Of a stretch of 64,000 bases of DNA, positions 1 to 64,000 are shown piece after piece. A program made the translations under genes and the position numbers. This DNA is from Paenibacillus sp. NAIST15-1 (lineage in GTDB: Bacteria; Bacillota; Bacilli; Paenibacillales; Paenibacillaceae). The first letter of the stretch is position 1. Each line of letters begins with the position of its first letter. The DNA lies in assembly GCF_001894745.1 (NCBI RefSeq), contig NZ_BBYF01000003.1:62001-126000 (forward strand). Direction: 5' to 3'. The notes beneath the pieces were generated by a model. That model ran no database searches. It saw only the letters and a list, made by a program, of their open reading frames with translations, and was not told where the DNA came from.

Positions 1-1855
1 TATACTCATCAACAATAACGTAATTTTCTCCATCTTCTTCGATTAACATATCTCCCAAGTGTTCAATTGATTTCTCATTTATCTCAGAAATAATAACATT
101 TGCTGAACCGCCCAGAGATTTGGCAGCCTGATTGACCTCATTCATAGGCTTTTCCAAATCGTCAAATATGGATATAATATCCTTTTCTTTTTCATCTAGG
201 TTTTCAATAAAGGACACATAGTCTTCATTACTTGAAGCAAAAATCTCATCAAGAAAATGAACTGCGTCATTTCCATCTCCATTGGTTTCATTCTCTTGTT
301 CATCTGAGTTCTCATTGTTTTCTTCAACTACTTCTGTTTCATCCTTGTAATTTTCACGATAAATCTTGGCAAACTCTTCGTTAGCCGCTCTTTCTTTGTT
401 TACTTCATCCATATTTAAACTAAATGCAGGCGTTTTTATTGCATCGAACTCATCGTCTTTATTGGGTTGTTGCGGTATCAAACTACCACCAGCAGAATTC
501 GAACCTTCCCTAACCTTAACAAATCTTGTTTTTTTCGACGACGCCTTACTCTTAGAATCAATAAATTCATCCAGTTTCTCTTTCATCCCTTCCGGAAGTA
601 ATGATTCATCCACTTTAATTTTCCGCTTCTCACCCATAATATCTCGGACAGCATTTTCTGAAAGACGGAACAATACTGATAAGTCTATGGCTATTTTTTC
701 TTTTTCTGTTATGACCACTTTAGTTTCAGTTATTTGTGTAACCGGCCTCTCTACTACAGCAGAACGAAACAATTCCCGTTGTGTAACGCTTTTCTTTTCT
801 TGAAACCATTCATCAAAAATACTCTTACCGTTCTCTCTTAGAAGTTTTTCATACACCATGATACTACTTTTAAACATCTTATAGATTTTGGTTTTGTTGG
901 CATAGAAAAATTCCGTTGCTCTATAACCAACGACATAAGGTTTCCATGTCGAATATGATATTTTATCTAATTCGTCTTTATGTACTATCATTTGTTCGTG
1001 AAGTCTACTTTTTTGATAATCATAATTCTTAGAATAAGCTCCCCATTCTTTGGCTAGTTCTTCCTCGCCCAACTCCAGTAGGAAGTCACTTATCCATTGC
1101 GGAAGATATCTTTGAACGCCTGTAACAGTATCACGATAAACGTTGAACAGTTTAACTAAGATACTTGCATTGAAAGCAGCATTTTGATTAAACGAATAAT
1201 TGAGGAGTTCATAAGTAAAAAGAATGATGTAACTTAAATCCGTTTCTAAGAAATTTGCTCTAAGAAATTCACTTCGCCAGTACAAGTACCAATTTTCCTG
1301 CTTTTGATTCATACTATTAAACGTAGTCCAATATACGAATAAAGGTTCAAATCTGCAATATCTTCCTGGTGTATTCGAACGCGCATAAGAGTCCATCACA
1401 AAGTCGGTAGCATAGAATACATGCGTATTATTGTTAAAGTACTGATTTATCTCCTTATAGCTTTCTTGAATTCGAGTTGGAGTCTTTAAGTGACTATATT
1501 TGGGTAATATATTGCTTACCTCATTATAGAAAAGAGGACCTTTGACATAAATAGACTTTAAGTTATTTTTTGTATATCCTGAATCTTCATCTCGATCTTT
1601 CAAATTATTATCCTTTCTATTAAGGTAATCAATTGAAGGAGCGTCTTGATATCGATTTTTGAAATTTATCTCCTGTATCCATCGTTTCATGAAAAGCATA
1701 TCCATCCATCCCAAGATAATTGGGATATAAGTCCAGCAAAATAAGAGATAAAATACCCCTCGTACCGTTTTCCCCACATAAAATAAGTGGATTCCTAGTC
1801 CTCCTAGAAATAGTGCAAGAAAGTAACCCAAATTCAGTGATTTCTCCTTCTCCAT
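1..1855 (-). CDS. TM2 domain / TerB domain protein (3' end beyond the window)
   Basis: An open frame of 618 codons runs from an ATG at 1855 to the left edge without a stop, so the C-terminus is missing. A GGGAG ribosome site lies 8 nt upstream; an in-frame ATG at 1861 sits too close to it. Residues about 8-52 form a TM2 domain: two hydrophobic helices around GGLGIHLFYVGK and a following Trp/Ile-rich stretch. Residues about 100-330 match the TerB-N type (YWTTF followed by YLYWRSEFLR and DLSYIILF), and residues about 380-618 match TerB-C, with an acidic low-complexity linker between. TerB-family proteins are linked to tellurite/stress and membrane-associated defence-like functions; the role of this architecture is unclear. 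It probably sits in the membrane with a large cytoplasmic part. Identification is by motif only. Confidence 0.75.
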   Translation of the reverse strand, partial: MEKEKSLNLGYFLALFLGGLGIHLFYVGKTVRGVFYLLFCWTYIPIILGWMDMLFMKRWIQEINFKNRYQDAPSIDYLNRKDNNLKDRDEDSGYTKNNLKSIYVKGPLFYNEVSNILPKYSHLKTPTRIQESYKEINQYFNNNTHVFYATDFVMDSYARSNTPGRYCRFEPLFVYWTTFNSMNQKQENWYLYWRSEFLRANFLETDLSYIILFTYELLNYSFNQNAAFNASILVKLFNVYRDTVTGVQRYLPQWISDFLLELGEEELAKEWGAYSKNYDYQKSRLHEQMIVHKDELDKISYSTWKPYVVGYRATEFFYANKTKIYKMFKSSIMVYEKLLRENGKSIFDEWFQEKKSVTQRELFRSAVVERPVTQITETKVVITEKEKIAIDLSVLFRLSENAVRDIMGEKRKIKVDESLLPEGMKEKLDEFIDSKSKASSKKTRFVKVREGSNSAGGSLIPQQPNKDDEFDAIKTPAFSLNMDEVNKERAANEEFAKIYRENYKDETEVVEENNENSDEQENETNGDGNDAVHFLDEIFASSNEDYVSFIENLDEKEKDIISIFDDLEKPMNEVNQAAKSLGGSANVIISEINEKSIEHLGDMLIEEDGENYVIVDEY

Positions 1856-1861
1856 TATCAT

Positions 1862-2286
1862 CTCTCCCGTACTTATGTCATTTTCCATAATAAGATTTTA
1901 CCATTATGCCTGATATTAACAAAGTATGTTTCGTTAGGCTTCGTATTAATTGTTGCTATTTTGACCAAACCGAAAGTAGGTTTGCTACACTTTGGTCAAG
2001 GCGAGATGAAATATGTGAACGACATTAATTTATCCACCATTTTTCTATAGTTGATCTTTTCTGAAATGGTAATATATATGTAATAAAGACCAAGTGCGCT
2101 AACACTTGGTTCATACAATAATTGGCTTGGATGGATTATCCCTTCTAGGTCATAAAAGGATTAAAACCCGCCTTCGGCTTCCAATCTTCGGGTGGGTTTT
2201 TACTTTCTCTTGTTGTTATGATTAATGTACGTTAATAGTACAAGAATGAATGCGATGTTATTATGAAGTGACCTACTCCATTAAAA
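1862..2286. other. Intergenic region with inverted repeats
   Basis: No gene is seen in this stretch. It contains a 9-bp perfect inverted repeat (TTGACCAAA 1961-1969, TTTGGTCAA 1991-1999) upstream of the TM2-TerB gene, which could be an operator or a hairpin. A second, 8-bp hairpin (ACCAAGTG 2089-2096, CACTTGGT 2103-2110) and the terminator-like hairpin listed next follow. The rest is AT-rich without recognisable content. Confidence 0.4.
2163..2201. terminator. Bidirectional terminator-like hairpin
   Basis: AAAACCCGCC (2163-2172) pairs with GGTGGGTTTT (2191-2200) with one G-T pair, over an 18-nt loop, and has A- and T-runs at both ends. It lies downstream of the deaminase gene at 2287 and can serve either strand. 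Confidence 0.55.
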
Positions 2287-2793
2287 TTAACCATCATGCC
2301 ATTCAGTCCTTATCTTCCCTCGATACGAGAAAAACTCAGCCATCATCTTTCTCTGACGATCTTCTAATTCTTTTATCGGTGCGGCTTCAATAGATATATC
2401 TGAAAATCTATCGATAAATGATGGTTCTTGCTTTAATTTTCTCATCGCTCCCATTGATATATCATTCGCTGCCCAAACAACTCTCTTTATTGAGAAGGAT
2501 AGCAATATTGCGCCGCTACACATGGGACACGGCTCGCACGTTGTATATAACGTCAACTCTCTTTTCTTATATTTCTTGTTCTCCATATCCAGCATTAATT
2601 GTGATGCATTTCGTATCGCATCAACTTCGGCATGTGAAGTTGTATCACATTCAGAAAAAACCTTGTTTCTACCCTTACTAACAATCTCACCTATTGAATT
2701 TACTATTACTGCTCCAATTGGGTAAGTTCCTTCTTTCATAGATTTTTCAGCTTCCTCAAAAGCCACAAGGAGATACTTTCGATCTTCCTCCAC
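2287..2793 (-). CDS. Nucleoside/guanine deaminase-family protein
   Basis: A 168-residue zinc-dependent deaminase of the cytidine deaminase-like fold. It carries the two zinc motifs: HAE (within SHAEVDAIRNA) and PCxxC (TTCEPCPMCSGAI). Length and motif spacing fit the GuaD/TadA/nucleoside deaminase group; the SHAEVDAIRNA and TTCEPCPMC context resembles guanine deaminases more than cytidine deaminases. The likely reaction is hydrolytic deamination of a purine base or nucleoside in the cytosol; the exact substrate cannot be read from sequence. It starts at GTG 2793 with GAGGTG five nt upstream. It is monocistronic, between a terminator and the hairpin-plus-palindrome at 2852-2979, so it looks like an independent unit of the accessory region. 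Confidence 0.8.
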   Translation of the reverse strand: MEEDRKYLLVAFEEAEKSMKEGTYPIGAVIVNSIGEIVSKGRNKVFSECDTTSHAEVDAIRNASQLMLDMENKKYKKRELTLYTTCEPCPMCSGAILLSFSIKRVVWAANDISMGAMRKLKQEPSFIDRFSDISIEAAPIKELEDRQRKMMAEFFSYRGKIRTEWHDG

Positions 2794-2851
2794 TGAATCA
2801 CCTCATTCTCATCCTTCGGTCATTTCATATCTCGTTCCCGTATTTCACGAC

Positions 2852-2892
2852 ACGAGCCAGCCTTAGATAGATCTTATCTTAGGCTGGCTCGT
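2852..2892. terminator. Strong hairpin, AGCCTTAGATA family
   Basis: ACGAGCCAGCC plus TTAGATA pairs with TATCTTA plus GGCTGGCTCGT to give a nearly perfect stem of about 18 bp. It belongs to a dispersed family in this window (also 4381-4394 half copy, 20684-20726, 23570-23608). Three of the four lie 26-30 bp from an attC-like palindrome. It is likely a terminator or part of a composite repeat. Confidence 0.7.
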
Positions 2893-2920
2893 CTGTTGTT
2901 TAACCTCCATCCATTATTAT

Positions 2921-2979
2921 ACATCTAGCAACCAAGGGGCGAAAGCCCCCAGCGTGAATACTTTGTTGTTATAGGATCT
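2921..2979 (-). repeat. attC-like imperfect palindrome, copy A
   Basis: The left core ACATCTAGCAACCAAG (2921-2936) and right core GCGTGAATACTTTGTTGTTA (from 2952) flank a GGGGC-GAAA-GCCCC mini-hairpin (2936-2949). The arms CAACCAAG and CTTTGTTG are imperfectly complementary. It lies directly 3' of the MBL-fold gene, whose stop is at 2996. The same cores recur at 4425, 20753 and, less exactly, at 8621, 20037, 28693, 30151 and 30834. Confidence 0.6.
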
Positions 2980-2995
2980 CTGCGGCATCATAAAA

Positions 2996-3859
2996 TCACT
3001 TCAAATTAACGCTCTCTGAATGTAATATCTGATCGTTTACAAATGCTTTAATGAAGAATAGTTCATCTCCAATAGGCTGCCTACCATTTTCTTTTTCAAA
3101 AGTCTCTAAGGATGAATCTAATGAAGTTGAATTTGTGGCTTTACTGGCCGCTGTTAGCTGTTTCCAGAACGAATCCATTTCTTCGATATCGCAAATCGAT
3201 TCATGACCAACTATGAAATGACTCGCGTCGAATTTCTGAATATCTTCTATCATTGGCTCTAAATGAGACTTTCTATAGTGAAATAAAGAGTTTTTGGTTG
3301 TACTATAAATACTATCTCCAAGGAAAATTGCTTTTTCATCGGGAACATAAACGACTGTTGAATCATCAGTATGAGTGCTTCTGATTCTCTCAATAACACA
3401 AATCTTATTTCCTAAGTCCAGAACGAGAGACCCATCAAAAACAATATCCGAAGATTTTAACTTGAACACATCCCTATTTGGCACTTCATTCTTGATAATC
3501 TCCACACACTGCGAAGTCATCTTATTAGCATCTACATATTCTTGTAGAGAGCGATCGTCAAAAGAATAGCTTCGCCACGTATTCAATAATTGATTGGTAA
3601 GGCTATTCACAATAATCGTTGCATTATACTCATTCATCCCCAAAAAGTGATCCCAATGTGCATGTGTGATTACCAAATACTTAACCGGAGGTACGTTTAA
3701 TTTCTCGATTTCATTTAAAAAATCCCTAGCATGCTGAACAGAATTTCCTGCATCGATGACTAGACTATATTTGTCTCCACAAACCAACCCTAATGTCGGT
3801 CTTTCTTTCTCGTTTTGGTTAGATAAATAATAAATGGAATCACTCAATTTATTTAACAT
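2996..3859 (-). CDS. MBL-fold metallo-hydrolase
   Basis: A 287-residue metallo-beta-lactamase-fold protein. The signature HxHxDH is present as HAHWDHFLG near residue 67, preceded by the usual beta-strands (LVCGDKYSLVIDAG). Later ligands are visible in RSTHTDDSTVVYVPDEKAIFLGDSIY and FIVGHES. Such enzymes bind two zinc ions and hydrolyse lactones, thioesters, phosphoesters or beta-lactams; the substrate here is not evident. The start is ATG 3859 with AGAGGGG 7 nt upstream. It is a single-gene unit closed by palindrome A on its 3' side. Confidence 0.8.
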   Translation of the reverse strand: MLNKLSDSIYYLSNQNEKERPTLGLVCGDKYSLVIDAGNSVQHARDFLNEIEKLNVPPVKYLVITHAHWDHFLGMNEYNATIIVNSLTNQLLNTWRSYSFDDRSLQEYVDANKMTSQCVEIIKNEVPNRDVFKLKSSDIVFDGSLVLDLGNKICVIERIRSTHTDDSTVVYVPDEKAIFLGDSIYSTTKNSLFHYRKSHLEPMIEDIQKFDASHFIVGHESICDIEEMDSFWKQLTAASKATNSTSLDSSLETFEKENGRQPIGDELFFIKAFVNDQILHSESVNLK

Positions 3860-4088
3860 ACAATATCCCCTCTTTTAAGAACTTTAGTTTCTCACGAGTC
3901 TCTTCATCACAATTTTTCATTGGTACCACCCCCACCATTTAGTTATATTTTACAATTATAGCATCTCTCAAATGATATAGAAGGTAATAAACAATTATAA
4001 CTAAACAGTACTTAAGCTTAATAAAATAAGCAGGCTGCGGTAGCCTGCTCAACAAGATGTGTGATTAAATTATTGTTGCCTTACCTTA

Positions 4089-4292
4089 TCAACCGAAAAA
4101 GAAATCAAGAACATTCGAGCCAGCCGAAGATTTTTTATTGTAAAATTCGGAATACCCGCAATTTGCACAGTACACGACTATAAATTGATTGTGCTGAATA
4201 TCGAACATTTTGGATAACCCTGTGCCAGTCATTGCTACTTCTTTCGTCCTTGCGTCTTTGCTTCCGCATTTGATGCATCCTTTTTCACTCAT
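4089..4292 (-). CDS. Small Zn-ribbon protein (DUF2082-like)
   Basis: A 67-residue protein with two zinc knuckles (CIKCGS near residue 6 and CANCGYSEFY near residue 42) followed by a C-terminal NVLDFFFG. This matches the small zinc-ribbon family annotated in Bacillales as nucleic-acid-binding or DUF2082. The frame extends upstream to 4343, but the ATG at 4292 has GGGGAG 10 nt upstream and begins the family-typical MSEKGCIKCG, so it is preferred. The function is unknown, probably cytosolic. Confidence 0.7.
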   Translation of the reverse strand: MSEKGCIKCGSKDARTKEVAMTGTGLSKMFDIQHNQFIVVYCANCGYSEFYNKKSSAGSNVLDFFFG

Positions 4293-4380
4293 ACATCTGT
4301 CACTCCCCAACATGTTATGTTTCTTCGTACGTTTCCAAAGCATATAAGGTTGCGAAAAAACAGAATGAATCTATTTTCAA

Positions 4381-4470
4381 TTAGGCTGGGTCGTTAGTTG
4401 TGTGCTGTATCTTCCTCGGATTATACATCTGACAATAAGGAGGCGAAAGCCCTGATGCGTGAATATAACG
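4381..4470 (-). repeat. attC-like palindrome copy B with half hairpin
   Basis: A left core ACATCTGACAATAAGGAGGC (4425-4444) and a right core GCGTGAATATAACG (4457-4470) are the closest match to copies A and C. Thirty bp to the left lies a half copy of the AGCCTAA hairpin (TTAGGCTGGGTCGT, 4381-4394) without its partner arm. The arrangement and spacing equal those of copies A and C. Confidence 0.55.
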
Positions 4471-4705
4471 TGGTACTTTGTAAAAACCAATGAAAAAAGC
4501 TCCCGTCATGAGAGCTTTCCGTTCCATTCTCACTCGTAGCTAAATACGATGGAAATGAAATATTGATCGTGACTTTCAGAGCAACAAACACGATGAGTGT
4601 TCCAACTATCCAAAGTTTCATCTTGCCTGATCCCATTTGCCCTCGTTTATTGAGAAATAGTACCCATGACACTACAACCCCTTTATGAAATTTGTAATAA
4701 ACCAC
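4421..4705 (-). CDS. Doubtful small membrane ORF
   Basis: This 94-codon open frame has one convincing transmembrane stretch (LWIVGTLIVFVALKVTINI). Its last 15 codons lie in palindrome B, and codons about 62-70 overlap the rho-independent hairpin at 4493-4518. An internal ATG near 4636 follows a GAGGG. A stop inside the repeat is what cassette-borne genes often show, but the overlap with a terminator argues against expression. I do not recognise a family. Confidence 0.25.
   Translation of the reverse strand: MVYYKFHKGVVVSWVLFLNKRGQMGSGKMKLWIVGTLIVFVALKVTINISFPSYLATSENGTESSHDGSFFHWFLQSTTLYSRIRAFASLLSDV
4493..4518 (-). terminator. Terminator of the ABC/GntR operon
   Basis: On the minus strand AAAGCTC (complement of 4512-4518) pairs with GAGCTTT (complement of 4496-4502) and is followed by a run of six T. 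It lies about 200 nt after the GntR stop codon at 4718, and inside the doubtful ORF at 4421-4705. Confidence 0.6.
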
Positions 4706-4717
4706 ACCTGCCAGCTA

Positions 4718-5083
4718 TTAATAAATCTTTTTCAACAGCTCAATAACTTCATCTAGAGTGAGGCCAAAGGATTTGTAGTATGAAGTGTCGTTAACCATTT
4801 GCTTCAAAACCATTTCGTTGCGTATTTGCTGCATTTCGTCGGATGTGAATTCGGCTACGAAACACCCTTTACCTGTTACTGTATTTATCAAGCCACTTCG
4901 TTCGAGTTCTTCCCAGGCTTTCTTTACAGTGATGACACTCACACGAAGTTCAAGGGCTGCTTGTCGAATTGGTGGTAAACAATAGCCGCTTTCTAATTCG
5001 CCTTTCAAAATTTGAGCGCTGATTTGTTCGAAAAGCTGCTGATAAATCGGCTTTTCAGATGTGTTCGAAATAGATACGTTCAT
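4718..5083 (-). CDS. GntR-family regulator, YtrA/YhcF type
   Basis: A 121-residue short GntR regulator: an N-terminal winged helix-turn-helix (PIYQQLFEQISAQIL, LPPIRQAALELRVSVITVKKAW, ELERSGLINTVTGKGCFVAE) and only a short C-terminal helical tail, without a large effector domain. Members of this type repress their own ABC transporter operons in response to cell-envelope antibiotics. The gene is last in a three-gene operon, overlapping the permease by 4 nt. The palindrome at 6602-6626 in the operon promoter is its probable operator. Confidence 0.85.
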   Translation of the reverse strand: MNVSISNTSEKPIYQQLFEQISAQILKGELESGYCLPPIRQAALELRVSVITVKKAWEELERSGLINTVTGKGCFVAEFTSDEMQQIRNEMVLKQMVNDTSYYKSFGLTLDEVIELLKKIY

Positions 5084-5742
5084 TGGATCTCCACTTTTAG
5101 GAACCGTCTAACCGCAATCTGATAAGCGATCATAGTGAATGCAATAAATATCACGATTCCTGCAATCAAGATGGAAATTTGAAGCGTCATATTGCCAGCA
5201 CCGGCCCCATTGAAAATGTCATACAAATAAGGACTCTCGATTCCCACCCATTGGGCAACACCGGCAAAAACCATTGCAGCTGTTATAGATATAAGCTGCG
5301 CCGTACCATATTTATACGCCGTCTTATAAAACATAGGGAACAAGAAAATGTTATAGATCGCAAGCATAACAAAGTTTAGTCCCCAGAAACCCATGTACGG
5401 CGCGAAGAAGTGATACGTCACATTCGGGTATAGGTGAACCGTGAACAAACTGTAGATCATGGCAATTACAAGATGCAGTAATTCCAAGATAACAAAAACG
5501 GACATTCTTGCCTTCACCATGTCTTTCTTGGTCACAGGCATCATCGCGGTAAAGAGTAAATCGTTCGCGCCTCTAAATTGGGCGAACAAATTCGGTGCCG
5601 ATACCCAGAAAAAATACATAACCACAAGAAAATACAGCCAACCCGGAATGAGCATCAAGGCGCCCATCACAAAAGGAAATACAAAAAACATCGGATTTAC
5701 GCCTAACTTCAAATCTTTCATCAATAAGTTAAACATACGCAT
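5080..5742 (-). CDS. ABC-2 type permease subunit
   Basis: A 220-residue integral membrane protein with about six hydrophobic helices (for example MFFVFPFVMGALMLIPGWLY, FVILELLHLVIAMIYSLF, ISILIAGIVIFIAFTMIAYQ). Size, helix pattern and position after an ATP-binding subunit identify an ABC-2 permease of the YtrC/YtrD or bacitracin-exporter-like type. It overlaps the upstream ATPase gene by 14 nt and the GntR gene by 4 nt, indicating translational coupling. Cargo unknown; the operon type points to envelope stress or peptide antibiotic export. Confidence 0.8.
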   Translation of the reverse strand: MRMFNLLMKDLKLGVNPMFFVFPFVMGALMLIPGWLYFLVVMYFFWVSAPNLFAQFRGANDLLFTAMMPVTKKDMVKARMSVFVILELLHLVIAMIYSLFTVHLYPNVTYHFFAPYMGFWGLNFVMLAIYNIFLFPMFYKTAYKYGTAQLISITAAMVFAGVAQWVGIESPYLYDIFNGAGAGNMTLQISILIAGIVIFIAFTMIAYQIAVRRFLKVEIQ

Positions 5743-6583
5743 CCTCCTTTTTCGCGAAATAAATCATGATTTCCTCAAGACTCGGCGTAGCTGCTTTAAT
5801 ATCGGAGGATGGATCGAAGTCTTTGGAGTGGATCAATCCTGTGAAGCCGAATGAATTTATTTTGTAGGAAATTAACTTTTCCTTCACTTGGTTTAGCTGG
5901 CTTTCGTCACCACTCAACAGGCGGTAAGACGCAACAAATTCATCTTTCTCAGAACTGCTGATAATTTGTCCATTTTCGATAAAGGTAATGAAATCCGCGC
6001 ATTTTTCTAAATCTGATGTGATGTGAGTAGAAAATAGTATGCTGATTTCGCCATCTACTACGAGCTCTTGAAAAATATCGAGAAGATCGTCTCTTGCTAC
6101 CGGATCGAGTCCACTTGTTGGTTCATCGAGGATGAGGAGCTTCGCACCATGAGATAAGGCAAGGGCCAAACTGTACTTTACTTTCATTCCCGTTGACAAT
6201 TCGACGATTTTCTTGTTCTCATCCAATTTGAATCTTCTCAGATATTTGTAATAGGTTTCATCATCCCAATTCGTATAGAATTTCTTAATCACATCGGTCA
6301 ACTTCTTCATTTTGCTTCGCGTATAGAAATCGATGCCGCCGAATGCGAATCCGATCTCCTGCTTCAATCCCAGTTCGTGCTCGGCCATGTCCCTACCCAG
6401 AATGTGTACCTCGCCGCTGTCAATTTGAATCATATTCAGGATCGATTTTATTGTGGTTGTTTTACCTGCGCCATTGGCACCGATAAATCCCATAATATAA
6501 CCCTTTTCCAATTGAAACGACACATCTTTTAACTGAAAATTTTGAAACTTCTTGTTTACGTTTCGAATGTCTAATGCCAGCAT
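5729..6583 (-). CDS. ABC transporter ATP-binding protein
   Basis: A 284-residue ATPase with Walker A GANGAGKTT, signature LSTGMKVKYSLALAL, Walker B LLILDEPTSGLDP and an H-loop (STHITSDLEK). It resembles YtrB/BcrA-type subunits partnered with ABC-2 permeases. The frame extends to 6625, but ATG 6583 (MLALDIRNVNKKF) has a strong AGGAGG 7 nt upstream and the upstream codons overlap the operator, so 6583 is chosen. First gene of the operon, directly behind a consensus promoter and operator. Confidence 0.88.
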   Translation of the reverse strand: MLALDIRNVNKKFQNFQLKDVSFQLEKGYIMGFIGANGAGKTTTIKSILNMIQIDSGEVHILGRDMAEHELGLKQEIGFAFGGIDFYTRSKMKKLTDVIKKFYTNWDDETYYKYLRRFKLDENKKIVELSTGMKVKYSLALALSHGAKLLILDEPTSGLDPVARDDLLDIFQELVVDGEISILFSTHITSDLEKCADFITFIENGQIISSSEKDEFVASYRLLSGDESQLNQVKEKLISYKINSFGFTGLIHSKDFDPSSDIKAATPSLEEIMIYFAKKEDAYV

Positions 6584-6601
6584 AAGGGACCTCCTCATCA
6601 A

Positions 6602-6653
6602 ATTGTGCATGTCGTGTATGCACAATATAACACAGGAAATTTCTAGAAGTCAA
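6602..6653 (-). promoter_or_regulatory. Sigma-A promoter with GntR operator palindrome
   Basis: On the minus strand TTGACT (plus 6648-6653) and TTATAT (plus 6625-6630) are separated by exactly 17 bp, a near-consensus sigma-A promoter. Overlapping the -10 and extending downstream is a perfect 9-bp inverted repeat ATTGTGCAT / ATGCACAAT (6602-6610, 6618-6626) with a 7-bp spacer. A repressor bound there would block initiation. The GntR protein encoded at the end of the operon is the obvious candidate. Confidence 0.75.
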
Positions 6654-6800
6654 TTACTTCATGGCCTAATTTCCGGAATTTATTAAGCAATTTTTCAACT
6701 ATCCTAAGAATCCCTTCCCAAGTCATAACAGTTTTGTTATTTTGCTCGCTCTACCTACGGCGAGAGCAATCACCTCGCTCACCGATGCTCCTACCCACAT

Positions 6801-6830
6801 ACAAAAAAGCCTGCAATATTAATTGCAGAC
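6801..6830 (-). terminator. Rho-independent terminator
   Basis: CTGCAAT (6811-6817) and ATTGCAG (6822-6828) form a stem. On the minus strand it is followed by GGCTTTTTTG, so it ends the 8586-6926 gene group. The stretch 6660-6800 between it and the next promoter holds nothing recognised. Confidence 0.7.
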
Positions 6831-6925
6831 TCCTTAACTCTAGTAGATTCAGTTCAATGTGAAACATCAAATCACTTTATTTTTAGAGGTATGGTTAACT
6901 AAGGGATTACTTGCTCCTAAATAAT

Positions 6926-7423
6926 TCAACAAATTTTCCTGGATGACACTACCTCAACTAGTATTCCTTCATTTTTATAATTCTCTAGTTTCTCAATGTT
7001 AACCCATAAGGGCTCATTATTCCTTAACTTATGAAACCGGACTATACTATCATCTCCATGAAAAGTCAGGATGATTAGAAAACGATAATTAGGAAAATCT
7101 AATTTCAACTTCGCCGCCCACATACTGACAACTTTCTTTGCGAATCTTAAACCCTCTATTGGATTTTCTTCAAAAAATTTAGATACATCCCTCATATGAA
7201 CATGACTCTCTGCAGCTTCAAAACCTGTTCTATCTCCGAATTGACTAAGTATGAAATCCAAATTTAATTTTCTTTCAGACTCACTATCTTTTTGAATTAT
7301 GACACAACCTTCTACTTCAATAAAAGTAGGCCAAATAAGCTCAATCAGTTCTGTATGTTCATGAAAACGATTAACTTGTATTCTACTTAGTGCCTCATGC
7401 ATTTTTTGATTTGTTTTTTTCAT
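6926..7423 (-). CDS. Unrecognised protein
   Basis: A 165-residue soluble protein starting MKKTNQKMHEALSR at ATG 7423, chosen because AAGGGG lies 5 nt upstream; the frame opens further to 7456. It has mixed alpha/beta character with conserved-looking aromatic and charged patches (NYRFLIILTFHGDDSIVRFHK, LWVNIEKLENYKNEGILVEVV). No signal peptide or membrane segment. I do not recognise the family. It is the last gene of a tight minus-strand trio (8586-7987, 7982-7449, 7423-6926) before a terminator, suggesting co-expression with the membrane protein upstream. Confidence 0.55.
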   Translation of the reverse strand: MKKTNQKMHEALSRIQVNRFHEHTELIELIWPTFIEVEGCVIIQKDSESERKLNLDFILSQFGDRTGFEAAESHVHMRDVSKFFEENPIEGLRFAKKVVSMWAAKLKLDFPNYRFLIILTFHGDDSIVRFHKLRNNEPLWVNIEKLENYKNEGILVEVVSSRKIC

Positions 7424-7448
7424 TTTTACCCCTTTGATACTATGGATC

Positions 7449-7982
7449 TTAGACAATTGGACTTCGAGGTTTCCTCATTTTAAACTTTTTTAATTGCTGC
7501 TTTACTTTTACTATTATATATAAGATAACAGAGATACAAATATTGTTTAGTAATAATATATAAGGTAGTAAATAATCGTTTTGTAATACATCTTGTTGAT
7601 TCAAAATAAGATAAAAACCATGTACATAAGGTAGATAAATAAACCAAATAATTACCGGCCCAAAAAAACTCGGACTTTGATTATTGATTTCATTCACGTA
7701 TATCAAAAATAGTAAAAGCCAAAATAAGATACCCATGATTGATATAAATGAGACAGAGATAATGTTTTGTATATTGCGCTCTGATACTTTAATGAATATT
7801 CCCACAACCAAATAACTTACCCATCCAATCATATCAACCCATAAAGTATTTGATAAAAATTGATCATTTAAGTAAAGGAACGAAACCCAAAATCCAAATG
7901 AGAAAAATAAATGTAATCCGAATGAGATTCGGATATTTTTCTTTGTTTGTTCATCGAACTTAATAATATTCACTACCATCAT
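7449..7982 (-). CDS. Five-helix membrane protein, unrecognised
   Basis: A 177-residue protein that is almost entirely hydrophobic, with five predicted helices (around ISFGLHLFFSFGFWVSFLYL, WVDMIGWVSYLVVGIFI, ISIMGILFWLLLFLIYV, VIIWFIYLPYVHGFYLIL, ILLLNNICISVILYIIV) and a basic C-terminal tail (KQQLKKFKMRKPR). It begins four nt after the stop of the 7987 gene. Function unknown; the size and helix count are like immunity or small permease proteins, but nothing diagnostic is visible. Confidence 0.55.
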   Translation of the reverse strand: MMVVNIIKFDEQTKKNIRISFGLHLFFSFGFWVSFLYLNDQFLSNTLWVDMIGWVSYLVVGIFIKVSERNIQNIISVSFISIMGILFWLLLFLIYVNEINNQSPSFFGPVIIWFIYLPYVHGFYLILNQQDVLQNDYLLPYILLLNNICISVILYIIVKVKQQLKKFKMRKPRSPIV

Positions 7983-7986
7983 CCTC

Positions 7987-8586
7987 TTATTTGATTATCC
8001 ATTGTTTCATCCGATCTTTTATAGTACTAGCAATCTCTTCATCTCTTTTATTAATCCAGTCATATAATGGACCTTCAATAAATCCCTGCATTTCGTTTCG
8101 AGTTTTTTCGAGACTGTCTATAAGTTCTTTATATGAATATTGTATGGACTTGTTAACATGACTATCAATTGTTTCCGGAGCATCGGGCCAGACGTGTACT
8201 TGATCATTAATGTATGTAATACCTGGGGCAGGATCATGCCCCATCCACGGACTTTGTTTATTTATAATCGTATCAATCACACCAGAGAAATCTTCTAAAC
8301 CACAGCAACAGCTCGGTAAAATATACTTGTTCTCATCTTCAAAGAAAGCAATTCCACCTGATAGTACAACTCCTTCTTGCTCCAATAATTCATTAAAAGA
8401 TAAAAGAAATGATTGTTCTACATTGATATGATTATAACCAAACAGAAGAATCAGAAATAATTCAAAATCCCGCTCATTCGATTCAGAAGATAAACAGATA
8501 AACTCTTCTCGAGTAATTTCATTAGCAATCCATTCAGGTTTATCATAATATGGTCCAGTTATTACTGCTTTCGTGTAAGGCATCAT
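7987..8586 (-). CDS. Unrecognised soluble protein
   Basis: A 199-residue protein, start ATG 8586 (or 8583) with AAGGGG 5-8 nt upstream. Notable features are YILPSCCCGLEDF with three adjacent Cys near residue 92, a Pro-rich segment (SPWMGHDPAPGITYINDQVHVWPDAPET) and a charged C-terminal helix. It resembles no family I can name with confidence. First of a three-gene unit; palindrome D lies directly upstream of it. Confidence 0.55.
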   Translation of the reverse strand: MMPYTKAVITGPYYDKPEWIANEITREEFICLSSESNERDFELFLILLFGYNHINVEQSFLLSFNELLEQEGVVLSGGIAFFEDENKYILPSCCCGLEDFSGVIDTIINKQSPWMGHDPAPGITYINDQVHVWPDAPETIDSHVNKSIQYSYKELIDSLEKTRNEMQGFIEGPLYDWINKRDEEIASTIKDRMKQWIIK

Positions 8587-8620
8587 TGATTCCCCTTACT
8601 TCTATTTTCTAACGTTATTG

Positions 8621-8757
8621 TATCTACAAACCAAGAAGCTTAAAGCACGCACTCGCAAGGGCCGTCAGACATTAGCCTTGCAGGGTTATCTGAAGAATCC
8701 TCACCCGAATATTCTTCATGCAAACCAAGGAGCGTAGATGCTGTGTTATAAGATGTC
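8621..8757 (-). repeat. attC-like palindrome copy D (long form)
   Basis: The left core TATCTACAAACCAAGAAGC starts at 8621. The right core GCGTAGATGCTGTGTTATAAG starts at 8732, with a second AACCAAGGAGC immediately before it. The middle can fold on GCAAGG/CCTTGC (near 8654 and 8676). It shares the internal ATTAGCCTTGCAG-like segment with copy G. It lies 3' of the HAD gene (stop at 8797). Confidence 0.5.
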
Positions 8758-8796
8758 ATCGCCCTCTTCGAGATTCATACATTTGACCTTGCACGA

Positions 8797-9465
8797 TCAA
8801 TATCCGTTATTCTGTAACTGGAATACAATTGATTTTAGTTCATTTAAGTCATCTATAACGATATCAGCCTGAGCAAGTTCATCTTCTTGTGCAAAATCAA
8901 AATTACATCCGATTGCAACCAACCCATTATCCTTAGCTGCATTTATATCCGATATTCGATCTCCTACTACTGCACCATGAGTAATACCATACTTATCTAT
9001 AATGGTCGTCACCAAATCTGATTTCTTCAATGATTCTATCTGCTGGATACTACATGTTTCAGTAACCCAGTTATCCAAATGATAAAAATTTACAATTGCA
9101 TCTAAATACGCTATTAAACCATTACTTGCTATGTAAATTGAACAATTATTCTCTGTTAAAAAGCTGAAAACTTCTTTTACATTAGGATATAAATCCCCTT
9201 TTCCACTTCTTATATTCTCAATTAATCTCTCTAAAAAATGGGCATCCGTTTGTTCTCTTTCTTCTATGGAATGATTGGGTAATAAAGTTTCCCATACTTT
9301 GGGTAATGGTGCACCCATAATTTCACGATACTTATCAATAGGAGTTTCTTTTTCCCATTTATTTAGTGACTTCAGATGATTAAAGGTATCTTCAAGTGAA
9401 CTTTCTAAAATCTTATCGGTTTGAAAAAGTGTGCCATCCATATCAAAGATGAATGATTGAATCAT
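8797..9465 (-). CDS. HAD-superfamily hydrolase (phosphoglycolate phosphatase-like)
   Basis: A 222-residue HAD phosphatase. Motif I is DMDGT (residues 8-12, Asp nucleophile and acid/base), motif II is IASNG near residue 116, the motif III lysine lies near SLKKSDLV, and motif IV is VVGDRISDINAAKDNG. A helical cap between motifs I and II places it in subfamily I (Gph/nucleotidase type). It probably dephosphorylates a small metabolite in the cytosol. Start ATG 9465 with AAGGAG 9 nt upstream. A single-gene unit followed by palindrome D. Confidence 0.85.
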   Translation of the reverse strand: MIQSFIFDMDGTLFQTDKILESSLEDTFNHLKSLNKWEKETPIDKYREIMGAPLPKVWETLLPNHSIEEREQTDAHFLERLIENIRSGKGDLYPNVKEVFSFLTENNCSIYIASNGLIAYLDAIVNFYHLDNWVTETCSIQQIESLKKSDLVTTIIDKYGITHGAVVGDRISDINAAKDNGLVAIGCNFDFAQEDELAQADIVIDDLNELKSIVFQLQNNGY

Positions 9466-9604
9466 TGACTTCTACTCCTTTTCTTATCCACTACAAAAAA
9501 ATTTCCCACGATGCCATCTGATTTTAGCTGATGTCATGTTCCTTCTTTGTGCTCCCATTCAAGCTCTTTCAAGTTGCTTTAAGTAATAAATGATCCCAGC
9601 TCGA

Positions 9605-10048
9605 TCAACGTTTGAAAATTGTAATGGGTTGCTTATTGATTAATTCTGATAGCTCCTTTATGGTTATCCATTTAATATCTGTCGTTTCATCCCCGCTCTT
9701 TACTATCTCTCCTTCCGCTTTACATCTAAAATAATACCCTACTGAATCAATTGGCCCTCTTATTGTTTGATATGCTCCAAAGGGTTTCATACATTCAACT
9801 TCAAATTCTGGATCTATTCCGGTCGTATCAATTCTTGTGTCTTCTCCTTCAATTTCTGTTACTTCCAGTCCGGTCTCTTCCCTTACTTCTCTTCTCAATG
9901 CCTGTGTTAATGATTCATATGGTTCAATTCGTCCTCCGGGTAATTCAATCTTTAATGGTTCGTTGGGTTTATTTCTTGTCTGAATTACAATTTGTCTTTC
10001 ATTATTAAAGTCTCTTTCAATTATCGCTCTGGAGTTTACAAAGAACAT
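9605..10048 (-). CDS. Nudix hydrolase
   Basis: A 147-residue Nudix protein: the Nudix box GX5EX7REUXEEXGU is seen from GGRIEPYE to REVREETGLEV. It hydrolyses a nucleoside diphosphate linked to another moiety, Mg-dependently; the substrate is not evident. The open frame starts with TTG at 10069, but ATG 10048 (MFFVNSRAII) has GGAAGGGA about 8 nt upstream and is preferred. The stretch 9466-9604 between it and the HAD gene holds no gene. Confidence 0.82.
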   Translation of the reverse strand: MFFVNSRAIIERDFNNERQIVIQTRNKPNEPLKIELPGGRIEPYESLTQALRREVREETGLEVTEIEGEDTRIDTTGIDPEFEVECMKPFGAYQTIRGPIDSVGYYFRCKAEGEIVKSGDETTDIKWITIKELSELINKQPITIFKR

Positions 10049-10335
10049 ATAATCAGTCCCTTCCAACAATTTGTATTTAAATAAAGAAAGAGAGAATTTC
10101 TTCTCTCCTTCCTTACTTAGTAAGATAACTAAGCCTTATTAAATTGGTTCAATTTTACAACAAATTCACGTAATTTGTAACCACGAATCGGATTCACTGG
10201 TCAAACTTGTATTTACTTAAGAGGATCGGAATCTTTCTCCGAAATCCTTTACCTTGCTTCTTCCACCAGTTTAGATGTTTTTCTGTGACGCTGACGAACG
10301 GAGATCCATCAATCTCATTGTCGATTCCCTATCAA

Positions 10336-10367
10336 GGCTTCCGAACATCCGGAAGTCTTCTTTTTTA
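10336..10367 (+). terminator. Plus-strand terminator-like hairpin
   Basis: GGCTTCCG (10336-10343) pairs with CGGAAGTC (10350-10357) and is followed by TTCTTTTTT. No plus-strand gene ends before it, so it may be an attenuator in a leader of the 10542 operon or a remnant. The rest of 10070-10541 holds an AGAGAGAA/TTCTCTC hairpin near 10089 and the operator candidate at 10427. Confidence 0.45.
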
Positions 10368-10426
10368 CGATAATTCCACACAACCCTCCTCTTACATCAA
10401 TCATCATAATTCAGTAAACAATTTTC

Positions 10427-10453
10427 ATTATTTTCGGATATTTCGAAAATAAT
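10427..10453. promoter_or_regulatory. Palindrome upstream of the hyu-like operon (candidate RpiR operator)
   Basis: ATTATTTTCG (10427-10436) and CGAAAATAAT (10444-10453) form a perfect 10-bp inverted repeat with a 7-bp spacer, about 90 nt before the first start codon. RpiR/MurR regulators bind AT-rich palindromes of the GAAA..TTTC kind, and an RpiR gene ends this operon. Regulation by that protein is inferred. Confidence 0.5.
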
Positions 10454-10541
10454 TTTCTAAAAGCGTTTACAAAGTATTTTTTATTTGTTAGCCTATAGGC
10501 ATCAAGAGAACTAATCTTACGAGTAAAGGAGCGAAGCATAT

Positions 10542-11891
10542 ATGAATCAGTATGACGTAGTTGTAATGGGCGGCGGCATCGCCGGTGCTATGGCAGCCAT
10601 CGCCGCATCCAAGACCGGGGCGAAGACGCTTATTGTCGAGTCTCATGGTTTTCTTGGCGGCACACTGACCGCTAACGGCGTCGGCCCGATGATGACTTTC
10701 CATGCCGGCGAGAAGCAGGTCATTCAGGGCTTCACCGGGCATCTGATCGAGCGGCTGAAGCGGTTGGGCAAATCCCCCGGACATATTTTCGACACGGTCG
10801 GATTTACCTATTCTGTTACCCCGTTTGACGCCGAAGCGATGAAGCATGAGCTGGAGCTGATGGTCACGGAAGCAGGCGGCGATATTTTGTACCATACGAT
10901 GCTGGCAGGCGTTTATATGGAAAATGGCCGCATCACGGGCATACAGGTCTGCAATAAATCCGGGCTCAGCGACATCCATGCCTCTGTCTTCATCGACGCA
11001 ACGGGTGATGCCGACCTCTCTGCCCTTGCCGGGGTCGAATACTCCAAAGGACGCGAATCCGACGGAGCAACGCAGCCGATGACCCTGAAAATGAAAATGT
11101 ACAACGTCGATATCCCAAGGGTCAAGGAATATATTCACAGTCATCCGGAAGACTTCCCGCTTTATAACGGGGATACCTCCATTATTGAGAAGTCCCCACG
11201 TCTGTCAGTTGGTGGCTTTGACAGCCTGTTCAGAATAGCCAAGGAGCGGGGCGAAATCTCCATTCCTCGTGAAAATATTTTGTTCTTTGAGACCAATAAC
11301 CCGGGCGAGGTCATCCTCAATACAACGCGGATTATCGGCTATGACGCAACCGATGCGCACAGTCTCAGCCAGGCAGAAATGGAAGGCCGCAAGCAGTGTC
11401 GTGAGTTGGAGCTGTTTGTCCGCAAATACATACCGGGATTCGAGCATGCAGTTGTCGAGTCCACCGGACCAAGCATCGGTGTACGCGGCTCTCGTCAAAT
11501 CAAAGGCATCTATACGCTGACGGCCGAGGATATTTTGCAGCAGCGCCTGTTCGACGATACAATCGCCCATTCAGGTTATCCGATCGACATCCATAGCCCG
11601 GACGGCGAGGGCACCAAGCATCAGAAACTGGAATGGGGCGGCGTATATAGCATTCCTTATTCCTGCATGATTACCGCCTCCGTACATAACCTGATCGTCA
11701 TCGGCCGCTGCATCTCGGCAACTTTTGAAGCGCAAGCGGCGATGAGAACCACTCCGACGACCGGAGCCATCGGTCATGGCGGCGGGATTGCCGCTGCACT
11801 CGCGGCGTTAGAGGGCAAGAACGTACAAGACATCGACATCAAGAAAGTGCAGACAATCCTCAAAGAGCAAGGGGCATATCTGGAAATTTAG
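10542..11891 (+). CDS. FAD-dependent oxidoreductase
   Basis: A 449-residue protein of the FAD_oxidored type (pfam12831-like). The N-terminal dinucleotide-binding motif is VVVMGGGIAGAMAAIAASKTG, followed by LIVESHGFLGG. A second FAD contact is VFIDATGDADLSALAGV and the C-terminal motif is LIVIGRCISATFEAQAAMR...GAIGHGGGIAAALA. The substrate is unknown; operon partners suggest oxidation in catabolism of a cyclic amide or hydroxy acid. Start ATG 10542 with AAAGGAG about 10 nt upstream. First gene of a five-gene plus-strand operon. Confidence 0.82.
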   Translation: MNQYDVVVMGGGIAGAMAAIAASKTGAKTLIVESHGFLGGTLTANGVGPMMTFHAGEKQVIQGFTGHLIERLKRLGKSPGHIFDTVGFTYSVTPFDAEAMKHELELMVTEAGGDILYHTMLAGVYMENGRITGIQVCNKSGLSDIHASVFIDATGDADLSALAGVEYSKGRESDGATQPMTLKMKMYNVDIPRVKEYIHSHPEDFPLYNGDTSIIEKSPRLSVGGFDSLFRIAKERGEISIPRENILFFETNNPGEVILNTTRIIGYDATDAHSLSQAEMEGRKQCRELELFVRKYIPGFEHAVVESTGPSIGVRGSRQIKGIYTLTAEDILQQRLFDDTIAHSGYPIDIHSPDGEGTKHQKLEWGGVYSIPYSCMITASVHNLIVIGRCISATFEAQAAMRTTPTTGAIGHGGGIAAALAALEGKNVQDIDIKKVQTILKEQGAYLEI

Positions 11892-11929
11892 TTCAACTTC
11901 TTTCACCCATTTGGAGAGGGGAAATTCAG

Positions 11930-13225
11930 ATGACAACTACAATGTGGTTCCAAGCAATCGGTATTCTGCTCATATTTCTGGTGTTTGTAGGACTAATGAT
12001 GACGCGCAAGCTCCCAACCATTCTGGCGCTTCCGTGCATGGCAATTCTGTTCGCCATTATCGCAGGCGTACCTCTGTTATCAAGTGATCCAGAGACTGCA
12101 ACAATCGCCAAGACGATTCTAGCCGGGGGCTCGATGAAACTATCTGGCGCCATTGCTGGACTCATCTTTGGTGCCTGGTTCGGCCAAATTCTGAACAAAG
12201 TCGGCATCACCAAATCCATTATTCGCAAGGCGGCCGAGTTGGCCGGAGATAAACCTGTACTTATAGCTATTCTATTTTTCATTACCGCATCCATTATTTT
12301 TTCGGCTGCAGGAGGACTGGGCATGGTCATACTCGTCGGCACGATCGTCATTCCGATTATGCTGACGGCAGGAATTTCCCAATTCGTCGCTTCCATCGTT
12401 GTTCTACTTGCCGTTGGTGTCGGATCCCTGTTCAACGTGTCCAACTGGGCTGTATATGTCGATGTGCTTGGTCTTTCTGTTGACCAAATCGCCAACTACA
12501 CATTGGTTGTGGCTTCCCCATTGATCCTCATTGCCCTGGCTATGATCGTGTTCTATATCCGGAAAGATGGCAAAGGCCGCAAAGCTTGGACAATGCCAGC
12601 TGCAACACCTGGCGGCGGTGACAAAAAGGTGCCTGCGATTGCCCTGATTAGCCCGCTCGTACCGGTATTGCTCGTCTTTATCTTCAAGATCGATATCGTT
12701 CCGGCCGTTATTGCCGGTGCGATCGTCACGATCCTGCTCACATGGCCAAAGCGTCCAGTCCATATCCTCTCCAGTGCCCTAGTGGAAGGAATTCAAGACG
12801 TTGCTGGCGCAATGGGACTCATGATCGGTATCGGCATCCTACTCAGCTCTGTGATGTCGCCGCAAGTATCGGCGGTCATCTCGCCGCTGATCGAGTCCGT
12901 GCTGCCGAATACCCCACTGATGTTTATCCTGTTCTTCACGATTCTGTCGCCGCTGGCCATCTACCGCGGACCGCTGAACGTATGGGGCCTTGGCAGCGGC
13001 ATCGCCGCCCTGTTCGTATCCGCAGGCATGACTCCGGTAGCTGCAATGCTTGCCCTGCGCGCTGTCAGCAACGTGCAATCCGTCTCCGACCCTACGAACT
13101 CGCATAACGTATGGGTAGCTGACTTCACAAAGAGCGACATTAACGAGATTCTGAAGAAGACACTGCCATGGACAATGGTGTCCGTCTTGATCGCCGTCAT
13201 CATTGGATCGTTTATGGTGTTTTAA
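11930..13225 (+). CDS. Membrane transporter, citrate/gluconate (GntP/CitMHS-like) type
   Basis: A 431-residue polytopic protein with 11-12 hydrophobic segments. The pattern TILAGGSMKLSGAIAGLIFGAWFGQILNK, the glycine-rich AAGGLGMVILVGTIVIPIM and the C-terminal RAVSNVQSVSDPTNSHNVW resemble proton-coupled organic-anion symporters of the ion-transporter superfamily. It likely imports the carboxylate or hydantoin-type substrate used by the operon. Start ATG 11930 after GGAGAGGGG, 38 nt downstream of the oxidoreductase. Confidence 0.72.
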   Translation: MTTTMWFQAIGILLIFLVFVGLMMTRKLPTILALPCMAILFAIIAGVPLLSSDPETATIAKTILAGGSMKLSGAIAGLIFGAWFGQILNKVGITKSIIRKAAELAGDKPVLIAILFFITASIIFSAAGGLGMVILVGTIVIPIMLTAGISQFVASIVVLLAVGVGSLFNVSNWAVYVDVLGLSVDQIANYTLVVASPLILIALAMIVFYIRKDGKGRKAWTMPAATPGGGDKKVPAIALISPLVPVLLVFIFKIDIVPAVIAGAIVTILLTWPKRPVHILSSALVEGIQDVAGAMGLMIGIGILLSSVMSPQVSAVISPLIESVLPNTPLMFILFFTILSPLAIYRGPLNVWGLGSGIAALFVSAGMTPVAAMLALRAVSNVQSVSDPTNSHNVWVADFTKSDINEILKKTLPWTMVSVLIAVIIGSFMVF

Positions 13226-13329
13226 GCTTCAAAATAATTACCTTTACAGATAAAACCGGGTACAAGGGCCCTGCGAAGAACCCTCGAGGCTCGAGCAGAA
13301 GGTCCTTGACCCGCCAATTGGAGGAGAAC

Positions 13330-15477
13330 ATGATGGGGAGAACGAAAGTAAGGGTCGGCATTGACGTCGGCGGTACGTTTACCGATGCGGCACTGATTGA
13401 CAATGACACATTCGAAGTCATTGAGAAAATGAAAATCCCAACCACCCACCATGACCCGGACGGTGTGGCCAAAGGGATTGTACAAATACTGAAGCGAATT
13501 CTGGACAGCAGAGGAATTCAGCCCGAAGACGTTACCTTCATCGCCCACGGAACAACACAGGCTACCAACGCCCTGCTCGAAGGAGACGTAGCGCGTATCG
13601 GCATCATCGGTATGGGCTCGGGTATCGACGGGCTCAGCGCCCGCTCCGAGTCCAATCCGGGCGATATCGAGCTGGCTCCGGGCAAATTCCTGCACACGTT
13701 TCATACGTATCTAGATTCCAAGAGCATGACAGATGAGCAGATCAACCGTGCCATCGACGAGTTGGCGGCCCAGGGCGCCGAGGTGATCGTCGCCTCCGAA
13801 GCGTACAGCGTGGATGATCCAACCAATGAGCTGCGCGTCGTTGAGCTTGCCAACCGCAAGGGTCTATACGCTACGGGCGGACATGAGATCAGCCAGCTCT
13901 ACGGGCTGAAGACACGAACACGAACAGCCGTCATTAACGCCTCCCTCATTCCGAAAATGATGGAGACCGCCAATATGACCGAGAAGTCCGTCAAGGATGC
14001 CAACATCCAGTCCCAACTTATGATTATGCGCTGCGATGGCGGTGTCATGAGCATTGATGAGGTACGCAAGCGTCCTATTCTAACGATGCTATCCGGTCTT
14101 GCCGCAGGCGTTGCCGGGGCGTTGATGTACGAGAAGATTTCCGACGGTATCTTCTTCGAGGTCGGCGGAACCAGTGTCGACATCTCCGTGATCAAGAACG
14201 GCAAGGTAATGATCAAAAATGCCGAGGTCGGCGGCCATCGCACCTACCTGCAATCCTTGGATGTGCGCACGCTCGGCATCGCGGGCGGCAGCATGATCAA
14301 GGTGGCAGGTGGAAGAATTACAGATGTCGGGCCGCGCAGCGCGCATATTGCCGGTAAAGAATACGAAGCCTTCACCCCGACAGAGAACATCGTCAATCCG
14401 AAGGTGAAATTCATTAGCCCCCGTGAGGGCGACCCTGCCGAATACGTCATCTGCGAATGCGCCGGAGGCAAAAAATTCTCGTATACACTAGCCGGAGCGG
14501 CCAACATACTGAATTATGTTCCCGAGGGCGATTATGCCAGAGGAGACAAGGAAGCGGCGCTGAAATCCTGGAAGGCGCTGGCCGACCATGTTGGACTAAG
14601 CGTAGAGGAAGCCGCTAGACAGGTTATGAATATCGCTATTGATAAGACGATGAAGACCGTAAACGAGATGATCGAGGACTATGATCTCGACCGCAGCTTC
14701 GTCACGCTGGTTGGCGGCGGTGGCAGCGGTGCGGTGCTCGTCCCGGCAATGGCGGAGCGCGAAGGCTTGAAGTCGCAAATTGCTAACAATGCGCCTTATG
14801 TATCCACAATTGGAGTAGCGCTAGCCATGGTCAAAGAACAGCTAGAGCGGACGGTCGTCAATCCGACCGAAGAGGATATCAAGCGCATCCGCGCCGACAT
14901 CATCGAGCGTATTGTACAGTCTGGCGCTTCCGAGGAGACGGTCGAAGTCAGCATCGAGATCGACAGCCAGAAGAATATTCTCCGCGCTATGGCGACTGGC
15001 TCAACCGAGCTGCGCTCCAAGGATCTGACACAAGAGGCAATGTCGGTGGAAGATATGAGGGCCGTTGCTGCCAGCTCCATCGACCAGCCGCTAGAATCAA
15101 CGACACTCGCCGCACAGAGCGGGCGATGGAGCCTATTCGTCAGCGAGAACGTGAAGAAATCTTTTTTTGGCTTGTTCAAAAAGAAATCCAGCTCTGTTAG
15201 CGTTCTCGACCGCGAAGGCGTCGTCCGCTTCAAGAAGAGCAATGTGCACTATACGAAGCTGAGCAAATCCGCGCCGGAAGCGCTAAGCTCATTCCTGGAC
15301 GATAACACCATTTATTCCGATGCCAATGCCACGATTCCGAAGGTATTCGTCTTTTATAAGGAGAAGATGCTGGACTTAACCGGCATGCAGACCAAAGAGC
15401 AGCTGCTGTCCATCCTTGAAATTGAAACCGAGATGCTCGCAGCAGAGGATGAAATGCTGCTTGTGGCTTATCAGTAA
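13330..15477 (+). CDS. Hydantoinase/oxoprolinase family protein (HyuA-like)
   Basis: A 715-residue protein of the HyuA family (ATP-dependent N-methylhydantoinase A / 5-oxoprolinase subunit). The N-terminal ASKHA-like motif is VGIDVGGTFTDAALID, followed by FIAHGTTQATNALLEG. The central domain has GDGxx-like GGGGSGAVLVPAMAE, the DGGVMS segment and the FEVGGTSVDIS nucleotide-binding loop. It would hydrolyse a cyclic amide with ATP. Residues after about 560 are an extra basic C-terminal region. The frame is open back to 13168 but would overlap the transporter; ATG 13330 with GGAGGAG 6 nt before is chosen. No HyuB partner follows, which is unusual. Confidence 0.85.
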   Translation: MMGRTKVRVGIDVGGTFTDAALIDNDTFEVIEKMKIPTTHHDPDGVAKGIVQILKRILDSRGIQPEDVTFIAHGTTQATNALLEGDVARIGIIGMGSGIDGLSARSESNPGDIELAPGKFLHTFHTYLDSKSMTDEQINRAIDELAAQGAEVIVASEAYSVDDPTNELRVVELANRKGLYATGGHEISQLYGLKTRTRTAVINASLIPKMMETANMTEKSVKDANIQSQLMIMRCDGGVMSIDEVRKRPILTMLSGLAAGVAGALMYEKISDGIFFEVGGTSVDISVIKNGKVMIKNAEVGGHRTYLQSLDVRTLGIAGGSMIKVAGGRITDVGPRSAHIAGKEYEAFTPTENIVNPKVKFISPREGDPAEYVICECAGGKKFSYTLAGAANILNYVPEGDYARGDKEAALKSWKALADHVGLSVEEAARQVMNIAIDKTMKTVNEMIEDYDLDRSFVTLVGGGGSGAVLVPAMAEREGLKSQIANNAPYVSTIGVALAMVKEQLERTVVNPTEEDIKRIRADIIERIVQSGASEETVEVSIEIDSQKNILRAMATGSTELRSKDLTQEAMSVEDMRAVAASSIDQPLESTTLAAQSGRWSLFVSENVKKSFFGLFKKKSSSVSVLDREGVVRFKKSNVHYTKLSKSAPEALSSFLDDNTIYSDANATIPKVFVFYKEKMLDLTGMQTKEQLLSILEIETEMLAAEDEMLLVAYQ

Positions 15478-15596
15478 CAGGAAACCGCCTTGTATTTCTA
15501 GTGAAACTGCAGAGCGTTATTTGGGATAAAAACAGGCTTACAGTCACTCCTATTGCTCTATAAGGAGATACCTACTGCTAGCTAGGAGGCGTTCGA

Positions 15597-16307
15597 ATGC
15601 CAGTTCAAACCCTATCGCCGTACTCGCTGTCCGGTCTGTCCGATGAAGTCTTAGGCTGTATGGAGCTGCGTCAAGATCCATTGTTTTATAAAATACCGTC
15701 AGATAAAATTCCATATTACGTTCATGAGTCGCTTCAGGCCGGACGCTTGGCGGCTGAGACATACAAAGGCTCCGGCATTCGCGACATGTACAGGGACGCA
15801 GGACTTCGTTATGAGATCACGGAGACTTCTGGCACATTTCATAACATCTCCTTCCGCGCACAGATTGATTTCTCCAAGACTACACCGGAAATTATTCTGT
15901 ACGCCTCCTCGCTCAAAGGAATGCGGATGGTATGCCAAGAGATCCTAGGCGAAAGATCCAGTGGCAGCGCAGCGGATCTCGACCTTTTAATCGATATTCA
16001 TCTGGCTCATGAGTTCTATCACTGGCTGGAGTATCGGGAGAAGATTTTCACGAATGAAAAGCTTGAGCGGATCGAGGTTTTTAAGTTAGGGCCATATACG
16101 AGGAAATCAAGCGTAGTGCAGTGCTGTGAGATTGCTGCGCATGCCTTCTGCAAAGAACTGCTGGGACTTCCCTTCCTCCCCAATTTGCTGGACTATGCCT
16201 ATTTAATCGGGGAGCAACAGCTTGCGAAGGGAGATTTTATGGAACAGATCAAAACTTGCAAATTATGGATAAGGCAAACTCTCAATACCTCACTCAGTAT
16301 GATATAA
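15597..16307 (+). CDS. HExxH-containing protein, metallopeptidase-like
   Basis: A 236-residue protein with HEFYHW at residues 138-143, a zincin-type HExxH, and a possible third ligand Glu at residue 178 (CCEIAAHAF), a layout seen in ImmA/IrrE-like and related small metallopeptidases. No signal peptide. It stands between the HyuA gene and the RpiR gene, with AGGAGG 9 nt before ATG 15597 and a 119-nt gap after HyuA that holds no gene. Role in the operon unknown; it could be a small hydrolase for an amide intermediate or a regulator-processing peptidase. Family not recognised with certainty. Confidence 0.6.
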   Translation: MPVQTLSPYSLSGLSDEVLGCMELRQDPLFYKIPSDKIPYYVHESLQAGRLAAETYKGSGIRDMYRDAGLRYEITETSGTFHNISFRAQIDFSKTTPEIILYASSLKGMRMVCQEILGERSSGSAADLDLLIDIHLAHEFYHWLEYREKIFTNEKLERIEVFKLGPYTRKSSVVQCCEIAAHAFCKELLGLPFLPNLLDYAYLIGEQQLAKGDFMEQIKTCKLWIRQTLNTSLSMI

Positions 16308-16374
16308 TGGGAAAAGCTATTGCCAGACACGCACCGGAGTAGTCATTCCCAGCGTTAGATCAGGAGGAGGTATC

Positions 16375-17235
16375 ATGTCTTCACAGGTTCCGGCCGTCAT
16401 CGCCAAAATCGTATCACAATCGCAAAAATTAACATATGGTGAGAATCAGATCGCCAATTTCGTCATACACAATCCGGATTTTATTACGCGCAACACGATT
16501 ACGGCCATTGCCAATGAAATCGGCGTATCGGAGACTAGTATCAACCGCTTCTGTAAAAAGGTCGGATTTAAGGGCTTCAACGATTTCAAAATCGCCTTCG
16601 CCCAAGACGCCTTCTATCGGGATATGCAGGCTAAGAAAAAAGAGAGACGAGAAATCAACCCAATCGATGCGCTTGCACTCGATTATAATGAACTGATTGT
16701 CAATACATCAGCGCTTGTCACCGAGGAACAGCTCCGTCAAGTGGTAGACATTCTGAAGGGAGCACGGCGCATATATATAATCGGCATGTTCGATTCTTAT
16801 CTGGCCGCTATCGCCTTGAAGAATCGCTTGTCCATCATCGGCATCATGGCCGAAGCGATCAATGACAGCCGCGCCATGAAAATCGCCGCCGCACAATGCA
16901 GCAAAGAGGACGCTGTTGTGGCATTCTCCCGCTCCGGCTCGACGAAGGAAATCGTGGAGACGGTTGCGATCGCACAGGTGCACCAGGTCAAGACGGTTGC
17001 GATCACCTGTTACGATTCGTCACCCATTACGGAGAATGCGGACTTGAACATCATCGTGCCGGATAAGATATCGGTCAATAACAGCGCGCTGATGTCCAAC
17101 CACATCACGTTCCTGTTCGTCGTCGATTTGATCATGAGCATCTTCATTTCATCAGACAAGGCTTACCTGAAGAAGAAGCTTGATAGTGAGGCCGTTCTGG
17201 CCAGCGATCAGGCGATGACCAACTATTATTTATGA
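16375..17235 (+). CDS. RpiR-family transcriptional regulator
   Basis: A 286-residue regulator with an N-terminal HTH_6 domain (TITAIANEIGVSETSINRFCKKVGFKGFNDFKIAF, residues about 38-75) and a C-terminal SIS sugar-phosphate isomerase domain (RRIYIIGMFDSYLAAIALKNRLSIIG; VVAFSRSGSTKEIVETV). Such proteins sense phosphorylated sugars or related anions. It is last in the operon and probably autoregulates through the palindrome at 10427-10453. Start ATG 16375 with CAGGAGGAGG 6 nt upstream. Confidence 0.88.
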   Translation: MSSQVPAVIAKIVSQSQKLTYGENQIANFVIHNPDFITRNTITAIANEIGVSETSINRFCKKVGFKGFNDFKIAFAQDAFYRDMQAKKKERREINPIDALALDYNELIVNTSALVTEEQLRQVVDILKGARRIYIIGMFDSYLAAIALKNRLSIIGIMAEAINDSRAMKIAAAQCSKEDAVVAFSRSGSTKEIVETVAIAQVHQVKTVAITCYDSSPITENADLNIIVPDKISVNNSALMSNHITFLFVVDLIMSIFISSDKAYLKKKLDSEAVLASDQAMTNYYL

Positions 17236-17251
17236 ACATTACAAAGTTCCT

Positions 17252-17287
17252 AAAGCGTTCTTTCCATCACGGAAGGGGCGCTTTTTT
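17252..17287 (+). terminator. Operon terminator after the RpiR gene
   Basis: AAAGCGTTCTTTCC (17252-17265) pairs with GGAAGGGGCGCTTT (17271-17284) with several G-T pairs, followed by a T run. It closes the 10542-17235 operon. Any plus-strand frame across it is not a gene. Confidence 0.7.
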
Positions 17288-17358
17288 CATGACCACACTT
17301 GCGGGCAAAAACCTTTTTGGTCAAATCCATATTTATGTGAAAGTTCCCCCGTTACCGC

Positions 17359-19644
17359 TCACTTCCACTCATCCGGCAGCAATGCCGCATAATGCGGGTG
17401 CAGATAACGGTCATCAATCAGCAGTAATTGTCCCTGATCCGTCTCTGTACGGATCAGCCGACCGCCGGCCTGTAGTACCTTGTTCATACCCGGATATACG
17501 TAGGCATAGTCAAAACCGTTCTTGCCCTGCGAGTTGAAGTAGTCGCGGATGATATCACGCTCCAGGCCGATCTGCGGCAGTCCTACACCAACGATGGCAA
17601 CTCCGGTCAAGCGGTCTCCCACTAGATCGATCCCCTCGGAGAAAACACCGCCCAATACCGCAAAACCGATCAATATCCCTTCATTTCCAGCATCGAATGC
17701 TGACAAGAAACTCTCCCGCTCCTCCTCCGTCATATCCCCACGCTGCAGCAACAACCGCAAATCTGCATCTTCTGCATGAGCAGCAGCAAAAGCTTCATAG
17801 ATGAGATTCATATAAGCATAGGAAGGAAAAAAGAATAAATAGTTTCCAGGACGTTCGATAATCATCTGCCCCAGTACTCTCGCCAGCTCAAGCTTGGTTC
17901 CCTCACGATCGTGATAACGCGTCGACAACGGTTCGATCTGAACCGCGAGCTGCTCGCGGAAGAAAGGAGACGGCAGCGATAATGTATAATCCTCCTCTGG
18001 ACTTGCCCCCAACATGTCCCGAAAATAGGACATTGGCGTAAGGGTAGCCGAGAAGAAAATATGCGAGCGGAAACCCTTGCCCATTTCCCGTAGCAGATGA
18101 GAAGGATCGAGACAGAACAGCTTCATGGATACTTCTCTCGAAGAAATCTCGGCATAGGTTACATATCTTTCGTCGTACAGCTTGCTGATCCTCACAAAAT
18201 TCTGCGTCGCAAAATAAGCCTGCAGCAACGATTGCGACTGCTCAGTATCCTGACGGGAGCCAAGCTCCTCTTCTGCTGCAAGGATAAATGCCGCGGTCCG
18301 CTCAACCAGTTGTACAGGAACTTCCTGCGTAATTTGTGCGTTTGCGTCCGATTCTTTGCGCAGTTGTATAAAGAAGGCGTTCACTGCCTTGGCCGCCTTG
18401 TACACCTCAGCGTTAAGCTCTTTATATTCCCGCTGCAAGCTGAGAAAATCCCCTTTATTCAATGTGGCCGAATACATCTCTCGTGCCCGATCGACCAGAT
18501 TATGCGCCTCGTCAATCAGAATCGCCGTCCGGCTCTTCCGCTCGGCGAACATTCTTTTCAACGAAATTCTAGGGTCGAAAATATAATTATAGTCGCAGAT
18601 CACCGCATCCGCCGCATAAGCGAGATCAAGCGAAAATTCGAATGGACAAACTCGATGCTTACGTGCATATTGCTCAATGATTTGCCGGGTGATAAGCAAC
18701 TCATTAGTCAATATATCAAGTACCGCCCCATTAATTCGATCATAGTAACCATCCGCGAATGGACAATCTTCCTTGCGGCAGCTCACCTGATCCTGAAAAC
18801 AAATTTTCTCCTTGGCCGTAATGGTTACGGTATGCATCTGCAATCCTTGCGACTGCATCAGGGCGAACGTCTCCTCCGCTGCAGTACGAGTAGTCGTCTT
18901 GGCGGTCAAATAGAAAAACTGCTCAAGCTGTCCCGTTCCCATTGCCTTTATGGCGGGAAACGTAGTCGAGATCGTCTTTCCGATCCCTGTAGGAGCTTTG
19001 GCAAATAGTTTTACTCCCTCATCGATCACTTTATAGACCGCACCTGCCAATTTACGCTGACCAGCCCGATAAGAAGCGAAAGGGAAATCCAGCCCGCTGA
19101 TACTTCTGTCCCGTGTAATCCGGTGATCGCGAAGCATCCGTGCATAAGGAGCGTAATTCTCCACCACATCCCGTACAAATAACTCCAATTCCGCAAAAAT
19201 TGCTTCCTGCTGAAAACGTCTTTGTTCGCCCGTTGCGACTTGTACGTAGGTCAATTGGATTTTCATTCGAGCAGGTTCATGCTCTCTGGCGTACATATAG
19301 GCATAGCATTTAGCTTGAGCCCAATGAACCGGATAGGTATCCTCCAGTGTCTGTGGGATCTCGCCAGATGTCGACTTAATCTCATCGATGACGACGGATC
19401 CGTCTTCTTCTACCAACAACCCATCGCAGCGCCCGTCTATAACAAACATCAGATCTCCGCAAGGAATCTCTGCCGATAAATATACTTCTTTCTGATCCGC
19501 CTCACCGTAAGTTCGCTGCACCTGCTGATGCGCTTTGGTTCCCTCCGTCAGGGCCGTTCCCGTCCTGAAACCGCTATCCAAATCCCCGCTGCGGTACACG
19601 TACTCAACCAAAGGCCTCACAGCGATTTTCACTTGATCCTTCAT
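17359..19644 (-). CDS. DinG/XPD-type ATP-dependent helicase with N-terminal Cas4/RecB-like nuclease domain
   Basis: A 761-residue fusion. Residues about 30-175 are a PD-(D/E)XK nuclease-like domain with His39 (EGTKAHQ), Asp74 (IDGRCDG), Glu88 and Lys90 (VIDEIKS), as in Cas4/RecB. Residues 190 onward form an iron-sulfur superfamily 2 helicase: Walker A KAPTGIGKT (217-225), four candidate FeS cysteines at 282, 289, 294 and 333, DEAH at 378-381, and C-terminal motifs FSATLTPM, ILIGFAVLGGVFSEGIDL and QAGGRLIRT. It probably unwinds and trims DNA repair substrates. Start ATG 19644; monocistronic, converging with the hyu-like operon. Confidence 0.85.
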   Translation of the reverse strand: MKDQVKIAVRPLVEYVYRSGDLDSGFRTGTALTEGTKAHQQVQRTYGEADQKEVYLSAEIPCGDLMFVIDGRCDGLLVEEDGSVVIDEIKSTSGEIPQTLEDTYPVHWAQAKCYAYMYAREHEPARMKIQLTYVQVATGEQRRFQQEAIFAELELFVRDVVENYAPYARMLRDHRITRDRSISGLDFPFASYRAGQRKLAGAVYKVIDEGVKLFAKAPTGIGKTISTTFPAIKAMGTGQLEQFFYLTAKTTTRTAAEETFALMQSQGLQMHTVTITAKEKICFQDQVSCRKEDCPFADGYYDRINGAVLDILTNELLITRQIIEQYARKHRVCPFEFSLDLAYAADAVICDYNYIFDPRISLKRMFAERKSRTAILIDEAHNLVDRAREMYSATLNKGDFLSLQREYKELNAEVYKAAKAVNAFFIQLRKESDANAQITQEVPVQLVERTAAFILAAEEELGSRQDTEQSQSLLQAYFATQNFVRISKLYDERYVTYAEISSREVSMKLFCLDPSHLLREMGKGFRSHIFFSATLTPMSYFRDMLGASPEEDYTLSLPSPFFREQLAVQIEPLSTRYHDREGTKLELARVLGQMIIERPGNYLFFFPSYAYMNLIYEAFAAAHAEDADLRLLLQRGDMTEEERESFLSAFDAGNEGILIGFAVLGGVFSEGIDLVGDRLTGVAIVGVGLPQIGLERDIIRDYFNSQGKNGFDYAYVYPGMNKVLQAGGRLIRTETDQGQLLLIDDRYLHPHYAALLPDEWK

Positions 19645-19760
19645 CGCTTCACCCGCTGACTTTCGCTATAGAACATTTGTTCCATAGTATACCATAAAAC
19701 GGTTAGTTCTCCTTACTTTTAATGAACCTTTTTCAACAAATCCTTTCTTCACAAAAAACA

Positions 19761-19799
19761 ACAGCGTCCTTGCATTCATTATGAACGCAAGGACGCTGT
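19761..19799 (-). terminator. Terminator of the spore-protein gene
   Basis: A perfect 13-bp stem, ACAGCGTCCTTGC (19761-19773) with GCAAGGACGCTGT (19787-19799). On the minus strand it is followed by TGTTTTTTG. It lies 12 nt after the stop of the small gene at 19811. Confidence 0.8.
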
Positions 19800-19810
19800 C
19801 AGCTCGTTAA

Positions 19811-19948
19811 TCACGAAGTTCGATTTTTAGAGGCTTTTGCATCTGCACCAGCGCCTGTTTCTGCCGCAAATTCCGTATCAAGATTTGGAACACCTAATTT
19901 CTTTTTTACTTGCTTGGAATTATGCTTCGCATCATTCTTCTTGTTCAT
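19811..19948 (-). CDS. Gamma-type small acid-soluble spore protein
   Basis: A 45-residue protein, MNKKNDAKHNSKQVKKK at the start, then GVPNLDTEFAAETGAGADA and a basic tail. The TEFAAET motif is the hallmark of gamma-type SASP (SspE-like); these are degraded at germination as an amino-acid store. Start ATG 19948 with GGAGG 9 nt upstream; own terminator downstream. It supports assignment to an endospore-forming Firmicute. Confidence 0.75.
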   Translation of the reverse strand: MNKKNDAKHNSKQVKKKLGVPNLDTEFAAETGAGADAKASKNRTS

Positions 19949-20036
19949 CACATTACACCTCCTCATGTCATGAGAACCCGTAATTATATGAGCGGTTTGA
20001 GAAAACTAATGTTTCCTCAAGTAGTATTATGTAATG

Positions 20037-20110
20037 AGCAGCTTCTCCCTATGCGTTGTTCATGCGAGCAGCACGTCTATGGCATAGCCCGATGCATGAA
20101 TATGATGTTA
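20037..20110 (-). repeat. attC-like palindrome copy I
   Basis: The right core GCATGAATATGATGTTA (20094-20110) matches copies A and C; CTATGC/GCATAG inverted segments lie inside. The left core is degenerate. It ends 3 nt before the stop codon of the 20114 gene, so the gene and repeat form one unit. Confidence 0.45.
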
Positions 20111-20113
20111 CCT

Positions 20114-20629
20114 TTAACGATTTCTACCTACACTTTCAACTTCTAATGTACTGTTTGGTTGTTTTGATTGTCTAACAAGTTTTCCTCCTACAAAGTATCT
20201 ACCGTATTCCTTTATTGTTTTTTCGATTTCGATTTCAGTTGGAATCTCTCTTATTCTCCAAGTTAAAAAATATGCTTCTACTTTGCCCCCATAGAAAACC
20301 CAAGAAAAAAACCTCTTCGCAAATTTATGTGCTCCCTTAGCTCTAAATCTATTCATTGACTCCCTATTTCTCCAAATTGTAACCGTTTGACCAATTCCCC
20401 CCTGCAATTGCCCTGAGAGTTTCGCATATATTAGGTTTTCATTCTTGGTGAGTTGTTTCTTTACAAATTCATTTACAATACCATTTATTATTATTCTGAT
20501 AAAATCAAATTTCTCTCCACGAGTTACTGAGATAATTGCATTTTCAGGCAAATCTGTGTCGCTTTCACCTAATGTAAATGTGGCTCCGTATTTATTGTTT
20601 GGATCTGGATGCTTTCGCCATACCTTCAT
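20114..20629 (-). CDS. Unrecognised protein (possible alpha/beta-barrel monooxygenase-like)
   Basis: A 171-residue protein starting MKVWRKHPDP at ATG 20629 (GGAGGGG, 6 nt upstream); the frame opens to 20644. The segment YAKLSGQLQGGIGQTVTIW, followed by RNRESMNRFRAKGAHKFA, resembles proteins related to spheroidene monooxygenase or DUF3291-type dimeric alpha/beta barrels, where a strand-turn-helix with aromatic residues forms a ligand pocket. The call is tentative. It is a one-gene unit closed by palindrome I. Confidence 0.5.
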   Translation of the reverse strand: MKVWRKHPDPNNKYGATFTLGESDTDLPENAIISVTRGEKFDFIRIIINGIVNEFVKKQLTKNENLIYAKLSGQLQGGIGQTVTIWRNRESMNRFRAKGAHKFAKRFFSWVFYGGKVEAYFLTWRIREIPTEIEIEKTIKEYGRYFVGGKLVRQSKQPNSTLEVESVGRNR

Positions 20630-20683
20630 AAAAAGCCCCTCCAATTATACTTTCAGGACTTTCGCCTAACTTTTTGTATTCAG

Positions 20684-20726
20684 AAACGCCCCAACTAGAT
20701 TGCTCTTATCTAAGGCTGGGGCGTTT
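20684..20726. terminator. Hairpin, AGCCTTAGATA family, second copy
   Basis: AAACGCCCCA and CTAGAT (20684-20700) pair with ATCTAAG and TGGGGCGTTT (to 20726). It lies 26 bp left of palindrome C, the same order and spacing as at 2852-2979. Confidence 0.6.
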
Positions 20727-20752
20727 ATCGCCTGAGCCTCTACCATGGTAAT

Positions 20753-20809
20753 ACATCTGACAACCAAGAGGCGGTAGAACTGATGCATGAATACTTTGTT
20801 AGCAGATGT
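20753..20809 (-). repeat. attC-like palindrome copy C (clearest copy)
   Basis: The 57-bp element opens with ACATCTG (20753-20759) and closes with its exact inverse CAGATGT (20803-20809). Inside lie the cores CAACCAAG (20761-20768) and ATACTTTGTTAG (20791-20802), imperfectly complementary. It is followed to the right by the first codons of a broken VOC gene. Confidence 0.6.
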
Positions 20810-20890
20810 CCCCGACTTATTCGGTTCATACCACTTCTGTCCTTCTTCCATGTCAGATACCCGAAATTGAGTAGTCATTTCAAAAATCAT
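20810..20890 (-). pseudogene. 5' fragment of a VOC/glyoxalase-family gene
   Basis: The first ~20 codons read MTTQFRVSDMEEGQKWYE (start near 20878), the typical beginning of a VOC-superfamily protein. After Trp-Tyr-Glu the frame runs straight into palindrome C, where the encoded residues stop resembling any family, and it ends at 20666. About 80% of the expected gene is missing. The break coincides with the palindrome edge, which suggests that recombination or deletion at the repeat removed the remainder. Confidence 0.6.
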
Positions 20891-20948
20891 TGGTATCCCA
20901 CTACAAGTTCACGCTTGAATTATCAAGGAATCGTTACGTTACCGTCAG

Positions 20949-22286
20949 CTAGTACCCCTGCTCGCTCTGTTGCAGCATTTCTGTCAAGTAAGGGTTCAAG
21001 AATACGCCCGAAGGATCAAGCTCTTGACGAAGGCGAAGAAATGCATCCCACTTCGGATATATCGAACGCAGCTGCTCTGCACGCATCGTGTGCATCTTGC
21101 CCCAGTGCGGTCTCCCGCCATTCCGTCTACAGATCTCCTCTACTTTGGCAAAATAGTCGGCATACTCCATCCCACGGTACATATGTACAGCGATATAGCC
21201 AGAATCACGTCCATTCGCCGGACTGAGCCATATATCGTCTCCCTGAACATAACGGCATTCGATTGGAAAATGAACAGCAAATTGATCCCGATCTACTGCA
21301 TCGCGTATTTCCTCAAGTACAGTTCGCATGCGGTCTGCCGGTACACTGTACTCCATTTCATTAAATCGAACCAGCCGCGGCGTCGCGAAAATAAGGTGAC
21401 TATGCCCCACTTCCTGCACATCCGGTACGCTTGTTGCTGATAATCGGCTTATTGGCTTGCAAAGGCGCGGAATGAAACGACAGCACTCCGACAATAACCA
21501 GAATAGCGCATTCTCCAGCAGCATGACTTTCCAGTAACTCCAGCGGCTTGGCGTTCCGGGGATCTCATCCGTCTTATTGGTCAGTTTTACTTGAGCGATA
21601 TCCGTATAAGGAAACCAAAAAAATTCGAAATGACGGTTTTCCTTTTTGAATAGATCAAGCTGTTCAAGGCATTGGGAGAATGGCATTTTGCTGCTTGTAT
21701 AGCGGAGAGCGTACGAAGGTACAACACGAAGCTTCACCTTAACGATAATCCCGAACATCCCAAGTGACACCTGCATCGCCCGAAAAAGTTCTTCATCCTG
21801 CTGGGCTGAGCATTCGAGGATTTCCCCTGCCGCTGTCACTACCGTCAAACCTACTGCTTGCGTTGCGAGGCTCCCGAGCCGCTCCCCTGTCCCATGTGTT
21901 CCTGTACTGATCGCTCCTGCAATGGATTGCGCATTAATATCGCCTAGATTCTCTTGCGCGACCCCATAGGCATGCAATTCTTTCCCGAGTCGATCCAATT
22001 TTGTTCCACCCCACACCTCGGCAATCCCCTGCTCCGAATCAACAGCAATTACACCCTGCAATTGATCCAAGGAGACCAATACATCATCGGTCTGGACGAG
22101 TCGGGTAAATGAATGTCCGGATCCGACGACACGCAGCTTCCGTCCTTCGGCGGCACATTCTTTAACAATCCCGACCACCTCTTCTATGCTGGCCGGATAT
22201 ACAGTGCTTCTTGGCAATCCGCGCACGAGTCCTGACCAATTGCGCCATACTTTCGTATTGCGCTCCTTCAAATTTACAGAAAGCAT
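20949..22286 (-). CDS. FAD-linked sugar-lactone oxidase (ALO family)
   Basis: A 445-residue VAO-type flavoprotein. The N-terminal FAD-binding_4 domain shows VVGSGHSF, VWGGTKLDRL and the GAISTGTHGTG loop; the C-terminal ALO domain ends with RPHWGKMHT and LDPSGVFLNPYL, where HWGK is diagnostic of arabinono/gulono-1,4-lactone and alditol oxidases. It would oxidise a sugar lactone or polyol with O2. Its start overlaps the end of the upstream PLP enzyme gene by 13 nt, so the two are translationally coupled. Confidence 0.85.
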   Translation of the reverse strand: MLSVNLKERNTKVWRNWSGLVRGLPRSTVYPASIEEVVGIVKECAAEGRKLRVVGSGHSFTRLVQTDDVLVSLDQLQGVIAVDSEQGIAEVWGGTKLDRLGKELHAYGVAQENLGDINAQSIAGAISTGTHGTGERLGSLATQAVGLTVVTAAGEILECSAQQDEELFRAMQVSLGMFGIIVKVKLRVVPSYALRYTSSKMPFSQCLEQLDLFKKENRHFEFFWFPYTDIAQVKLTNKTDEIPGTPSRWSYWKVMLLENALFWLLSECCRFIPRLCKPISRLSATSVPDVQEVGHSHLIFATPRLVRFNEMEYSVPADRMRTVLEEIRDAVDRDQFAVHFPIECRYVQGDDIWLSPANGRDSGYIAVHMYRGMEYADYFAKVEEICRRNGGRPHWGKMHTMRAEQLRSIYPKWDAFLRLRQELDPSGVFLNPYLTEMLQQSEQGY

Positions 22287-23464
22287 AGTCCGTCCCCCCG
22301 ATATGTCGTTGTCTTGCCAACGATACTGCCGTTCGAAATGTAGTAGAGATGTGCGAATCGCTCACATAACTCTCCTGCTTTGCTATGACGCATGAAGATC
22401 GGATCGCCGAGTTTCAGCTCTTCTAGCCCGTTGTAGCGGATCGGTGTCTGCACTTCGCCTGCCCCTTCCATCGTAAGAAGTGCCGTACCTTGCGGCAGGT
22501 ATGGACGCGGCAGTTTGTCGCTGCCTGCAGCACCCGAAGCCGTGTATCCGCCGCCCAAGCAAGTGTAGAGATCGCCGCGCGGCTGACGCACGATCTCGAT
22601 CGCATACCCTGCGGCGGGAAGGAAGGTGAAGTCCCGATAGTGGTCGAACAGACCGGGCGAATAGAACCCCGAACCTGCTGTAACCTCGGTGACGGCCGGC
22701 TCCACGCTGCTTGTATGCAAGCTGCCAGTGCCGCCTGCATTCACGAACCGCAGCGATGGAATGCCCATGCGCTCGATCGCTGCGACCAGCTCGGCCCGCC
22801 TGGCAGCGGCTTCACGGATTGAGCGGCGCTTGAGCAGCCGCACGATCGCGTTCTTCAGCGCCTGCCCAGGCACGCGGTCGCCTAAGCCTGCGACCTGCGC
22901 TTCATAGCCCATGAGCCCGTCGAGCACGACGTGCTTCGACTGCGCGATGCGCTCGATGAGGCTGAGCGCCGCAGCTGTAGAGCGTATTGGCGAGCGCCAT
23001 ACGCCGAAGTGCAGCCCCGGGACATCGATCGACATATCGATGTCCACACAGAGCGGCAGCCTCACACCATATTTGGCGGCTGCCGCTTCCGCCTGCTCGA
23101 CATGCGTCTCGCAGTCGACCATCAGCGTGATGCTGCGCCCTTCACGCTGATGCATGGCGACGGACTCCAGCAGTCGTGCGTCCGCCGCAGGGTATCCTAG
23201 CAGCAAGTCTGTGAATCCTTGCTGCGCGAGATAGAGTGCTTCGGACACCGTGAAGCACATGATCCCTTGAAACTGCGCGTTTGTCTGCAGAATGCGCCGA
23301 AGCACATCAACAGAGCGGATCGATTTGCTCGCAATGCGGACTTTTTTTCCATTCGCAAGGTGAAGAACGCTCTGAATATTCTGCTGCAACAGATCCAGAT
23401 CAACGAAGGCAAAGGGCATCGGAAGCCCCGTGCAGACTTCTTTATAGTAACGATAATCACGCAC
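22274..23464 (-). CDS. PLP-dependent D-amino-acid deaminase/aldolase, DSD1-like (alanine racemase N-domain)
   Basis: A 396-residue protein with an alanine-racemase-type TIM barrel. The PLP lysine is in VRIASKSIRSVDVLRR, and LCVDIDMSIDVPGLHFGVWRSP and FVNAGGTGSLHTS follow. The C-terminal domain has the VYGVC-like GLCFL end and a probable metal site. Family members act on D-serine or D-threonine. The frame extends to an ATG at 23530, but GTG 23464 has AAAGGAGG 9 nt before it and starts at the conserved region, so it is preferred. Operonic with the lactone oxidase. Confidence 0.78.
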   Translation of the reverse strand: MRDYRYYKEVCTGLPMPFAFVDLDLLQQNIQSVLHLANGKKVRIASKSIRSVDVLRRILQTNAQFQGIMCFTVSEALYLAQQGFTDLLLGYPAADARLLESVAMHQREGRSITLMVDCETHVEQAEAAAAKYGVRLPLCVDIDMSIDVPGLHFGVWRSPIRSTAAALSLIERIAQSKHVVLDGLMGYEAQVAGLGDRVPGQALKNAIVRLLKRRSIREAAARRAELVAAIERMGIPSLRFVNAGGTGSLHTSSVEPAVTEVTAGSGFYSPGLFDHYRDFTFLPAAGYAIEIVRQPRGDLYTCLGGGYTASGAAGSDKLPRPYLPQGTALLTMEGAGEVQTPIRYNGLEELKLGDPIFMRHSKAGELCERFAHLYYISNGSIVGKTTTYRGDGLCFL

Positions 23465-23569
23465 TCTACTCGACCTCCTTTGTCTGGAAGATGTACGATT
23501 TCTTATATTATTATTTAAGGTTCTTTGCATTTATTATTTCTAGATTTTGAGGTCATTTCTTATACGAAA

Positions 23570-23608
23570 AGACCCAGCCTAAGATAGCTCGTATCTTAGG
23601 CTGGGTCT
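23570..23608. terminator. Perfect 17-bp hairpin, AGCCTAAGATA family
   Basis: AGACCCAGCCTAAGATA (23570-23586) pairs perfectly with TATCTTAGGCTGGGTCT (23592-23608) over a 5-nt loop. It lies upstream of the DSD1-like gene without a gene ending beside it. A short ACATCATATAAAC (from 23619) just to its right resembles the right core of copy E read in reverse. Confidence 0.7.
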
Positions 23609-24054
23609 GCATTCTTCTACATCATATAAACTGAACACATAATGGGATAGGCTCGCTTTTTATGGATTAAAGACGCGTTGAATTATACTATCCTTTTGCT
23701 TAACCCCATTACTCAGTCTGCATCATTTTTTAAGGCATAGTTCCCTGCCACTGAAGTTATTACCGTAAGTTCAGTTTTGTCTCAAGCGATAATGTGAAAT
23801 TGAAAACCGTCTTCATTTACGTGAAACAATATATGTTCTTATCATTGGTTTTTGACATATATCGTGAGAATAAAAAAAAGCCGCAACTATGCGACTTTTA
23901 AGCATATACGTTATTCTCACCCGACAATAGTTAGTAATGTGGTTTAAATAGTTGCAAAGGCGATCTTCATTTTGATATTCATCAACAATGATGATTACTT
24001 AGCCTTACCACCAAGGCAGTGTGTGCAGTCACCACTTCAAAGAGCTCCTATTTA
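23609..24054. other. Intergenic region, no gene seen
   Basis: This stretch is AT-rich and without a credible coding frame. It contains the minus-strand terminator of the pyruvate oxidase gene (23872-23896) and nothing else that I can identify. Confidence 0.4.
23872..23896 (-). terminator. Terminator of the pyruvate oxidase gene
   Basis: On the minus strand AGTCGCA and TGCGGCT (plus 23890-23896 and 23879-23885) pair over a 4-nt loop and are followed by a run of eight T. Confidence 0.7.
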
Positions 24055-25776
24055 TTACCGAAGGAGATTGGTTTTCGCGAGTTCGATGATTTCGTTGCCT
24101 TGCCCGTTCAAAACGGCTTTCAGCATCCACATCGTAAATCCGCGTGCCTGCTCGAAGTTGATCTTCGGCGGCATAGCCAGCTCCTGACGATTGACGACGA
24201 CGTCCAGCACTACCGGACCGCTGTGTTCGAACGCTCGACGAACAGCGCTTTCCAAGTCGTTGGGATCCTCAACCCGGATTCCTTCGATTCCCATAGCTTG
24301 AGCCATCACCGCAAAGTTTGGATTGTCGAGTTCTGTTCCGAATTCTAAAAAGCCGGCTGCTTTCATTTCCAATTCCACGAATCCAAGCGCACCATTATTA
24401 AAGACAACAATCTTGATCGGGAGCTTATGCTGACGAAGGGTCAATAGATCTCCGAGCAGCATGGTGAGTCCCCCGTCCCCCGACAGTGATACGACCTGGC
24501 GTCCCGGCTGTGCAACCTGCGCCCCAATTGCCTGCGGCATGGCGTTCGCCATTGTCCCGTGGTTAAATGAGCCAATAAGCCTTCTTTTTCCATTCATCCT
24601 CAAGTATCGGGCTGCCCACACAGTCGGCGTCCCAACATCGCAAGTCAAAATGGCATCCTCATCTGCGAGATCGCTGATTACCTTCATGAGGAATTGCGGA
24701 TGAATAGGCGCTCGGCCGGGATCTGCAAGTTTGTCCAGCTCCTCGCGGACTTTGGCATAATCTGCGGCAAAGTGCTGCAGATGATCAGGGGAGTGCGGTT
24801 CTTCTAATAGGGGTAACAGCATTTCGACCGTCGTCTTTACGTCTCCGCACACCCCGTATGCGAGTGTCGTTCGCCGGCCTAGTCGGGAGGAATCCAAATC
24901 AACCTGAAGGATGGTCGCTTCCTGCGGATAAAATTGCCGGTATGGAAAATCTGTACCCAGCATGAGTAAGACATCGCATTCCATTATGGCATGGTAGCCG
25001 GAAGAATAACCAATGAGGCCGGTTAATCCGACGGAATACGGGTTATCGTATTCCAGATATTCTTTTCCTCGCAGCGCTATGACCATCGGGGACTGCAGCT
25101 TCTCGCACAGCTTCATGAGCGAAGCATGAGCTCCCGCGCAGCCGGCACCGCACAGCAAGGTGATCCTCTTGCCTTTGTTTAAGTAGTCGGCAAGCGTCTT
25201 CAATTCGTCTGTAGAAGGGCAGACAATCGGCCGGGTGGAATGGATGACGCGTTCTGGAACGGGGCTTTCGTCGTATTCGAAAGCGGCTACATCTCCTGGA
25301 AGAACTAAGACAGATACTCCCGACCTTGCCGTCGCGGTTTGCATCGCCATCGTAACCGCTCGGGGCATTTGCTTCGGTCCGGTTACGACTTCACAAAAGA
25401 AGCTGCATTCCTGAAACAACATATCCGGACGGGTCTCTTGAAAGAAGCCGCTGCCGATTTCACTGCTCGGAATATGAGCGGCAATCGCAAGTACTGGCAC
25501 CCTGTTTCGATGGCAATCGTACAATCCGTTAATGAGATGCAAATTACCTGGTCCGCTGCTACCCGCACATACGGCGATTCCTCCGCTGAGGGCGGCATCC
25601 GCGCCCGCTGCGAACGCTGCAACCTCTTCATGGCGAACATGGATCCATTCTATTTCTCCGGAACGACGGATTGCATCGAGCAAGGCATTGAGCGAATCGC
25701 CGATAATGCCGTAAATTCGCTTCACGCCGGAGTTCAGAAGGGATTCCACAATGGAATCCGCTATCGTTCTTCTCAA
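24055..25776 (-). CDS. Thiamine-diphosphate enzyme, pyruvate oxidase (YdaP-like)
   Basis: A 573-residue three-domain ThDP enzyme. The N-terminal PYR domain has the catalytic Glu in WIHVRHEEVAAFAA, the middle domain shows the nucleotide/FAD-binding-like TLLCGAGCAGAHASL, and the PP domain carries the ThDP motif GDGGLTMLLGDLLTLRQHKLPIKIVVFNN. Overall similarity is to B. subtilis YdaP and E. coli PoxB; it would decarboxylate pyruvate to acetate or acetyl phosphate, an overflow or stationary-phase function. It starts at TTG 25776 with AAGGAGAG 8 nt upstream. Monocistronic. Confidence 0.85.
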   Translation of the reverse strand: MRRTIADSIVESLLNSGVKRIYGIIGDSLNALLDAIRRSGEIEWIHVRHEEVAAFAAGADAALSGGIAVCAGSSGPGNLHLINGLYDCHRNRVPVLAIAAHIPSSEIGSGFFQETRPDMLFQECSFFCEVVTGPKQMPRAVTMAMQTATARSGVSVLVLPGDVAAFEYDESPVPERVIHSTRPIVCPSTDELKTLADYLNKGKRITLLCGAGCAGAHASLMKLCEKLQSPMVIALRGKEYLEYDNPYSVGLTGLIGYSSGYHAIMECDVLLMLGTDFPYRQFYPQEATILQVDLDSSRLGRRTTLAYGVCGDVKTTVEMLLPLLEEPHSPDHLQHFAADYAKVREELDKLADPGRAPIHPQFLMKVISDLADEDAILTCDVGTPTVWAARYLRMNGKRRLIGSFNHGTMANAMPQAIGAQVAQPGRQVVSLSGDGGLTMLLGDLLTLRQHKLPIKIVVFNNGALGFVELEMKAAGFLEFGTELDNPNFAVMAQAMGIEGIRVEDPNDLESAVRRAFEHSGPVVLDVVVNRQELAMPPKINFEQARGFTMWMLKAVLNGQGNEIIELAKTNLLR

Positions 25777-25867
25777 GGGAATCTCTCCTTATCTGTTTTT
25801 ATTATATTGCCATAATGAGAGCACCCTATTCTTGATTTCACAACGATTTAAGCCTGAACCAAGAAGA

Positions 25868-25903
25868 AAGCCCGACAATCCACATCTCGGGTTTGTTGGG
25901 CTT
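25868..25903. terminator. Hairpin in the 25.8-26.1 kb intergenic region
   Basis: AAGCCCGACAA (25868-25878) pairs with TTGTTGGGCTT (25893-25903) with one G-T pair. Only weak T-runs flank it. No gene ends nearby, so its role is uncertain; the rest of 25777-26097 holds no gene apart from the ribosome site of the 26098 gene. Confidence 0.35.
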
Positions 25904-26097
25904 CAATCATAAGATTATGTAATCAAATTTCGGTCATTACATTCACTTAATATAGGAATGCTCCCGTTAGTACTATAGAAAAAAGAGCTGCATATGCAAC
26001 TCAATGATTTTAAGCGTTTATTTTCACTTACTGTGATACGAACCTTGGCAAGTGAAGTTAGACTAGCATATATTGCTGGAAAAAAGGAGGTTATACC

Positions 26098-26349
26098 ATG
26101 CATTCTAATAACCGTAAAACCGCTAAAACACGCAAAGCTAGTGCGATTATTTCGCAGCGCAGACCACCGTTTTGTTTAGACTGTTCACAGTATGCCCAGA
26201 CCGCAATTAATGGCGCGATAAAGGATCTACGAGCAGCAAAGCGATTTCTTTCTCGTGGGAGATTGGAACGGGCTGAAACTGCTCTAGCTAATAGCCTCCC
26301 AGACATTGCCAAGGCAATTCGTAATATTAATCGTATAGAACGCCATTAA
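26098..26349 (+). CDS. Small CxxC protein, paralogue of the gene at 26610
   Basis: An 83-residue basic protein with a CxxC (FCLDCSQ, residues 25-31) and a helical core INGAIKDLRAAKRFLSRG, followed by RLERAETALANSLPDIAK and AIRNINRIE. The core is about 60% identical to the protein encoded convergently at 26610-26819. AAGGAGG lies about 7 nt before ATG 26098. I do not recognise the family. It could be a small regulatory or nucleic-acid-binding protein; the ERAE helix with regular hydrophobic spacing may form a coiled coil. Confidence 0.6.
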   Translation: MHSNNRKTAKTRKASAIISQRRPPFCLDCSQYAQTAINGAIKDLRAAKRFLSRGRLERAETALANSLPDIAKAIRNINRIERH

Positions 26350-26503
26350 AAAGGAAGGTATTGATAATCTCACCCTTATTAAAAATAATCCTCCCAGTAG
26401 AGCCCCTCTCCCTTGGGGCGTATTTCCATGTCCTAAGCAGTAAAGGTCAAATATTTCGCTTCACTTATGGTACGATTCCCACGCTGTCGGTAACGGCATG
26501 TTT

Positions 26504-26537
26504 AATGGCCATCCTTTGCCGGATGGCCATTTCTTTT
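26504..26537 (+). terminator. Terminator between two convergent paralogues
   Basis: A perfect 11-bp stem, AATGGCCATCC (26504-26514) with GGATGGCCATT (26521-26531), followed by TTCTTTTT. It serves the plus-strand gene at 26098. A smaller GCCCC/GGGGC hairpin lies near 26402-26419. Confidence 0.75.
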
Positions 26538-26609
26538 TAGAACATACACCTTATTGAGCTAGAAAGCCAGCTGCCGATACAATCAGTAACTGGCCATCCA
26601 TCCATAATC

Positions 26610-26819
26610 CTATTTTAATTTTTCACGTTTTCGCTTCTCAAAGCGGTTAATTGCTCGAATTGCTCGGGCGATGTCTTGAAGGCTGTTAGCCAACGCATCT
26701 TCAGCACGCTCAAATTTCCTATGCGCAACAAATCGCTTCGCTGCTTTCAAATCCCGAATTGCTCCATTGATCGCTAACGTGCAGCTATTGCAAGCTGGAG
26801 CAGGGGCCGTCGCTCTCAT
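26610..26819 (-). CDS. Small CxxC protein, paralogue of the gene at 26098
   Basis: A 69-residue protein: CNSC near residue 10, then LAINGAIRDLKAAKRFVAHR, KFERAEDALANSLQDIAR and AIRAINRFEKRKREKLK. It aligns end to end with the convergent 83-residue protein from the CxxC onward. It starts at ATG 26819 with AGGAGGAAC upstream. Function unknown. Together with the Cys-rich small gene upstream (26857-27012) it forms a two-gene unit. Confidence 0.6.
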   Translation of the reverse strand: MRATAPAPACNSCTLAINGAIRDLKAAKRFVAHRKFERAEDALANSLQDIARAIRAINRFEKRKREKLK

Positions 26820-26856
26820 TTAGAGTTCCTCCTTTTGATTCGAACTTCCTTTCCGA

Positions 26857-27012
26857 TCACCGTACTCTCGATGCACGCTCAGCTTGATTGATGCCACAGT
26901 GCAGCTGGCAGATGCCACATAACGCCTGACAAGCCATTCCAATCTTTATGCATGTTTCGAGGTAATCCGGGGACGGTGAGCCAACAAGACGCCCTTGATA
27001 CAGGATACCCAC
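26857..27012 (-). CDS. Candidate Cys-rich small protein
   Basis: A 51-codon frame from GTG 27012, with GAGGA 7 nt upstream, encodes GILYQGRLVGSPSPDYLETC, followed by IKIGMACQALCGICQLHCGINQAERASRVR. Five cysteines and one His are clustered in the second half. It ends 37 nt before the 26819 start and reads in the same direction, so co-expression is plausible. Coding-like sequence continues upstream of the GTG for about 25 codons, so it may alternatively be the end of a decayed longer gene. Confidence 0.35.
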   Translation of the reverse strand: MGILYQGRLVGSPSPDYLETCIKIGMACQALCGICQLHCGINQAERASRVR

Positions 27013-27211
27013 AATATATTCCTCTGCAGCTGGCCAGGTATAGTTAATTACCCAAATGGCTCCTATTTTTCCGAGAGCTGAGGTCGAAGAAGCTCAACAA
27101 CTGAAATAGCACGGCTGGGAAAGGAATCCGTCCTTATGAGAAGATGAAATTGGAAGTCGCTTAAGAACTCGGGAATCAGCTCCCTCAGGACGGTTATATA
27201 GGCTCATCGAT
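27013..27211. other. Intergenic/decayed stretch
   Basis: The part next to 27012 continues the reading frame of the Cys-rich small gene for about 25 codons without a start codon, up to a stop near 27090. Beyond it nothing is recognised. Confidence 0.3.
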
Positions 27212-27718
27212 TCACTTAATAAAAGTATTATGTACACGTTCTGATTTCATAAAATAGGGAATCCAAATTGCACATGTTATTACAGATTTCACTATATCCC
27301 TTAATGAGCTTCCATCTTCCAGTTCACTCGCTAAGGGAATTTGAATTACTAATAGATAATCAATTACCCCAATGATTAAACTAACACTATAGAAAATTAT
27401 CATTAGCCGAGGTAATGTTGACTTCTTTCTATAAAAATTAATGAGTATAAATATACAGAAGAATAAAAATAGCACATTATATATCGCCTCGAAAATAAGT
27501 ACAGGTCCCCATAAAGGATGGTAATATTGTGATGTTGATGACGTTAGTACTTCCCATGTATCGGATCTGAATGCAGGTAATGAATGCTGGAATAGTTGCA
27601 CCGTTAATAGAAGCATGGTTAAGTAAAGACCGATTTGTACGAGAATCAACCACCCCCCTAGCCCAGATACACCTAATGGCAGATGGTCATATTTCTGTTC
27701 TTGAACATTTGTCTCCAT
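27212..27718 (-). CDS. DUF2569-family membrane protein
   Basis: A 168-residue protein with four membrane helices. The N-terminal GVSGLGGWLILVQIGLYL motif is typical of DUF2569, as is the C-terminal ITCAIWIPYFMKSERVHNTF. It sits in the cytoplasmic membrane; function unknown. Start ATG 27718 with AGAGGGAG 8 nt before it. It follows the phosphotransferase gene (27748) by about 30 nt and is probably co-transcribed with it. Confidence 0.78.
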   Translation of the reverse strand: METNVQEQKYDHLPLGVSGLGGWLILVQIGLYLTMLLLTVQLFQHSLPAFRSDTWEVLTSSTSQYYHPLWGPVLIFEAIYNVLFLFFCIFILINFYRKKSTLPRLMIIFYSVSLIIGVIDYLLVIQIPLASELEDGSSLRDIVKSVITCAIWIPYFMKSERVHNTFIK

Positions 27719-27747
27719 TGAGAAAACTCCCTCTTATCTCAGTTGTT

Positions 27748-28620
27748 TTATCTAAATTCTTTAATTCCATTTTCAAAAGCTTCTTGGTCATTATGATCTA
27801 TCCCATGTAGAGCTTCCTCCAAAGCAAAGGTACTTCTATAAAAATGAACTCGTTCTGAAATTTGTTTTCCATATGGGTATAAATTCGTGCATACTTCAAA
27901 AAACTCTTCTCCATAACTGGAGAGAATTCCCGCAAAATCATATGCTGGATCCCCAAGTCCGGAACCTCCGAAGTCAATAACTCCTGAAATCCTGTTTTCT
28001 TTTGGATCCCATAAGATATTACTTGCTCCAAAGTCTCCATGGATAAAGGTTTGCTCCAAATTCTGATTATATGTATTATTCAAAAATCCATTAAAGTTCT
28101 CTGCTACTTTTTCTTGTGCATCTACTCGCATAAAAGGAAAGAGTTTCTCTTTAATTCTTACATATAGATTTTCTATAGTTCTATGCACACTTTCATGTTG
28201 TTTTTGAGGTACAAAAGCTTTCGGTATATCCATAGAGTGAAGTTCAATTAGAAAAGTAACAAGCTGTGAGGCAATTGCATTCGTAAGGTTTTGACTTTTG
28301 ATATTACTCAGTTCTTCCTTCCAAAAAGGAGAACCCTCAATAAGCTTATAGCCCATGAAAGCCTTACCTACCTCCATCTCATCAAAAGATTTATAGGCTG
28401 GATAGGGAATCGGCATCGCTACAGTTTTACTGATAGATTCCAATAACTCCGTTTCTTGCTTTAATTTTTCTAATCCTTGCTTGTACTTAGGAAACCTAAA
28501 GACGAGAGATTGATTAAGAATAAATACGTCATTATTCTGTCCGATCTCATTTTGTTTAACATCTTGAATATGTAAATTTGGGTAAACTTCTTGAATACGT
28601 CGAATGAGTGTAGAGATCAT
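27748..28620 (-). CDS. Aminoglycoside phosphotransferase-like kinase (APH family)
   Basis: A 290-residue kinase of the APH/choline kinase fold. The catalytic loop is HGDFGASNILWD (Brenner-type HGDxxxxN) and the metal-binding motif is VIDFGGSGLGDPAYDFAG. The N-terminal lobe has VFRFPKYKQGLEKLKQETELLESI. It phosphorylates a small-molecule hydroxyl; resistance to an aminoglycoside or macrolide is possible, but the family also covers metabolic kinases. Start ATG 28620 with GAAGGAG 7 nt upstream. The 27748 end and the DUF2569 start are close enough for one transcript. Confidence 0.82.
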   Translation of the reverse strand: MISTLIRRIQEVYPNLHIQDVKQNEIGQNNDVFILNQSLVFRFPKYKQGLEKLKQETELLESISKTVAMPIPYPAYKSFDEMEVGKAFMGYKLIEGSPFWKEELSNIKSQNLTNAIASQLVTFLIELHSMDIPKAFVPQKQHESVHRTIENLYVRIKEKLFPFMRVDAQEKVAENFNGFLNNTYNQNLEQTFIHGDFGASNILWDPKENRISGVIDFGGSGLGDPAYDFAGILSSYGEEFFEVCTNLYPYGKQISERVHFYRSTFALEEALHGIDHNDQEAFENGIKEFR

Positions 28621-28692
28621 ATTTAAACTCCTTCAATTATAAATGATTTGCATTCTTGAATTCTGGCTGCTTTCCTATAACGACTCTTGTTT

Positions 28693-28815
28693 TCATGACG
28701 TCGAGAGCGTGATGCGTTTAGGTTCTCAGATGTGTCCCGGCAATTACTACCTCGTTCCTAACTTCCGGTATCAGGAGCCGTCAGGATTATAGCGTGAAAG
28801 TGGTGTTATATGATG
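28693..28815 (-). repeat. attC-like palindrome copy E (long form)
   Basis: The right core GCGTGAAAGTGGTGTTATAT starts at 28792. The left part carries GCGTGATGCG and CAGATGTGTCC, shared with copy F at 29411-29442. It is 3' of the gene whose stop is at 28843 and separates it from the kinase gene. Confidence 0.5.
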
Positions 28816-28842
28816 TTGGAGTCATCGTGTAGTTACCCACAA

Positions 28843-29307
28843 TCATATTCTTGACAACTCTTTTAATGCATCTTGAGCAACCCTCCGCACATTTGGATCC
28901 CCATGATTCTCATAACTAAAGAGTAAGGGAAGATATTTCTTGTTGTACGTAATACCTATAGCATAGAGTGCATCAGCCAAATAATGAGGATCAAGCTTAT
29001 CAATACGTTCCGCAAGATAATCTAACTGTCCCTTTGAGTAATCAGTAATTAATTGAAAAACATCCTCTATTATATCTTTGTCTTGTTCTTGGTACAGTTG
29101 TTCCTGTAAAAGCAGGATTATCTCATCAAAAAAAGACAGATTGTAACCAAAGTATGGATCAAGATATCTATCCAAACAAAGTAAAAGACTTCGTTTCTCA
29201 TCATTAACAGATTCAAATAAGTACTTTTTAATCGCTTCTGAACCACTTTCAACAATATTATTGTGCCTCTGAGAGTATGAAACAAAGCTCGATTCTTTTT
29301 CTTCCAC
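28843..29307 (-). CDS. HEAT-repeat-like helical protein
   Basis: A 154-residue all-helical protein. The C-terminal HYLADALYAIGITYNKKYLPLL, followed by SYENHGDPNVRRVAQDALKEL, is a HEAT/PBS-lyase-like repeat. GTG 29307 with AGAGAGG 8 nt upstream is the preferred start; an ATG at 29355 right behind the repeat edge has no ribosome site. Such proteins are protein-interaction scaffolds; the partner is unknown. It is a single-gene unit between palindromes F and E. Confidence 0.65.
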   Translation of the reverse strand: MEEKESSFVSYSQRHNNIVESGSEAIKKYLFESVNDEKRSLLLCLDRYLDPYFGYNLSFFDEIILLLQEQLYQEQDKDIIEDVFQLITDYSKGQLDYLAERIDKLDPHYLADALYAIGITYNKKYLPLLFSYENHGDPNVRRVAQDALKELSRI

Positions 29308-29374
29308 TGAGTCAACCTCTCTTCTATTCAGTTTTTCCTGCTGCTCCAATTTCATATAACGTGAATGTGTTCAC

Positions 29375-29441
29375 GACATCCCGCCGACTTAAGGCCTTCA
29401 AAGTGGTCAGGCGCGATGCGCTAAGTCGGTGCAGATGTGTC
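29375..29441 (-). repeat. attC-like imperfect palindrome copy F
   Basis: GACATCCCGCCGACTTA (29375-29391) is inversely repeated as TAAGTCGGTGCAGATGTGTC (29422-29441) with a few mismatches and bulges. Extra-helical bases in an otherwise long stem are typical of attC sites. It begins 9 nt after the DUF3885 stop codon and ends near a CGTGAA/TTCACG repeat at 29361. Confidence 0.5.
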
Positions 29442-29450
29442 CGACTACCA

Positions 29451-30098
29451 TCACTCCCCCAAAAACACTCTGTTAATTCTTTCCCGATCATAATCTAAGA
29501 TCCAATCATTATATCTTGTATAGATCCTCATTAAATCTTCTCTAGCTGATGCGATGACATCACAGCCTCTATCATCATATATATGAAATATTGTTTTCTT
29601 GTTTAAGTTTATAAAATACACTCTGTGATAGATCATAGGCTTAATTCCAACATCATGATTACAAATAGCTCTGATTAGCTGACTATATCTTAAATCCTTT
29701 ACTCTACATTTAGCCCAGTAACTATACATGTTGTTCCTTGGGTCTGGGGTCTCGTCTGGATCATAATCAATTTCAGGAAGTATTTCAAGTTTTAGGGCTC
29801 TAATCGATTCTTTCTTCTTGATATATCTTCTATATAAATTTAACTTCCTCACTTTGTGTTTAGGTTTATCTGCAAAATAAGCGTGCGTAATTAATAAGAC
29901 TTCATCTTCCTTATCATGAAGAGCTTTGAACAATTCAAGCGACCGATAATAGACTCGTTCCATATAATGCTCTTTATTTAATCTAAAGATCGGGGGATCT
30001 CCTAGTTCAAATCTTATTGAAACATTCCAACCATAAAAAAGAGGCGGACTTAAAGATAAATTATGAAAATGTTCTTCTAAGTACATCTTAAGGTTCAT
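29451..30098 (-). CDS. DUF3885 domain protein
   Basis: A 215-residue soluble protein. The C-terminal IFHIYDDRGCDVIASAREDL, then MRIYTRYNDWILDYDRERI, is the conserved DUF3885 signature; the N-terminal half has the GWNVSIRFELGDP and YMERVYYRSLELF segments that usually precede it. Function unknown; the family is frequent in Bacillales near toxin-immunity and accessory genes. A single-gene unit between palindromes G and F. Confidence 0.78.
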   Translation of the reverse strand: MNLKMYLEEHFHNLSLSPPLFYGWNVSIRFELGDPPIFRLNKEHYMERVYYRSLELFKALHDKEDEVLLITHAYFADKPKHKVRKLNLYRRYIKKKESIRALKLEILPEIDYDPDETPDPRNNMYSYWAKCRVKDLRYSQLIRAICNHDVGIKPMIYHRVYFINLNKKTIFHIYDDRGCDVIASAREDLMRIYTRYNDWILDYDRERINRVFLGE

Positions 30099-30150
30099 AA
30101 TTTTTTCTCCGGTCTAATATTTTTGAACTTCAGCCATTTCAATTAACGTT

Positions 30151-30263
30151 TTGTATTCACGAAGCCTGAGCCTTAAGAGAGCGCACGCGACCGGGGTCGA
30201 TGGACTTAGCCTCGCAGAGTTGTCTTGCAGGCAAAGGCTCCGTAGCGTATATACGGTTTTATC
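30151..30263 (-). repeat. attC-like palindrome copy G (long form)
   Basis: The right core GCGTATATACGGTTTTATC (30245-30263) contains the TGA stop codon of the HAD gene. The interior GCACGCG and ACTTAGCCTCGCAGAGTTGTC match copy D. Stop codons inside the first core of the recombination site are common in integron cassettes. Confidence 0.5.
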
Positions 30264-30771
30264 AAATGTACGGCTCTTCTTTGGATTTTATATCACATGT
30301 ATTTAATATCTTAATTGCTTTTTCCTTTACTTCTTCATTTATTCCAATATATCCTTGACACTTGACAAATTCATTCATTGTATAAATACCCATATCCCAC
30401 TCATCATCTAAAATCACAAATGATTCTATCTCTTTATTCTGGTTTTCTGTCAGCCAATTCTGAATTTCTTTCCAACGGTTTGAAGTCCTTAAATCTTGGT
30501 CTAAAATTGGAGTTATTCCAATAATCCTCTCTTCTAAACCATATTGATTTAGGTTCCTTATTAAACTATTCCAAAGCAAATTACTCGTACCATAATGAAC
30601 TCTCCAAGTAGAACTTATAACAAAATATGCATTAGTTTCAGTAACTATTTCTTTTAAGTGCTTCATTGCTTTCTGGTCAAAAACAAACTCTTCACTATTA
30701 TGATTCCGTTGTATCATAATTGCTCTATCGGTATTAATGACTCCATCGATATCAAGAAAAATGATTTTCAT
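30262..30771 (-). CDS. HAD-fold protein, HAD_SAK-like
   Basis: A 169-residue HAD-fold protein with motif I FLDIDGVINTDRA (Asp nucleophile in DxDG) and motif II VISSTWRVHYG, and a late acidic motif FVILDDEWDMG. It matches the small HAD phosphatases named from Swiss-army-knife RNA repair proteins (HAD_SAK). They are thought to remove phosphates from RNA ends or small molecules. Start ATG 30771. Single-gene unit with palindrome G at its 3' end and H at its 5' side. Confidence 0.7.
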   Translation of the reverse strand: MKIIFLDIDGVINTDRAIMIQRNHNSEEFVFDQKAMKHLKEIVTETNAYFVISSTWRVHYGTSNLLWNSLIRNLNQYGLEERIIGITPILDQDLRTSNRWKEIQNWLTENQNKEIESFVILDDEWDMGIYTMNEFVKCQGYIGINEEVKEKAIKILNTCDIKSKEEPYI

Positions 30772-30833
30772 ATTTGATATCTCCTATAAGATTATTTACT
30801 ATGTATTATCCGTATTTCTGACTACTACTTGTG

Positions 30834-30872
30834 AACCAAGGGCAATGCCAATAGCGTACATACTGTGTTATC
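30834..30872 (-). repeat. attC-like palindrome copy H (short form)
   Basis: AACCAAGGGCAATGCC (from 30834) and GCGTACATACTGTGTTATC (30854-30872) are the conserved cores with a very short interior. No gene ends directly to its right. Confidence 0.5.
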
Positions 30873-30875
30873 GGT

Positions 30876-31394
30876 AGGACTTGCCCTCAATGAATTGCTT
30901 TCAATGTTTTCAATGTATATTCTGTTCTGATTCAGCCAATCAGTCATTGGGAATATGCCGATATGCCTAGTTAACTTTTCCTCGACAAGTCACGCGTATA
31001 AAAAAGGGCCGGTGGATGGCCGAACTCATTAACCATATTAATAAAAAAATCAGTAAAACCGATAAGATGAAAAGGAATAGAGTTCTGTAAAATGGTTTTG
31101 TGTGAACTCAAAAGCCAATTACTAGAAAGGGACAATGATCAATTTTGATACACCTATTCGCTCTAGATGATAGTTGACATTTAAGAGGGGGGCGAAAGCC
31201 CCCTTTTTACGGAAACATTTCACATGTTAAGTTCGTATACTTATAAACGAAGTAAGTACAGAACATCGATTAAGGGCAAAAATAGCTCTGTAAACTAGAT
31301 ATATCGTAAAAAACCACGTTGGATATCGTATAATATTGCTTTGAGCAAACATATGGTATAGATAATTCCAATTAACCGCTTCCTGGTTGAGCTT
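30876..31394. other. Intergenic region downstream of the NRPS operon
   Basis: No coding frame is seen. The region holds a GGCC/GGCC hairpin followed on the minus strand by six T (31000-31022), a likely terminator of the NRPS operon, and a strong GGGGGC-GAAA-GCCCCC hairpin with a T-run on the plus strand (31188-31208). The latter equals the inner hairpin of palindrome copy A. Confidence 0.5.
31000..31022 (-). terminator. Candidate terminator of the NRPS operon
   Basis: On the minus strand CGGCC-ATCCACC-GGCC is followed by CTTTTTT. The stem is short, but it is the only minus-strand terminator seen in the 370 nt after the last NRPS stop codon. Confidence 0.45.
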
Positions 31395-33881
31395 CTATCC
31401 TTCTTGACCACTTTTATGCTGAAACTGCAAAAAGCTTGCTATTGTCGGATACTTATACAAATCCATAGTATTGATAGAATAGCCGGCATGCTGCAACTCT
31501 TCAGCTAGTATAATTAATTTTAACGAATGACCGCCCAATTCAAAAAAGTTATGATGCACGCTAATCTGCTGTATGCCCAGTATTTCGGTCCAGATCGCTG
31601 CAACTTTTTGTTCCTCTGGGGTTTGTGGAAGGATTATAGTTTGCTGCCCGCGTAATTGTTGCCTATCGGGAACCGGTAGCTGGTCAGTGTCTACTTTTCC
31701 GTTAGGTTTTAACGGAATCCTCTCAATAATAATACAATCAGCTGGAATCATATAGTCCGGAAGCGATTTCCGTAAATGCAGTATCAGTTGGCTCTCCAGT
31801 TCATCAATACAGATTTCAGGCACAATATAAGCACACAGCGACAACTCGTCAGAAGTATTTTTAATAGGAACGACCACTGCTTCAAGTACTTGATCATGTT
31901 TTAATAATATATTCTCAATTTCACCCAATTCGATCCGGTAGCCCCGCAGTTTTAACTGCCGATCCTTGCGTCCCATAAATTCGATAGTTCCATCTTCACG
32001 CCAATAGGCTAAATCTCCTGTTCTGTACATGATTTGATCTGTTCGGCCAGGTATCCGCACAAAGCGATCCGCCGTCAGTTCCGGCCGATTCAGATAACCT
32101 CTGCCTACGCCGACACCACTAATACATAATTCCCCGGGTACACCAATAGGTTGAATCTGATCATCCTCACCTAAAATCGACACATTGGTTCCCGAGATCG
32201 GCTTTCCGATGGAAATACTGGTGCTTTCAGCCGAGCGAATATCATAATATGTTGTTATTACCGTGCATTCCGTAGGTCCGTAGCCGTTGACCAACCGTAA
32301 ATCCGGGTATGATTCTAATATACGATTGGTTAAAACGGACGATAACACTTCTCCCCCCGTCAACAGTTGGTCAATACCGGAAAAAATATCAGAGTGATGA
32401 CTCGCGAGATGGTGAAAAAGCGCTGTTGTAATCATCATTGAATTAACCTGTTGTTCTCGAATCGTTTCTTTCAACCGTTTTGGCTCCAGCAGGGTAGCTT
32501 TATCAACAATAACCAGTGTGCCGCCGTTTAACAGGGTGCCCCATATTTCTAATGTCGACATATCAAATACTATTGATGTTGCCTGCAACATTACCGTCTG
32601 GCAATCCATGGATAGATAATGAGGATCTTGTACCAGATTAAGAACGTTTTGCTGTTCGATCAATACACCTTTTGGTTGGCCTGTAGTGCCAGATGTATAC
32701 AGCAAATATGCCAGATCTTCCGCTTTTGTCGGCACATCGAGATTGACCATCGGAAGTTCCCGGCTCAGGCTTTCTGCTACGAGAAGCGTTGAAACCATGT
32801 GTCCTTGCGGAATTTCATCCACATGCTGTACAAGCATCAACCGAGCCTGGCTATCTTCCAGAATAAACTGAATACGTTCATCCGGATATTCCATATCGAT
32901 CGGCAGATAGGCGCTTCCTGCTTTCAATATTGCTAGGATAGATATGATATATTCGATGCCCTGGCCCATGCGCACTGCCACTAATTCATTATGCTGAATA
33001 TTCCACTCTGTTCGCAGCATATTTGCAAGCCGGTTTGCTTGTTTATTCAGCTCATTATAAGTCAACTTCCTGCCGTTATGGACCAATGCAATTCGATCAG
33101 GCTGCAAGAACACCTGCTGCTCAAACTGTCTGGCAAGCGTTGTTGCCGGTCTGCTGTCGGGGATAACCGGATTGAAATCGTGCATAATCTTTTCCAGTTC
33201 AGTTAGCGAACAAATGGACAATTCACAAATCGCCCTATCCATGTTAAAAATGGTTGTTTGCAACAGTTCATTATAATGCACGGACAAGTTGCGAATCGTA
33301 GATTCTTTATACCGTTTGGGTGAATAATCAAACTTAATGTGCAGCCGATCATTCTGACGATTGAACAGTATGCGAATATAGGCCGGATCTGAAACATCCT
33401 CTATCTCGCTGTGAAGCCCTTCCATTGCAGCCACCACATGGAGCCGCTTCATCCGATTCGGTGCCAACTGCTGGTGGGAATAGACTACAGCCAGTTGTTC
33501 CCTGAGCTTCAGCACATATTCTTTAAAGCTGCAGGCCGGGTCGATAGCAAGATGGATCGGCAGAAGTCTGCCAGATTGCGCGGAGTTCCCTTGCATCGGC
33601 GAGCCGACCAGTCGATCCCTTTCGCCAGTGTATTTATACAGACAAACGTTCAGCGTTGCCAGCAAAAAGCAATACCATAAAAAATCCGACTCTTTGCAAT
33701 ATTGACCCAATTGCTTAAATATAGCGTCCTCTGCGGTATAATCTACAGTTTCCATGGTCATATGCTCTGCCAAATCCATATTCGTATAGTCAGGTATTAC
33801 CGTAGCAACTGGAAGTTCATCTGAATAATAGCTATGCCAAAATTGATGCTGACTTGTTCTTTCCTTTTCGGATATAAACAT
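31395..33881 (-). CDS. NRPS, (half C)-A-PCP, last in the cluster
   Basis: An 828-residue NRPS subunit. Residues 10-215 are only the C-terminal lobe of a condensation domain; the N-lobe with the HHxxxDG active site is absent. A domain at about 245-740 with YTSGTTGQPKG, GYGPTEC, YRTGDL and PNGKVD; code residues D440 M441 L444 M483 L507 G509 G533 V541 I542 K729 (DMLMLGGVIK), which I cannot assign. PCP at about 755-820 with LGGHS, Ser786. No thioesterase, reductase or condensation domain follows. It starts 23 nt after the upstream NRPS stop with GAGAGGGG as ribosome site. It probably receives its chain through the complete C domain ending the upstream protein. Confidence 0.9.
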   Translation of the reverse strand: MFISEKERTSQHQFWHSYYSDELPVATVIPDYTNMDLAEHMTMETVDYTAEDAIFKQLGQYCKESDFLWYCFLLATLNVCLYKYTGERDRLVGSPMQGNSAQSGRLLPIHLAIDPACSFKEYVLKLREQLAVVYSHQQLAPNRMKRLHVVAAMEGLHSEIEDVSDPAYIRILFNRQNDRLHIKFDYSPKRYKESTIRNLSVHYNELLQTTIFNMDRAICELSICSLTELEKIMHDFNPVIPDSRPATTLARQFEQQVFLQPDRIALVHNGRKLTYNELNKQANRLANMLRTEWNIQHNELVAVRMGQGIEYIISILAILKAGSAYLPIDMEYPDERIQFILEDSQARLMLVQHVDEIPQGHMVSTLLVAESLSRELPMVNLDVPTKAEDLAYLLYTSGTTGQPKGVLIEQQNVLNLVQDPHYLSMDCQTVMLQATSIVFDMSTLEIWGTLLNGGTLVIVDKATLLEPKRLKETIREQQVNSMMITTALFHHLASHHSDIFSGIDQLLTGGEVLSSVLTNRILESYPDLRLVNGYGPTECTVITTYYDIRSAESTSISIGKPISGTNVSILGEDDQIQPIGVPGELCISGVGVGRGYLNRPELTADRFVRIPGRTDQIMYRTGDLAYWREDGTIEFMGRKDRQLKLRGYRIELGEIENILLKHDQVLEAVVVPIKNTSDELSLCAYIVPEICIDELESQLILHLRKSLPDYMIPADCIIIERIPLKPNGKVDTDQLPVPDRQQLRGQQTIILPQTPEEQKVAAIWTEILGIQQISVHHNFFELGGHSLKLIILAEELQHAGYSINTMDLYKYPTIASFLQFQHKSGQEG

Positions 33882-33904
33882 AATCTTCCCCTCTCTGAGC
33901 GGCG

Positions 33905-36900
33905 TTAAAATGAAAATGTGTCGGTCAACAATGAATACATATCTCCATTTTCGGCATTTTTACATTGGTCGCTGTACCGATTCATACTTGCTAGTGTTTG
34001 ATCAAGACCATCCGACAGCAATGATTCCAGCAAAGCAACGTAATTTTTTGCCATTTGCTCTACTGTATCCTGTCTGAACAGACGGGTGGAATACTCAAAC
34101 GTGAAGCCCAGTGCATCCCCATCCTCCTGAGCGATTAGGAGAATATCAGCTATACTGGATTTTCGTTCATACGCATACGGCGTGATAACCAGCCCATCCA
34201 CTTGCAGTGGATGGATATCCATATTTTGCAAGGCAAACATCGTCTGGAACAACGGATTGCGGTTGGCCAAAGGTCGAACGTCCAGCTTCTCGATTAGCAA
34301 TTCCAAAGGATAATCCTGATTACTGAATGCTTCAATGGTATGAGTTCGCACTTCCTTCAACAGTTCGCGGACAGTTTTGCTGTCAGACGGTTGGCTGCGG
34401 AGCACAATCGTATTAACGAACATACCCAGCAACTGCTGGAATTCAACCTGATTGCGCCCAGCAACAGGAGTGCCGACCATAATATCTTCATCTCCTGAAT
34501 AATGATGCAGGAGTGTGAAATACACGGTCAGTAACAACATGTACAGTGTCGTATGGGTGTCGTCCGCCAGCCGTTTGAGTTGGAAGGTCATTTCGATGGA
34601 CACCTGGAATCGAAACAATGCACCTTCATAGTTCTGTTCATCGGGTCTTGGATAATCCGTTGGCAGATGAAGAACCGGCAGCGATCCCTTCATTATGTCC
34701 AGCCAATACCGCTCCTGCTTGTGCCAAGCATCAGACTGCCGGAACGACTGCTGCCAGACCGCATAATCCTTATACTGGAATTCCAACGGCGGCAACGATT
34801 CTCCCCGAAATAAAGCCATAACCTCTTCCGTCAGCAATCCAAGTGAAAAACCGTCCGAAATGCTATGATGAATATCGAATATCAGCACATGCCGCTCGGA
34901 AGATATCGTCACAACACCTACACGGAATAGAGGCGCCTGTGTTAAATCAAAAGGACGGACAAATTGTCTTATCCGTTCTGGAAGTTGTTCTTCCGTCCCG
35001 CTTATCCATTCTAGCGGGACTTCCACTTGGTCATGAACTTTGAATACGATCTGTTCACCTGCTCGCTGATGTGAAAGTCTAAGTGACTCATGCCGTTCCA
35101 TTAGTTGCTGGATTGTCTTTTTCAAACGTTTCTTGTTGAGCGCTCCAGTAATCCAATTCACATCGGTTATATTGTTGCTCGTATCCGCGAACCGCCTCAT
35201 TTTCTCTAGGACATAAAGACGGGTCTGCTGATATGAAGCAGGGTAGAATTCGCGCTGCTCCACAATTTGCGGTACCGGCAGGTCCTCTTTTTGCCGGAAA
35301 CGCAGTTGATTGGCCAATCCACGGATCGTTGGCTGAGCAAAGATCTCATCCATGCCGACATCGACACCCAGCTCTTTGCGAAGCCTTGCTACGATCAGAA
35401 CCGCTTTGAGCGAATGTCCACCAAGCAGGAAGAAATTGTCTGTCACGCTGATCATCTTCAATTCTAGTATTTCACTCCAGATATCAGAAATGATCCGCTC
35501 TAGCTCATCCAGCGGCCATTCATGCGAAATGAAATCTAAATCTGAAGCAGTTGTGACCCTATCAGGTGGTGGCAGCTCTTTAGTATTAATTTTATGGTTG
35601 GCAGACATGGGCATTTGCTTGAGCTGCACATACAGTTGAGGAACCATAAATTCGGGCAACAACTGTTGTAACTGTGTTCGCAAGTCCGATTCATTTAAAA
35701 ATGTAGTTGCAGTATAATAGGCGCAAATCTGCGTCTCCTTACCCTCCTGCTTGATAGGAATAACAACCGCTTCCTGAATTTGAGGCAAGCTTAAAATTTG
35801 CCGTTTGATCTCCTCCAACTCAATCCGGTAGCCTCTAATTTTGATCTGGTGATCTCTGCGCCCCAGGTATATAAGATTACCGTCGGCACGCCATTTGACC
35901 AAATCGCCGCTACGATACAGTCGCTCCTGGTTAAGCCATGGTACCGTAAGAAATTTTTCATCAGTCAGGTCCTGCCGATTCACATAACCGGCCGTTAATC
36001 CGTCTCCGCCTATAAACAGCTCTCCGGCAACTCCGATGGGTACGGGCTGATTAAATGCATCCAGTACATAACAGGTTGTGCCGGTTATCGGTTTACCGAT
36101 TGGAATACTTTTTTTCTCTTGATTGGTCACATCATAGGTCGTAGTATAAGTCGTACTTTCCGCTGGTCCATACCCGTTTTTGAGTCGGACATGCGGATGA
36201 TGTTGCAACAGAATCTGCACATGTGAGGGGGACATCACTTCGCCACCCACAATAATGGTCTCCAGGTTATTAAAGATTTCAGGGTCTTCGTTTAACAAAT
36301 GATTGAACAGGGCAGTAGTTGGAGTCATTATGTTGATGGAGTGATGTAATAGAAAAGGCTTCAATCGCGCTGTATCCAGGAACGTGTTTTTATCGGTTAA
36401 ATACAAACTTCCTCCATTAAGAAGGGGTGCCCATGTCTCAAACGTAAACACATCAAATCCCAAAGCACAGGTTTGCAACAGCCGGGTGTTCTCGCTTAAT
36501 TCCACATAATCGGTTTGTTTGACCAAACGCGAAATGCCAAGATGCTTGATCATAATCCCCTTAGGTCTGCCGGTCGTCCCTGAGGTGAAAATAATGATCG
36601 CCGTCTGGTCAGGTTCCCTAACCAATCCTAAATTGGCGGTGTTTGTACTGTACAATGATTCATCCAACAAATCCAGTATCTTCAAGCTTCCCGAAAGCGG
36701 CTGCTCGGGTTCTCCCTGTACAAGCAGCCATTCCATACTGCTATCCTCCAGCATATTTAATATTCGCTGTGTCGGATAATCCGGCTCGATAGGCACATAA
36801 GCGGCTCCTGCTTTGATCACAGCAAGCATACCCACGATCATCTCGAGAGAACGCTCTGCCATTATGCCAACATTCGTTCCTTGCACCAAGCCACGGCTCC

Positions 36901-38383
36901 GCAAGCTGTGTGCAAGCCTATTGGCTTTATCATTTAGTTCCCGATATGTATACATCCTTCCATCATGAAATAACGCGGTTCGTTCCGCGTGCAACTCTGT
37001 CTGTTCTTCAAAAATCCGATCAATTGTTAAACGAGGATAATTGATGATATTGTCGTTGAACTGATGTAATATAAGCTGTTTCTCCACTTCATCCAACAGA
37101 TCAAACTGATGCAGTTCCATACCTGGCATCGTTGTTACCAGTCTGGACAATCTGACAAAATGAGCAGCCATTCTGTTCATTGTATCCGGTGTGAACAAAT
37201 CGGTGCTGTATTCCAGCTTGCCGGTAATCACATCATTATCTTCTGTCAATTCCAGCGTCAGGTCGAATTTGGAGCTGTCACTCTCCCATTCATAGCGTTG
37301 GAAGACAAGGTCGTTCATCTCCAGTTCGTACTTGTCCATATTTTGCACAACAAGCATAGTATCAAAAATGGGATGTCTGCTTGATGAACGCGCAATATTC
37401 AGCCGCTCCACCAGCATATCAAGCGGATAGTCCTGATGATCGTAAGCAGATAACGTAGTTTGCTTGATTTGGGCCAACAATTCCAGGAAAGTCATGTTCC
37501 CTTGAGGACGTGTACGAAGTGCCAGCGTATTCACAAACATACCGATAACCGACTCCAATTCGGCGCTTCGGCGACCTGCAATCGGTGTGCCAATTACAAT
37601 ATCTGTCTGGGAAGTATAACGATGCAGCAGCAGCGAATAAATACTGAACAACACCATATACAGTGTTGCTCCTTCCTGTTGAGCTATCTGCCGCGCCGAT
37701 TGGACAACATCCGCATTTAACTGAAAATGCACATAGTTACCGCGACCACTGCTGTATGACGGTCTGGCATAGTCAGTCTGCAAATCCAGTACCGGCAATT
37801 CGTCTGCAAACTGCTGCATCCAGTACTGCTCTTGTGCGCTCATTTTCTCACCGGAAAACAAATCGTTTTGCCACATTACATAATCCACATACTGCACATC
37901 TACCGGAGAAAGCGGAATGCCGTTATAAAGACAGCCGATCTCTTTTATCATAATTTGAATGGATATGCCATCCGCAATGATATGGTGAATATCAAAAAAT
38001 AAATAATAGACTGTAGGAGAAGTGCGGATCAACTTAAGCCTGAATAATGGAGCCTGATCCAGGGCAAATGGCTGTGCCAGCGATTTCAATACTTCCTCGA
38101 GCTGCTCTTCCTCCACCTCAAGCGTTTCCAGCGAAAACGGAACCGTAGCCAGTACGGTTTGCGAAATATCGTTATTGTCTAGATCTGTCTCAAATATCGT
38201 CCGCATAGATTCATGCCGCTGGATAAGCTGCTGTACTGCCTGCTCAAATTTTTGGAGATCCAGTGTCCCCAGTATTTTGAAAACAGAAGATAGGTTATAG
38301 GCTACACTGTGCGGATTGAACTGCTGAACGACAAACAATCTCCTTTGAGCTGATGATGTTTCATAACAACCTATCGTTTCCAT
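33905..38383 (-). CDS. NRPS, C-A-PCP-C
   Basis: A 1492-residue subunit. C1 about 5-430 with HHIIADG (133-139). A about 450-940 with FTSGTTGRPKG, GYGPAES, YRSGDL and lysine K931; code D644 V645 F648 T687 I711 G713 G737 T745 Y746 K931 (DVFTIGGTYK), perhaps a small or aliphatic residue but not assigned. PCP with Ser991 (LLGGHS). C2 about 1045-1460 with HHSISDG (1172-1178). The protein ends after C2 with a ~30-residue tail, so C2 must work with an A-PCP unit in trans, presumably the 828-residue protein encoded next. ATG 38383 overlaps the thioesterase gene by 13 nt. Confidence 0.92.
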   Translation of the reverse strand: METIGCYETSSAQRRLFVVQQFNPHSVAYNLSSVFKILGTLDLQKFEQAVQQLIQRHESMRTIFETDLDNNDISQTVLATVPFSLETLEVEEEQLEEVLKSLAQPFALDQAPLFRLKLIRTSPTVYYLFFDIHHIIADGISIQIMIKEIGCLYNGIPLSPVDVQYVDYVMWQNDLFSGEKMSAQEQYWMQQFADELPVLDLQTDYARPSYSSGRGNYVHFQLNADVVQSARQIAQQEGATLYMVLFSIYSLLLHRYTSQTDIVIGTPIAGRRSAELESVIGMFVNTLALRTRPQGNMTFLELLAQIKQTTLSAYDHQDYPLDMLVERLNIARSSSRHPIFDTMLVVQNMDKYELEMNDLVFQRYEWESDSSKFDLTLELTEDNDVITGKLEYSTDLFTPDTMNRMAAHFVRLSRLVTTMPGMELHQFDLLDEVEKQLILHQFNDNIINYPRLTIDRIFEEQTELHAERTALFHDGRMYTYRELNDKANRLAHSLRSRGLVQGTNVGIMAERSLEMIVGMLAVIKAGAAYVPIEPDYPTQRILNMLEDSSMEWLLVQGEPEQPLSGSLKILDLLDESLYSTNTANLGLVREPDQTAIIIFTSGTTGRPKGIMIKHLGISRLVKQTDYVELSENTRLLQTCALGFDVFTFETWAPLLNGGSLYLTDKNTFLDTARLKPFLLHHSINIMTPTTALFNHLLNEDPEIFNNLETIIVGGEVMSPSHVQILLQHHPHVRLKNGYGPAESTTYTTTYDVTNQEKKSIPIGKPITGTTCYVLDAFNQPVPIGVAGELFIGGDGLTAGYVNRQDLTDEKFLTVPWLNQERLYRSGDLVKWRADGNLIYLGRRDHQIKIRGYRIELEEIKRQILSLPQIQEAVVIPIKQEGKETQICAYYTATTFLNESDLRTQLQQLLPEFMVPQLYVQLKQMPMSANHKINTKELPPPDRVTTASDLDFISHEWPLDELERIISDIWSEILELKMISVTDNFFLLGGHSLKAVLIVARLRKELGVDVGMDEIFAQPTIRGLANQLRFRQKEDLPVPQIVEQREFYPASYQQTRLYVLEKMRRFADTSNNITDVNWITGALNKKRLKKTIQQLMERHESLRLSHQRAGEQIVFKVHDQVEVPLEWISGTEEQLPERIRQFVRPFDLTQAPLFRVGVVTISSERHVLIFDIHHSISDGFSLGLLTEEVMALFRGESLPPLEFQYKDYAVWQQSFRQSDAWHKQERYWLDIMKGSLPVLHLPTDYPRPDEQNYEGALFRFQVSIEMTFQLKRLADDTHTTLYMLLLTVYFTLLHHYSGDEDIMVGTPVAGRNQVEFQQLLGMFVNTIVLRSQPSDSKTVRELLKEVRTHTIEAFSNQDYPLELLIEKLDVRPLANRNPLFQTMFALQNMDIHPLQVDGLVITPYAYERKSSIADILLIAQEDGDALGFTFEYSTRLFRQDTVEQMAKNYVALLESLLSDGLDQTLASMNRYSDQCKNAENGDMYSLLTDTFSF

Positions 38384-39120
38384 TGAATGAAACCCTCCTG
38401 ATCTTGAATTGCGGCAGGGATGGTCTGATTGATAACGCTTACCACTTCCTCCATATGACTGTGTAGAAAAAAGTGATCCCCTTTAATCCATACGATTTCG
38501 CAGTTGTGAACGGTGTGCCGGTTCCATAACTGGATTTCTTCCCTGTTGATCTTATCGTTCAACCCGGCGAATACGGTTACCGGGCAATTTATCAAGGGCC
38601 GTGCCGGATCAAGACGATATGTCTCCAGTACACGGACATCGGCATTTAATACTTTTTTGAACTTTGCGGCCAACTCCGGACGGCGTTTAATCTCCGCTGG
38701 GATACGGCCATCCGGAAAAGACAATGGGGCCAGGAGCCTTTGCTTGAGACTGGACCAAGAAAATGTACGCTTCCGATCAGACAAAGGTGCAGGCCGACCG
38801 GATAGCAACAAATGGACAGGCGGCGGATACCCTTCCCGGAGCAGCAAATAATATAATTCATACGCTATCACTGCCCCCATGCTGTGCCCGTAAATGGCAT
38901 AGGGTACTTCCTGTACTTGTGGTCCTATCTGTGTCACCGCATCCTTTAACATATCGGCAATGCTGGCCGCATAAGGCTCGTCATAACGAGCGCCTCTGCC
39001 GGCAAGTTCAACCGGTCGGAGCTCGATATGTGGACTTAGCTGACCTTTCCACTGCCAGTATATTGTAGCCGAGGCTCCTGCATATGGGAGGCAAAATAAT
39101 ATGGTTTTAACGGTCATCAC
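38371..39120 (-). CDS. Type II thioesterase
   Basis: A 249-residue alpha/beta-hydrolase of the external thioesterase family associated with NRPS/PKS. Start FCLPYAGASATIYWQW, nucleophile GHSMGA with Ser80, late Asp in VFAGLNDKI and His in WIKGDHFFLH. It normally removes misacylated or stalled groups from carrier proteins. Because no terminal thioesterase domain exists in the cluster, a role in product release is possible but unproven. It overlaps the exporter gene by 4 nt (ATGA) and the following NRPS by 13 nt. Confidence 0.9.
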   Translation of the reverse strand: MMTVKTILFCLPYAGASATIYWQWKGQLSPHIELRPVELAGRGARYDEPYAASIADMLKDAVTQIGPQVQEVPYAIYGHSMGAVIAYELYYLLLREGYPPPVHLLLSGRPAPLSDRKRTFSWSSLKQRLLAPLSFPDGRIPAEIKRRPELAAKFKKVLNADVRVLETYRLDPARPLINCPVTVFAGLNDKINREEIQLWNRHTVHNCEIVWIKGDHFFLHSHMEEVVSVINQTIPAAIQDQEGFIQWKR

Positions 39121-42100
39121 CCCTTCTCGAATAACGGAATGCTTGGCTTGATTAAGGGAACTACCGTTTGTGTGGTCTGCTGCATAGCCACAATGCGCCC
39201 CCCATCCATTTTGATAATACGATCCGCTAGATGGAAATAATGATCATCATGCGTAATTGCTATAATACATTTGCCCCGATCCTTCATGTCCGGCAGCAGG
39301 GTATAATAAAAGAAACGGCGGTATTCCGGATCTTGATCCGCAGCCCATTCATCAAATAGACAGATTGGACGATCCTCCAAATACGCAATCAGCAAGGCCA
39401 GTCTTTTTTTCTGTCCGGTTGACAGTTTGGTTGTACTGAATGTGCCGTTATGAATAACGATCTTGTCCTGCAAATCCAGCAAGCGGAGATAGTGTTGAAT
39501 TTCTGCTTCTTTAGCCTGCCAGTCGATGCCATACAAACGGTCGAATAGATGGAAATCGCCGAAGATCGCCGAGTAGTACTCACCTAGCCCACATGAGGAA
39601 ATCACGCCATCATTCAGTGTCACCTTGCCTGTATCTGGTGTGTACAATCCAGTAAGTAACTTAGCCAAGGTTGACTTCCCACTGCCGTTACCTCCAGTAA
39701 TAAAGGTGATGCTGCCACTGTCAAATGGGCAGTTGATGGGTCCGACCGCAAACCCGGTTGGTCCCGATGTGTTATTGCCCGAATAACTATAGGTCACATC
39801 TTCCAGTTGCAATCGAATCGGAACCGTCTGGACGGCAACGTCAGCAGATGGAGGTTGAATTCTCTGTTCCACCTCCCGGATCATTTGTTTAATGCGATCC
39901 CAACTGACCTTGCTCTGCGCATACTGGGGAACGCTGTCCAGCAGTTGATTGACGGGTCCGGTCATATACAAGAACACAAACACATAATTTCGTAGCATCG
40001 ACGTATCCATCTGCTTAAAAAGCTCTGGAAATACAAATACCACACACCCGATCACCAGTATGAACAGCAGTTCTCCCAACACAAAAATGTCCGAATAACG
40101 CAGTTGATACACATTGCGCTTCTCTTTGTACGTTTCGCAACTGATCTGCATCTCTTCTCTGAATTCCCGGCGTTTGTCAGAATGAAGCGAAAGCTCCTTG
40201 AAGCCTTTCAGCAGATCATTGATAAACTTAAAAAAAACATTCTGGAGATCACGCGTTTCCTCCATTAAATGGTTCGCCCGGCTTCCTACATACATATACA
40301 ATACAGCTAGCACAGCAATGATCACTATGGATAGCAGCAAGGCATACATGTTCATAATTCCAAGATATAGAAAACAGCATAACAAGGTAATCAGATTGGT
40401 CGCGCCCGATATCAGGATTCCCATGGAGCGACTGATGGCTTCGGTATCATTATTAAGCGTCGCTTCTACACGTCCTCGTTCAAAGCTGTCCATTTTGGAG
40501 AAGCTCGTTTGCAAAAACTTATCCACCAACTCCATCCGCTTGGCATAAATAATTTGATTGGTCAGCTTAACCAGCATAGCTCGGATGATTCGCTGTCCGA
40601 ACACATACATCGCAATCGCCATCGCAAAATAAAACAGGAGCCCATTCATCAGATTATCCGTTCGGTTGAACGATTCATTGATAATAAAAATGACAAACGC
40701 ATTCCCTAAACCACTGACCAAACCCAGAACAATTGGCGTCAGAAATGACTTCTCCGTGTTTTTTGGAAAAAACAGAGTCAGCAGCGAGTAAGCCATATAC
40801 AAGGCTCCAGTAATCAGTAGCAGCCACACGGCGGTCATTACCGTCGATGGTAGCCATATTTCAATAAATCGCCAGGTCAGTTTGTACATCAGAATATCAG
40901 GAGCCTTGTATATCATCCATGCGAACAGGCAGGCAGCAATTAGATGATATCCTAGCAACCTGTAGGGCTTGGCCCGTTGAAAGGATGGTTTGCGTTTGCC
41001 GTTGCCAATGTCACGGAAGACCAGCACCAGATACACAAGTACCGCAGCTCCAATAATAGACAAGGCGATAATTAGGCCGACCGCCACAGAATCCGCTTTT
41101 TTGTAGGTATCGGAATGAATTAACGGAGGCTCTTCACCATGCAACTGGCTCAGGATGCCTTGTCCGATCCCTTGCGTATAATCGCTGTTTATATTAGCCA
41201 TAATGACAACGCCAATGCCTTCTGCCGGACGCATGCCCACATAGGAAGAAAATGTAGGGTTGTTACCCGAATGCGAAATCTCACCTTCTCCGCTTTGGAA
41301 GATATCCCAGCCTACCGCATAGGATGCACCGTTGCTCTCAGGCGGAACCGTGCGATTCGGCAGATGAGATTGATCAATCAGTGAATATTCAAAAGATCCT
41401 GAATGATCGATTCCCATCTGAATTTTAAGCCACAGAGCCATATCCTCGGCATTGCTGACTATATATCCGGCAGGGGCATTGCCCACGAATGGCGGCGGGC
41501 TGTATAATTGCGGCCTTGTATAGGCCATTTTATAACCGGAAGCCAATTCCGCGGAGGCTATCGGTTCCTGCACCGCAAAAGTATGCTTCATCCCCAGCGG
41601 CTCAAAGATATTATCTTTCATATACTCGGCATAGCTTTGCTCACTAACCTGTTCAATGATTAATCCAAGCACATCGTAATTAATGGTCGCATACTCATAC
41701 GTTTTGCCAGGCGCACGATTCAAGGGCTGGTTCTGCAATATGCGAACCGTCCTCTCCAATTCACCCGCTCCATAACCCTCCGGCAGATGGCCAATCGTAT
41801 CAAACGGTATGCCGCTCGTATGATGCAGCAGTTGCTCTATCGTGATTACGGCCGGTTGATTATGATACACAGGTTGAAACCAGGGCAGATACTTGCTCAC
41901 CGGATCATCCAGATGCAAGCGATTTTCCTTCGCCAGTTTTAACACTGCCAGACCAGTAAACGCCTTGCTGTTTGAACCAATTTCAAACAGGGTGGACGGA
42001 CTGATGGCAGTGCCGGCAGACACGTCCTTGAACCCGTAACCCCGCTGCAATATGATCTGATCTCCACTGACTATCGTGACAGACATGCCCGGAATTTCCG

Positions 42101-42263
42101 CATGTTCCATTTGCTCCTGTACCCATGATTCAATTTGCTCCAGATAGCGGGGCGTCATGTCCTCTGCTGTATTCGCATAGGACATGACCGGTGCAGACAG
42201 CGCCAGCCAGCACGCCAATATACATATCCACAGTACTCTCCAGCATTTATACGGGGAATTCAA
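39117..42263 (-). CDS. Fusion: periplasmic-side S12 peptidase - 3 TM - SyrD/PvdE-type ABC exporter
   Basis: A 1048-residue fusion. Residues 1-31 are a signal peptide or anchor helix. About 35-370 form a serine beta-lactamase-fold (S12) peptidase: SNSK with Ser97 and Lys100, Tyr191 (Y-A-T, Thr where Asn is usual), and HSG at 331-333. Three helices follow (391-416, 437-452, 470-497), then a six-helix ABC transmembrane domain and an ATPase with GGNGSGKST (857-865), LSTGQ (947-951), CLFDE and His1005. Ser/Lys/Tyr positions nearly match ClbP (Ser95, Lys98, Tyr186). In colibactin, xenocoumacin and zwittermicin pathways such peptidases remove an N-acyl-D-Asn cap. Start TTG 42263 after AGAGGGGGCGG. 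The inferred job is export plus extracytoplasmic activation. Confidence 0.9.
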   Translation of the reverse strand: MNSPYKCWRVLWICILACWLALSAPVMSYANTAEDMTPRYLEQIESWVQEQMEHAEIPGMSVTIVSGDQIILQRGYGFKDVSAGTAISPSTLFEIGSNSKAFTGLAVLKLAKENRLHLDDPVSKYLPWFQPVYHNQPAVITIEQLLHHTSGIPFDTIGHLPEGYGAGELERTVRILQNQPLNRAPGKTYEYATINYDVLGLIIEQVSEQSYAEYMKDNIFEPLGMKHTFAVQEPIASAELASGYKMAYTRPQLYSPPPFVGNAPAGYIVSNAEDMALWLKIQMGIDHSGSFEYSLIDQSHLPNRTVPPESNGASYAVGWDIFQSGEGEISHSGNNPTFSSYVGMRPAEGIGVVIMANINSDYTQGIGQGILSQLHGEEPPLIHSDTYKKADSVAVGLIIALSIIGAAVLVYLVLVFRDIGNGKRKPSFQRAKPYRLLGYHLIAACLFAWMIYKAPDILMYKLTWRFIEIWLPSTVMTAVWLLLITGALYMAYSLLTLFFPKNTEKSFLTPIVLGLVSGLGNAFVIFIINESFNRTDNLMNGLLFYFAMAIAMYVFGQRIIRAMLVKLTNQIIYAKRMELVDKFLQTSFSKMDSFERGRVEATLNNDTEAISRSMGILISGATNLITLLCCFLYLGIMNMYALLLSIVIIAVLAVLYMYVGSRANHLMEETRDLQNVFFKFINDLLKGFKELSLHSDKRREFREEMQISCETYKEKRNVYQLRYSDIFVLGELLFILVIGCVVFVFPELFKQMDTSMLRNYVFVFLYMTGPVNQLLDSVPQYAQSKVSWDRIKQMIREVEQRIQPPSADVAVQTVPIRLQLEDVTYSYSGNNTSGPTGFAVGPINCPFDSGSITFITGGNGSGKSTLAKLLTGLYTPDTGKVTLNDGVISSCGLGEYYSAIFGDFHLFDRLYGIDWQAKEAEIQHYLRLLDLQDKIVIHNGTFSTTKLSTGQKKRLALLIAYLEDRPICLFDEWAADQDPEYRRFFYYTLLPDMKDRGKCIIAITHDDHYFHLADRIIKMDGGRIVAMQQTTQTVVPLIKPSIPLFEKG

Positions 42264-42280
42264 GCTTAATCCCGCCCCCT

Positions 42281-43141
42281 CTAATCCATTAGTAGAGCAT
42301 TTCTCTGTTTACGAGCGCTCAGTACGTAGCACTTCGGAAGCTTCACTTCCTGATCTTTCAAATGATCATACAGCGCTGAAATATCGTGTTCGTACTCGTC
42401 AAAAGACTGAATCATCAGTCCATTGCTCAGTGTACAGCTCATAATGTGCGACAGGGTAGGATCGAATACATAATATGGCGCGCCTTCATAGGTCTCTTTG
42501 TTGATATAATCCAAGCCCTCGTTATATACGCGCGGTTCATCAATGAAATACGAGAACTTCATTTCCAGAGGATGTTCCTTATCATTCTCATCTAACATGA
42601 ACAGCACCGGATGAATATCGTAGATCAGTACATTCCCACCGTCTTTTAAAAGCCGCTGCACCATCTGGAAAAACAGCGATAAATCAGGAAACCAAATCAA
42701 TGAGCCGGCTGAAATATATATAAGATCAAATGTTCCGCTATACTGTTCCGGGATTTCGTACACATCGGTCTGCATAAATTCACATTCAATCCCAGCATCT
42801 ATTGCCAGCTTACGAGCTTCATCGATCGCTAGATCACTAATATCAAATCCTATACAGGAGGCCGCCCCCAGATTTTTAAGGGATAACGTTTCCGTACCGT
42901 CATTGCAGCAGAGATGAGCAACAGACTTGCCTTCAAGACCGTACGCCTTCAACTTGGCGGTTATCGTCTCATCCAGCACCGAATATCCTTTCTGGCGGAA
43001 TAGCTTCTTTCGCTCCTCCTTTCCTTTATGATGGCGGGCAGCCACCTGATTCCATGAGCGCCGGTTGGCTTCGGTATAATCCTTGATTTCCACAGTGTCT
43101 AACTCCTTATTATTTGAATTTTTAGCGTTTGGTTCGTTCAC
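42281..43141 (-). CDS. Class I SAM-dependent methyltransferase
   Basis: A 286-residue methyltransferase with motif I VAHLCCNDGTETLSL, motif II IGFDISDLAIDEARKLA, the acidic MQTDVYEIP and motif post-II FDLIYISAGSLIWFPDL. It is stand-alone, so it would methylate a carrier-bound or released intermediate or the final product; the acceptor atom is not evident. GTG 43141, with AAGGTGGAG 4 nt before, overlaps the NRPS stop by 20 nt, so it is translationally coupled. Confidence 0.85.
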   Translation of the reverse strand: MNEPNAKNSNNKELDTVEIKDYTEANRRSWNQVAARHHKGKEERKKLFRQKGYSVLDETITAKLKAYGLEGKSVAHLCCNDGTETLSLKNLGAASCIGFDISDLAIDEARKLAIDAGIECEFMQTDVYEIPEQYSGTFDLIYISAGSLIWFPDLSLFFQMVQRLLKDGGNVLIYDIHPVLFMLDENDKEHPLEMKFSYFIDEPRVYNEGLDYINKETYEGAPYYVFDPTLSHIMSCTLSNGLMIQSFDEYEHDISALYDHLKDQEVKLPKCYVLSARKQRNALLMD

Positions 43142-46100
43142 GCCGCTCCACCTTTTTGAAGCTTACAGATGAAGGATTCTCAAGGGTGGGCATGGTCTGC
43201 TTTTTCTGCAGAATCCATTGTGCCAGACTGCGGACAGTAGCCATTTCAAACAACTCGCGCAGAGTTGGAACATAACCGCAAGCAGCGCCTATTCTAGCGA
43301 CAACTGCGGTCGCCTTGAGAGAATGACCGCCCAATTCAAAGAAATTATCATTGACGCTGATTTCATCCAGTTGCAGAACATCTTGCCAGATGGCCAGAAC
43401 AAGTGCTTCTTCTTCATTTTGAGGCGGTATGATTTCCCGGATGCGTTCATCTGTATTTTGAATTTCAGATAAGCGTACCTTGTCTATTTTACCGGTAGAG
43501 GTCAACGGCATGTTGGCCACAAAAATAATCTCCTGCGGAACCATATAACCAGGGAGTCTGCTCCGAAGCCAAGCGGACAACTCCTGCCGGTTCGTCAAGG
43601 AAATTCCCGTCTGGAACTTCTCCTCACCGGATTCCGGATGTGGAAAATGCTGCACCCATACACTCGGATCATAATAGATTCCATTTTTCTGTTCCAAGTC
43701 AATCATGACAGGCTGTAACGTGATTGGCGTGATATAGCTGCCGCTTTTTGGAAACTCGATGCCGGTCCATAGCTGCCAATCTCTAATACTGCCTGTGATC
43801 GTCTGTGATTGTTCTGCAATGCTTAGAACTTGTCCGCCTGCCCGGATATGGGTTCGCAGCCAAGGATCTAACGGCAGGCCATCTGATCTGGTCAACGCAC
43901 AGTACTCTGTAAATGACTGTTCGGGATAGTTCGTTTTGCCTGTTGGTCGAACAGGTACGATAATATGCTCCAACTGGTGAGCGTCAGCCACATATTTGAA
44001 AGCTTCCAGCAGCAGCCCGGCTAGTCCATTGCCCCGTTGCTGTTCATTTACCACCCCGGCCAATATCAGTAGCGTATTGGGAGAGGGATGCGAACCGGCG
44101 GTTTCCACACTTTTCAGCAGACCCTCATCCCAGCCTTGCGGAAGATGCTCCGGTGAGCCGTCCCAATACATTGGAACGGTATTGCCGACAGCGGCAATCT
44201 CTCCATCTTCTTGTAGCAAGGCAAATTGATAATCGGTGAAGTTGGCAAACAGCTTAGGCCAGTGTTCCAGCATTACACTATCCCCGATAAAATAATCTGG
44301 CCATGACTGCCGATGCAGTGCATTCATTCCCGCGGCCAACTGCGGCATTTGCGCCAAATTAAACCATTTTAAACGTCGTGTATGGCTAAATGGCTGATAC
44401 TTGTTTGTAATTTCCACATAGGCGACCAAACCATCCATTCCTTTGTCATAGCGGTGGACAACGGCTGCGCTCGCGATATCACGGTGCTGCATAAGTACCG
44501 CTTCAACTTCCTCCAGCTCCACCCGGTTTCCTCTCACCTTCACCTGCTGGTCCAGCCGGCCGATGTAGCGAATGATGCCTTCTTCTGTATACTTGACAAG
44601 GTCGCCTGTCTTGTATAGCTTCGAGTCAGGCTTATCAGAGAACGGATCGTTCACAAAACTGTCTGCCGTGCGTTCAGGATCATGTAAATAACCGCGTGCC
44701 AGTCCTGGTGAGCTGATGTATAGTTCACCAGGCACACCTGCTGGCACAATATTCATCATTCGATCAAGCACATATACCATTACATTGCCCAGCGGCGAGC
44801 CAATCGGAACAATCTCTCCTTCAAATTCCAGCCTGCAATCAAATGTTGTTGCATCTACCGTGACTTCTGTCGGTCCATAATGGTTGTACAATCCGCAATC
44901 GAATTCCTCCCGGAACAAATCGCGCAGCTTGCGTGTAAGCGGCGCTCCGCCACTAATCACAAACCGGAGTTCAGGCCATTGTGTAAATACCCCGTTTCTG
45001 CGGGCGTTGATGAATTCCTCCAGCATCAGCGGTACAAACTGCAAGAATGCAACTCCCTGCTCCTCCGCAAGCTTCCCTAGCGCAGCCGGATCTTTGGCTT
45101 CATCAGGATGTGGTATGAAAATTCGCGCTCCGCAGGTGAGCGGCCAAAATATCTCCAGCAACGAAGCATCAAATGAATACGAGGTGTGGAACAGCGCCGT
45201 ATCATTAACCTGCAACGAATAATGCTGCGCCAGCCCGGCAAACAAATGCACGATGCCCTGATGCTCGATCTCAATTCCTTTGGGCTTCCCGGTTGTACCC
45301 GAGGTAAATAATACATAGGCCAGTGTGGAACGGTCCGCCTCTACACCCGGATTAATGGTCGACTGTGCATGCAACTGCGCCTCCAACTTGTTGAGATCAA
45401 GCAAGGTCACCGGGGGTTCAGGGTGTACAGATTGCGCCAACCATGAACCGGCTCCCGTGATCAGTACAGAAATATCTGCGGCCTGTATGATCTCCAATTG
45501 CCGTGCTTCCGGGAGTTCCGGATGGATAGGCACATAAGCGGCGCCTGCTTTCCAAACGGCAAGCAGCGAAACAATCAAATCAGCCGAACGTTCAAACCTA
45601 ACTCCGATTTTTTGCTCCCGCCGCACACCGGCAGTCAGCAGCAAATGCGCCAACTGATTCGCTTTTTCATTCATTTGTTTATACGTCATTGTCTGATTAT
45701 GATCGAAGATGGCGATCTCGTTCGGTGTCAATTCCACCTGACGTTCAATCACTTGATGCACACAGGATTGGGCTTCATAGCTGTGTGGCTTGCGATTACG
45801 TAGGTTGGCGATAATCGTTTCGGACTGTTTATCCAGCCACTCATAGGTATAAAGCGAACCGTCAGGCGAATCAATCACCTGTTGCGTTAGCAAGATAAAC
45901 TGCTCGGCAATCCGCTCTGCCGTCGTTCTTTTAAACAGATCCGTATTATAGTTCAAATTAAGTTCAATCCCGTGACCCAGTTCATCAAAAGCAAAGGTCA
46001 GATCAAAACGAGAACTGGTTTCCATGAAATCATACACTCGCGGATTGTAGTCGAGCCCAGCAAATTTCAGGTTTTTCAGTAAATTTTGTTTATTGTTTTG

Positions 46101-49100
46101 CAAGCCATACATAACCGAAAACAGCTTAGAACGCGAAAGATCATTTTCCGTCTGGATTTGCTCAATGACGAAGTTACTCGGATATAGATGATTATCATAG
46201 GCCTCGATTGCCGTCTGCCTGCTCTGGGAAACCAATTCAGCAAACGTCATATTCGGTTCTATTCGGCATTCCAACAGAATCGCCGTGGCAAACAGCCCTA
46301 GCATTCGTTCTAGCTTCACATCGTCACGGTTCACAATAGGAGAACCGACTGCGAAATGATCCTGATTGCTCAAACGGTGCATTTGTAAATTCAATACCGA
46401 CAATAGGAACATATATAATGTAATCCCATGCTGCTGACAGTAAGTGGCGATCCGCTTTTGCAAGTCCGGTTGAATCGTCTTCAGCACAGTGCCACCGTTG
46501 AACGTCACTATCGAAGGGCGCGGATAATCAGTCGGCAGGTCTAGTGCTGGCGGCACAACAGCGAATTTATCCAGCCAATACTGCCGTTTGGCTTCCAGGT
46601 ATCCAGATTGAATTGAAGTGTTCATCCATTCGGCATAATCCGTATATTCAATTTCCAGCTCAGGCAACTGCGCAGTACGATGTTCTAATTGCGAATTATA
46701 CAGTTCACTGAATTCGTCAATCAGATTCATGGACGATGTCTCATCCCAGATAATATGATGCGCTACGAACATCATCAGAAACTCTTTGTCCGCATATTCG
46801 ATCAACTTGACCGAAAACAGCGGCCCTTGGGCAAAATCAAAACTTTGATTGTTATGCTGTTCCGCCATCCGGTAGACATCTTGCATAATTTCATCCGGCT
46901 CTATATGTGTTCGATTCTCATATACGCTGTCCAGTCGGAAGTCCTGCTCCGATTTCACAACTTGAACCGTTGCGCCTTCATGATTGGCAAAATGAGTACG
47001 AAGCACGGAATGCCGTTCAATCAGTCGCTGCCATGCCCACTCAAAAGCTGGAAGATTCATATCACCATAAAACATCAAATCAAAGCTTACATTATAAAAC
47101 GGGTTGTCCGGCTCCAGTTCATGCAAATACCACTCCGGCAGTTGAACAGGAGCAAGCGCGTATGCGCTTTTAGGCGGAAAACGGCGCAACGGATTATTGT
47201 CCGCAGCCTCTCTCGTTGGAGAATGGCCAGTTGTTTTGGCCGCTTTTTCCTGATCAATGACTGCCGCCAGTTCATGCAATACCGGGGTCGTGAAAATTTG
47301 CTGGAGTGCCATACTGATACCAAACTGCTTCCGAATCCGGTTTACCAGTTTGACTGCACTGATGGAATGCCCCCCCAGATGAAAGAAATGATCCTGTGCA
47401 TCCACTTGCTTTAATTCCAGGATCTCTGCCCATAAGAAGGAAAGTTCCCGCTCTGTCGGGGTAGACCATGTTGCCGGTTTGGATGGTGCGGATGCGATAT
47501 ACTCGTTCGCCCATGACTGCAATGTTTTGCGGTCAATTTTCTCGCTGGTCAGTAGCGGCATTTGCTCAATGCTGATTAACTGCGCTGGAACCATATAATA
47601 GGGCAGCTTCTCCTGCAAATAAGTCCGCAATTGTTCCGGCTCCAAACGCTCCTTGCTTGTATAAAAGGTAACCAGCATCGAATCGCCATTTCCTTGCTTT
47701 CTCGCAATCACCGCCGCTTCGTCTATCCCTGGATGACGGTTGATTACCGCCTCTACCTCACCAAGCTCAATACGGAAACCGCGTACCTTGACCTGATGAT
47801 CGATCCGGCTGGAAAATTCCAGATTGCCATTCGGCAACCAACATCCCAAATCACCTGTCCGATAAACAATGCGCTCATGTTCGTGGTTGGCAAACGGATT
47901 GGCAATGAACTTGCTGCGGGTCAGCTCGTCATTATGCCAGTAACCGGCTCCAACGCCAATTCCGGAAATCCATATTTCACCCTTTACCCCTACCGGGACT
48001 GGCTTATGAAATTGGTCCACCACATACAGACGCATGTTAGGAAGTGGTTTGCCTACAGGAATGCGCTTATGTGTCAAGTTAGATTCATCCTGAACATCAC
48101 TGCGCATCATATACTGGGTTACATCATCCGAACATTCCGTAGGTCCATAGGCATTAATCAACGGTATATCCGGGAGCATGGTAAACCAGCTTTTGACCAG
48201 TTTGCCAGGCAGCTCTTCCCCGTTGGCAATCATCCAGCGCAAGGAGGGCAAGGAACGTTCGGAAGCAGGCATACTTTCCATCGTATCCAAGAAAGCAAAC
48301 AGCAATGAAGGAACGGTCTCGATAACTGTAATCTGATGATTCTTTATATGCTGCAACAATAACGTTTGATCCCGACCCGCCTCAAAGGAAACAATGGATG
48401 TCTGTCCGCCGACCAGCAGCGCAACAAGCGCTTGCCAGATAGAGACATCGAAACTGATCGAAGCATTTTGTGCTACAATATCGCGTTCACTCAGTTGCAG
48501 GCTATAAATTTTGGCGTACAGATGATTGATCATGCCATTATGGCGTACGAGTGCACCTTTGGGCGTACCGGTTGAACCGGAAGTGTAGATCATATAAGCA
48601 AGCCGTTCGGCTGAAGGATCGTCCTCCCCGTCAGTTACCGGGAAATCAGCCAGACACTCGCTGGTGATCAGCTCATGTTGCTGCGGCCATAATGGCCCTT
48701 CCCCTATCGGCATATCCACACACAGCACAGAAAGGCTTGCAACCGTATCCAGTCTGCTCACGCGTTCCAGCAGTTGATTCTGAGTAATCAGAAGCTGTGC
48801 AGCGCAGTCCTGTAAGATATAAGTTGCGCGTTCATCCGGCACATTCGGATCAATCGGCACATAGGCTGCACCACTCTTGAGAATTGCCAGCAGCGAGGTC
48901 AGCCAGTCAAGATTGCGCTCACACATAACAGCAACAAATTGCCCTGACTTTATACCGCGGCTGCGTAAAAAATGCGCCAAACGGTTCGCACGCTCATTTA
49001 ATTCTCTATACGATAATTGCTCTCCGTCGTAAGAGGCCGCAATATGATTCGGCGTACGTACAACCTGCTGTTCAAACAGTATAGGAAATGGCGTATGTAC

Positions 49101-50525
49101 CGGGAAATCAACAGACACCTGATTGAAATCTTCCATCACCTGTGTGCGCTCAGTCTCCGACAGCATATCCATTTCGCTAACAAGTATCGTTGGATTCTGG
49201 ATGGCCTGCTGGACCAGTTGTAAAAAATTACAGCTTAACCGTTCCATTGAAGACGATTCAAACAGGTGGGTGGCATATTGAATATAGCCTTCGATCTGCC
49301 CTTCCTTTTGATAAAGCTCAAATATAAAATCAAATACGGAATAACGGATAGGTTGAAGCGAATGTTCAAATGACAAAAACAATCCTGGCGATATTTCGCG
49401 CACAGCTTTGCTGTCTGCATGCAGTGTATGCATTTCAAACACAACATCATATACGGGATGATGGCTATTATTGCGATCTGCCCCCAGATCATGGACGATC
49501 ATATCGAACGGATATGCCTGATTTTCCTGAATATTTAGCACATTTTCTTTGATTCGTTTGACAAATACGCTGAAAGACTCTTCTCCGTTTATCTGATTAC
49601 GCACCGGTAGTGTATTGATGAAGCTGCCGATCATTCCGTTCAAATCGGGATGAAATCGGCCTGATAAAGAAGTCCCGACAATGATGTCCTGATTCCGTGT
49701 ATATTTGGCGAGCAACACATTCATAATTCCTAATAAAAACATGTATAGACTCACATCCAACTGCTCACATGTTTTTTTGAGCGATACAAACATTTCCTCG
49801 CCAATAACCAGCGGTACGGCCGCCCCGGTATAGGTTCGTTCCGCTGGACGTTGATAGTCCAGCGGGAAGTTCAGATCGAGCAGTTCCCCAGCCAAATAGT
49901 CAGCCCAGAATTGACGCTGGTCCGCCAATTCACCGCCCGTCAGCATACCGTTATGCCAATGAGCATAGTCGCTGTACTGAATATCAAGCTCTGGTAGTAC
50001 AGGCGGAACCTGGGTAACATGCGCCTTGTAAATCACCATCAGTTCGGACAGTATAATGTCGATCGATAGCCCATCGACGATGCTGTGATGAGCGACGATC
50101 ATGCAGATATGTTTGTCCGCGGATAACTTATACAAGGTGAACCGAATCAACGGGGCCTGCTGCAAATCGAACGGTGTATTCAATTCCTCCTGTATTCTAT
50201 GCTCCAGCCGCTCACGCGAATCATCAGCCGAAATATCATAGATCGCAACCGGAATATGAATATCGTGAAAAACGAGCTGCAGCGGCGAGCCGTCCTGATC
50301 CCGATAACTGGTACGAAGGGCAGCATGCCGTTTCGCCAGATCCTGTACTGTCTGTTTAAACAGCCCCACGTCCAGTGGGCCGACCAGTGTAAATACAGTA
50401 GACACATGGGACATTGCGCGAGCTGATGGATCATCGGAAAAATCAAGCTTGTCCAGGAACCAAAATCGTTTTTGCGTATGTGATAATTCATATTGATTAG
50501 TTGTCGATTGAGTAGAAATATTCAT
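43122..50525 (-). CDS. NRPS, C-A-PCP-C-A(GNAT insert)-PCP
   Basis: A 2467-residue bimodular NRPS (residues numbered from ATG 50525, which has AAAGGAAG 7 nt upstream; the frame opens at 50543). C1 with HHSIVDG (146-152); A1 about 475-1000, code DVWEINADDK; the two Asp at positions 330/331 suggest a basic substrate. PCP1 Ser1054. C2 has HHIIWDE (1256-1262) instead of HHxxxDG. A2 about 1590-2355, code DALQIGHVDK, not assigned. Between A8 (VKVRGNRVELEEVEAVL) and A9 (LRSRLPGYMVPQ) about 265 residues are inserted, holding a GNAT-like acetyltransferase. PCP2 Ser2402. Third biosynthetic protein in the assembly line. Confidence 0.93.
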   Translation of the reverse strand: MNISTQSTTNQYELSHTQKRFWFLDKLDFSDDPSARAMSHVSTVFTLVGPLDVGLFKQTVQDLAKRHAALRTSYRDQDGSPLQLVFHDIHIPVAIYDISADDSRERLEHRIQEELNTPFDLQQAPLIRFTLYKLSADKHICMIVAHHSIVDGLSIDIILSELMVIYKAHVTQVPPVLPELDIQYSDYAHWHNGMLTGGELADQRQFWADYLAGELLDLNFPLDYQRPAERTYTGAAVPLVIGEEMFVSLKKTCEQLDVSLYMFLLGIMNVLLAKYTRNQDIIVGTSLSGRFHPDLNGMIGSFINTLPVRNQINGEESFSVFVKRIKENVLNIQENQAYPFDMIVHDLGADRNNSHHPVYDVVFEMHTLHADSKAVREISPGLFLSFEHSLQPIRYSVFDFIFELYQKEGQIEGYIQYATHLFESSSMERLSCNFLQLVQQAIQNPTILVSEMDMLSETERTQVMEDFNQVSVDFPVHTPFPILFEQQVVRTPNHIAASYDGEQLSYRELNERANRLAHFLRSRGIKSGQFVAVMCERNLDWLTSLLAILKSGAAYVPIDPNVPDERATYILQDCAAQLLITQNQLLERVSRLDTVASLSVLCVDMPIGEGPLWPQQHELITSECLADFPVTDGEDDPSAERLAYMIYTSGSTGTPKGALVRHNGMINHLYAKIYSLQLSERDIVAQNASISFDVSIWQALVALLVGGQTSIVSFEAGRDQTLLLQHIKNHQITVIETVPSLLFAFLDTMESMPASERSLPSLRWMIANGEELPGKLVKSWFTMLPDIPLINAYGPTECSDDVTQYMMRSDVQDESNLTHKRIPVGKPLPNMRLYVVDQFHKPVPVGVKGEIWISGIGVGAGYWHNDELTRSKFIANPFANHEHERIVYRTGDLGCWLPNGNLEFSSRIDHQVKVRGFRIELGEVEAVINRHPGIDEAAVIARKQGNGDSMLVTFYTSKERLEPEQLRTYLQEKLPYYMVPAQLISIEQMPLLTSEKIDRKTLQSWANEYIASAPSKPATWSTPTERELSFLWAEILELKQVDAQDHFFHLGGHSISAVKLVNRIRKQFGISMALQQIFTTPVLHELAAVIDQEKAAKTTGHSPTREAADNNPLRRFPPKSAYALAPVQLPEWYLHELEPDNPFYNVSFDLMFYGDMNLPAFEWAWQRLIERHSVLRTHFANHEGATVQVVKSEQDFRLDSVYENRTHIEPDEIMQDVYRMAEQHNNQSFDFAQGPLFSVKLIEYADKEFLMMFVAHHIIWDETSSMNLIDEFSELYNSQLEHRTAQLPELEIEYTDYAEWMNTSIQSGYLEAKRQYWLDKFAVVPPALDLPTDYPRPSIVTFNGGTVLKTIQPDLQKRIATYCQQHGITLYMFLLSVLNLQMHRLSNQDHFAVGSPIVNRDDVKLERMLGLFATAILLECRIEPNMTFAELVSQSRQTAIEAYDNHLYPSNFVIEQIQTENDLSRSKLFSVMYGLQNNKQNLLKNLKFAGLDYNPRVYDFMETSSRFDLTFAFDELGHGIELNLNYNTDLFKRTTAERIAEQFILLTQQVIDSPDGSLYTYEWLDKQSETIIANLRNRKPHSYEAQSCVHQVIERQVELTPNEIAIFDHNQTMTYKQMNEKANQLAHLLLTAGVRREQKIGVRFERSADLIVSLLAVWKAGAAYVPIHPELPEARQLEIIQAADISVLITGAGSWLAQSVHPEPPVTLLDLNKLEAQLHAQSTINPGVEADRSTLAYVLFTSGTTGKPKGIEIEHQGIVHLFAGLAQHYSLQVNDTALFHTSYSFDASLLEIFWPLTCGARIFIPHPDEAKDPAALGKLAEEQGVAFLQFVPLMLEEFINARRNGVFTQWPELRFVISGGAPLTRKLRDLFREEFDCGLYNHYGPTEVTVDATTFDCRLEFEGEIVPIGSPLGNVMVYVLDRMMNIVPAGVPGELYISSPGLARGYLHDPERTADSFVNDPFSDKPDSKLYKTGDLVKYTEEGIIRYIGRLDQQVKVRGNRVELEEVEAVLMQHRDIASAAVVHRYDKGMDGLVAYVEITNKYQPFSHTRRLKWFNLAQMPQLAAGMNALHRQSWPDYFIGDSVMLEHWPKLFANFTDYQFALLQEDGEIAAVGNTVPMYWDGSPEHLPQGWDEGLLKSVETAGSHPSPNTLLILAGVVNEQQRGNGLAGLLLEAFKYVADAHQLEHIIVPVRPTGKTNYPEQSFTEYCALTRSDGLPLDPWLRTHIRAGGQVLSIAEQSQTITGSIRDWQLWTGIEFPKSGSYITPITLQPVMIDLEQKNGIYYDPSVWVQHFPHPESGEEKFQTGISLTNRQELSAWLRSRLPGYMVPQEIIFVANMPLTSTGKIDKVRLSEIQNTDERIREIIPPQNEEEALVLAIWQDVLQLDEISVNDNFFELGGHSLKATAVVARIGAACGYVPTLRELFEMATVRSLAQWILQKKQTMPTLENPSSVSFKKVERRERTKR
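43608..44402 (-). other. GNAT-like acetyltransferase domain inside the second adenylation domain
   Basis: Residues about 2042-2306 of the NRPS at 43122-50525. The acetyl-CoA-binding motif Q-x-x-G-x-G is QQRGNGLAG (44025-44042 for the core). Flanking segments (MPQLAAGMNALHRQSW, ALLQEDGEIAAVGNTVPMYW, LPLDPWLRTHIRAGGQVL, WTGIEFPKSGSYITP, YYDPSVWVQH) correspond to a full-length stand-alone GNAT family with the PWLR-H and WTG-F-SG-Y blocks. A8 and A9-A10 of the A domain resume intact on both sides, so this is an in-frame insertion and not a second protein. Methyltransferase domains are known at the same position in other A domains; that analogy suggests modification of the loaded residue or its amine. 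Confidence 0.8.
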
Positions 50526-50551
50526 CGCAAAACTTCCTTTCATGCAGTTTC

Positions 50552-53500
50552 TTATTCCTGATTCATCGGAACAGCTTTCGGAATGGAAGACCGAATTTTG
50601 GATACCGGCTTAGCATCTTGGAGTTGTTCATGGATAAATCTACTTAATGAACGAATCGTATCATAGCGGAATAGCGTGTTCGCATCTAGCTGCAACTGAT
50701 AGATTTGCGACAACTGCACAGTAATATCAATTCCAAGAATCGAATCGCCACCGATGGAGAAATAGTTCTCGTTCACATCTGGAGCTTGCTCCATCTCCAA
50801 CATTTCGGTCCAGACACGCGCAACCGTAGACTCAATACTCTCTAGGCTGATATCCGCTATGGATGGTTTGGCAGATGAGGCATTCATCCTTTTCCTAAGA
50901 TCGGGCTCCAGTTTGAAATACGCCTGCTTGTCCAGCGCCTGCAAATCCTGCTCATCCAATCCCGTCACCATTAAATGACTGGATCGCGCACCGGTAATCG
51001 TCCAAAATGCCTCAACCCCCTGCTTGCGGTCATAACCCAGAATAAGTGGAGATAATCGGGCAATTTCATGAATATGGGAGGACTGCAGCTCTTCGTTCTT
51101 GCTTCCCATCCCGGTAAATTGCCATCCTCCCCACTGAATAGATATAAACTGCCGGCCAAGCTGTCTTTGTTGCAACGCATATTGATCCATAAAATGATTA
51201 GCACTAGTATAGGGTCCCAGATTTTTCTCTGACAATATAGCGTCTACAGAGGAGAAGGTCATAAAAAAATCAACCATATGTTCACGCAGCAGCATATCCA
51301 GAAGTACCGTCCCATAGACTTTAGCTTCATATACATCCTGATAATCTTCCATACTTGCCTCTTGCAGCGAAACCCGCTTCCCTAGTATACCTGCCGCATG
51401 AATAACCCCGTCGACGTTGCCGTATTGAGTGGAGATTCGCTCAACGGTTGACTCCAACTCATTGCGTTCTGCAATATTAACCGCAAAATACTGTACATCA
51501 GCGCCTAGCTCCGCCAGGGAACGAATATCGGCAAGCTGACGCTGGCTCATATTCTCTTCGCGGGTACGTCCCAGCAGCACGAAAGTGGCACGATATTTGC
51601 TTGCGATCGCACGGCATATTTCTGTCGCTATGCCTCCGGTTCCGCCTGTAACCAAGTAGACACCATCATTGCGAAACAACTCCCGCTTTGTCTTGGAAGG
51701 GACAGATTCGTTCAAATACCGAACATAACGAGTGCCATTCCGGTAGGCCACTTCTTTCGTTTCATCATGCCAGCATACTTCGTTATAAATATGCTGTAAT
51801 GAGACATCCTTCGCCCACTCCGACGCTTCCAGGTCAATGCAACGCGACTCCAGTAACGGATATTCATGATTGGCGCTGCGATTTAGAGATACGATAAAAC
51901 TTTGCAGCGGGTCAACAATGGCGTCTTCAGATGCAACCTTGTCCGCATTTCTAGTAATATGGAACAACCGCGCCGGTGTGGCAGCCGTATGCAGCGCAAG
52001 CTGCCTCGTCAAATACCAGGCAGGTGCGAGTATCCCGTCAACCACCGCAGACAACTGCTTCCTGTCGGTAACCATCCGATCCTGCAACGGTTGACTGGAT
52101 GAGATATGAATGCATGTATTGACAATTTGGTCGCTGTCTCTTAATTGCTTCAATACGTCGGCGATTTGATCTTCTTCATTTATATTCACTTCATAGACCT
52201 GCCGCTCTAACTGACGATATTGAGAGCCGTAATACATTTGTACGACATCCATGCCCTCACCGCGGAATTTATTCGCCAGTTGTTCCTGCCAGTCAGAGTG
52301 TTCGCCAACTATCAGCAAGACGCCCTGTAATAGATGCTTGCGCTCACGCTGAAGCTGAGTCGGTTTCCAATACAGCCGATGCAGCAGTTTACTGGTTACG
52401 GCACCTGTTTCCTGTTGTTCTTGATGACGAACTTCAATCGCTTTGCGCTTTGTCGAGTTCATATCGAACCAGTATGATTTGCGTTCGAATGGATAGACAG
52501 GCAGGGAAACAACATTGCCCGTCTGAATTGGTGTCAAATCAAGGTTCCAGCCTGCTTTGTACAGATGTGACAGTACCGTCAGCAACTGGTGATCCCCCTG
52601 TGTGAAACCGAACACATCTGCTTCCCATTGCTGGGGAGGGATGGACGAACCCTCGGTGGATTGGGATGCTGTGTCAAGAAGCTGATGAATGGGTATTGCG
52701 CCTGCAGTCAGCAGGATGCCTCTATGTGCAAACCATTGCTGTTCATTCATATTCGTATTGTGTTGTGCTAAGCTCGTATGCAACGCGGCGTCTGTAACAT
52801 TTGCCAGTGTTCCTTTATTCTGCATAACATTAGAGACCGCTGCTCCAATGCCGATTCCACTCAGCTCATAGTTCAGTCCTGTTGCCTGCAATAGACTGAC
52901 GATAGCGTACAGAAACGAAGCATAGATCGCTCTGGCCCGAAGCTGCGGGTCATCACTTGAAGCAGCAATATACTCATCGTATTGCGCTCGTTGCTCACGG
53001 TTTATCCAGCCTGTCAGGACTAATTGATCGTAAAGCCGCTCCGCACCCGGAATATAATCTTGCAGCCACAGACTGACCCTTGCCTCTGTTTGTCCATGGC
53101 GGGCGTGAATTTCAGCAGCCTGTTCCAGCCGTTCGATGAGTTCCTTTCGAGTATGAGCGACCACAGCGAACCGATAATTATCCTGACTGCGCCGGCAGTT
53201 CAACGTATAGCTTATATCCGCAAGGGCAGCTTGATGATTATGCATAAGATGCTGCCGCAGTCCGTCTATCTTTCGTTGTACAATTGCAGGAGTTGAACCT
53301 GATACGGTGAACAGATACGGGATCTGCTGCACTTGATCCGGATCAGGTCCATTCTGTGGACCGTCCAACACCGATTGAGGTTCGAATTTCTCCAGAATGA
53401 TATGCACATTCGTACCACTCAGCCCAAATGAACTCACACCGGCACGAAGCGGCTCTCCAGCGACTGGCTGCCAAGAACTTAATGTACCGTTTACAAGGAC

Positions 53501-56500
53501 AGGTGTCTGTTCAAATGGAATTAACGAATTTAGCGGTGTGGCATGGAGTGAAGCTGGCAACTCATTATGCTGCAAACTCAGCGCCGTCTTGACTAGTCCA
53601 GCCAATCCCGCCGCGCTGTCAAGGTGGCCTACATTGGACTTGAGCGAACCGAGTCGGATGAACTGCTTACGATCCGTATACTGCATAAATGCTTTTTGAA
53701 TTCCTTTGATTTCAATCGGATCGCCCAACCGGGTTCCTGTTCCGTGCGCTTCGATATAAGAGATCGTTGTTGGATCAATATTAGCATTGCTCCAAGCTTT
53801 TAATAAGGTTTCAGCCTGGGCATCAGGACTTGGGGCAGTGATGCCGTTCGATCTTGCACCGTCTTGAGTAATAGCGCTGCCTTTAATAACTGCATATACA
53901 CGATCGTTATGACGTACCGCTTGCTCCAATGGCTTCAGAAGAATACATACGCTGCCCTCTCCACCGATTGTTCCGTCCGCCTGTTCGCTGAATGCCCGAC
54001 AGCACTCGCTAGGTGAAACAATATTAGATTCCATAGCAAGTTCACGCTCAATCGGCTCAATATCCAGATGGATGCCCCCGGCAAGTGCCAGCTCACACTC
54101 TCCGTTTCGTAAAGCCTGTACTGCTGTATGCACCGCTGTCAACGAAGACGAACATGCCGTTTCAATCACCATGGAAGGGCCATTGAAACCGAAATGGTAC
54201 GATAATCTTCCCGCCAGATTAGCAGGCAAATTGCTTGACATTAACTCATCTATTTTTAGATCCAGGTGTTGATAATACGTCGGAATTATTCCTGCCATAA
54301 AAACACCAACCGGACGATTATGCAGTTCTTCGCGTGTATAACCGGCATCTTCTAGCGTATGGTAGGCCGTTTCCAACATGATACGTTGGTTAGGGTCCAT
54401 TGATTTGGCCAGTTTTGGTGAAATACCGAAAAACTGCGGGTCAAATTCATCGATCCCTTCAAGATAACCGTAGCGCAAATAATTTTTATCCCTATAACCG
54501 GTAGGGTCCAGCAATTTTCTGGATGAGGGAATTTCCCTGATGGTCGTTTGACCGTTCACTAGCATATCCCAGAATTGGTCCGGGCCATCTATTTCAGGCA
54601 GGTGGATTCCGATACCAATGATGGCAATATCCTGCCCGGCCTTCGAAGTTTCCTTACCCTCGCCCGGTTGCACAGATTGTTCCAATCGATCTTTATTCTT
54701 GGGTGCCGAAAGAATGTCATCAGCTGGCTGCATAATATAATCTGCCAGTTGAGCAATAGTGTTGTAGGAAAACAGATCACTGATTTCTAGTTTTATTTCA
54801 GGCAGTTCTTTTTTTAGCAGGTTGTACAGCCGCATAATCTGAATTGAATTTCCGCCAAGTTCAAAAAAGTTGGACTGAATCCCAACATGGGAGAGGTTCA
54901 GCACATTCTTCCAGATATCAACCAGCTTCTGATCCAATTCATGACGCGGTTCGCTGTAGTCTTCACCCGTGCGAACAATTTCAGTGTTTTCCAATGCTTT
55001 GCGATTAATTTTACCGTTCGGTGATAACGGATAGGCTTCACTGTATTGGTAAAAGGAGGGGATCATATAACTCGGCAGCTTATCCGCTAAGAACTGCCGC
55101 AATTCCGCTGTTGATGGCTCTGTTCGAGATTTAAGAAAAGCGCATAATACAGGGTTATTCAGAGCTTTTCCCTGTAGCACGACTACTGCATCCTGAATTT
55201 GCGGGTGCTGTAGCAATGCTTCTTCAATTTCTCCGATCTCTACCCGATAACCGCGGATTTTAACCTGATTATCCACACGACCGAGGTACTGTAAATTGCC
55301 GTCTTTTTGCCACTGGCCCACATCACCGGTTTTGTACATTTTATCTCCAGGAATATCGCTGAACGGATTCGGAATGAAGCGCTCGGCTGTGAGTTCCGGC
55401 TGGCCCAAATATCCGCGCGACAGCCCTGTGCCGCTAACACAAATTTCACCGGGAATGCCGATCGGGCACAGGCGGTTGTTCCGGTCCACTATATATATTT
55501 TTAGATTAGAACGCGGTTTGCCTATCAATGAAATCTCATGCTCAGAATTACCGTCAAAATGATAGGTGCTTGTTTCTACCGTTGTCTCCGCAGGGCCGTA
55601 ACCGTTAATAATTTTCCCGGTAGGATTCAATATCTCGCGACATTTGCGCACCAGACTGATCGGCACATATTCGCTGCCCAGAGACAATGAGGTCAGATCA
55701 GGCAATACAGGGCGCTCGCTCCGTTCTTCTGCTTGCTCCACCAGCATATTCATCAGCACTGGTATTTCATCAATACTGTTAATCCGGTGTTTCTGCAAAT
55801 AGTCCATATACTGGTCGGCATTCTTGCGTACGTCCGGATGAAGCAAGTGCAGTGTTCCACCTGAAACAAGCGGCGAGAAAATCTGCTGAATGGAACTGTC
55901 AAATGCGTAGGAATTGGACAACAGCACCTGATATCCTGGGGTATGATCATATTCTTCTAGCGTCCATAATACAAATTCAGTGAAAGAACGCTGATCAATC
56001 ATTACACCTTTGGGCGTACCAGTTGAACCAGATGTATAAATGACATACGCCAGTGGAAAATCAACGCCCTCATGATCTGCTGCAACTGATTGACCAGCGG
56101 CAGTATTCTCAACTAGCCGGCAGTGGCCCTGCTCCAGCACTACTGTAGTCCTAACCATCGCGGCAGCAACCCCCTGGTACTGCTCCATGGTTACAATAAT
56201 GCTAACCTTGCTACTTTCGACAATATAACGAATACGTTCCTCCGGATAACTTGGATCAATCGGCAAATAAGCACTCCCCGAACCAAGCACTCCCATAATG
56301 GCGGTAATTAAATCAGTCGACCAGTCCATCAGCAAAGCGATAATCCTGCCCTCGCCTGCTCCCCGATCACGCAAAAAACCAGCCAGCCGCTCTGCCTGTT
56401 GGGCCAGCTCACAATAAGTCAGCCTGCTTTCTTGAAAGACCACAGCCGTATATTCGGGCGTGGCTTGAGACTGCTCAACAAAAAATTGATATACGGTTTT

Positions 56501-57901
56501 GTCCTGCTTCAAGTCCATTCGGGCCGTCTGGTTGAACTCCACCAGCAGTTGTTGTTTCTCAACTTCCGTCAATAGCTCCACTCCAGCAACCGGCAGTTCA
56601 GCCTGATTCATGAATTGTTGCAATATCGAAATAAAATGCTCTCCCATCTTGTGTACGATCCATTGTTCGAACAGATCAGAATGATATTCCAGCTTCAGCA
56701 TCGGCCTTCCAGCCAGCAGGAAGGATACGGTCATATCGTAATGATTAACCTCGGCTTCTTCATATCCGATAATGTTGAAGCTGCTAAAAGAGCCCTGCAG
56801 CAATTGCATATCCAGAGGGTAGTTTTCAAACACCAGAATATGGTTAAACAGCGTATCCGTGCCTTTCATCCGGGAAATACTTTGAATATCGCTTAGTGGT
56901 AGATTTTCGGCCTTTTTATAGTGAATTAGCTTATTATGTATGTGTCGAATATAATCAATTACCGACAAATCACTAGCTTCACTTACAATGACAGGAATGG
57001 TATTGATGAACAAACCTAGCATCCGCTCCACCTGAGGAAGTTCATCCGGGCGGCCTGAAACGGTCAGGCCATACACGACCTCATTACTGTCGTTGTACCG
57101 TTGCAAGAGAAGTGCCCAAGCAGCATTCATTATAGAACTGGCCGATACGCTATACGCTCTCGAGAATTCCTCTACTTGAGGGAAAATGCTATGAAGATCG
57201 ATTTCTACCTTATGAATGTCGCCACCCTGTGTTCTCGTCTGCTGCGCATACGGCAGTTTCGTATACGAGCTTAAAGATTCCAATTCGGTCTGCCAAAATT
57301 GGCGAGCCTGCTCATGATCATATTGTTGCAGCCATTTGATGTACGCCTTATAGGCAGGCTTACTGCTGCGGGTTACATGTTGATCATGTAGTAGCAATTC
57401 ATAGGTTTGCAGCCATTCACTCAAAAACAGCCCCAATGACCAGCCATCCAGTATAATGTGATGAAATTGCAATAGAATGGTATAGCTGTTCGTATCTTTC
57501 TTGCACAATACAGTGCGCAGCAGCGGACCTTTTGTGAGATCGAAGCCGTTATTCTGCTCCCGACGTCCAATTTCACTCAACCTGGCTTCTGTATCGGCCG
57601 GAGACAAGGTGGACAGATCCTCTTGGCTCAGGATCAACTTTTGCTGCTTTAATACGATTTGAACAGGCTGACTTAGATTCTCCCAGCGAATGACAGAGCG
57701 AAGACAGTCATTATCCACTGCCATCCAATTCAGTGCCTTCTGCAATATTTCTGCATCCAGTTCACCGGTAATATGCAATGCCACTTGACTCAAATAGAGC
57801 GGCACCTCTGGTTCTTTTAAACAATGAAACAAAATGCCTTCCTGTGTAGGCGACAGCGCAATAATATCTTCAATGTTCTGATTGTTTACCTTTTGGGCCA
57901 T
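50552..57901 (-). CDS. Hybrid NRPS-PKS, C-A-PCP-KS-(AT remnant)-KR-ACP
   Basis: A 2449-residue hybrid (numbered from ATG 57901, GGGAGG 5 nt upstream; the frame opens at 57949). C with HHIILDG (147-153). A about 460-975 with YTSGSTGTPKG, code DSQDSGGVEK; Asp at 278 and Glu at 331 suggest an amide or basic side chain, but the substrate is not assigned. PCP Ser1019 (LGGNS). KS about 1090-1505, intact: TACSSS Cys1250, EAHGTGT His1386, NVGH His1426. About 1530-1810 resembles a KS-AT linker and a shortened AT in which GHSLG reads GIGIG (1682-1686) without Ser. KR about 1840-2270 with GGTGGIA, Ser2218, Tyr2231, Asn2235. Carrier Ser2387 (IGGDS). The module would attach a residue, extend it by two carbons and reduce the beta-keto group. 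Confidence 0.93.
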   Translation of the reverse strand: MAQKVNNQNIEDIIALSPTQEGILFHCLKEPEVPLYLSQVALHITGELDAEILQKALNWMAVDNDCLRSVIRWENLSQPVQIVLKQQKLILSQEDLSTLSPADTEARLSEIGRREQNNGFDLTKGPLLRTVLCKKDTNSYTILLQFHHIILDGWSLGLFLSEWLQTYELLLHDQHVTRSSKPAYKAYIKWLQQYDHEQARQFWQTELESLSSYTKLPYAQQTRTQGGDIHKVEIDLHSIFPQVEEFSRAYSVSASSIMNAAWALLLQRYNDSNEVVYGLTVSGRPDELPQVERMLGLFINTIPVIVSEASDLSVIDYIRHIHNKLIHYKKAENLPLSDIQSISRMKGTDTLFNHILVFENYPLDMQLLQGSFSSFNIIGYEEAEVNHYDMTVSFLLAGRPMLKLEYHSDLFEQWIVHKMGEHFISILQQFMNQAELPVAGVELLTEVEKQQLLVEFNQTARMDLKQDKTVYQFFVEQSQATPEYTAVVFQESRLTYCELAQQAERLAGFLRDRGAGEGRIIALLMDWSTDLITAIMGVLGSGSAYLPIDPSYPEERIRYIVESSKVSIIVTMEQYQGVAAAMVRTTVVLEQGHCRLVENTAAGQSVAADHEGVDFPLAYVIYTSGSTGTPKGVMIDQRSFTEFVLWTLEEYDHTPGYQVLLSNSYAFDSSIQQIFSPLVSGGTLHLLHPDVRKNADQYMDYLQKHRINSIDEIPVLMNMLVEQAEERSERPVLPDLTSLSLGSEYVPISLVRKCREILNPTGKIINGYGPAETTVETSTYHFDGNSEHEISLIGKPRSNLKIYIVDRNNRLCPIGIPGEICVSGTGLSRGYLGQPELTAERFIPNPFSDIPGDKMYKTGDVGQWQKDGNLQYLGRVDNQVKIRGYRVEIGEIEEALLQHPQIQDAVVVLQGKALNNPVLCAFLKSRTEPSTAELRQFLADKLPSYMIPSFYQYSEAYPLSPNGKINRKALENTEIVRTGEDYSEPRHELDQKLVDIWKNVLNLSHVGIQSNFFELGGNSIQIMRLYNLLKKELPEIKLEISDLFSYNTIAQLADYIMQPADDILSAPKNKDRLEQSVQPGEGKETSKAGQDIAIIGIGIHLPEIDGPDQFWDMLVNGQTTIREIPSSRKLLDPTGYRDKNYLRYGYLEGIDEFDPQFFGISPKLAKSMDPNQRIMLETAYHTLEDAGYTREELHNRPVGVFMAGIIPTYYQHLDLKIDELMSSNLPANLAGRLSYHFGFNGPSMVIETACSSSLTAVHTAVQALRNGECELALAGGIHLDIEPIERELAMESNIVSPSECCRAFSEQADGTIGGEGSVCILLKPLEQAVRHNDRVYAVIKGSAITQDGARSNGITAPSPDAQAETLLKAWSNANIDPTTISYIEAHGTGTRLGDPIEIKGIQKAFMQYTDRKQFIRLGSLKSNVGHLDSAAGLAGLVKTALSLQHNELPASLHATPLNSLIPFEQTPVLVNGTLSSWQPVAGEPLRAGVSSFGLSGTNVHIILEKFEPQSVLDGPQNGPDPDQVQQIPYLFTVSGSTPAIVQRKIDGLRQHLMHNHQAALADISYTLNCRRSQDNYRFAVVAHTRKELIERLEQAAEIHARHGQTEARVSLWLQDYIPGAERLYDQLVLTGWINREQRAQYDEYIAASSDDPQLRARAIYASFLYAIVSLLQATGLNYELSGIGIGAAVSNVMQNKGTLANVTDAALHTSLAQHNTNMNEQQWFAHRGILLTAGAIPIHQLLDTASQSTEGSSIPPQQWEADVFGFTQGDHQLLTVLSHLYKAGWNLDLTPIQTGNVVSLPVYPFERKSYWFDMNSTKRKAIEVRHQEQQETGAVTSKLLHRLYWKPTQLQRERKHLLQGVLLIVGEHSDWQEQLANKFRGEGMDVVQMYYGSQYRQLERQVYEVNINEEDQIADVLKQLRDSDQIVNTCIHISSSQPLQDRMVTDRKQLSAVVDGILAPAWYLTRQLALHTAATPARLFHITRNADKVASEDAIVDPLQSFIVSLNRSANHEYPLLESRCIDLEASEWAKDVSLQHIYNEVCWHDETKEVAYRNGTRYVRYLNESVPSKTKRELFRNDGVYLVTGGTGGIATEICRAIASKYRATFVLLGRTREENMSQRQLADIRSLAELGADVQYFAVNIAERNELESTVERISTQYGNVDGVIHAAGILGKRVSLQEASMEDYQDVYEAKVYGTVLLDMLLREHMVDFFMTFSSVDAILSEKNLGPYTSANHFMDQYALQQRQLGRQFISIQWGGWQFTGMGSKNEELQSSHIHEIARLSPLILGYDRKQGVEAFWTITGARSSHLMVTGLDEQDLQALDKQAYFKLEPDLRKRMNASSAKPSIADISLESIESTVARVWTEMLEMEQAPDVNENYFSIGGDSILGIDITVQLSQIYQLQLDANTLFRYDTIRSLSRFIHEQLQDAKPVSKIRSSIPKAVPMNQE

Positions 57902-57926
57902 ACTGACCTCCCGTATAGTTGCGTGA

Positions 57927-59348
57927 TTAAATAATTGCTGAATGGGCAAAAACGTCTTCGATCTTGCTTAGATAGCGAATAATATTGTCCACACGGTCAT
58001 GAATCAGTGTAATACGGAACCAAATTTCATCAGGCCGTTGCAAAATACCAAATACATTGCCGGGAAGAATGCCACAGTTCACTTCATAAAACAGCTTCTT
58101 GAAGAATTCATCATCATTGTCAAACCGGTACTCGGGATTCACTTTAATGAAGAATACATTGCCAATCTGTTGATTGGTATAATCCACAAATACTTTCGAT
58201 CCTTTCACATACTCGGTCACACGTCGAAGCGCATCGGCCTGTATGTTATCCGAAAGCTGAATGCGGGATTGATATTTCGCAAACAGCTTAAGCTCCTGCA
58301 TTTTTTTAAACAATAGATGTTCATCCACATTCTGACTCCAGCCGAATAGTCCCTGGTCAAATAATTTCATATCCTCCAGCGCCGGTTCTTCTCCGGTAAT
58401 CAGCTTATATTTGAAATACAGATTGAGCGCAAAATAGACCAACGAGTGGGTATTCATGCTATTTTCCATCGATGAAATAAAATATTTGTATTTCTCGTCA
58501 ATCCGCGGATCACCAAACCAGTATCCCGTACGGAAACCGGAATAAAACGGTGTATCTTTGGAACAACCATATACTTTAATCACGTAATCAAGCTTATCCG
58601 TCAGATTAAAAATTTCTGTAAAGCCGCGGCTTTTAGGGAAGATCAAGTCCTGGTAGATATTATCTACCACCAAGAAAATCTCATTGGCCTGGCATAATTC
58701 TACGATCTGCTGCAACTCCCTTACATTCTCGCCCTCATAGGTAGATTGGGCAGGATTGTTAGGGTAGGTGATGATTACCGCGACTGTAGAGGGTGTAATC
58801 GCATTACGAATCTCGCAACTGGTGGGCAGATAATTATTTTCTCGTTGTGTATATACGTATTTAGAGGTTGCCTTGTCGTTCAGATTCGACAGTTGGGCAG
58901 CATAGACCGTATAGTTGGGCAAAATCAGAATTACTTCCGGATGCTCCAGCCCTTTTTCAACCTGTTTTAATTTCAAAATTGAATTAATAACACCGTTCAT
59001 CACATTGGTGCAACCGTTCCCGCAGCCTATACCGGCTTGCTCTACCAGCCTGTAGCTAATTTCCGCCCGCTGGGGGGCATTCTGTAACAGTCTTGCCAGC
59101 TCCAGTCTACGGATCAACGCATTCATCTCGGTATAACCATCAGGAGATGTGTAACCCGGCTCTATCTGATGCAAAGCAGAAATTTCGTCCATGGTGAAGA
59201 TTTCTGGAAAGAGATGAACATTAAAGTTCATATTATCCAATATGTTCATTGATTCACGTCTATCAAACAAAATACTCCAATACTGAATCAAGCGTTGGTA
59301 CATTTCCAGATTCTCAAATTTATCCTTGTAGTACGAGTTGTTTGACAT
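57927..59348 (-). CDS. PLP-dependent aminotransferase-like enzyme (fold type I)
   Basis: A 473-residue class I/II aminotransferase-fold protein, longer than the usual 390-430. Recognisable blocks are GCGNGCTNVMNGVINSILKL, ILPNYTVYAAQL, ITYPNNPAQSTYEGE (PNNP substrate/PLP loop), FLVVDNIYQDLIF (Asp contacting the PLP ring nitrogen, Tyr) and VYGCSKDTPFYSGFRTGYWF (Lys of SKD as Schiff base, Arg in GFRTGYW). It would act on a free amino acid or keto acid to supply an unusual building block for the neighbouring modules; some relatives in antibiotic pathways are oxidases or hydroxylases. ATG 59348 has AAAGGA 8 nt upstream. The end overlaps the NRPS-PKS frame region by a few nt. Confidence 0.8.
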   Translation of the reverse strand: MSNNSYYKDKFENLEMYQRLIQYWSILFDRRESMNILDNMNFNVHLFPEIFTMDEISALHQIEPGYTSPDGYTEMNALIRRLELARLLQNAPQRAEISYRLVEQAGIGCGNGCTNVMNGVINSILKLKQVEKGLEHPEVILILPNYTVYAAQLSNLNDKATSKYVYTQRENNYLPTSCEIRNAITPSTVAVIITYPNNPAQSTYEGENVRELQQIVELCQANEIFLVVDNIYQDLIFPKSRGFTEIFNLTDKLDYVIKVYGCSKDTPFYSGFRTGYWFGDPRIDEKYKYFISSMENSMNTHSLVYFALNLYFKYKLITGEEPALEDMKLFDQGLFGWSQNVDEHLLFKKMQELKLFAKYQSRIQLSDNIQADALRRVTEYVKGSKVFVDYTNQQIGNVFFIKVNPEYRFDNDDEFFKKLFYEVNCGILPGNVFGILQRPDEIWFRITLIHDRVDNIIRYLSKIEDVFAHSAII

Positions 59349-59378
59349 GGAAGTATTCCTTTCTATATACAAATTTAA

Positions 59379-62300
59379 TCAGTCTATAAACAAAGAATCC
59401 AGCTCTGCTTGGTCCAGCCCGATCGTCTCAAAATCAGAGGGCGTATATGTTGCCGACTGCCGGGCTGTGCAGTGTGTGATAATGGCAATCAACTGGTCAT
59501 GCCAGGCATGAATTAGCTGATCCATCGCTTCCGTAGTAAAGTGTTCTTTTACATAAGTCACCGAAAGGCGAAGCTGGCCTCCAATCGTCATCGCATTAAC
59601 ATCCAGTCGGACCGAAAAGGCATTGAACAGCCCATTATTATGACCGGTTTGTTCTTCCGCCAGTGCAAACAGACCAGGAGCGGATAAGGAAACAAAATCA
59701 CCAAGATAATTAAATCGGATCATCTGCCCGATTGGTGATTCTAACATTGAAAGAATGGATGAAGGCTGTAAATGCCGACTTATCAAATAATCGAAACCTT
59801 TATTCGGCACACTGCGTAGCTGTTCTTTGACTAGTTTGATCTGCTGCTCTAGATCAGCGGCAGGCAGTTCAATCCGAACTGGGAAAATGCTTGTGAACCA
59901 GCCTACCGTTCGAGATACATCCACGGCCTCGCTAAACCTCTCTCTTCCATGCCCCTCCAGCTCCAGCAGAATGCAAGAACCAGTATCCAGTTGTTGCACT
60001 ACCTGTGCTAGTGCGATAATTAGCAGATCAACTGGTTCCGTGTGATACGCGGAATTGGTGCGAAGCAGCCATTGACTCGTCCAATCTGCGCTTAACCGTT
60101 TGGTCACGGTAGCTGTGTGGCGATTTTCCACCGCTCGGATGTTCGGTGCGTTTCCTCCACTCCAGTCATCAAATATTTCGGTCCAGTAAGATATGCTTGT
60201 GGAAGTCAACGAAGCAGCATAGTGTTCCAATTCCTCTGTCCATTGCTGGTAGGATGATGTTTTAGCTGGCAGTACAGCTTCATGACCGTCTTTCTTTGCC
60301 GTTAAGATGGTAATCAAGTCCTCCAGTAAGATACGCCAAGAAACACCATCAACTACTAGGTGATGTGCTGTTAGCAGCAACCTTGCGCCTTGACTCCCGA
60401 GTTCAAAAAAAATCGCCTTGAACAGCAGATCAGACTGCAAGTCAAATGACGATTTTAATGTACTGCCCGCCGCTTCGATCCTTTCCAGCTGCTGATCATA
60501 CGACAAGGACGACAAATCCAGTTGTTGCACCTGAAGAGGAAGATCCAGATGAACAGGATTATAAAAAAGAACACGATCATCATTCAGATTTAATCTCAAA
60601 CTGTCATGATGAACAATTAGCGCTTGCAGGCCCGATTCTATCATTTCCAATGTAACCGAGGCATCCAGCGACAATAGTACCGATTGATGATAATAATCCT
60701 GCTGAGTCAATTGCTGATCAAAGAACCATTCGTGTATGGGAGAACGCTTCAAGACCCCCTCCGCTATTCGATGACGATCTTCCTGTTCTGCGCCTTTATC
60801 TTTGACAAGGTAAGCCACCATATCGCCGATTCGCGAATATGTCAGAATATCGTTGACCTTTAGGACATATCCTGCTGTTTTCATTCTGGAAGATAGCTGA
60901 ATCGCCTTAATGGAATCGCCACCTAATTGAAAAAACTCGTGCTCCAATCGTACAACCGGAATATTCAAAAGCTGTTGCAGCGTGTCGGTTAACAACTGTT
61001 GTTCCACTGAATACAGATACTGAAGCTCGTCCTTGTTAGACTCCACAGATACTTCTAGCTCCATTATCGGCACTGGTAATTTGGAAAAATCGATTTTACC
61101 ATTAATCGTTAACGGGATTTCGTTCACTTCAATTAGCTGTGGAATCATATACAACGGCAACTTGGCGGCAAGTTTTGTTTTGATCATTGCCAGTTCTACA
61201 GGCGTTTTCATTACCAGATAGGCGCAAAGCTTACTTCGTTGGTCACTCTTACCTGCATTTACAGTCTGTTGATCGGTATGCTCCGCATCGTTCATCCGGT
61301 ATCCCAGCACGGCTGCATTGGAAATTTCATCAATTTCCAATAATGCCGTTTCGATTTCACCTATTTCAATACGGTACCCATTCAATTTGACTTGACGGTC
61401 TTTGCGGCCCATGTATTCCAGATGATTGCGCTCCGTAAAACGGACCAAATCGCCTGTCCGATACATCTTTTGCTGCGAATGAAACGGATTTGGTATAAAG
61501 GCTGCTTCCGACAATCGCTCCCGGTTCCAGTAACCTCTTGCCACTCCTGCACCTGATATGAACAATTCTCCAATGCAGCCTGTCGGTACAGGCTGCAAAT
61601 GCTCATCCAGCACATACAACTGCACATTAGCCGCCGGCTTGCCGATCGGTACAGAAACATCAGTATCCTCTAGGGGGTCATATTTATGAATCATACAGCC
61701 TACCGTAGCTTCCGTCGGACCGTATTCATTATAAATATGAATATTTGCACCGAAGCAATCATTTATTTCCTTGGCGATTGAGGTGTTCAGATTCTCACCG
61801 CCTACGATCAGAGTGCGTATAGAGCTCTGTGTATACGATTGCTCACGTAGTAAAGACAAATGCGCAGGCGTCAGTTTCAGTACAGTAACCTTGTTATCTC
61901 GCAAGATATCATACAATACAAAACCATGGTCTGATTCACTATAAATTCTCAGCTCATGCCCACCTATTAACGGTGTAAAGATAGACGTAACCGTCAAATC
62001 AAATGACAATGAAGAATATAAAGCGAAGACTTCCGGTGTTTGCCGCACGTAAACCTTATGAGCCCACCAGATGTAATTCGTCAGATTGCTGTGTTCGATC
62101 ATAACGCCCTTCGGCTTGCCGGTTGAACCGGAAGTATAAATCATATAAGCAAGTTCGCTCGGACCTGCCGACGGTCCGGTAATTGTCCAAACTGCTGCGT
62201 CATCTTCATCCTGTTGCTCCGGCCAAAGAATAGTCCCGCTGTAATCCACATCTGCTGGCAGTTCCCGATTCAGTACCATACAGTTTATGGTGCTATCTTG

Positions 62301-63959
62301 CAAAATATCATTAATACGTCGGCTTGGATATGCATGATCGATAGGCACATAGGCAGCTCCGACTTTCAAAATAGCCAGCACTCCGGCCACCAGCTCCATC
62401 GAATGCGTTCCATACACACCCACCTTGTGCCCGGAACCTATGCCGAGCTGCCGCAAGCGTACACTTAGTCGCAGAACCTGCCGATGCAGTTCCTGATAGT
62501 TCCATGTCTTGGTATACATACTGATAGCTATGCGTTCCGGCGTTAATTGCACTTGTTGTTCAAACAGCTCCACAACATTGTGGTTTGCGGGATACGATTG
62601 CGTTGTATCGTTAAATTCAACCAACAACCTATACCGCTCGTCTTCCGATAAAAGAGAAATTTGCTGAATCATCAGTTGCGGATGATTCATGATTTGCGTA
62701 GCGATCCTCATTATTCTATCAAACATTAGATCTATATCCTGTTTGCTGAATATGGCGCATCGATAATCAAATTCCAGCATCAACTCTCCTTCTGCCCATT
62801 CCTTTATCACCAACTGCAATGGAAGCTGTTGATAGCCCGAATGCAATTGTATGACTTCGAATGGCTGATCAAGTAATTGATTGCTCGGTACAAATGGATA
62901 ATAATTGACCGACAGTTGGAACAAGGATTCGTAGCCTCTTTTCTTCAACTGTAAATCCTGCATCAACAAGTCGAACGGATACTTCTGGTGAACATAACCG
63001 GTGCGAATTTCGCGCTTGACAGCGGATAACAGCTCCAACACCGCAACCTCCGGTTGAATATGGAACGGTACGGGCATTGTGCTTGTATACATGCCAATAG
63101 TTTGTTTATCTGCTGGACCGGAACGGTTGTATACAGGCAAACCTATCGTTACATCTGTCTGACCATACATTTTGAATATGTAGAGGTTCATTAATAGAAC
63201 AAAATAATCGTTCAGTGAACAGTTATATTTTTGTGTCCAATCATGTATGGACGAAGTGATTTCCCTGTCCAGCGCATAGGATGCCCGCTGCGCTTCAAGT
63301 CGGTCGGAGCCCATATGAAAAACAGGCTCAGGAATCGTCTGAAACTTTTCGTACCAATAAGCACGGTCCTTCGCAAAACGAGAAGATTGTGCATATTTCT
63401 GTTCTTGATTTATCAACTGTAAATACGTTTGATCTTCCTGTATCGCATCATCCTCGCCGCGAAATAACCGCTCATAATGATTGCAAATCTCTGCCGTCAG
63501 GAGTGGAAGCGACCAGCCGTCAAAAATCAAATGATGTATCTTGGCAAAAATACCGTAATGTTTCTCATCTAGCCGGTACACTTCAAATCGATAAAGGGGT
63601 TGTTGTCCATCTAGCGAAAGCGGCAAACGAAGTTGATTTTGCAACCATTGATCCAACACTTGTTGTGGGTTGGCTTTTGTGCTAAAATCCGTAAACTGCA
63701 GCCCGTGCTGACCATCCTTGGATACGGTCTGCATGGGGGCGTCATCTTCCTCTGAGATGACTAACCGAAATACCTGATTGCGAGCGATGACCGACCGAAT
63801 CGACTGCATCAACATATCCGCGTCTATCTGTCCATAGATATTTGCGATACCACAAATATGATGAATATTAGTATTGGGATATAGTTTTTCGGTATACCAG
63901 ATTCTCTTCTGAGGATGACTTAGCGGATAATGATAATCAGCATAATGAGGTATGATCAC
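59379..63959 (-). CDS. NRPS initiation module, C(starter)-A(Asn)-PCP-E
   Basis: A 1526-residue first module. C about 8-440 with HHLIFDG (142-148); at the start of an assembly line such a C domain acylates the first residue. A about 465-965 with YTSGSTGKPKG, EYGPTEA, YRTGDL and INGKID; code D654 L655 T658 K695 I718 G720 E745 V753 G754 K955 (DLTKIGEVGK), one conservative change from the Asn code DLTKLGEVGK. PCP Ser1016 in the LGGDS form that precedes E domains. E about 1070-1500 with HHLVVDG (1199-1205), EGHGRE (1335-1340) and RTVGWFTS (1350-1357). Expected product: N-acyl-D-Asn on the carrier. GTG 63959 start. Confidence 0.94.
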   Translation of the reverse strand: MIIPHYADYHYPLSHPQKRIWYTEKLYPNTNIHHICGIANIYGQIDADMLMQSIRSVIARNQVFRLVISEEDDAPMQTVSKDGQHGLQFTDFSTKANPQQVLDQWLQNQLRLPLSLDGQQPLYRFEVYRLDEKHYGIFAKIHHLIFDGWSLPLLTAEICNHYERLFRGEDDAIQEDQTYLQLINQEQKYAQSSRFAKDRAYWYEKFQTIPEPVFHMGSDRLEAQRASYALDREITSSIHDWTQKYNCSLNDYFVLLMNLYIFKMYGQTDVTIGLPVYNRSGPADKQTIGMYTSTMPVPFHIQPEVAVLELLSAVKREIRTGYVHQKYPFDLLMQDLQLKKRGYESLFQLSVNYYPFVPSNQLLDQPFEVIQLHSGYQQLPLQLVIKEWAEGELMLEFDYRCAIFSKQDIDLMFDRIMRIATQIMNHPQLMIQQISLLSEDERYRLLVEFNDTTQSYPANHNVVELFEQQVQLTPERIAISMYTKTWNYQELHRQVLRLSVRLRQLGIGSGHKVGVYGTHSMELVAGVLAILKVGAAYVPIDHAYPSRRINDILQDSTINCMVLNRELPADVDYSGTILWPEQQDEDDAAVWTITGPSAGPSELAYMIYTSGSTGKPKGVMIEHSNLTNYIWWAHKVYVRQTPEVFALYSSLSFDLTVTSIFTPLIGGHELRIYSESDHGFVLYDILRDNKVTVLKLTPAHLSLLREQSYTQSSIRTLIVGGENLNTSIAKEINDCFGANIHIYNEYGPTEATVGCMIHKYDPLEDTDVSVPIGKPAANVQLYVLDEHLQPVPTGCIGELFISGAGVARGYWNRERLSEAAFIPNPFHSQQKMYRTGDLVRFTERNHLEYMGRKDRQVKLNGYRIEIGEIETALLEIDEISNAAVLGYRMNDAEHTDQQTVNAGKSDQRSKLCAYLVMKTPVELAMIKTKLAAKLPLYMIPQLIEVNEIPLTINGKIDFSKLPVPIMELEVSVESNKDELQYLYSVEQQLLTDTLQQLLNIPVVRLEHEFFQLGGDSIKAIQLSSRMKTAGYVLKVNDILTYSRIGDMVAYLVKDKGAEQEDRHRIAEGVLKRSPIHEWFFDQQLTQQDYYHQSVLLSLDASVTLEMIESGLQALIVHHDSLRLNLNDDRVLFYNPVHLDLPLQVQQLDLSSLSYDQQLERIEAAGSTLKSSFDLQSDLLFKAIFFELGSQGARLLLTAHHLVVDGVSWRILLEDLITILTAKKDGHEAVLPAKTSSYQQWTEELEHYAASLTSTSISYWTEIFDDWSGGNAPNIRAVENRHTATVTKRLSADWTSQWLLRTNSAYHTEPVDLLIIALAQVVQQLDTGSCILLELEGHGRERFSEAVDVSRTVGWFTSIFPVRIELPAADLEQQIKLVKEQLRSVPNKGFDYLISRHLQPSSILSMLESPIGQMIRFNYLGDFVSLSAPGLFALAEEQTGHNNGLFNAFSVRLDVNAMTIGGQLRLSVTYVKEHFTTEAMDQLIHAWHDQLIAIITHCTARQSATYTPSDFETIGLDQAELDSLFID

Positions 63960-64000
63960 GAATTTTCAAACCTTTCCTTATCAGAATAGGCGCGAGTTCC
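63960..64000 (-). promoter_or_regulatory. Ribosome binding site of the first NRPS gene
   Basis: AAGGAAAGG lies 11 nt upstream of the GTG at 63959. The window ends 41 nt upstream, so the promoter and any regulator or trans-acyltransferase gene lie outside. Confidence 0.6.

Follow-up and report, generated by a model that had tools for sequence, protein, structure and literature searches.

A probably functional GNAT-superfamily domain interrupts an NRPS adenylation domain in Paenibacillus and in distant bacteria

The second adenylation (A) domain of an NRPS from Paenibacillus sp. NAIST15-1 is interrupted between motifs A8 and A9 by a domain of the GNAT superfamily, and sequence comparison shows this insert to be real, conserved and probably functional, representing a new variant of the interrupted A domain. 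Its presence at the same site in distant bacteria points to a built-in step in which the growing peptide is probably acylated. We lean modestly toward reading the insert as an active acyltransferase, predicted from sequence to belong with the CurA-like GNAT enzymes and housed inside an otherwise normal A domain.

The NRPS gene lies at 43122..50543 on the minus strand of the window, by which we mean the whole 64,000-nucleotide stretch of DNA analysed, and encodes 2473 residues that open reading frame and Pfam analysis arrange as C-A1-PCP-C-A2(GNAT insert)-PCP, with two stretches each of Condensation, AMP-binding and PP-binding matches. An initial annotation of this DNA had given the NRPS as 43122-50525; position 50525 is in fact the second methionine (residue 7) of a frame that runs from 43122 to 50543. 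Also on the minus strand, the protein comprises the uninterrupted A1 domain (residues 490-1002, 47538..49076), with the code DVWEINADD(K); the Condensation domain that precedes the interrupted A domain (residues ~1121-1560, 45864..47183, from Pfam); the N-terminal part of A2 spanning motifs A1-A8 (residues 1601-2042, 44418..45743), with the code DALQIGHVD(K); the GNAT-fold insert between A8 and A9 (residues ~2046-2312, 43608..44408); and the remainder of the A2 C-terminal subdomain together with the PCP (43212..43556, with the PCP at 43403-43212). The motifs of A2 are FTSGTTGKPKG (A3), NHYGPTE (A5), GRLDQQVKVRG (A8, 44561-44529), LPGYMVP (A9, 43556-43536) and STGKIDK (A10, 43499-43479), and the serine motif of the following PCP, LGGHSLKA, is found at 43334-43311. 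The insert begins directly after the strand GLVAYVE and stops ahead of the stretch leading to LPGYMVP. The motif scan picked up four further A domains in the window and missed that of 59379-63959; A8 and A9 are separated by 57, 57, 57 and 59 residues in these four and by 324 in A2. The extra sequence of ~267 residues agrees well with the ~265 originally annotated between A8 and A9. Across ten aligned interrupted A domains (the window plus nine of the ten interrupted loci, with L027 omitted) FTSG.TG.PKG, NHYGPTE, TGD, the A9 motif and the A10 lysine are all retained. A2 is an a8-a9 interrupted A domain, with a foreign domain between A8 and A9 and both parts intact. Judging from the retained core motifs and LGGHSLKA, both halves of A2 and the following PCP look functional, as had been supposed. 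We ruled out an assembly artefact as the source of the insertion because the same architecture recurs in 12 genomes or records.

Interruptions between a8 and a9 by methyltransferase, oxidase, monooxygenase and KR or reductase domains are described in the available portions of two earlier works, as is the action of embedded a8-a9 methyltransferases on a residue already attached to the T domain (PMC11355689, PMC8949500). As far as the accessible text describes TioS, KtzH, McyA and IndC, A2 resembles them in carrying a catalytic domain between a8 and a9 of an intact A domain that is followed by a PCP, and differs from them in that its insert is a GNAT-superfamily domain. The insert is therefore of another kind than the methyltransferases, oxidases, monooxygenases and KRs described at this site, which makes A2 a variant rather than a non-member, given that the class is defined by the interruption itself. 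In the literature searched, which left most subscription papers outside its scope, no GNAT insert in an A domain was found, consistent with the original view that such an insert was unreported, and neither 'GNAT' nor 'acetyltransferase' appears in the main text, where accessible, of the reviews on interrupted A domains. The abstract of a 2020 catalogue of interrupted A domains (Lundy) reportedly treats methyltransferase inserts. A GNAT domain within an A domain is likely absent from print.

Profile comparisons make the GNAT identity weak for the single window sequence and firm for the family. On its own, the window insert matched Pfam Acetyltransf_1 (PF00583) at E 0.013 and 0.0064, neither reaching the curated cut-off, and had zero matches in NCBIfam, whereas 35 of the 55 aligned family members matched PF00583 at E ≤ 0.01. 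A 55-row profile, which combined the window sequence with 54 of the 80 retrieved loci, identified the GNAT domain of CurA (curacin loading module, 2ree) as its best solved relative, at E 1.7e-9 and at the top of 28 matches, with the match spanning just 87 of 249 profile positions; the PKS-related chains 7uci and 7ucl followed at 0.0039, and ordinary acetyltransferases appeared from 0.0073 on. By profile, then, the insert belongs near the CurA branch of the GNAT superfamily. No Pfam model for a methyltransferase, KR or oxidase matched the insert, and these candidates were dropped on that ground. The GNAT-like character assigned in the initial annotation is borne out by these family-level matches, and the methyltransferase match that it had named as evidence to the contrary did not appear among the Pfam models.

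Three short motifs, all on the minus strand, hold the conserved positions of the insert. QQRGNG (residues 2168-2173, 44025..44042) corresponds to the pyrophosphate-loop motif of GNATs, and its glycines are kept in the inserts (G2171 in 13/14, G2173 in 14/14), while the first Q/R is not conserved; the QxxGxG motif first proposed here is thus present in the window and general in its glycines, and its leading Q is not kept in other inserts. VPVRP (residues 2196-2200, 43944..43958) includes R2199 and P2200, which are invariant across 85 rows (14 inserts and 71 free-standing homologues), and V2198, which aligns with CurA Thr355 and is Val in all 14 inserts and in 63 of the 71 free-standing homologues. 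Within DPWLRTH (residues 2226-2232, 43848..43868), R2230 and H2232 are the equivalents of CurA Arg387 and His389 in a gapless part of the alignment, and a chain offset of 215 fits all three residue equivalences (Arg387, His389 and Thr355). R2230 is kept in every insert and every free-standing homologue (14/14 and 71/71), and H2232 in 14/14 and 69/71, respectively. The accessible part of the CurA study reports that Arg387 binds the CoA 3'-phosphate, that His389 is catalytic, that Thr355 is needed for decarboxylation, and that in canonical GNATs a Tyr acts as general acid at the position of His389 (PMC3701320). The inserts therefore have the catalytic His of the CurA and MCD decarboxylases and lack its Thr/Ser dyad partner, and in the sequence alignment the Tyr general acid of canonical N-acetyltransferases is absent, with His there instead. 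The earlier label of an acetyltransferase-like domain holds for the GNAT fold predicted from sequence; the insert should not be called an ordinary N-acetyltransferase, however, because it lies near the CurA branch and His replaces the Tyr general acid. Compared with the CurA loading-module GNAT (2ree/2ref) and malonyl-CoA decarboxylase, which by profile occupy the same branch, the insert has Val in place of the dyad Thr355/Ser and is found inside an NRPS A domain rather than at the start of a PKS.

We then asked how widely this architecture occurs. A scan of 84,980 species gave 259 matching stretches; 196 of them encode a relative, and the best 80 of these 196 were kept for analysis. Ten of the best 80 loci are A-domain inserts. 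The remaining 70 comprise 59 whose open frames do not exceed 330 residues and 11 with longer frames, in which no A domain was matched. Other A domains with GNAT inserts, which had been named as something to look for, thus exist: adding the window, B. glumae plasmid L011, second copies in Baia and Croceifilum, and the Paenibacillaceae genome G439 to the ten scan loci gives at least 15 interrupted NRPSs in 12 genomes or records, and two further B. glumae records carry the match of L011. The taxa involved are Paenibacillaceae, Thermoactinomycetaceae, an Alkaliphilus MAG, Burkholderia/Trinickia and a Legionellaceae MAG, with identity of the insert falling to ~36%. GNAT-interrupted NRPSs are rare: they were present in 3 of 19 genomes sampled from the genus; the family sample contained a relative at E ≤ 1e-20 in 6 of 394 genomes (four inserts and two free-standing); the order sample contained relatives at E ≤ 0.001 in 8 of 296, with an insert in the window only, as judged by open-frame length; and the phylum sample contained relatives in 3 of 398, with the window itself as the sole insert. 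In P. alvei DSM 29 the NRPS (L014/L015, joint 18541-25850) is split across two overlapping frames, reflecting either a sequencing error or a real break.

In an unrooted tree of 85 rows, which left out the later-found G439, the 14 inserts formed a single clade with support of 100/100, separate from the 71 free-standing homologues, and 0 of 500 label shuffles gave a value as low for this clade. The simplest reading of this topology is that the GNAT domain was captured once by an A domain, although this is not proof because the tree is unrooted. Selection was evaluated in eight chosen pairs with simple Nei-Gojobori counts, dS of the insert being unsaturated in four. For these four pairs the omega values of the insert and the A core were 0.068/0.058, 0.063/0.095, 0.071/0.072 and 0.103/0.176, that of the insert being slightly higher in the first; in the four more distant pairs, where dS of the insert was saturated, protein identities of insert and A core were 73/70%, 54/47%, 55/56% and 72/74%. 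In close pairs the insert is under purifying selection comparable to that on the A core.

The free-standing homologues are proteins of ~245 residues found in many phyla (e.g., L073 of Paenibacillus cymbidii, L049 of Lederbergia, and Streptomyces spp.). They share the invariant residues of the insert and 31-41% identity over most of its length, and differ from it in having no fusion to an A domain. Their gene context revealed zero recurring neighbours that explain function, five of the 14 neighbour groups shown being common to close Streptomyces only. One Inquilinus homologue (L061) first appeared as a 650-residue fusion, yet its N-terminal part reads as an off-frame GC-rich stretch and it was treated as free-standing. 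On a Sinorhizobium medicae plasmid (L120:10506-26574) a free-standing homologue is located in an NRPS cluster that also holds a ParB-like protein, a SagB-type dehydrogenase and a PPTase. We considered this arrangement as a split version of the same pathway and rejected it, as BLAST showed the NRPS to be without the bimodule described below; the 511-residue neighbour there has no match to the B. glumae one, and only the ParB-like gene is common (37%).

The unit common to the interrupted NRPSs is a bimodule, C-A1-PCP-C-A2(GNAT)-PCP, which is divided between two separate genes in Trinickia and B. glumae. The usual active-site motif of C domains is HHxxxDG; in the window, HHIIWDE takes its place in the C domain that precedes the interrupted A domain (46760-46740), and WDE occurs in 15 of 15 interrupted modules (HHIIWDE in 14 and HHILWDE in one), while the preceding C domain ends in DG in the 11 proteins where the scan saw one. 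Because WDE is kept in its C domain, the module C-A(GNAT)-PCP seems to travel whole, as a unit. The HHIIWDE C domain may be a subtype adapted to an acylated or Dap-bearing donor. Codes were read in 13 A1 and 13 A2 domains, with a tenth letter K appended and L027 missed by the motif scan. For A1 the code was DVWEINADD in 9/13 and DIWEITADD in 3/13, the exception being DIWQLISDT in Alkaliphilus; the first two are close to DIWELTADDK, which we take to be the Dab code. For A2 it was DALQIGHVD in 10/13, with D235, Q278, H322, V330 and D331 identical in all 13, and the G439 codes, read by eye, are DIWELTADD (A1) and DVLQIGHVD (A2). The codes suggest that A2 most likely takes one fixed residue; that this residue is a small polar amino acid is a guess. 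Linear gramicidin synthase was considered as a special relative of A2 and discarded, since its high score is a sum over two A domains and is therefore uninformative on the A2 substrate.

Genes for diaminopropionate synthesis provide further evidence on A1. Outside the genus, 7 of 8 genomes or records have an SbnB-type gene within 25 kb on the insert's contig; six of these genes pass the cut-off, and that of G310 falls just below it at 315.8 bits with one stop codon inside the match, while 0 of 14 control genomes passed. SbnB was not found in the Alkaliphilus MAG, which has the deviating A1 code and may be incomplete. In the window's own genome, SbnA is found ~1 kb past the window edge (G000:C3:127044-127955) and SbnB on another contig; the G439 cluster has BLAST homologues of both, and SC116 has SbnA above and SbnB below the cut-off on a contig different from that of the insert. 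The Baia19 and Croceifilum C3 loci instead have an SbnA-like gene, an ATP-grasp/lyase fusion and a GHMP-kinase gene, assigned by family matches in Baia19 (SbnA-like at 240 bits, below the cut-off) and by BLAST in Croceifilum C3; P. alvei has BLAST homologues of this set, which may represent a second, lyase-based diaminopropionate route. At L100:15065-19754 and L130:5821-10675 the SbnA-like gene, the ATP-grasp/argininosuccinate-lyase fusion and the GHMP kinase adjoin or lie near the bimodule, and the fusion corresponds to separate genes in P. alvei. SbnA passes the cut-off in 9 of 19 genomes of the genus (7 of the 16 without an insert) and SbnB in 5 of 19 (4 of 16). We therefore rejected the presence of SbnA/SbnB as an insert-specific mark; because insert-free genomes of the genus often have these genes, presence alone is uninformative and only linkage is informative. 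The code and the linked SbnA/SbnB genes together indicate that the A1 substrate is most likely 2,3-diaminopropionate. By sequence, the interrupted module is mostly preceded by a Dab/Dap-type A domain, often near diaminopropionate genes.

In the model that we favour, A2 would load one fixed amino acid onto the next PCP, whose phosphopantetheine arm would then deliver this residue, or the peptide once extended, to the embedded domain; we propose this visit because embedded methyltransferases act on the T-linked residue. The embedded domain would bind an acyl-CoA via its GxG loop and conserved Arg, a CoA donor being favoured over an ACP donor because the equivalent of the CurA ligand of the CoA 3'-phosphate is kept, and, using its conserved His as acid/base, would pass the acyl group to a nucleophile on the tethered chain. 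As acceptor, the side chain of the A2 residue or of the preceding diaminopropionate would be more likely than the alpha-amine, since the upstream C domain needs the alpha-amine. We infer the acyltransferase activity, its action in cis on the PCP, the acyl group and the acceptor; that the group is acetyl and the acceptor an amine is a guess. Transfer is preferred to decarboxylation because Val replaces CurA Thr355, and kinship with the CurA branch alone is no proof of acyl transfer, as related PKS-starter GNATs are described as decarboxylases. We hold more tentatively, at a little under an even chance, that these proteins form a separate family of interrupted A domains defined by a CurA-branch GNAT with a His/Arg-Pro site, captured once and carried in an HHIIWDE Dap-X cassette that would acylate a carrier-bound dipeptide. 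The same tentative standing applies to this cassette spanning Bacillota and Pseudomonadota, with His/Arg-Pro in place of the His-Thr dyad.

Several alternatives must be weighed against an acyltransferase. The Asp at A2 code position 331 is a poor fit with a carboxylated side chain, such as would be expected if the insert were a CurA-like decarboxylase, or a decarboxylating S-acyltransferase, acting on a carboxylated carrier-bound substrate. The CurA GNAT is the closest solved relative, the catalytic His is retained, and the GNAT domains of LynB1, CurA and GphF are described as decarboxylases in the accessible part of one report (PMC10127204); the dyad Thr/Ser is nevertheless Val throughout the inserts and in most free-standing homologues, and T355V drastically cut decarboxylation by CurA in the portion of that study available (PMC3701320), leaving this activity quite unlikely. 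For the insert's family as a whole, no characterised enzyme or known activity was found. Embedded domains can become scaffolds, and the insert might in principle have lost catalysis and serve the A domain as a structural spacer, docking surface or acyl-CoA sensor; this is unlikely given that the presumed active-site residues are conserved over two phyla and that purifying selection is on par with the A core. The GNAT fold may alternatively perform other chemistry on a Dap-X dipeptidyl-PCP, such as amide or ring formation with a donor that is aminoacyl or malonyl. A Dap-type module often paired with the interrupted module, the unusual WDE in 15 of 15 C domains, the invariant Arg-Pro in the region of CurA Thr355 and the weak scores to curated GNAT models are consistent with this, but direct support is nil and simple acyl transfer requires fewer assumptions, and we regard it as improbable.

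Acetylation of the product for self-protection, raised in the initial annotation, has precedents of a different kind. Edeine and EdeQ are a case similar to paenilamicin and PamZ. According to the available part of the description of paenilamicin (PMC9054821), this compound contains N-methyldiaminopropionate, and its producer inactivates it by means of the N-acetyltransferase PamZ, a tandem GNAT. PamZ and EdeQ resemble the insert in their GNAT fold and in belonging to clusters with prodrug export and Dap-type residues, but they are separate enzymes acting on the released drug, whereas a domain embedded in the NRPS would work on the assembly line and its acyl group would enter the product. Three related clusters have their own separate small GNAT (one by Pfam Acetyltransf_3 and two by BLAST homology), and the window carries a beta-lactamase-fold peptidase/ABC fusion of the kind tied to prodrug resistance; because of these, self-protection by the insert is very unlikely.

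Embedded tailoring domains serve NRPS engineering, and an embedded acyltransferase, if correct, would introduce a modification that is new on the assembly line and could serve as a portable part; the Dap-X cassette, if correct, would perform a reaction for which no embedded NRPS domain is known. The bimodule occurs without a larger assembly line at one locus in each of two Thermoactinomycetaceae genomes, and such a stand-alone form is small enough for direct testing. The bimodule also marks uncharacterised clusters in Paenibacillus, Thermoactinomycetaceae and Burkholderia.

The surrounding cluster in the window includes, on the minus strand, a starter module C-A-PCP-E (59379..63959) with the A code DLTKIGEVG(K), presumably Asn-like, and the E-domain-associated TIGR01720 above the cut-off; it likely makes an acyl-D-Asn prodrug cap. 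Directly upstream of the bimodule in the assembly line is a hybrid C-A-PCP-KS-KR-ACP (50552..57949, minus strand, from Pfam), whose Pfam matches include KS, KR and two carrier domains and no AT, so malonyl loading is probably in trans. The same strand encodes a free-standing methyltransferase (42281..43141) that shares 45% identity with genes adjacent to the homologous clusters in two congeners, a thioesterase (38371..39120), a further NRPS gene with C-A-PCP-C (33905..38383), and a gene at 39117..42263 that was compared with PamJ as described in the accessible text (PMC9054821). A PADLOC search returned nothing. An aminotransferase-fold protein (57927-59372) lies between the first and second assembly-line genes and has counterparts with 62-68% identity in four other clusters. 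The cluster's last NRPS gene (31395-33881) opens within a Condensation domain, the Pfam model being matched at positions 188-329 of 456 only, and continues with A and PCP. Related ATP-binding cassette genes are found near several clusters (L014:481-2037, L100:12701-14257, L108:6123-7649 and L011:27632-29074); by eye these appear ABC-F-like, and could be either housekeeping genes or ribosome-protection resistance genes.
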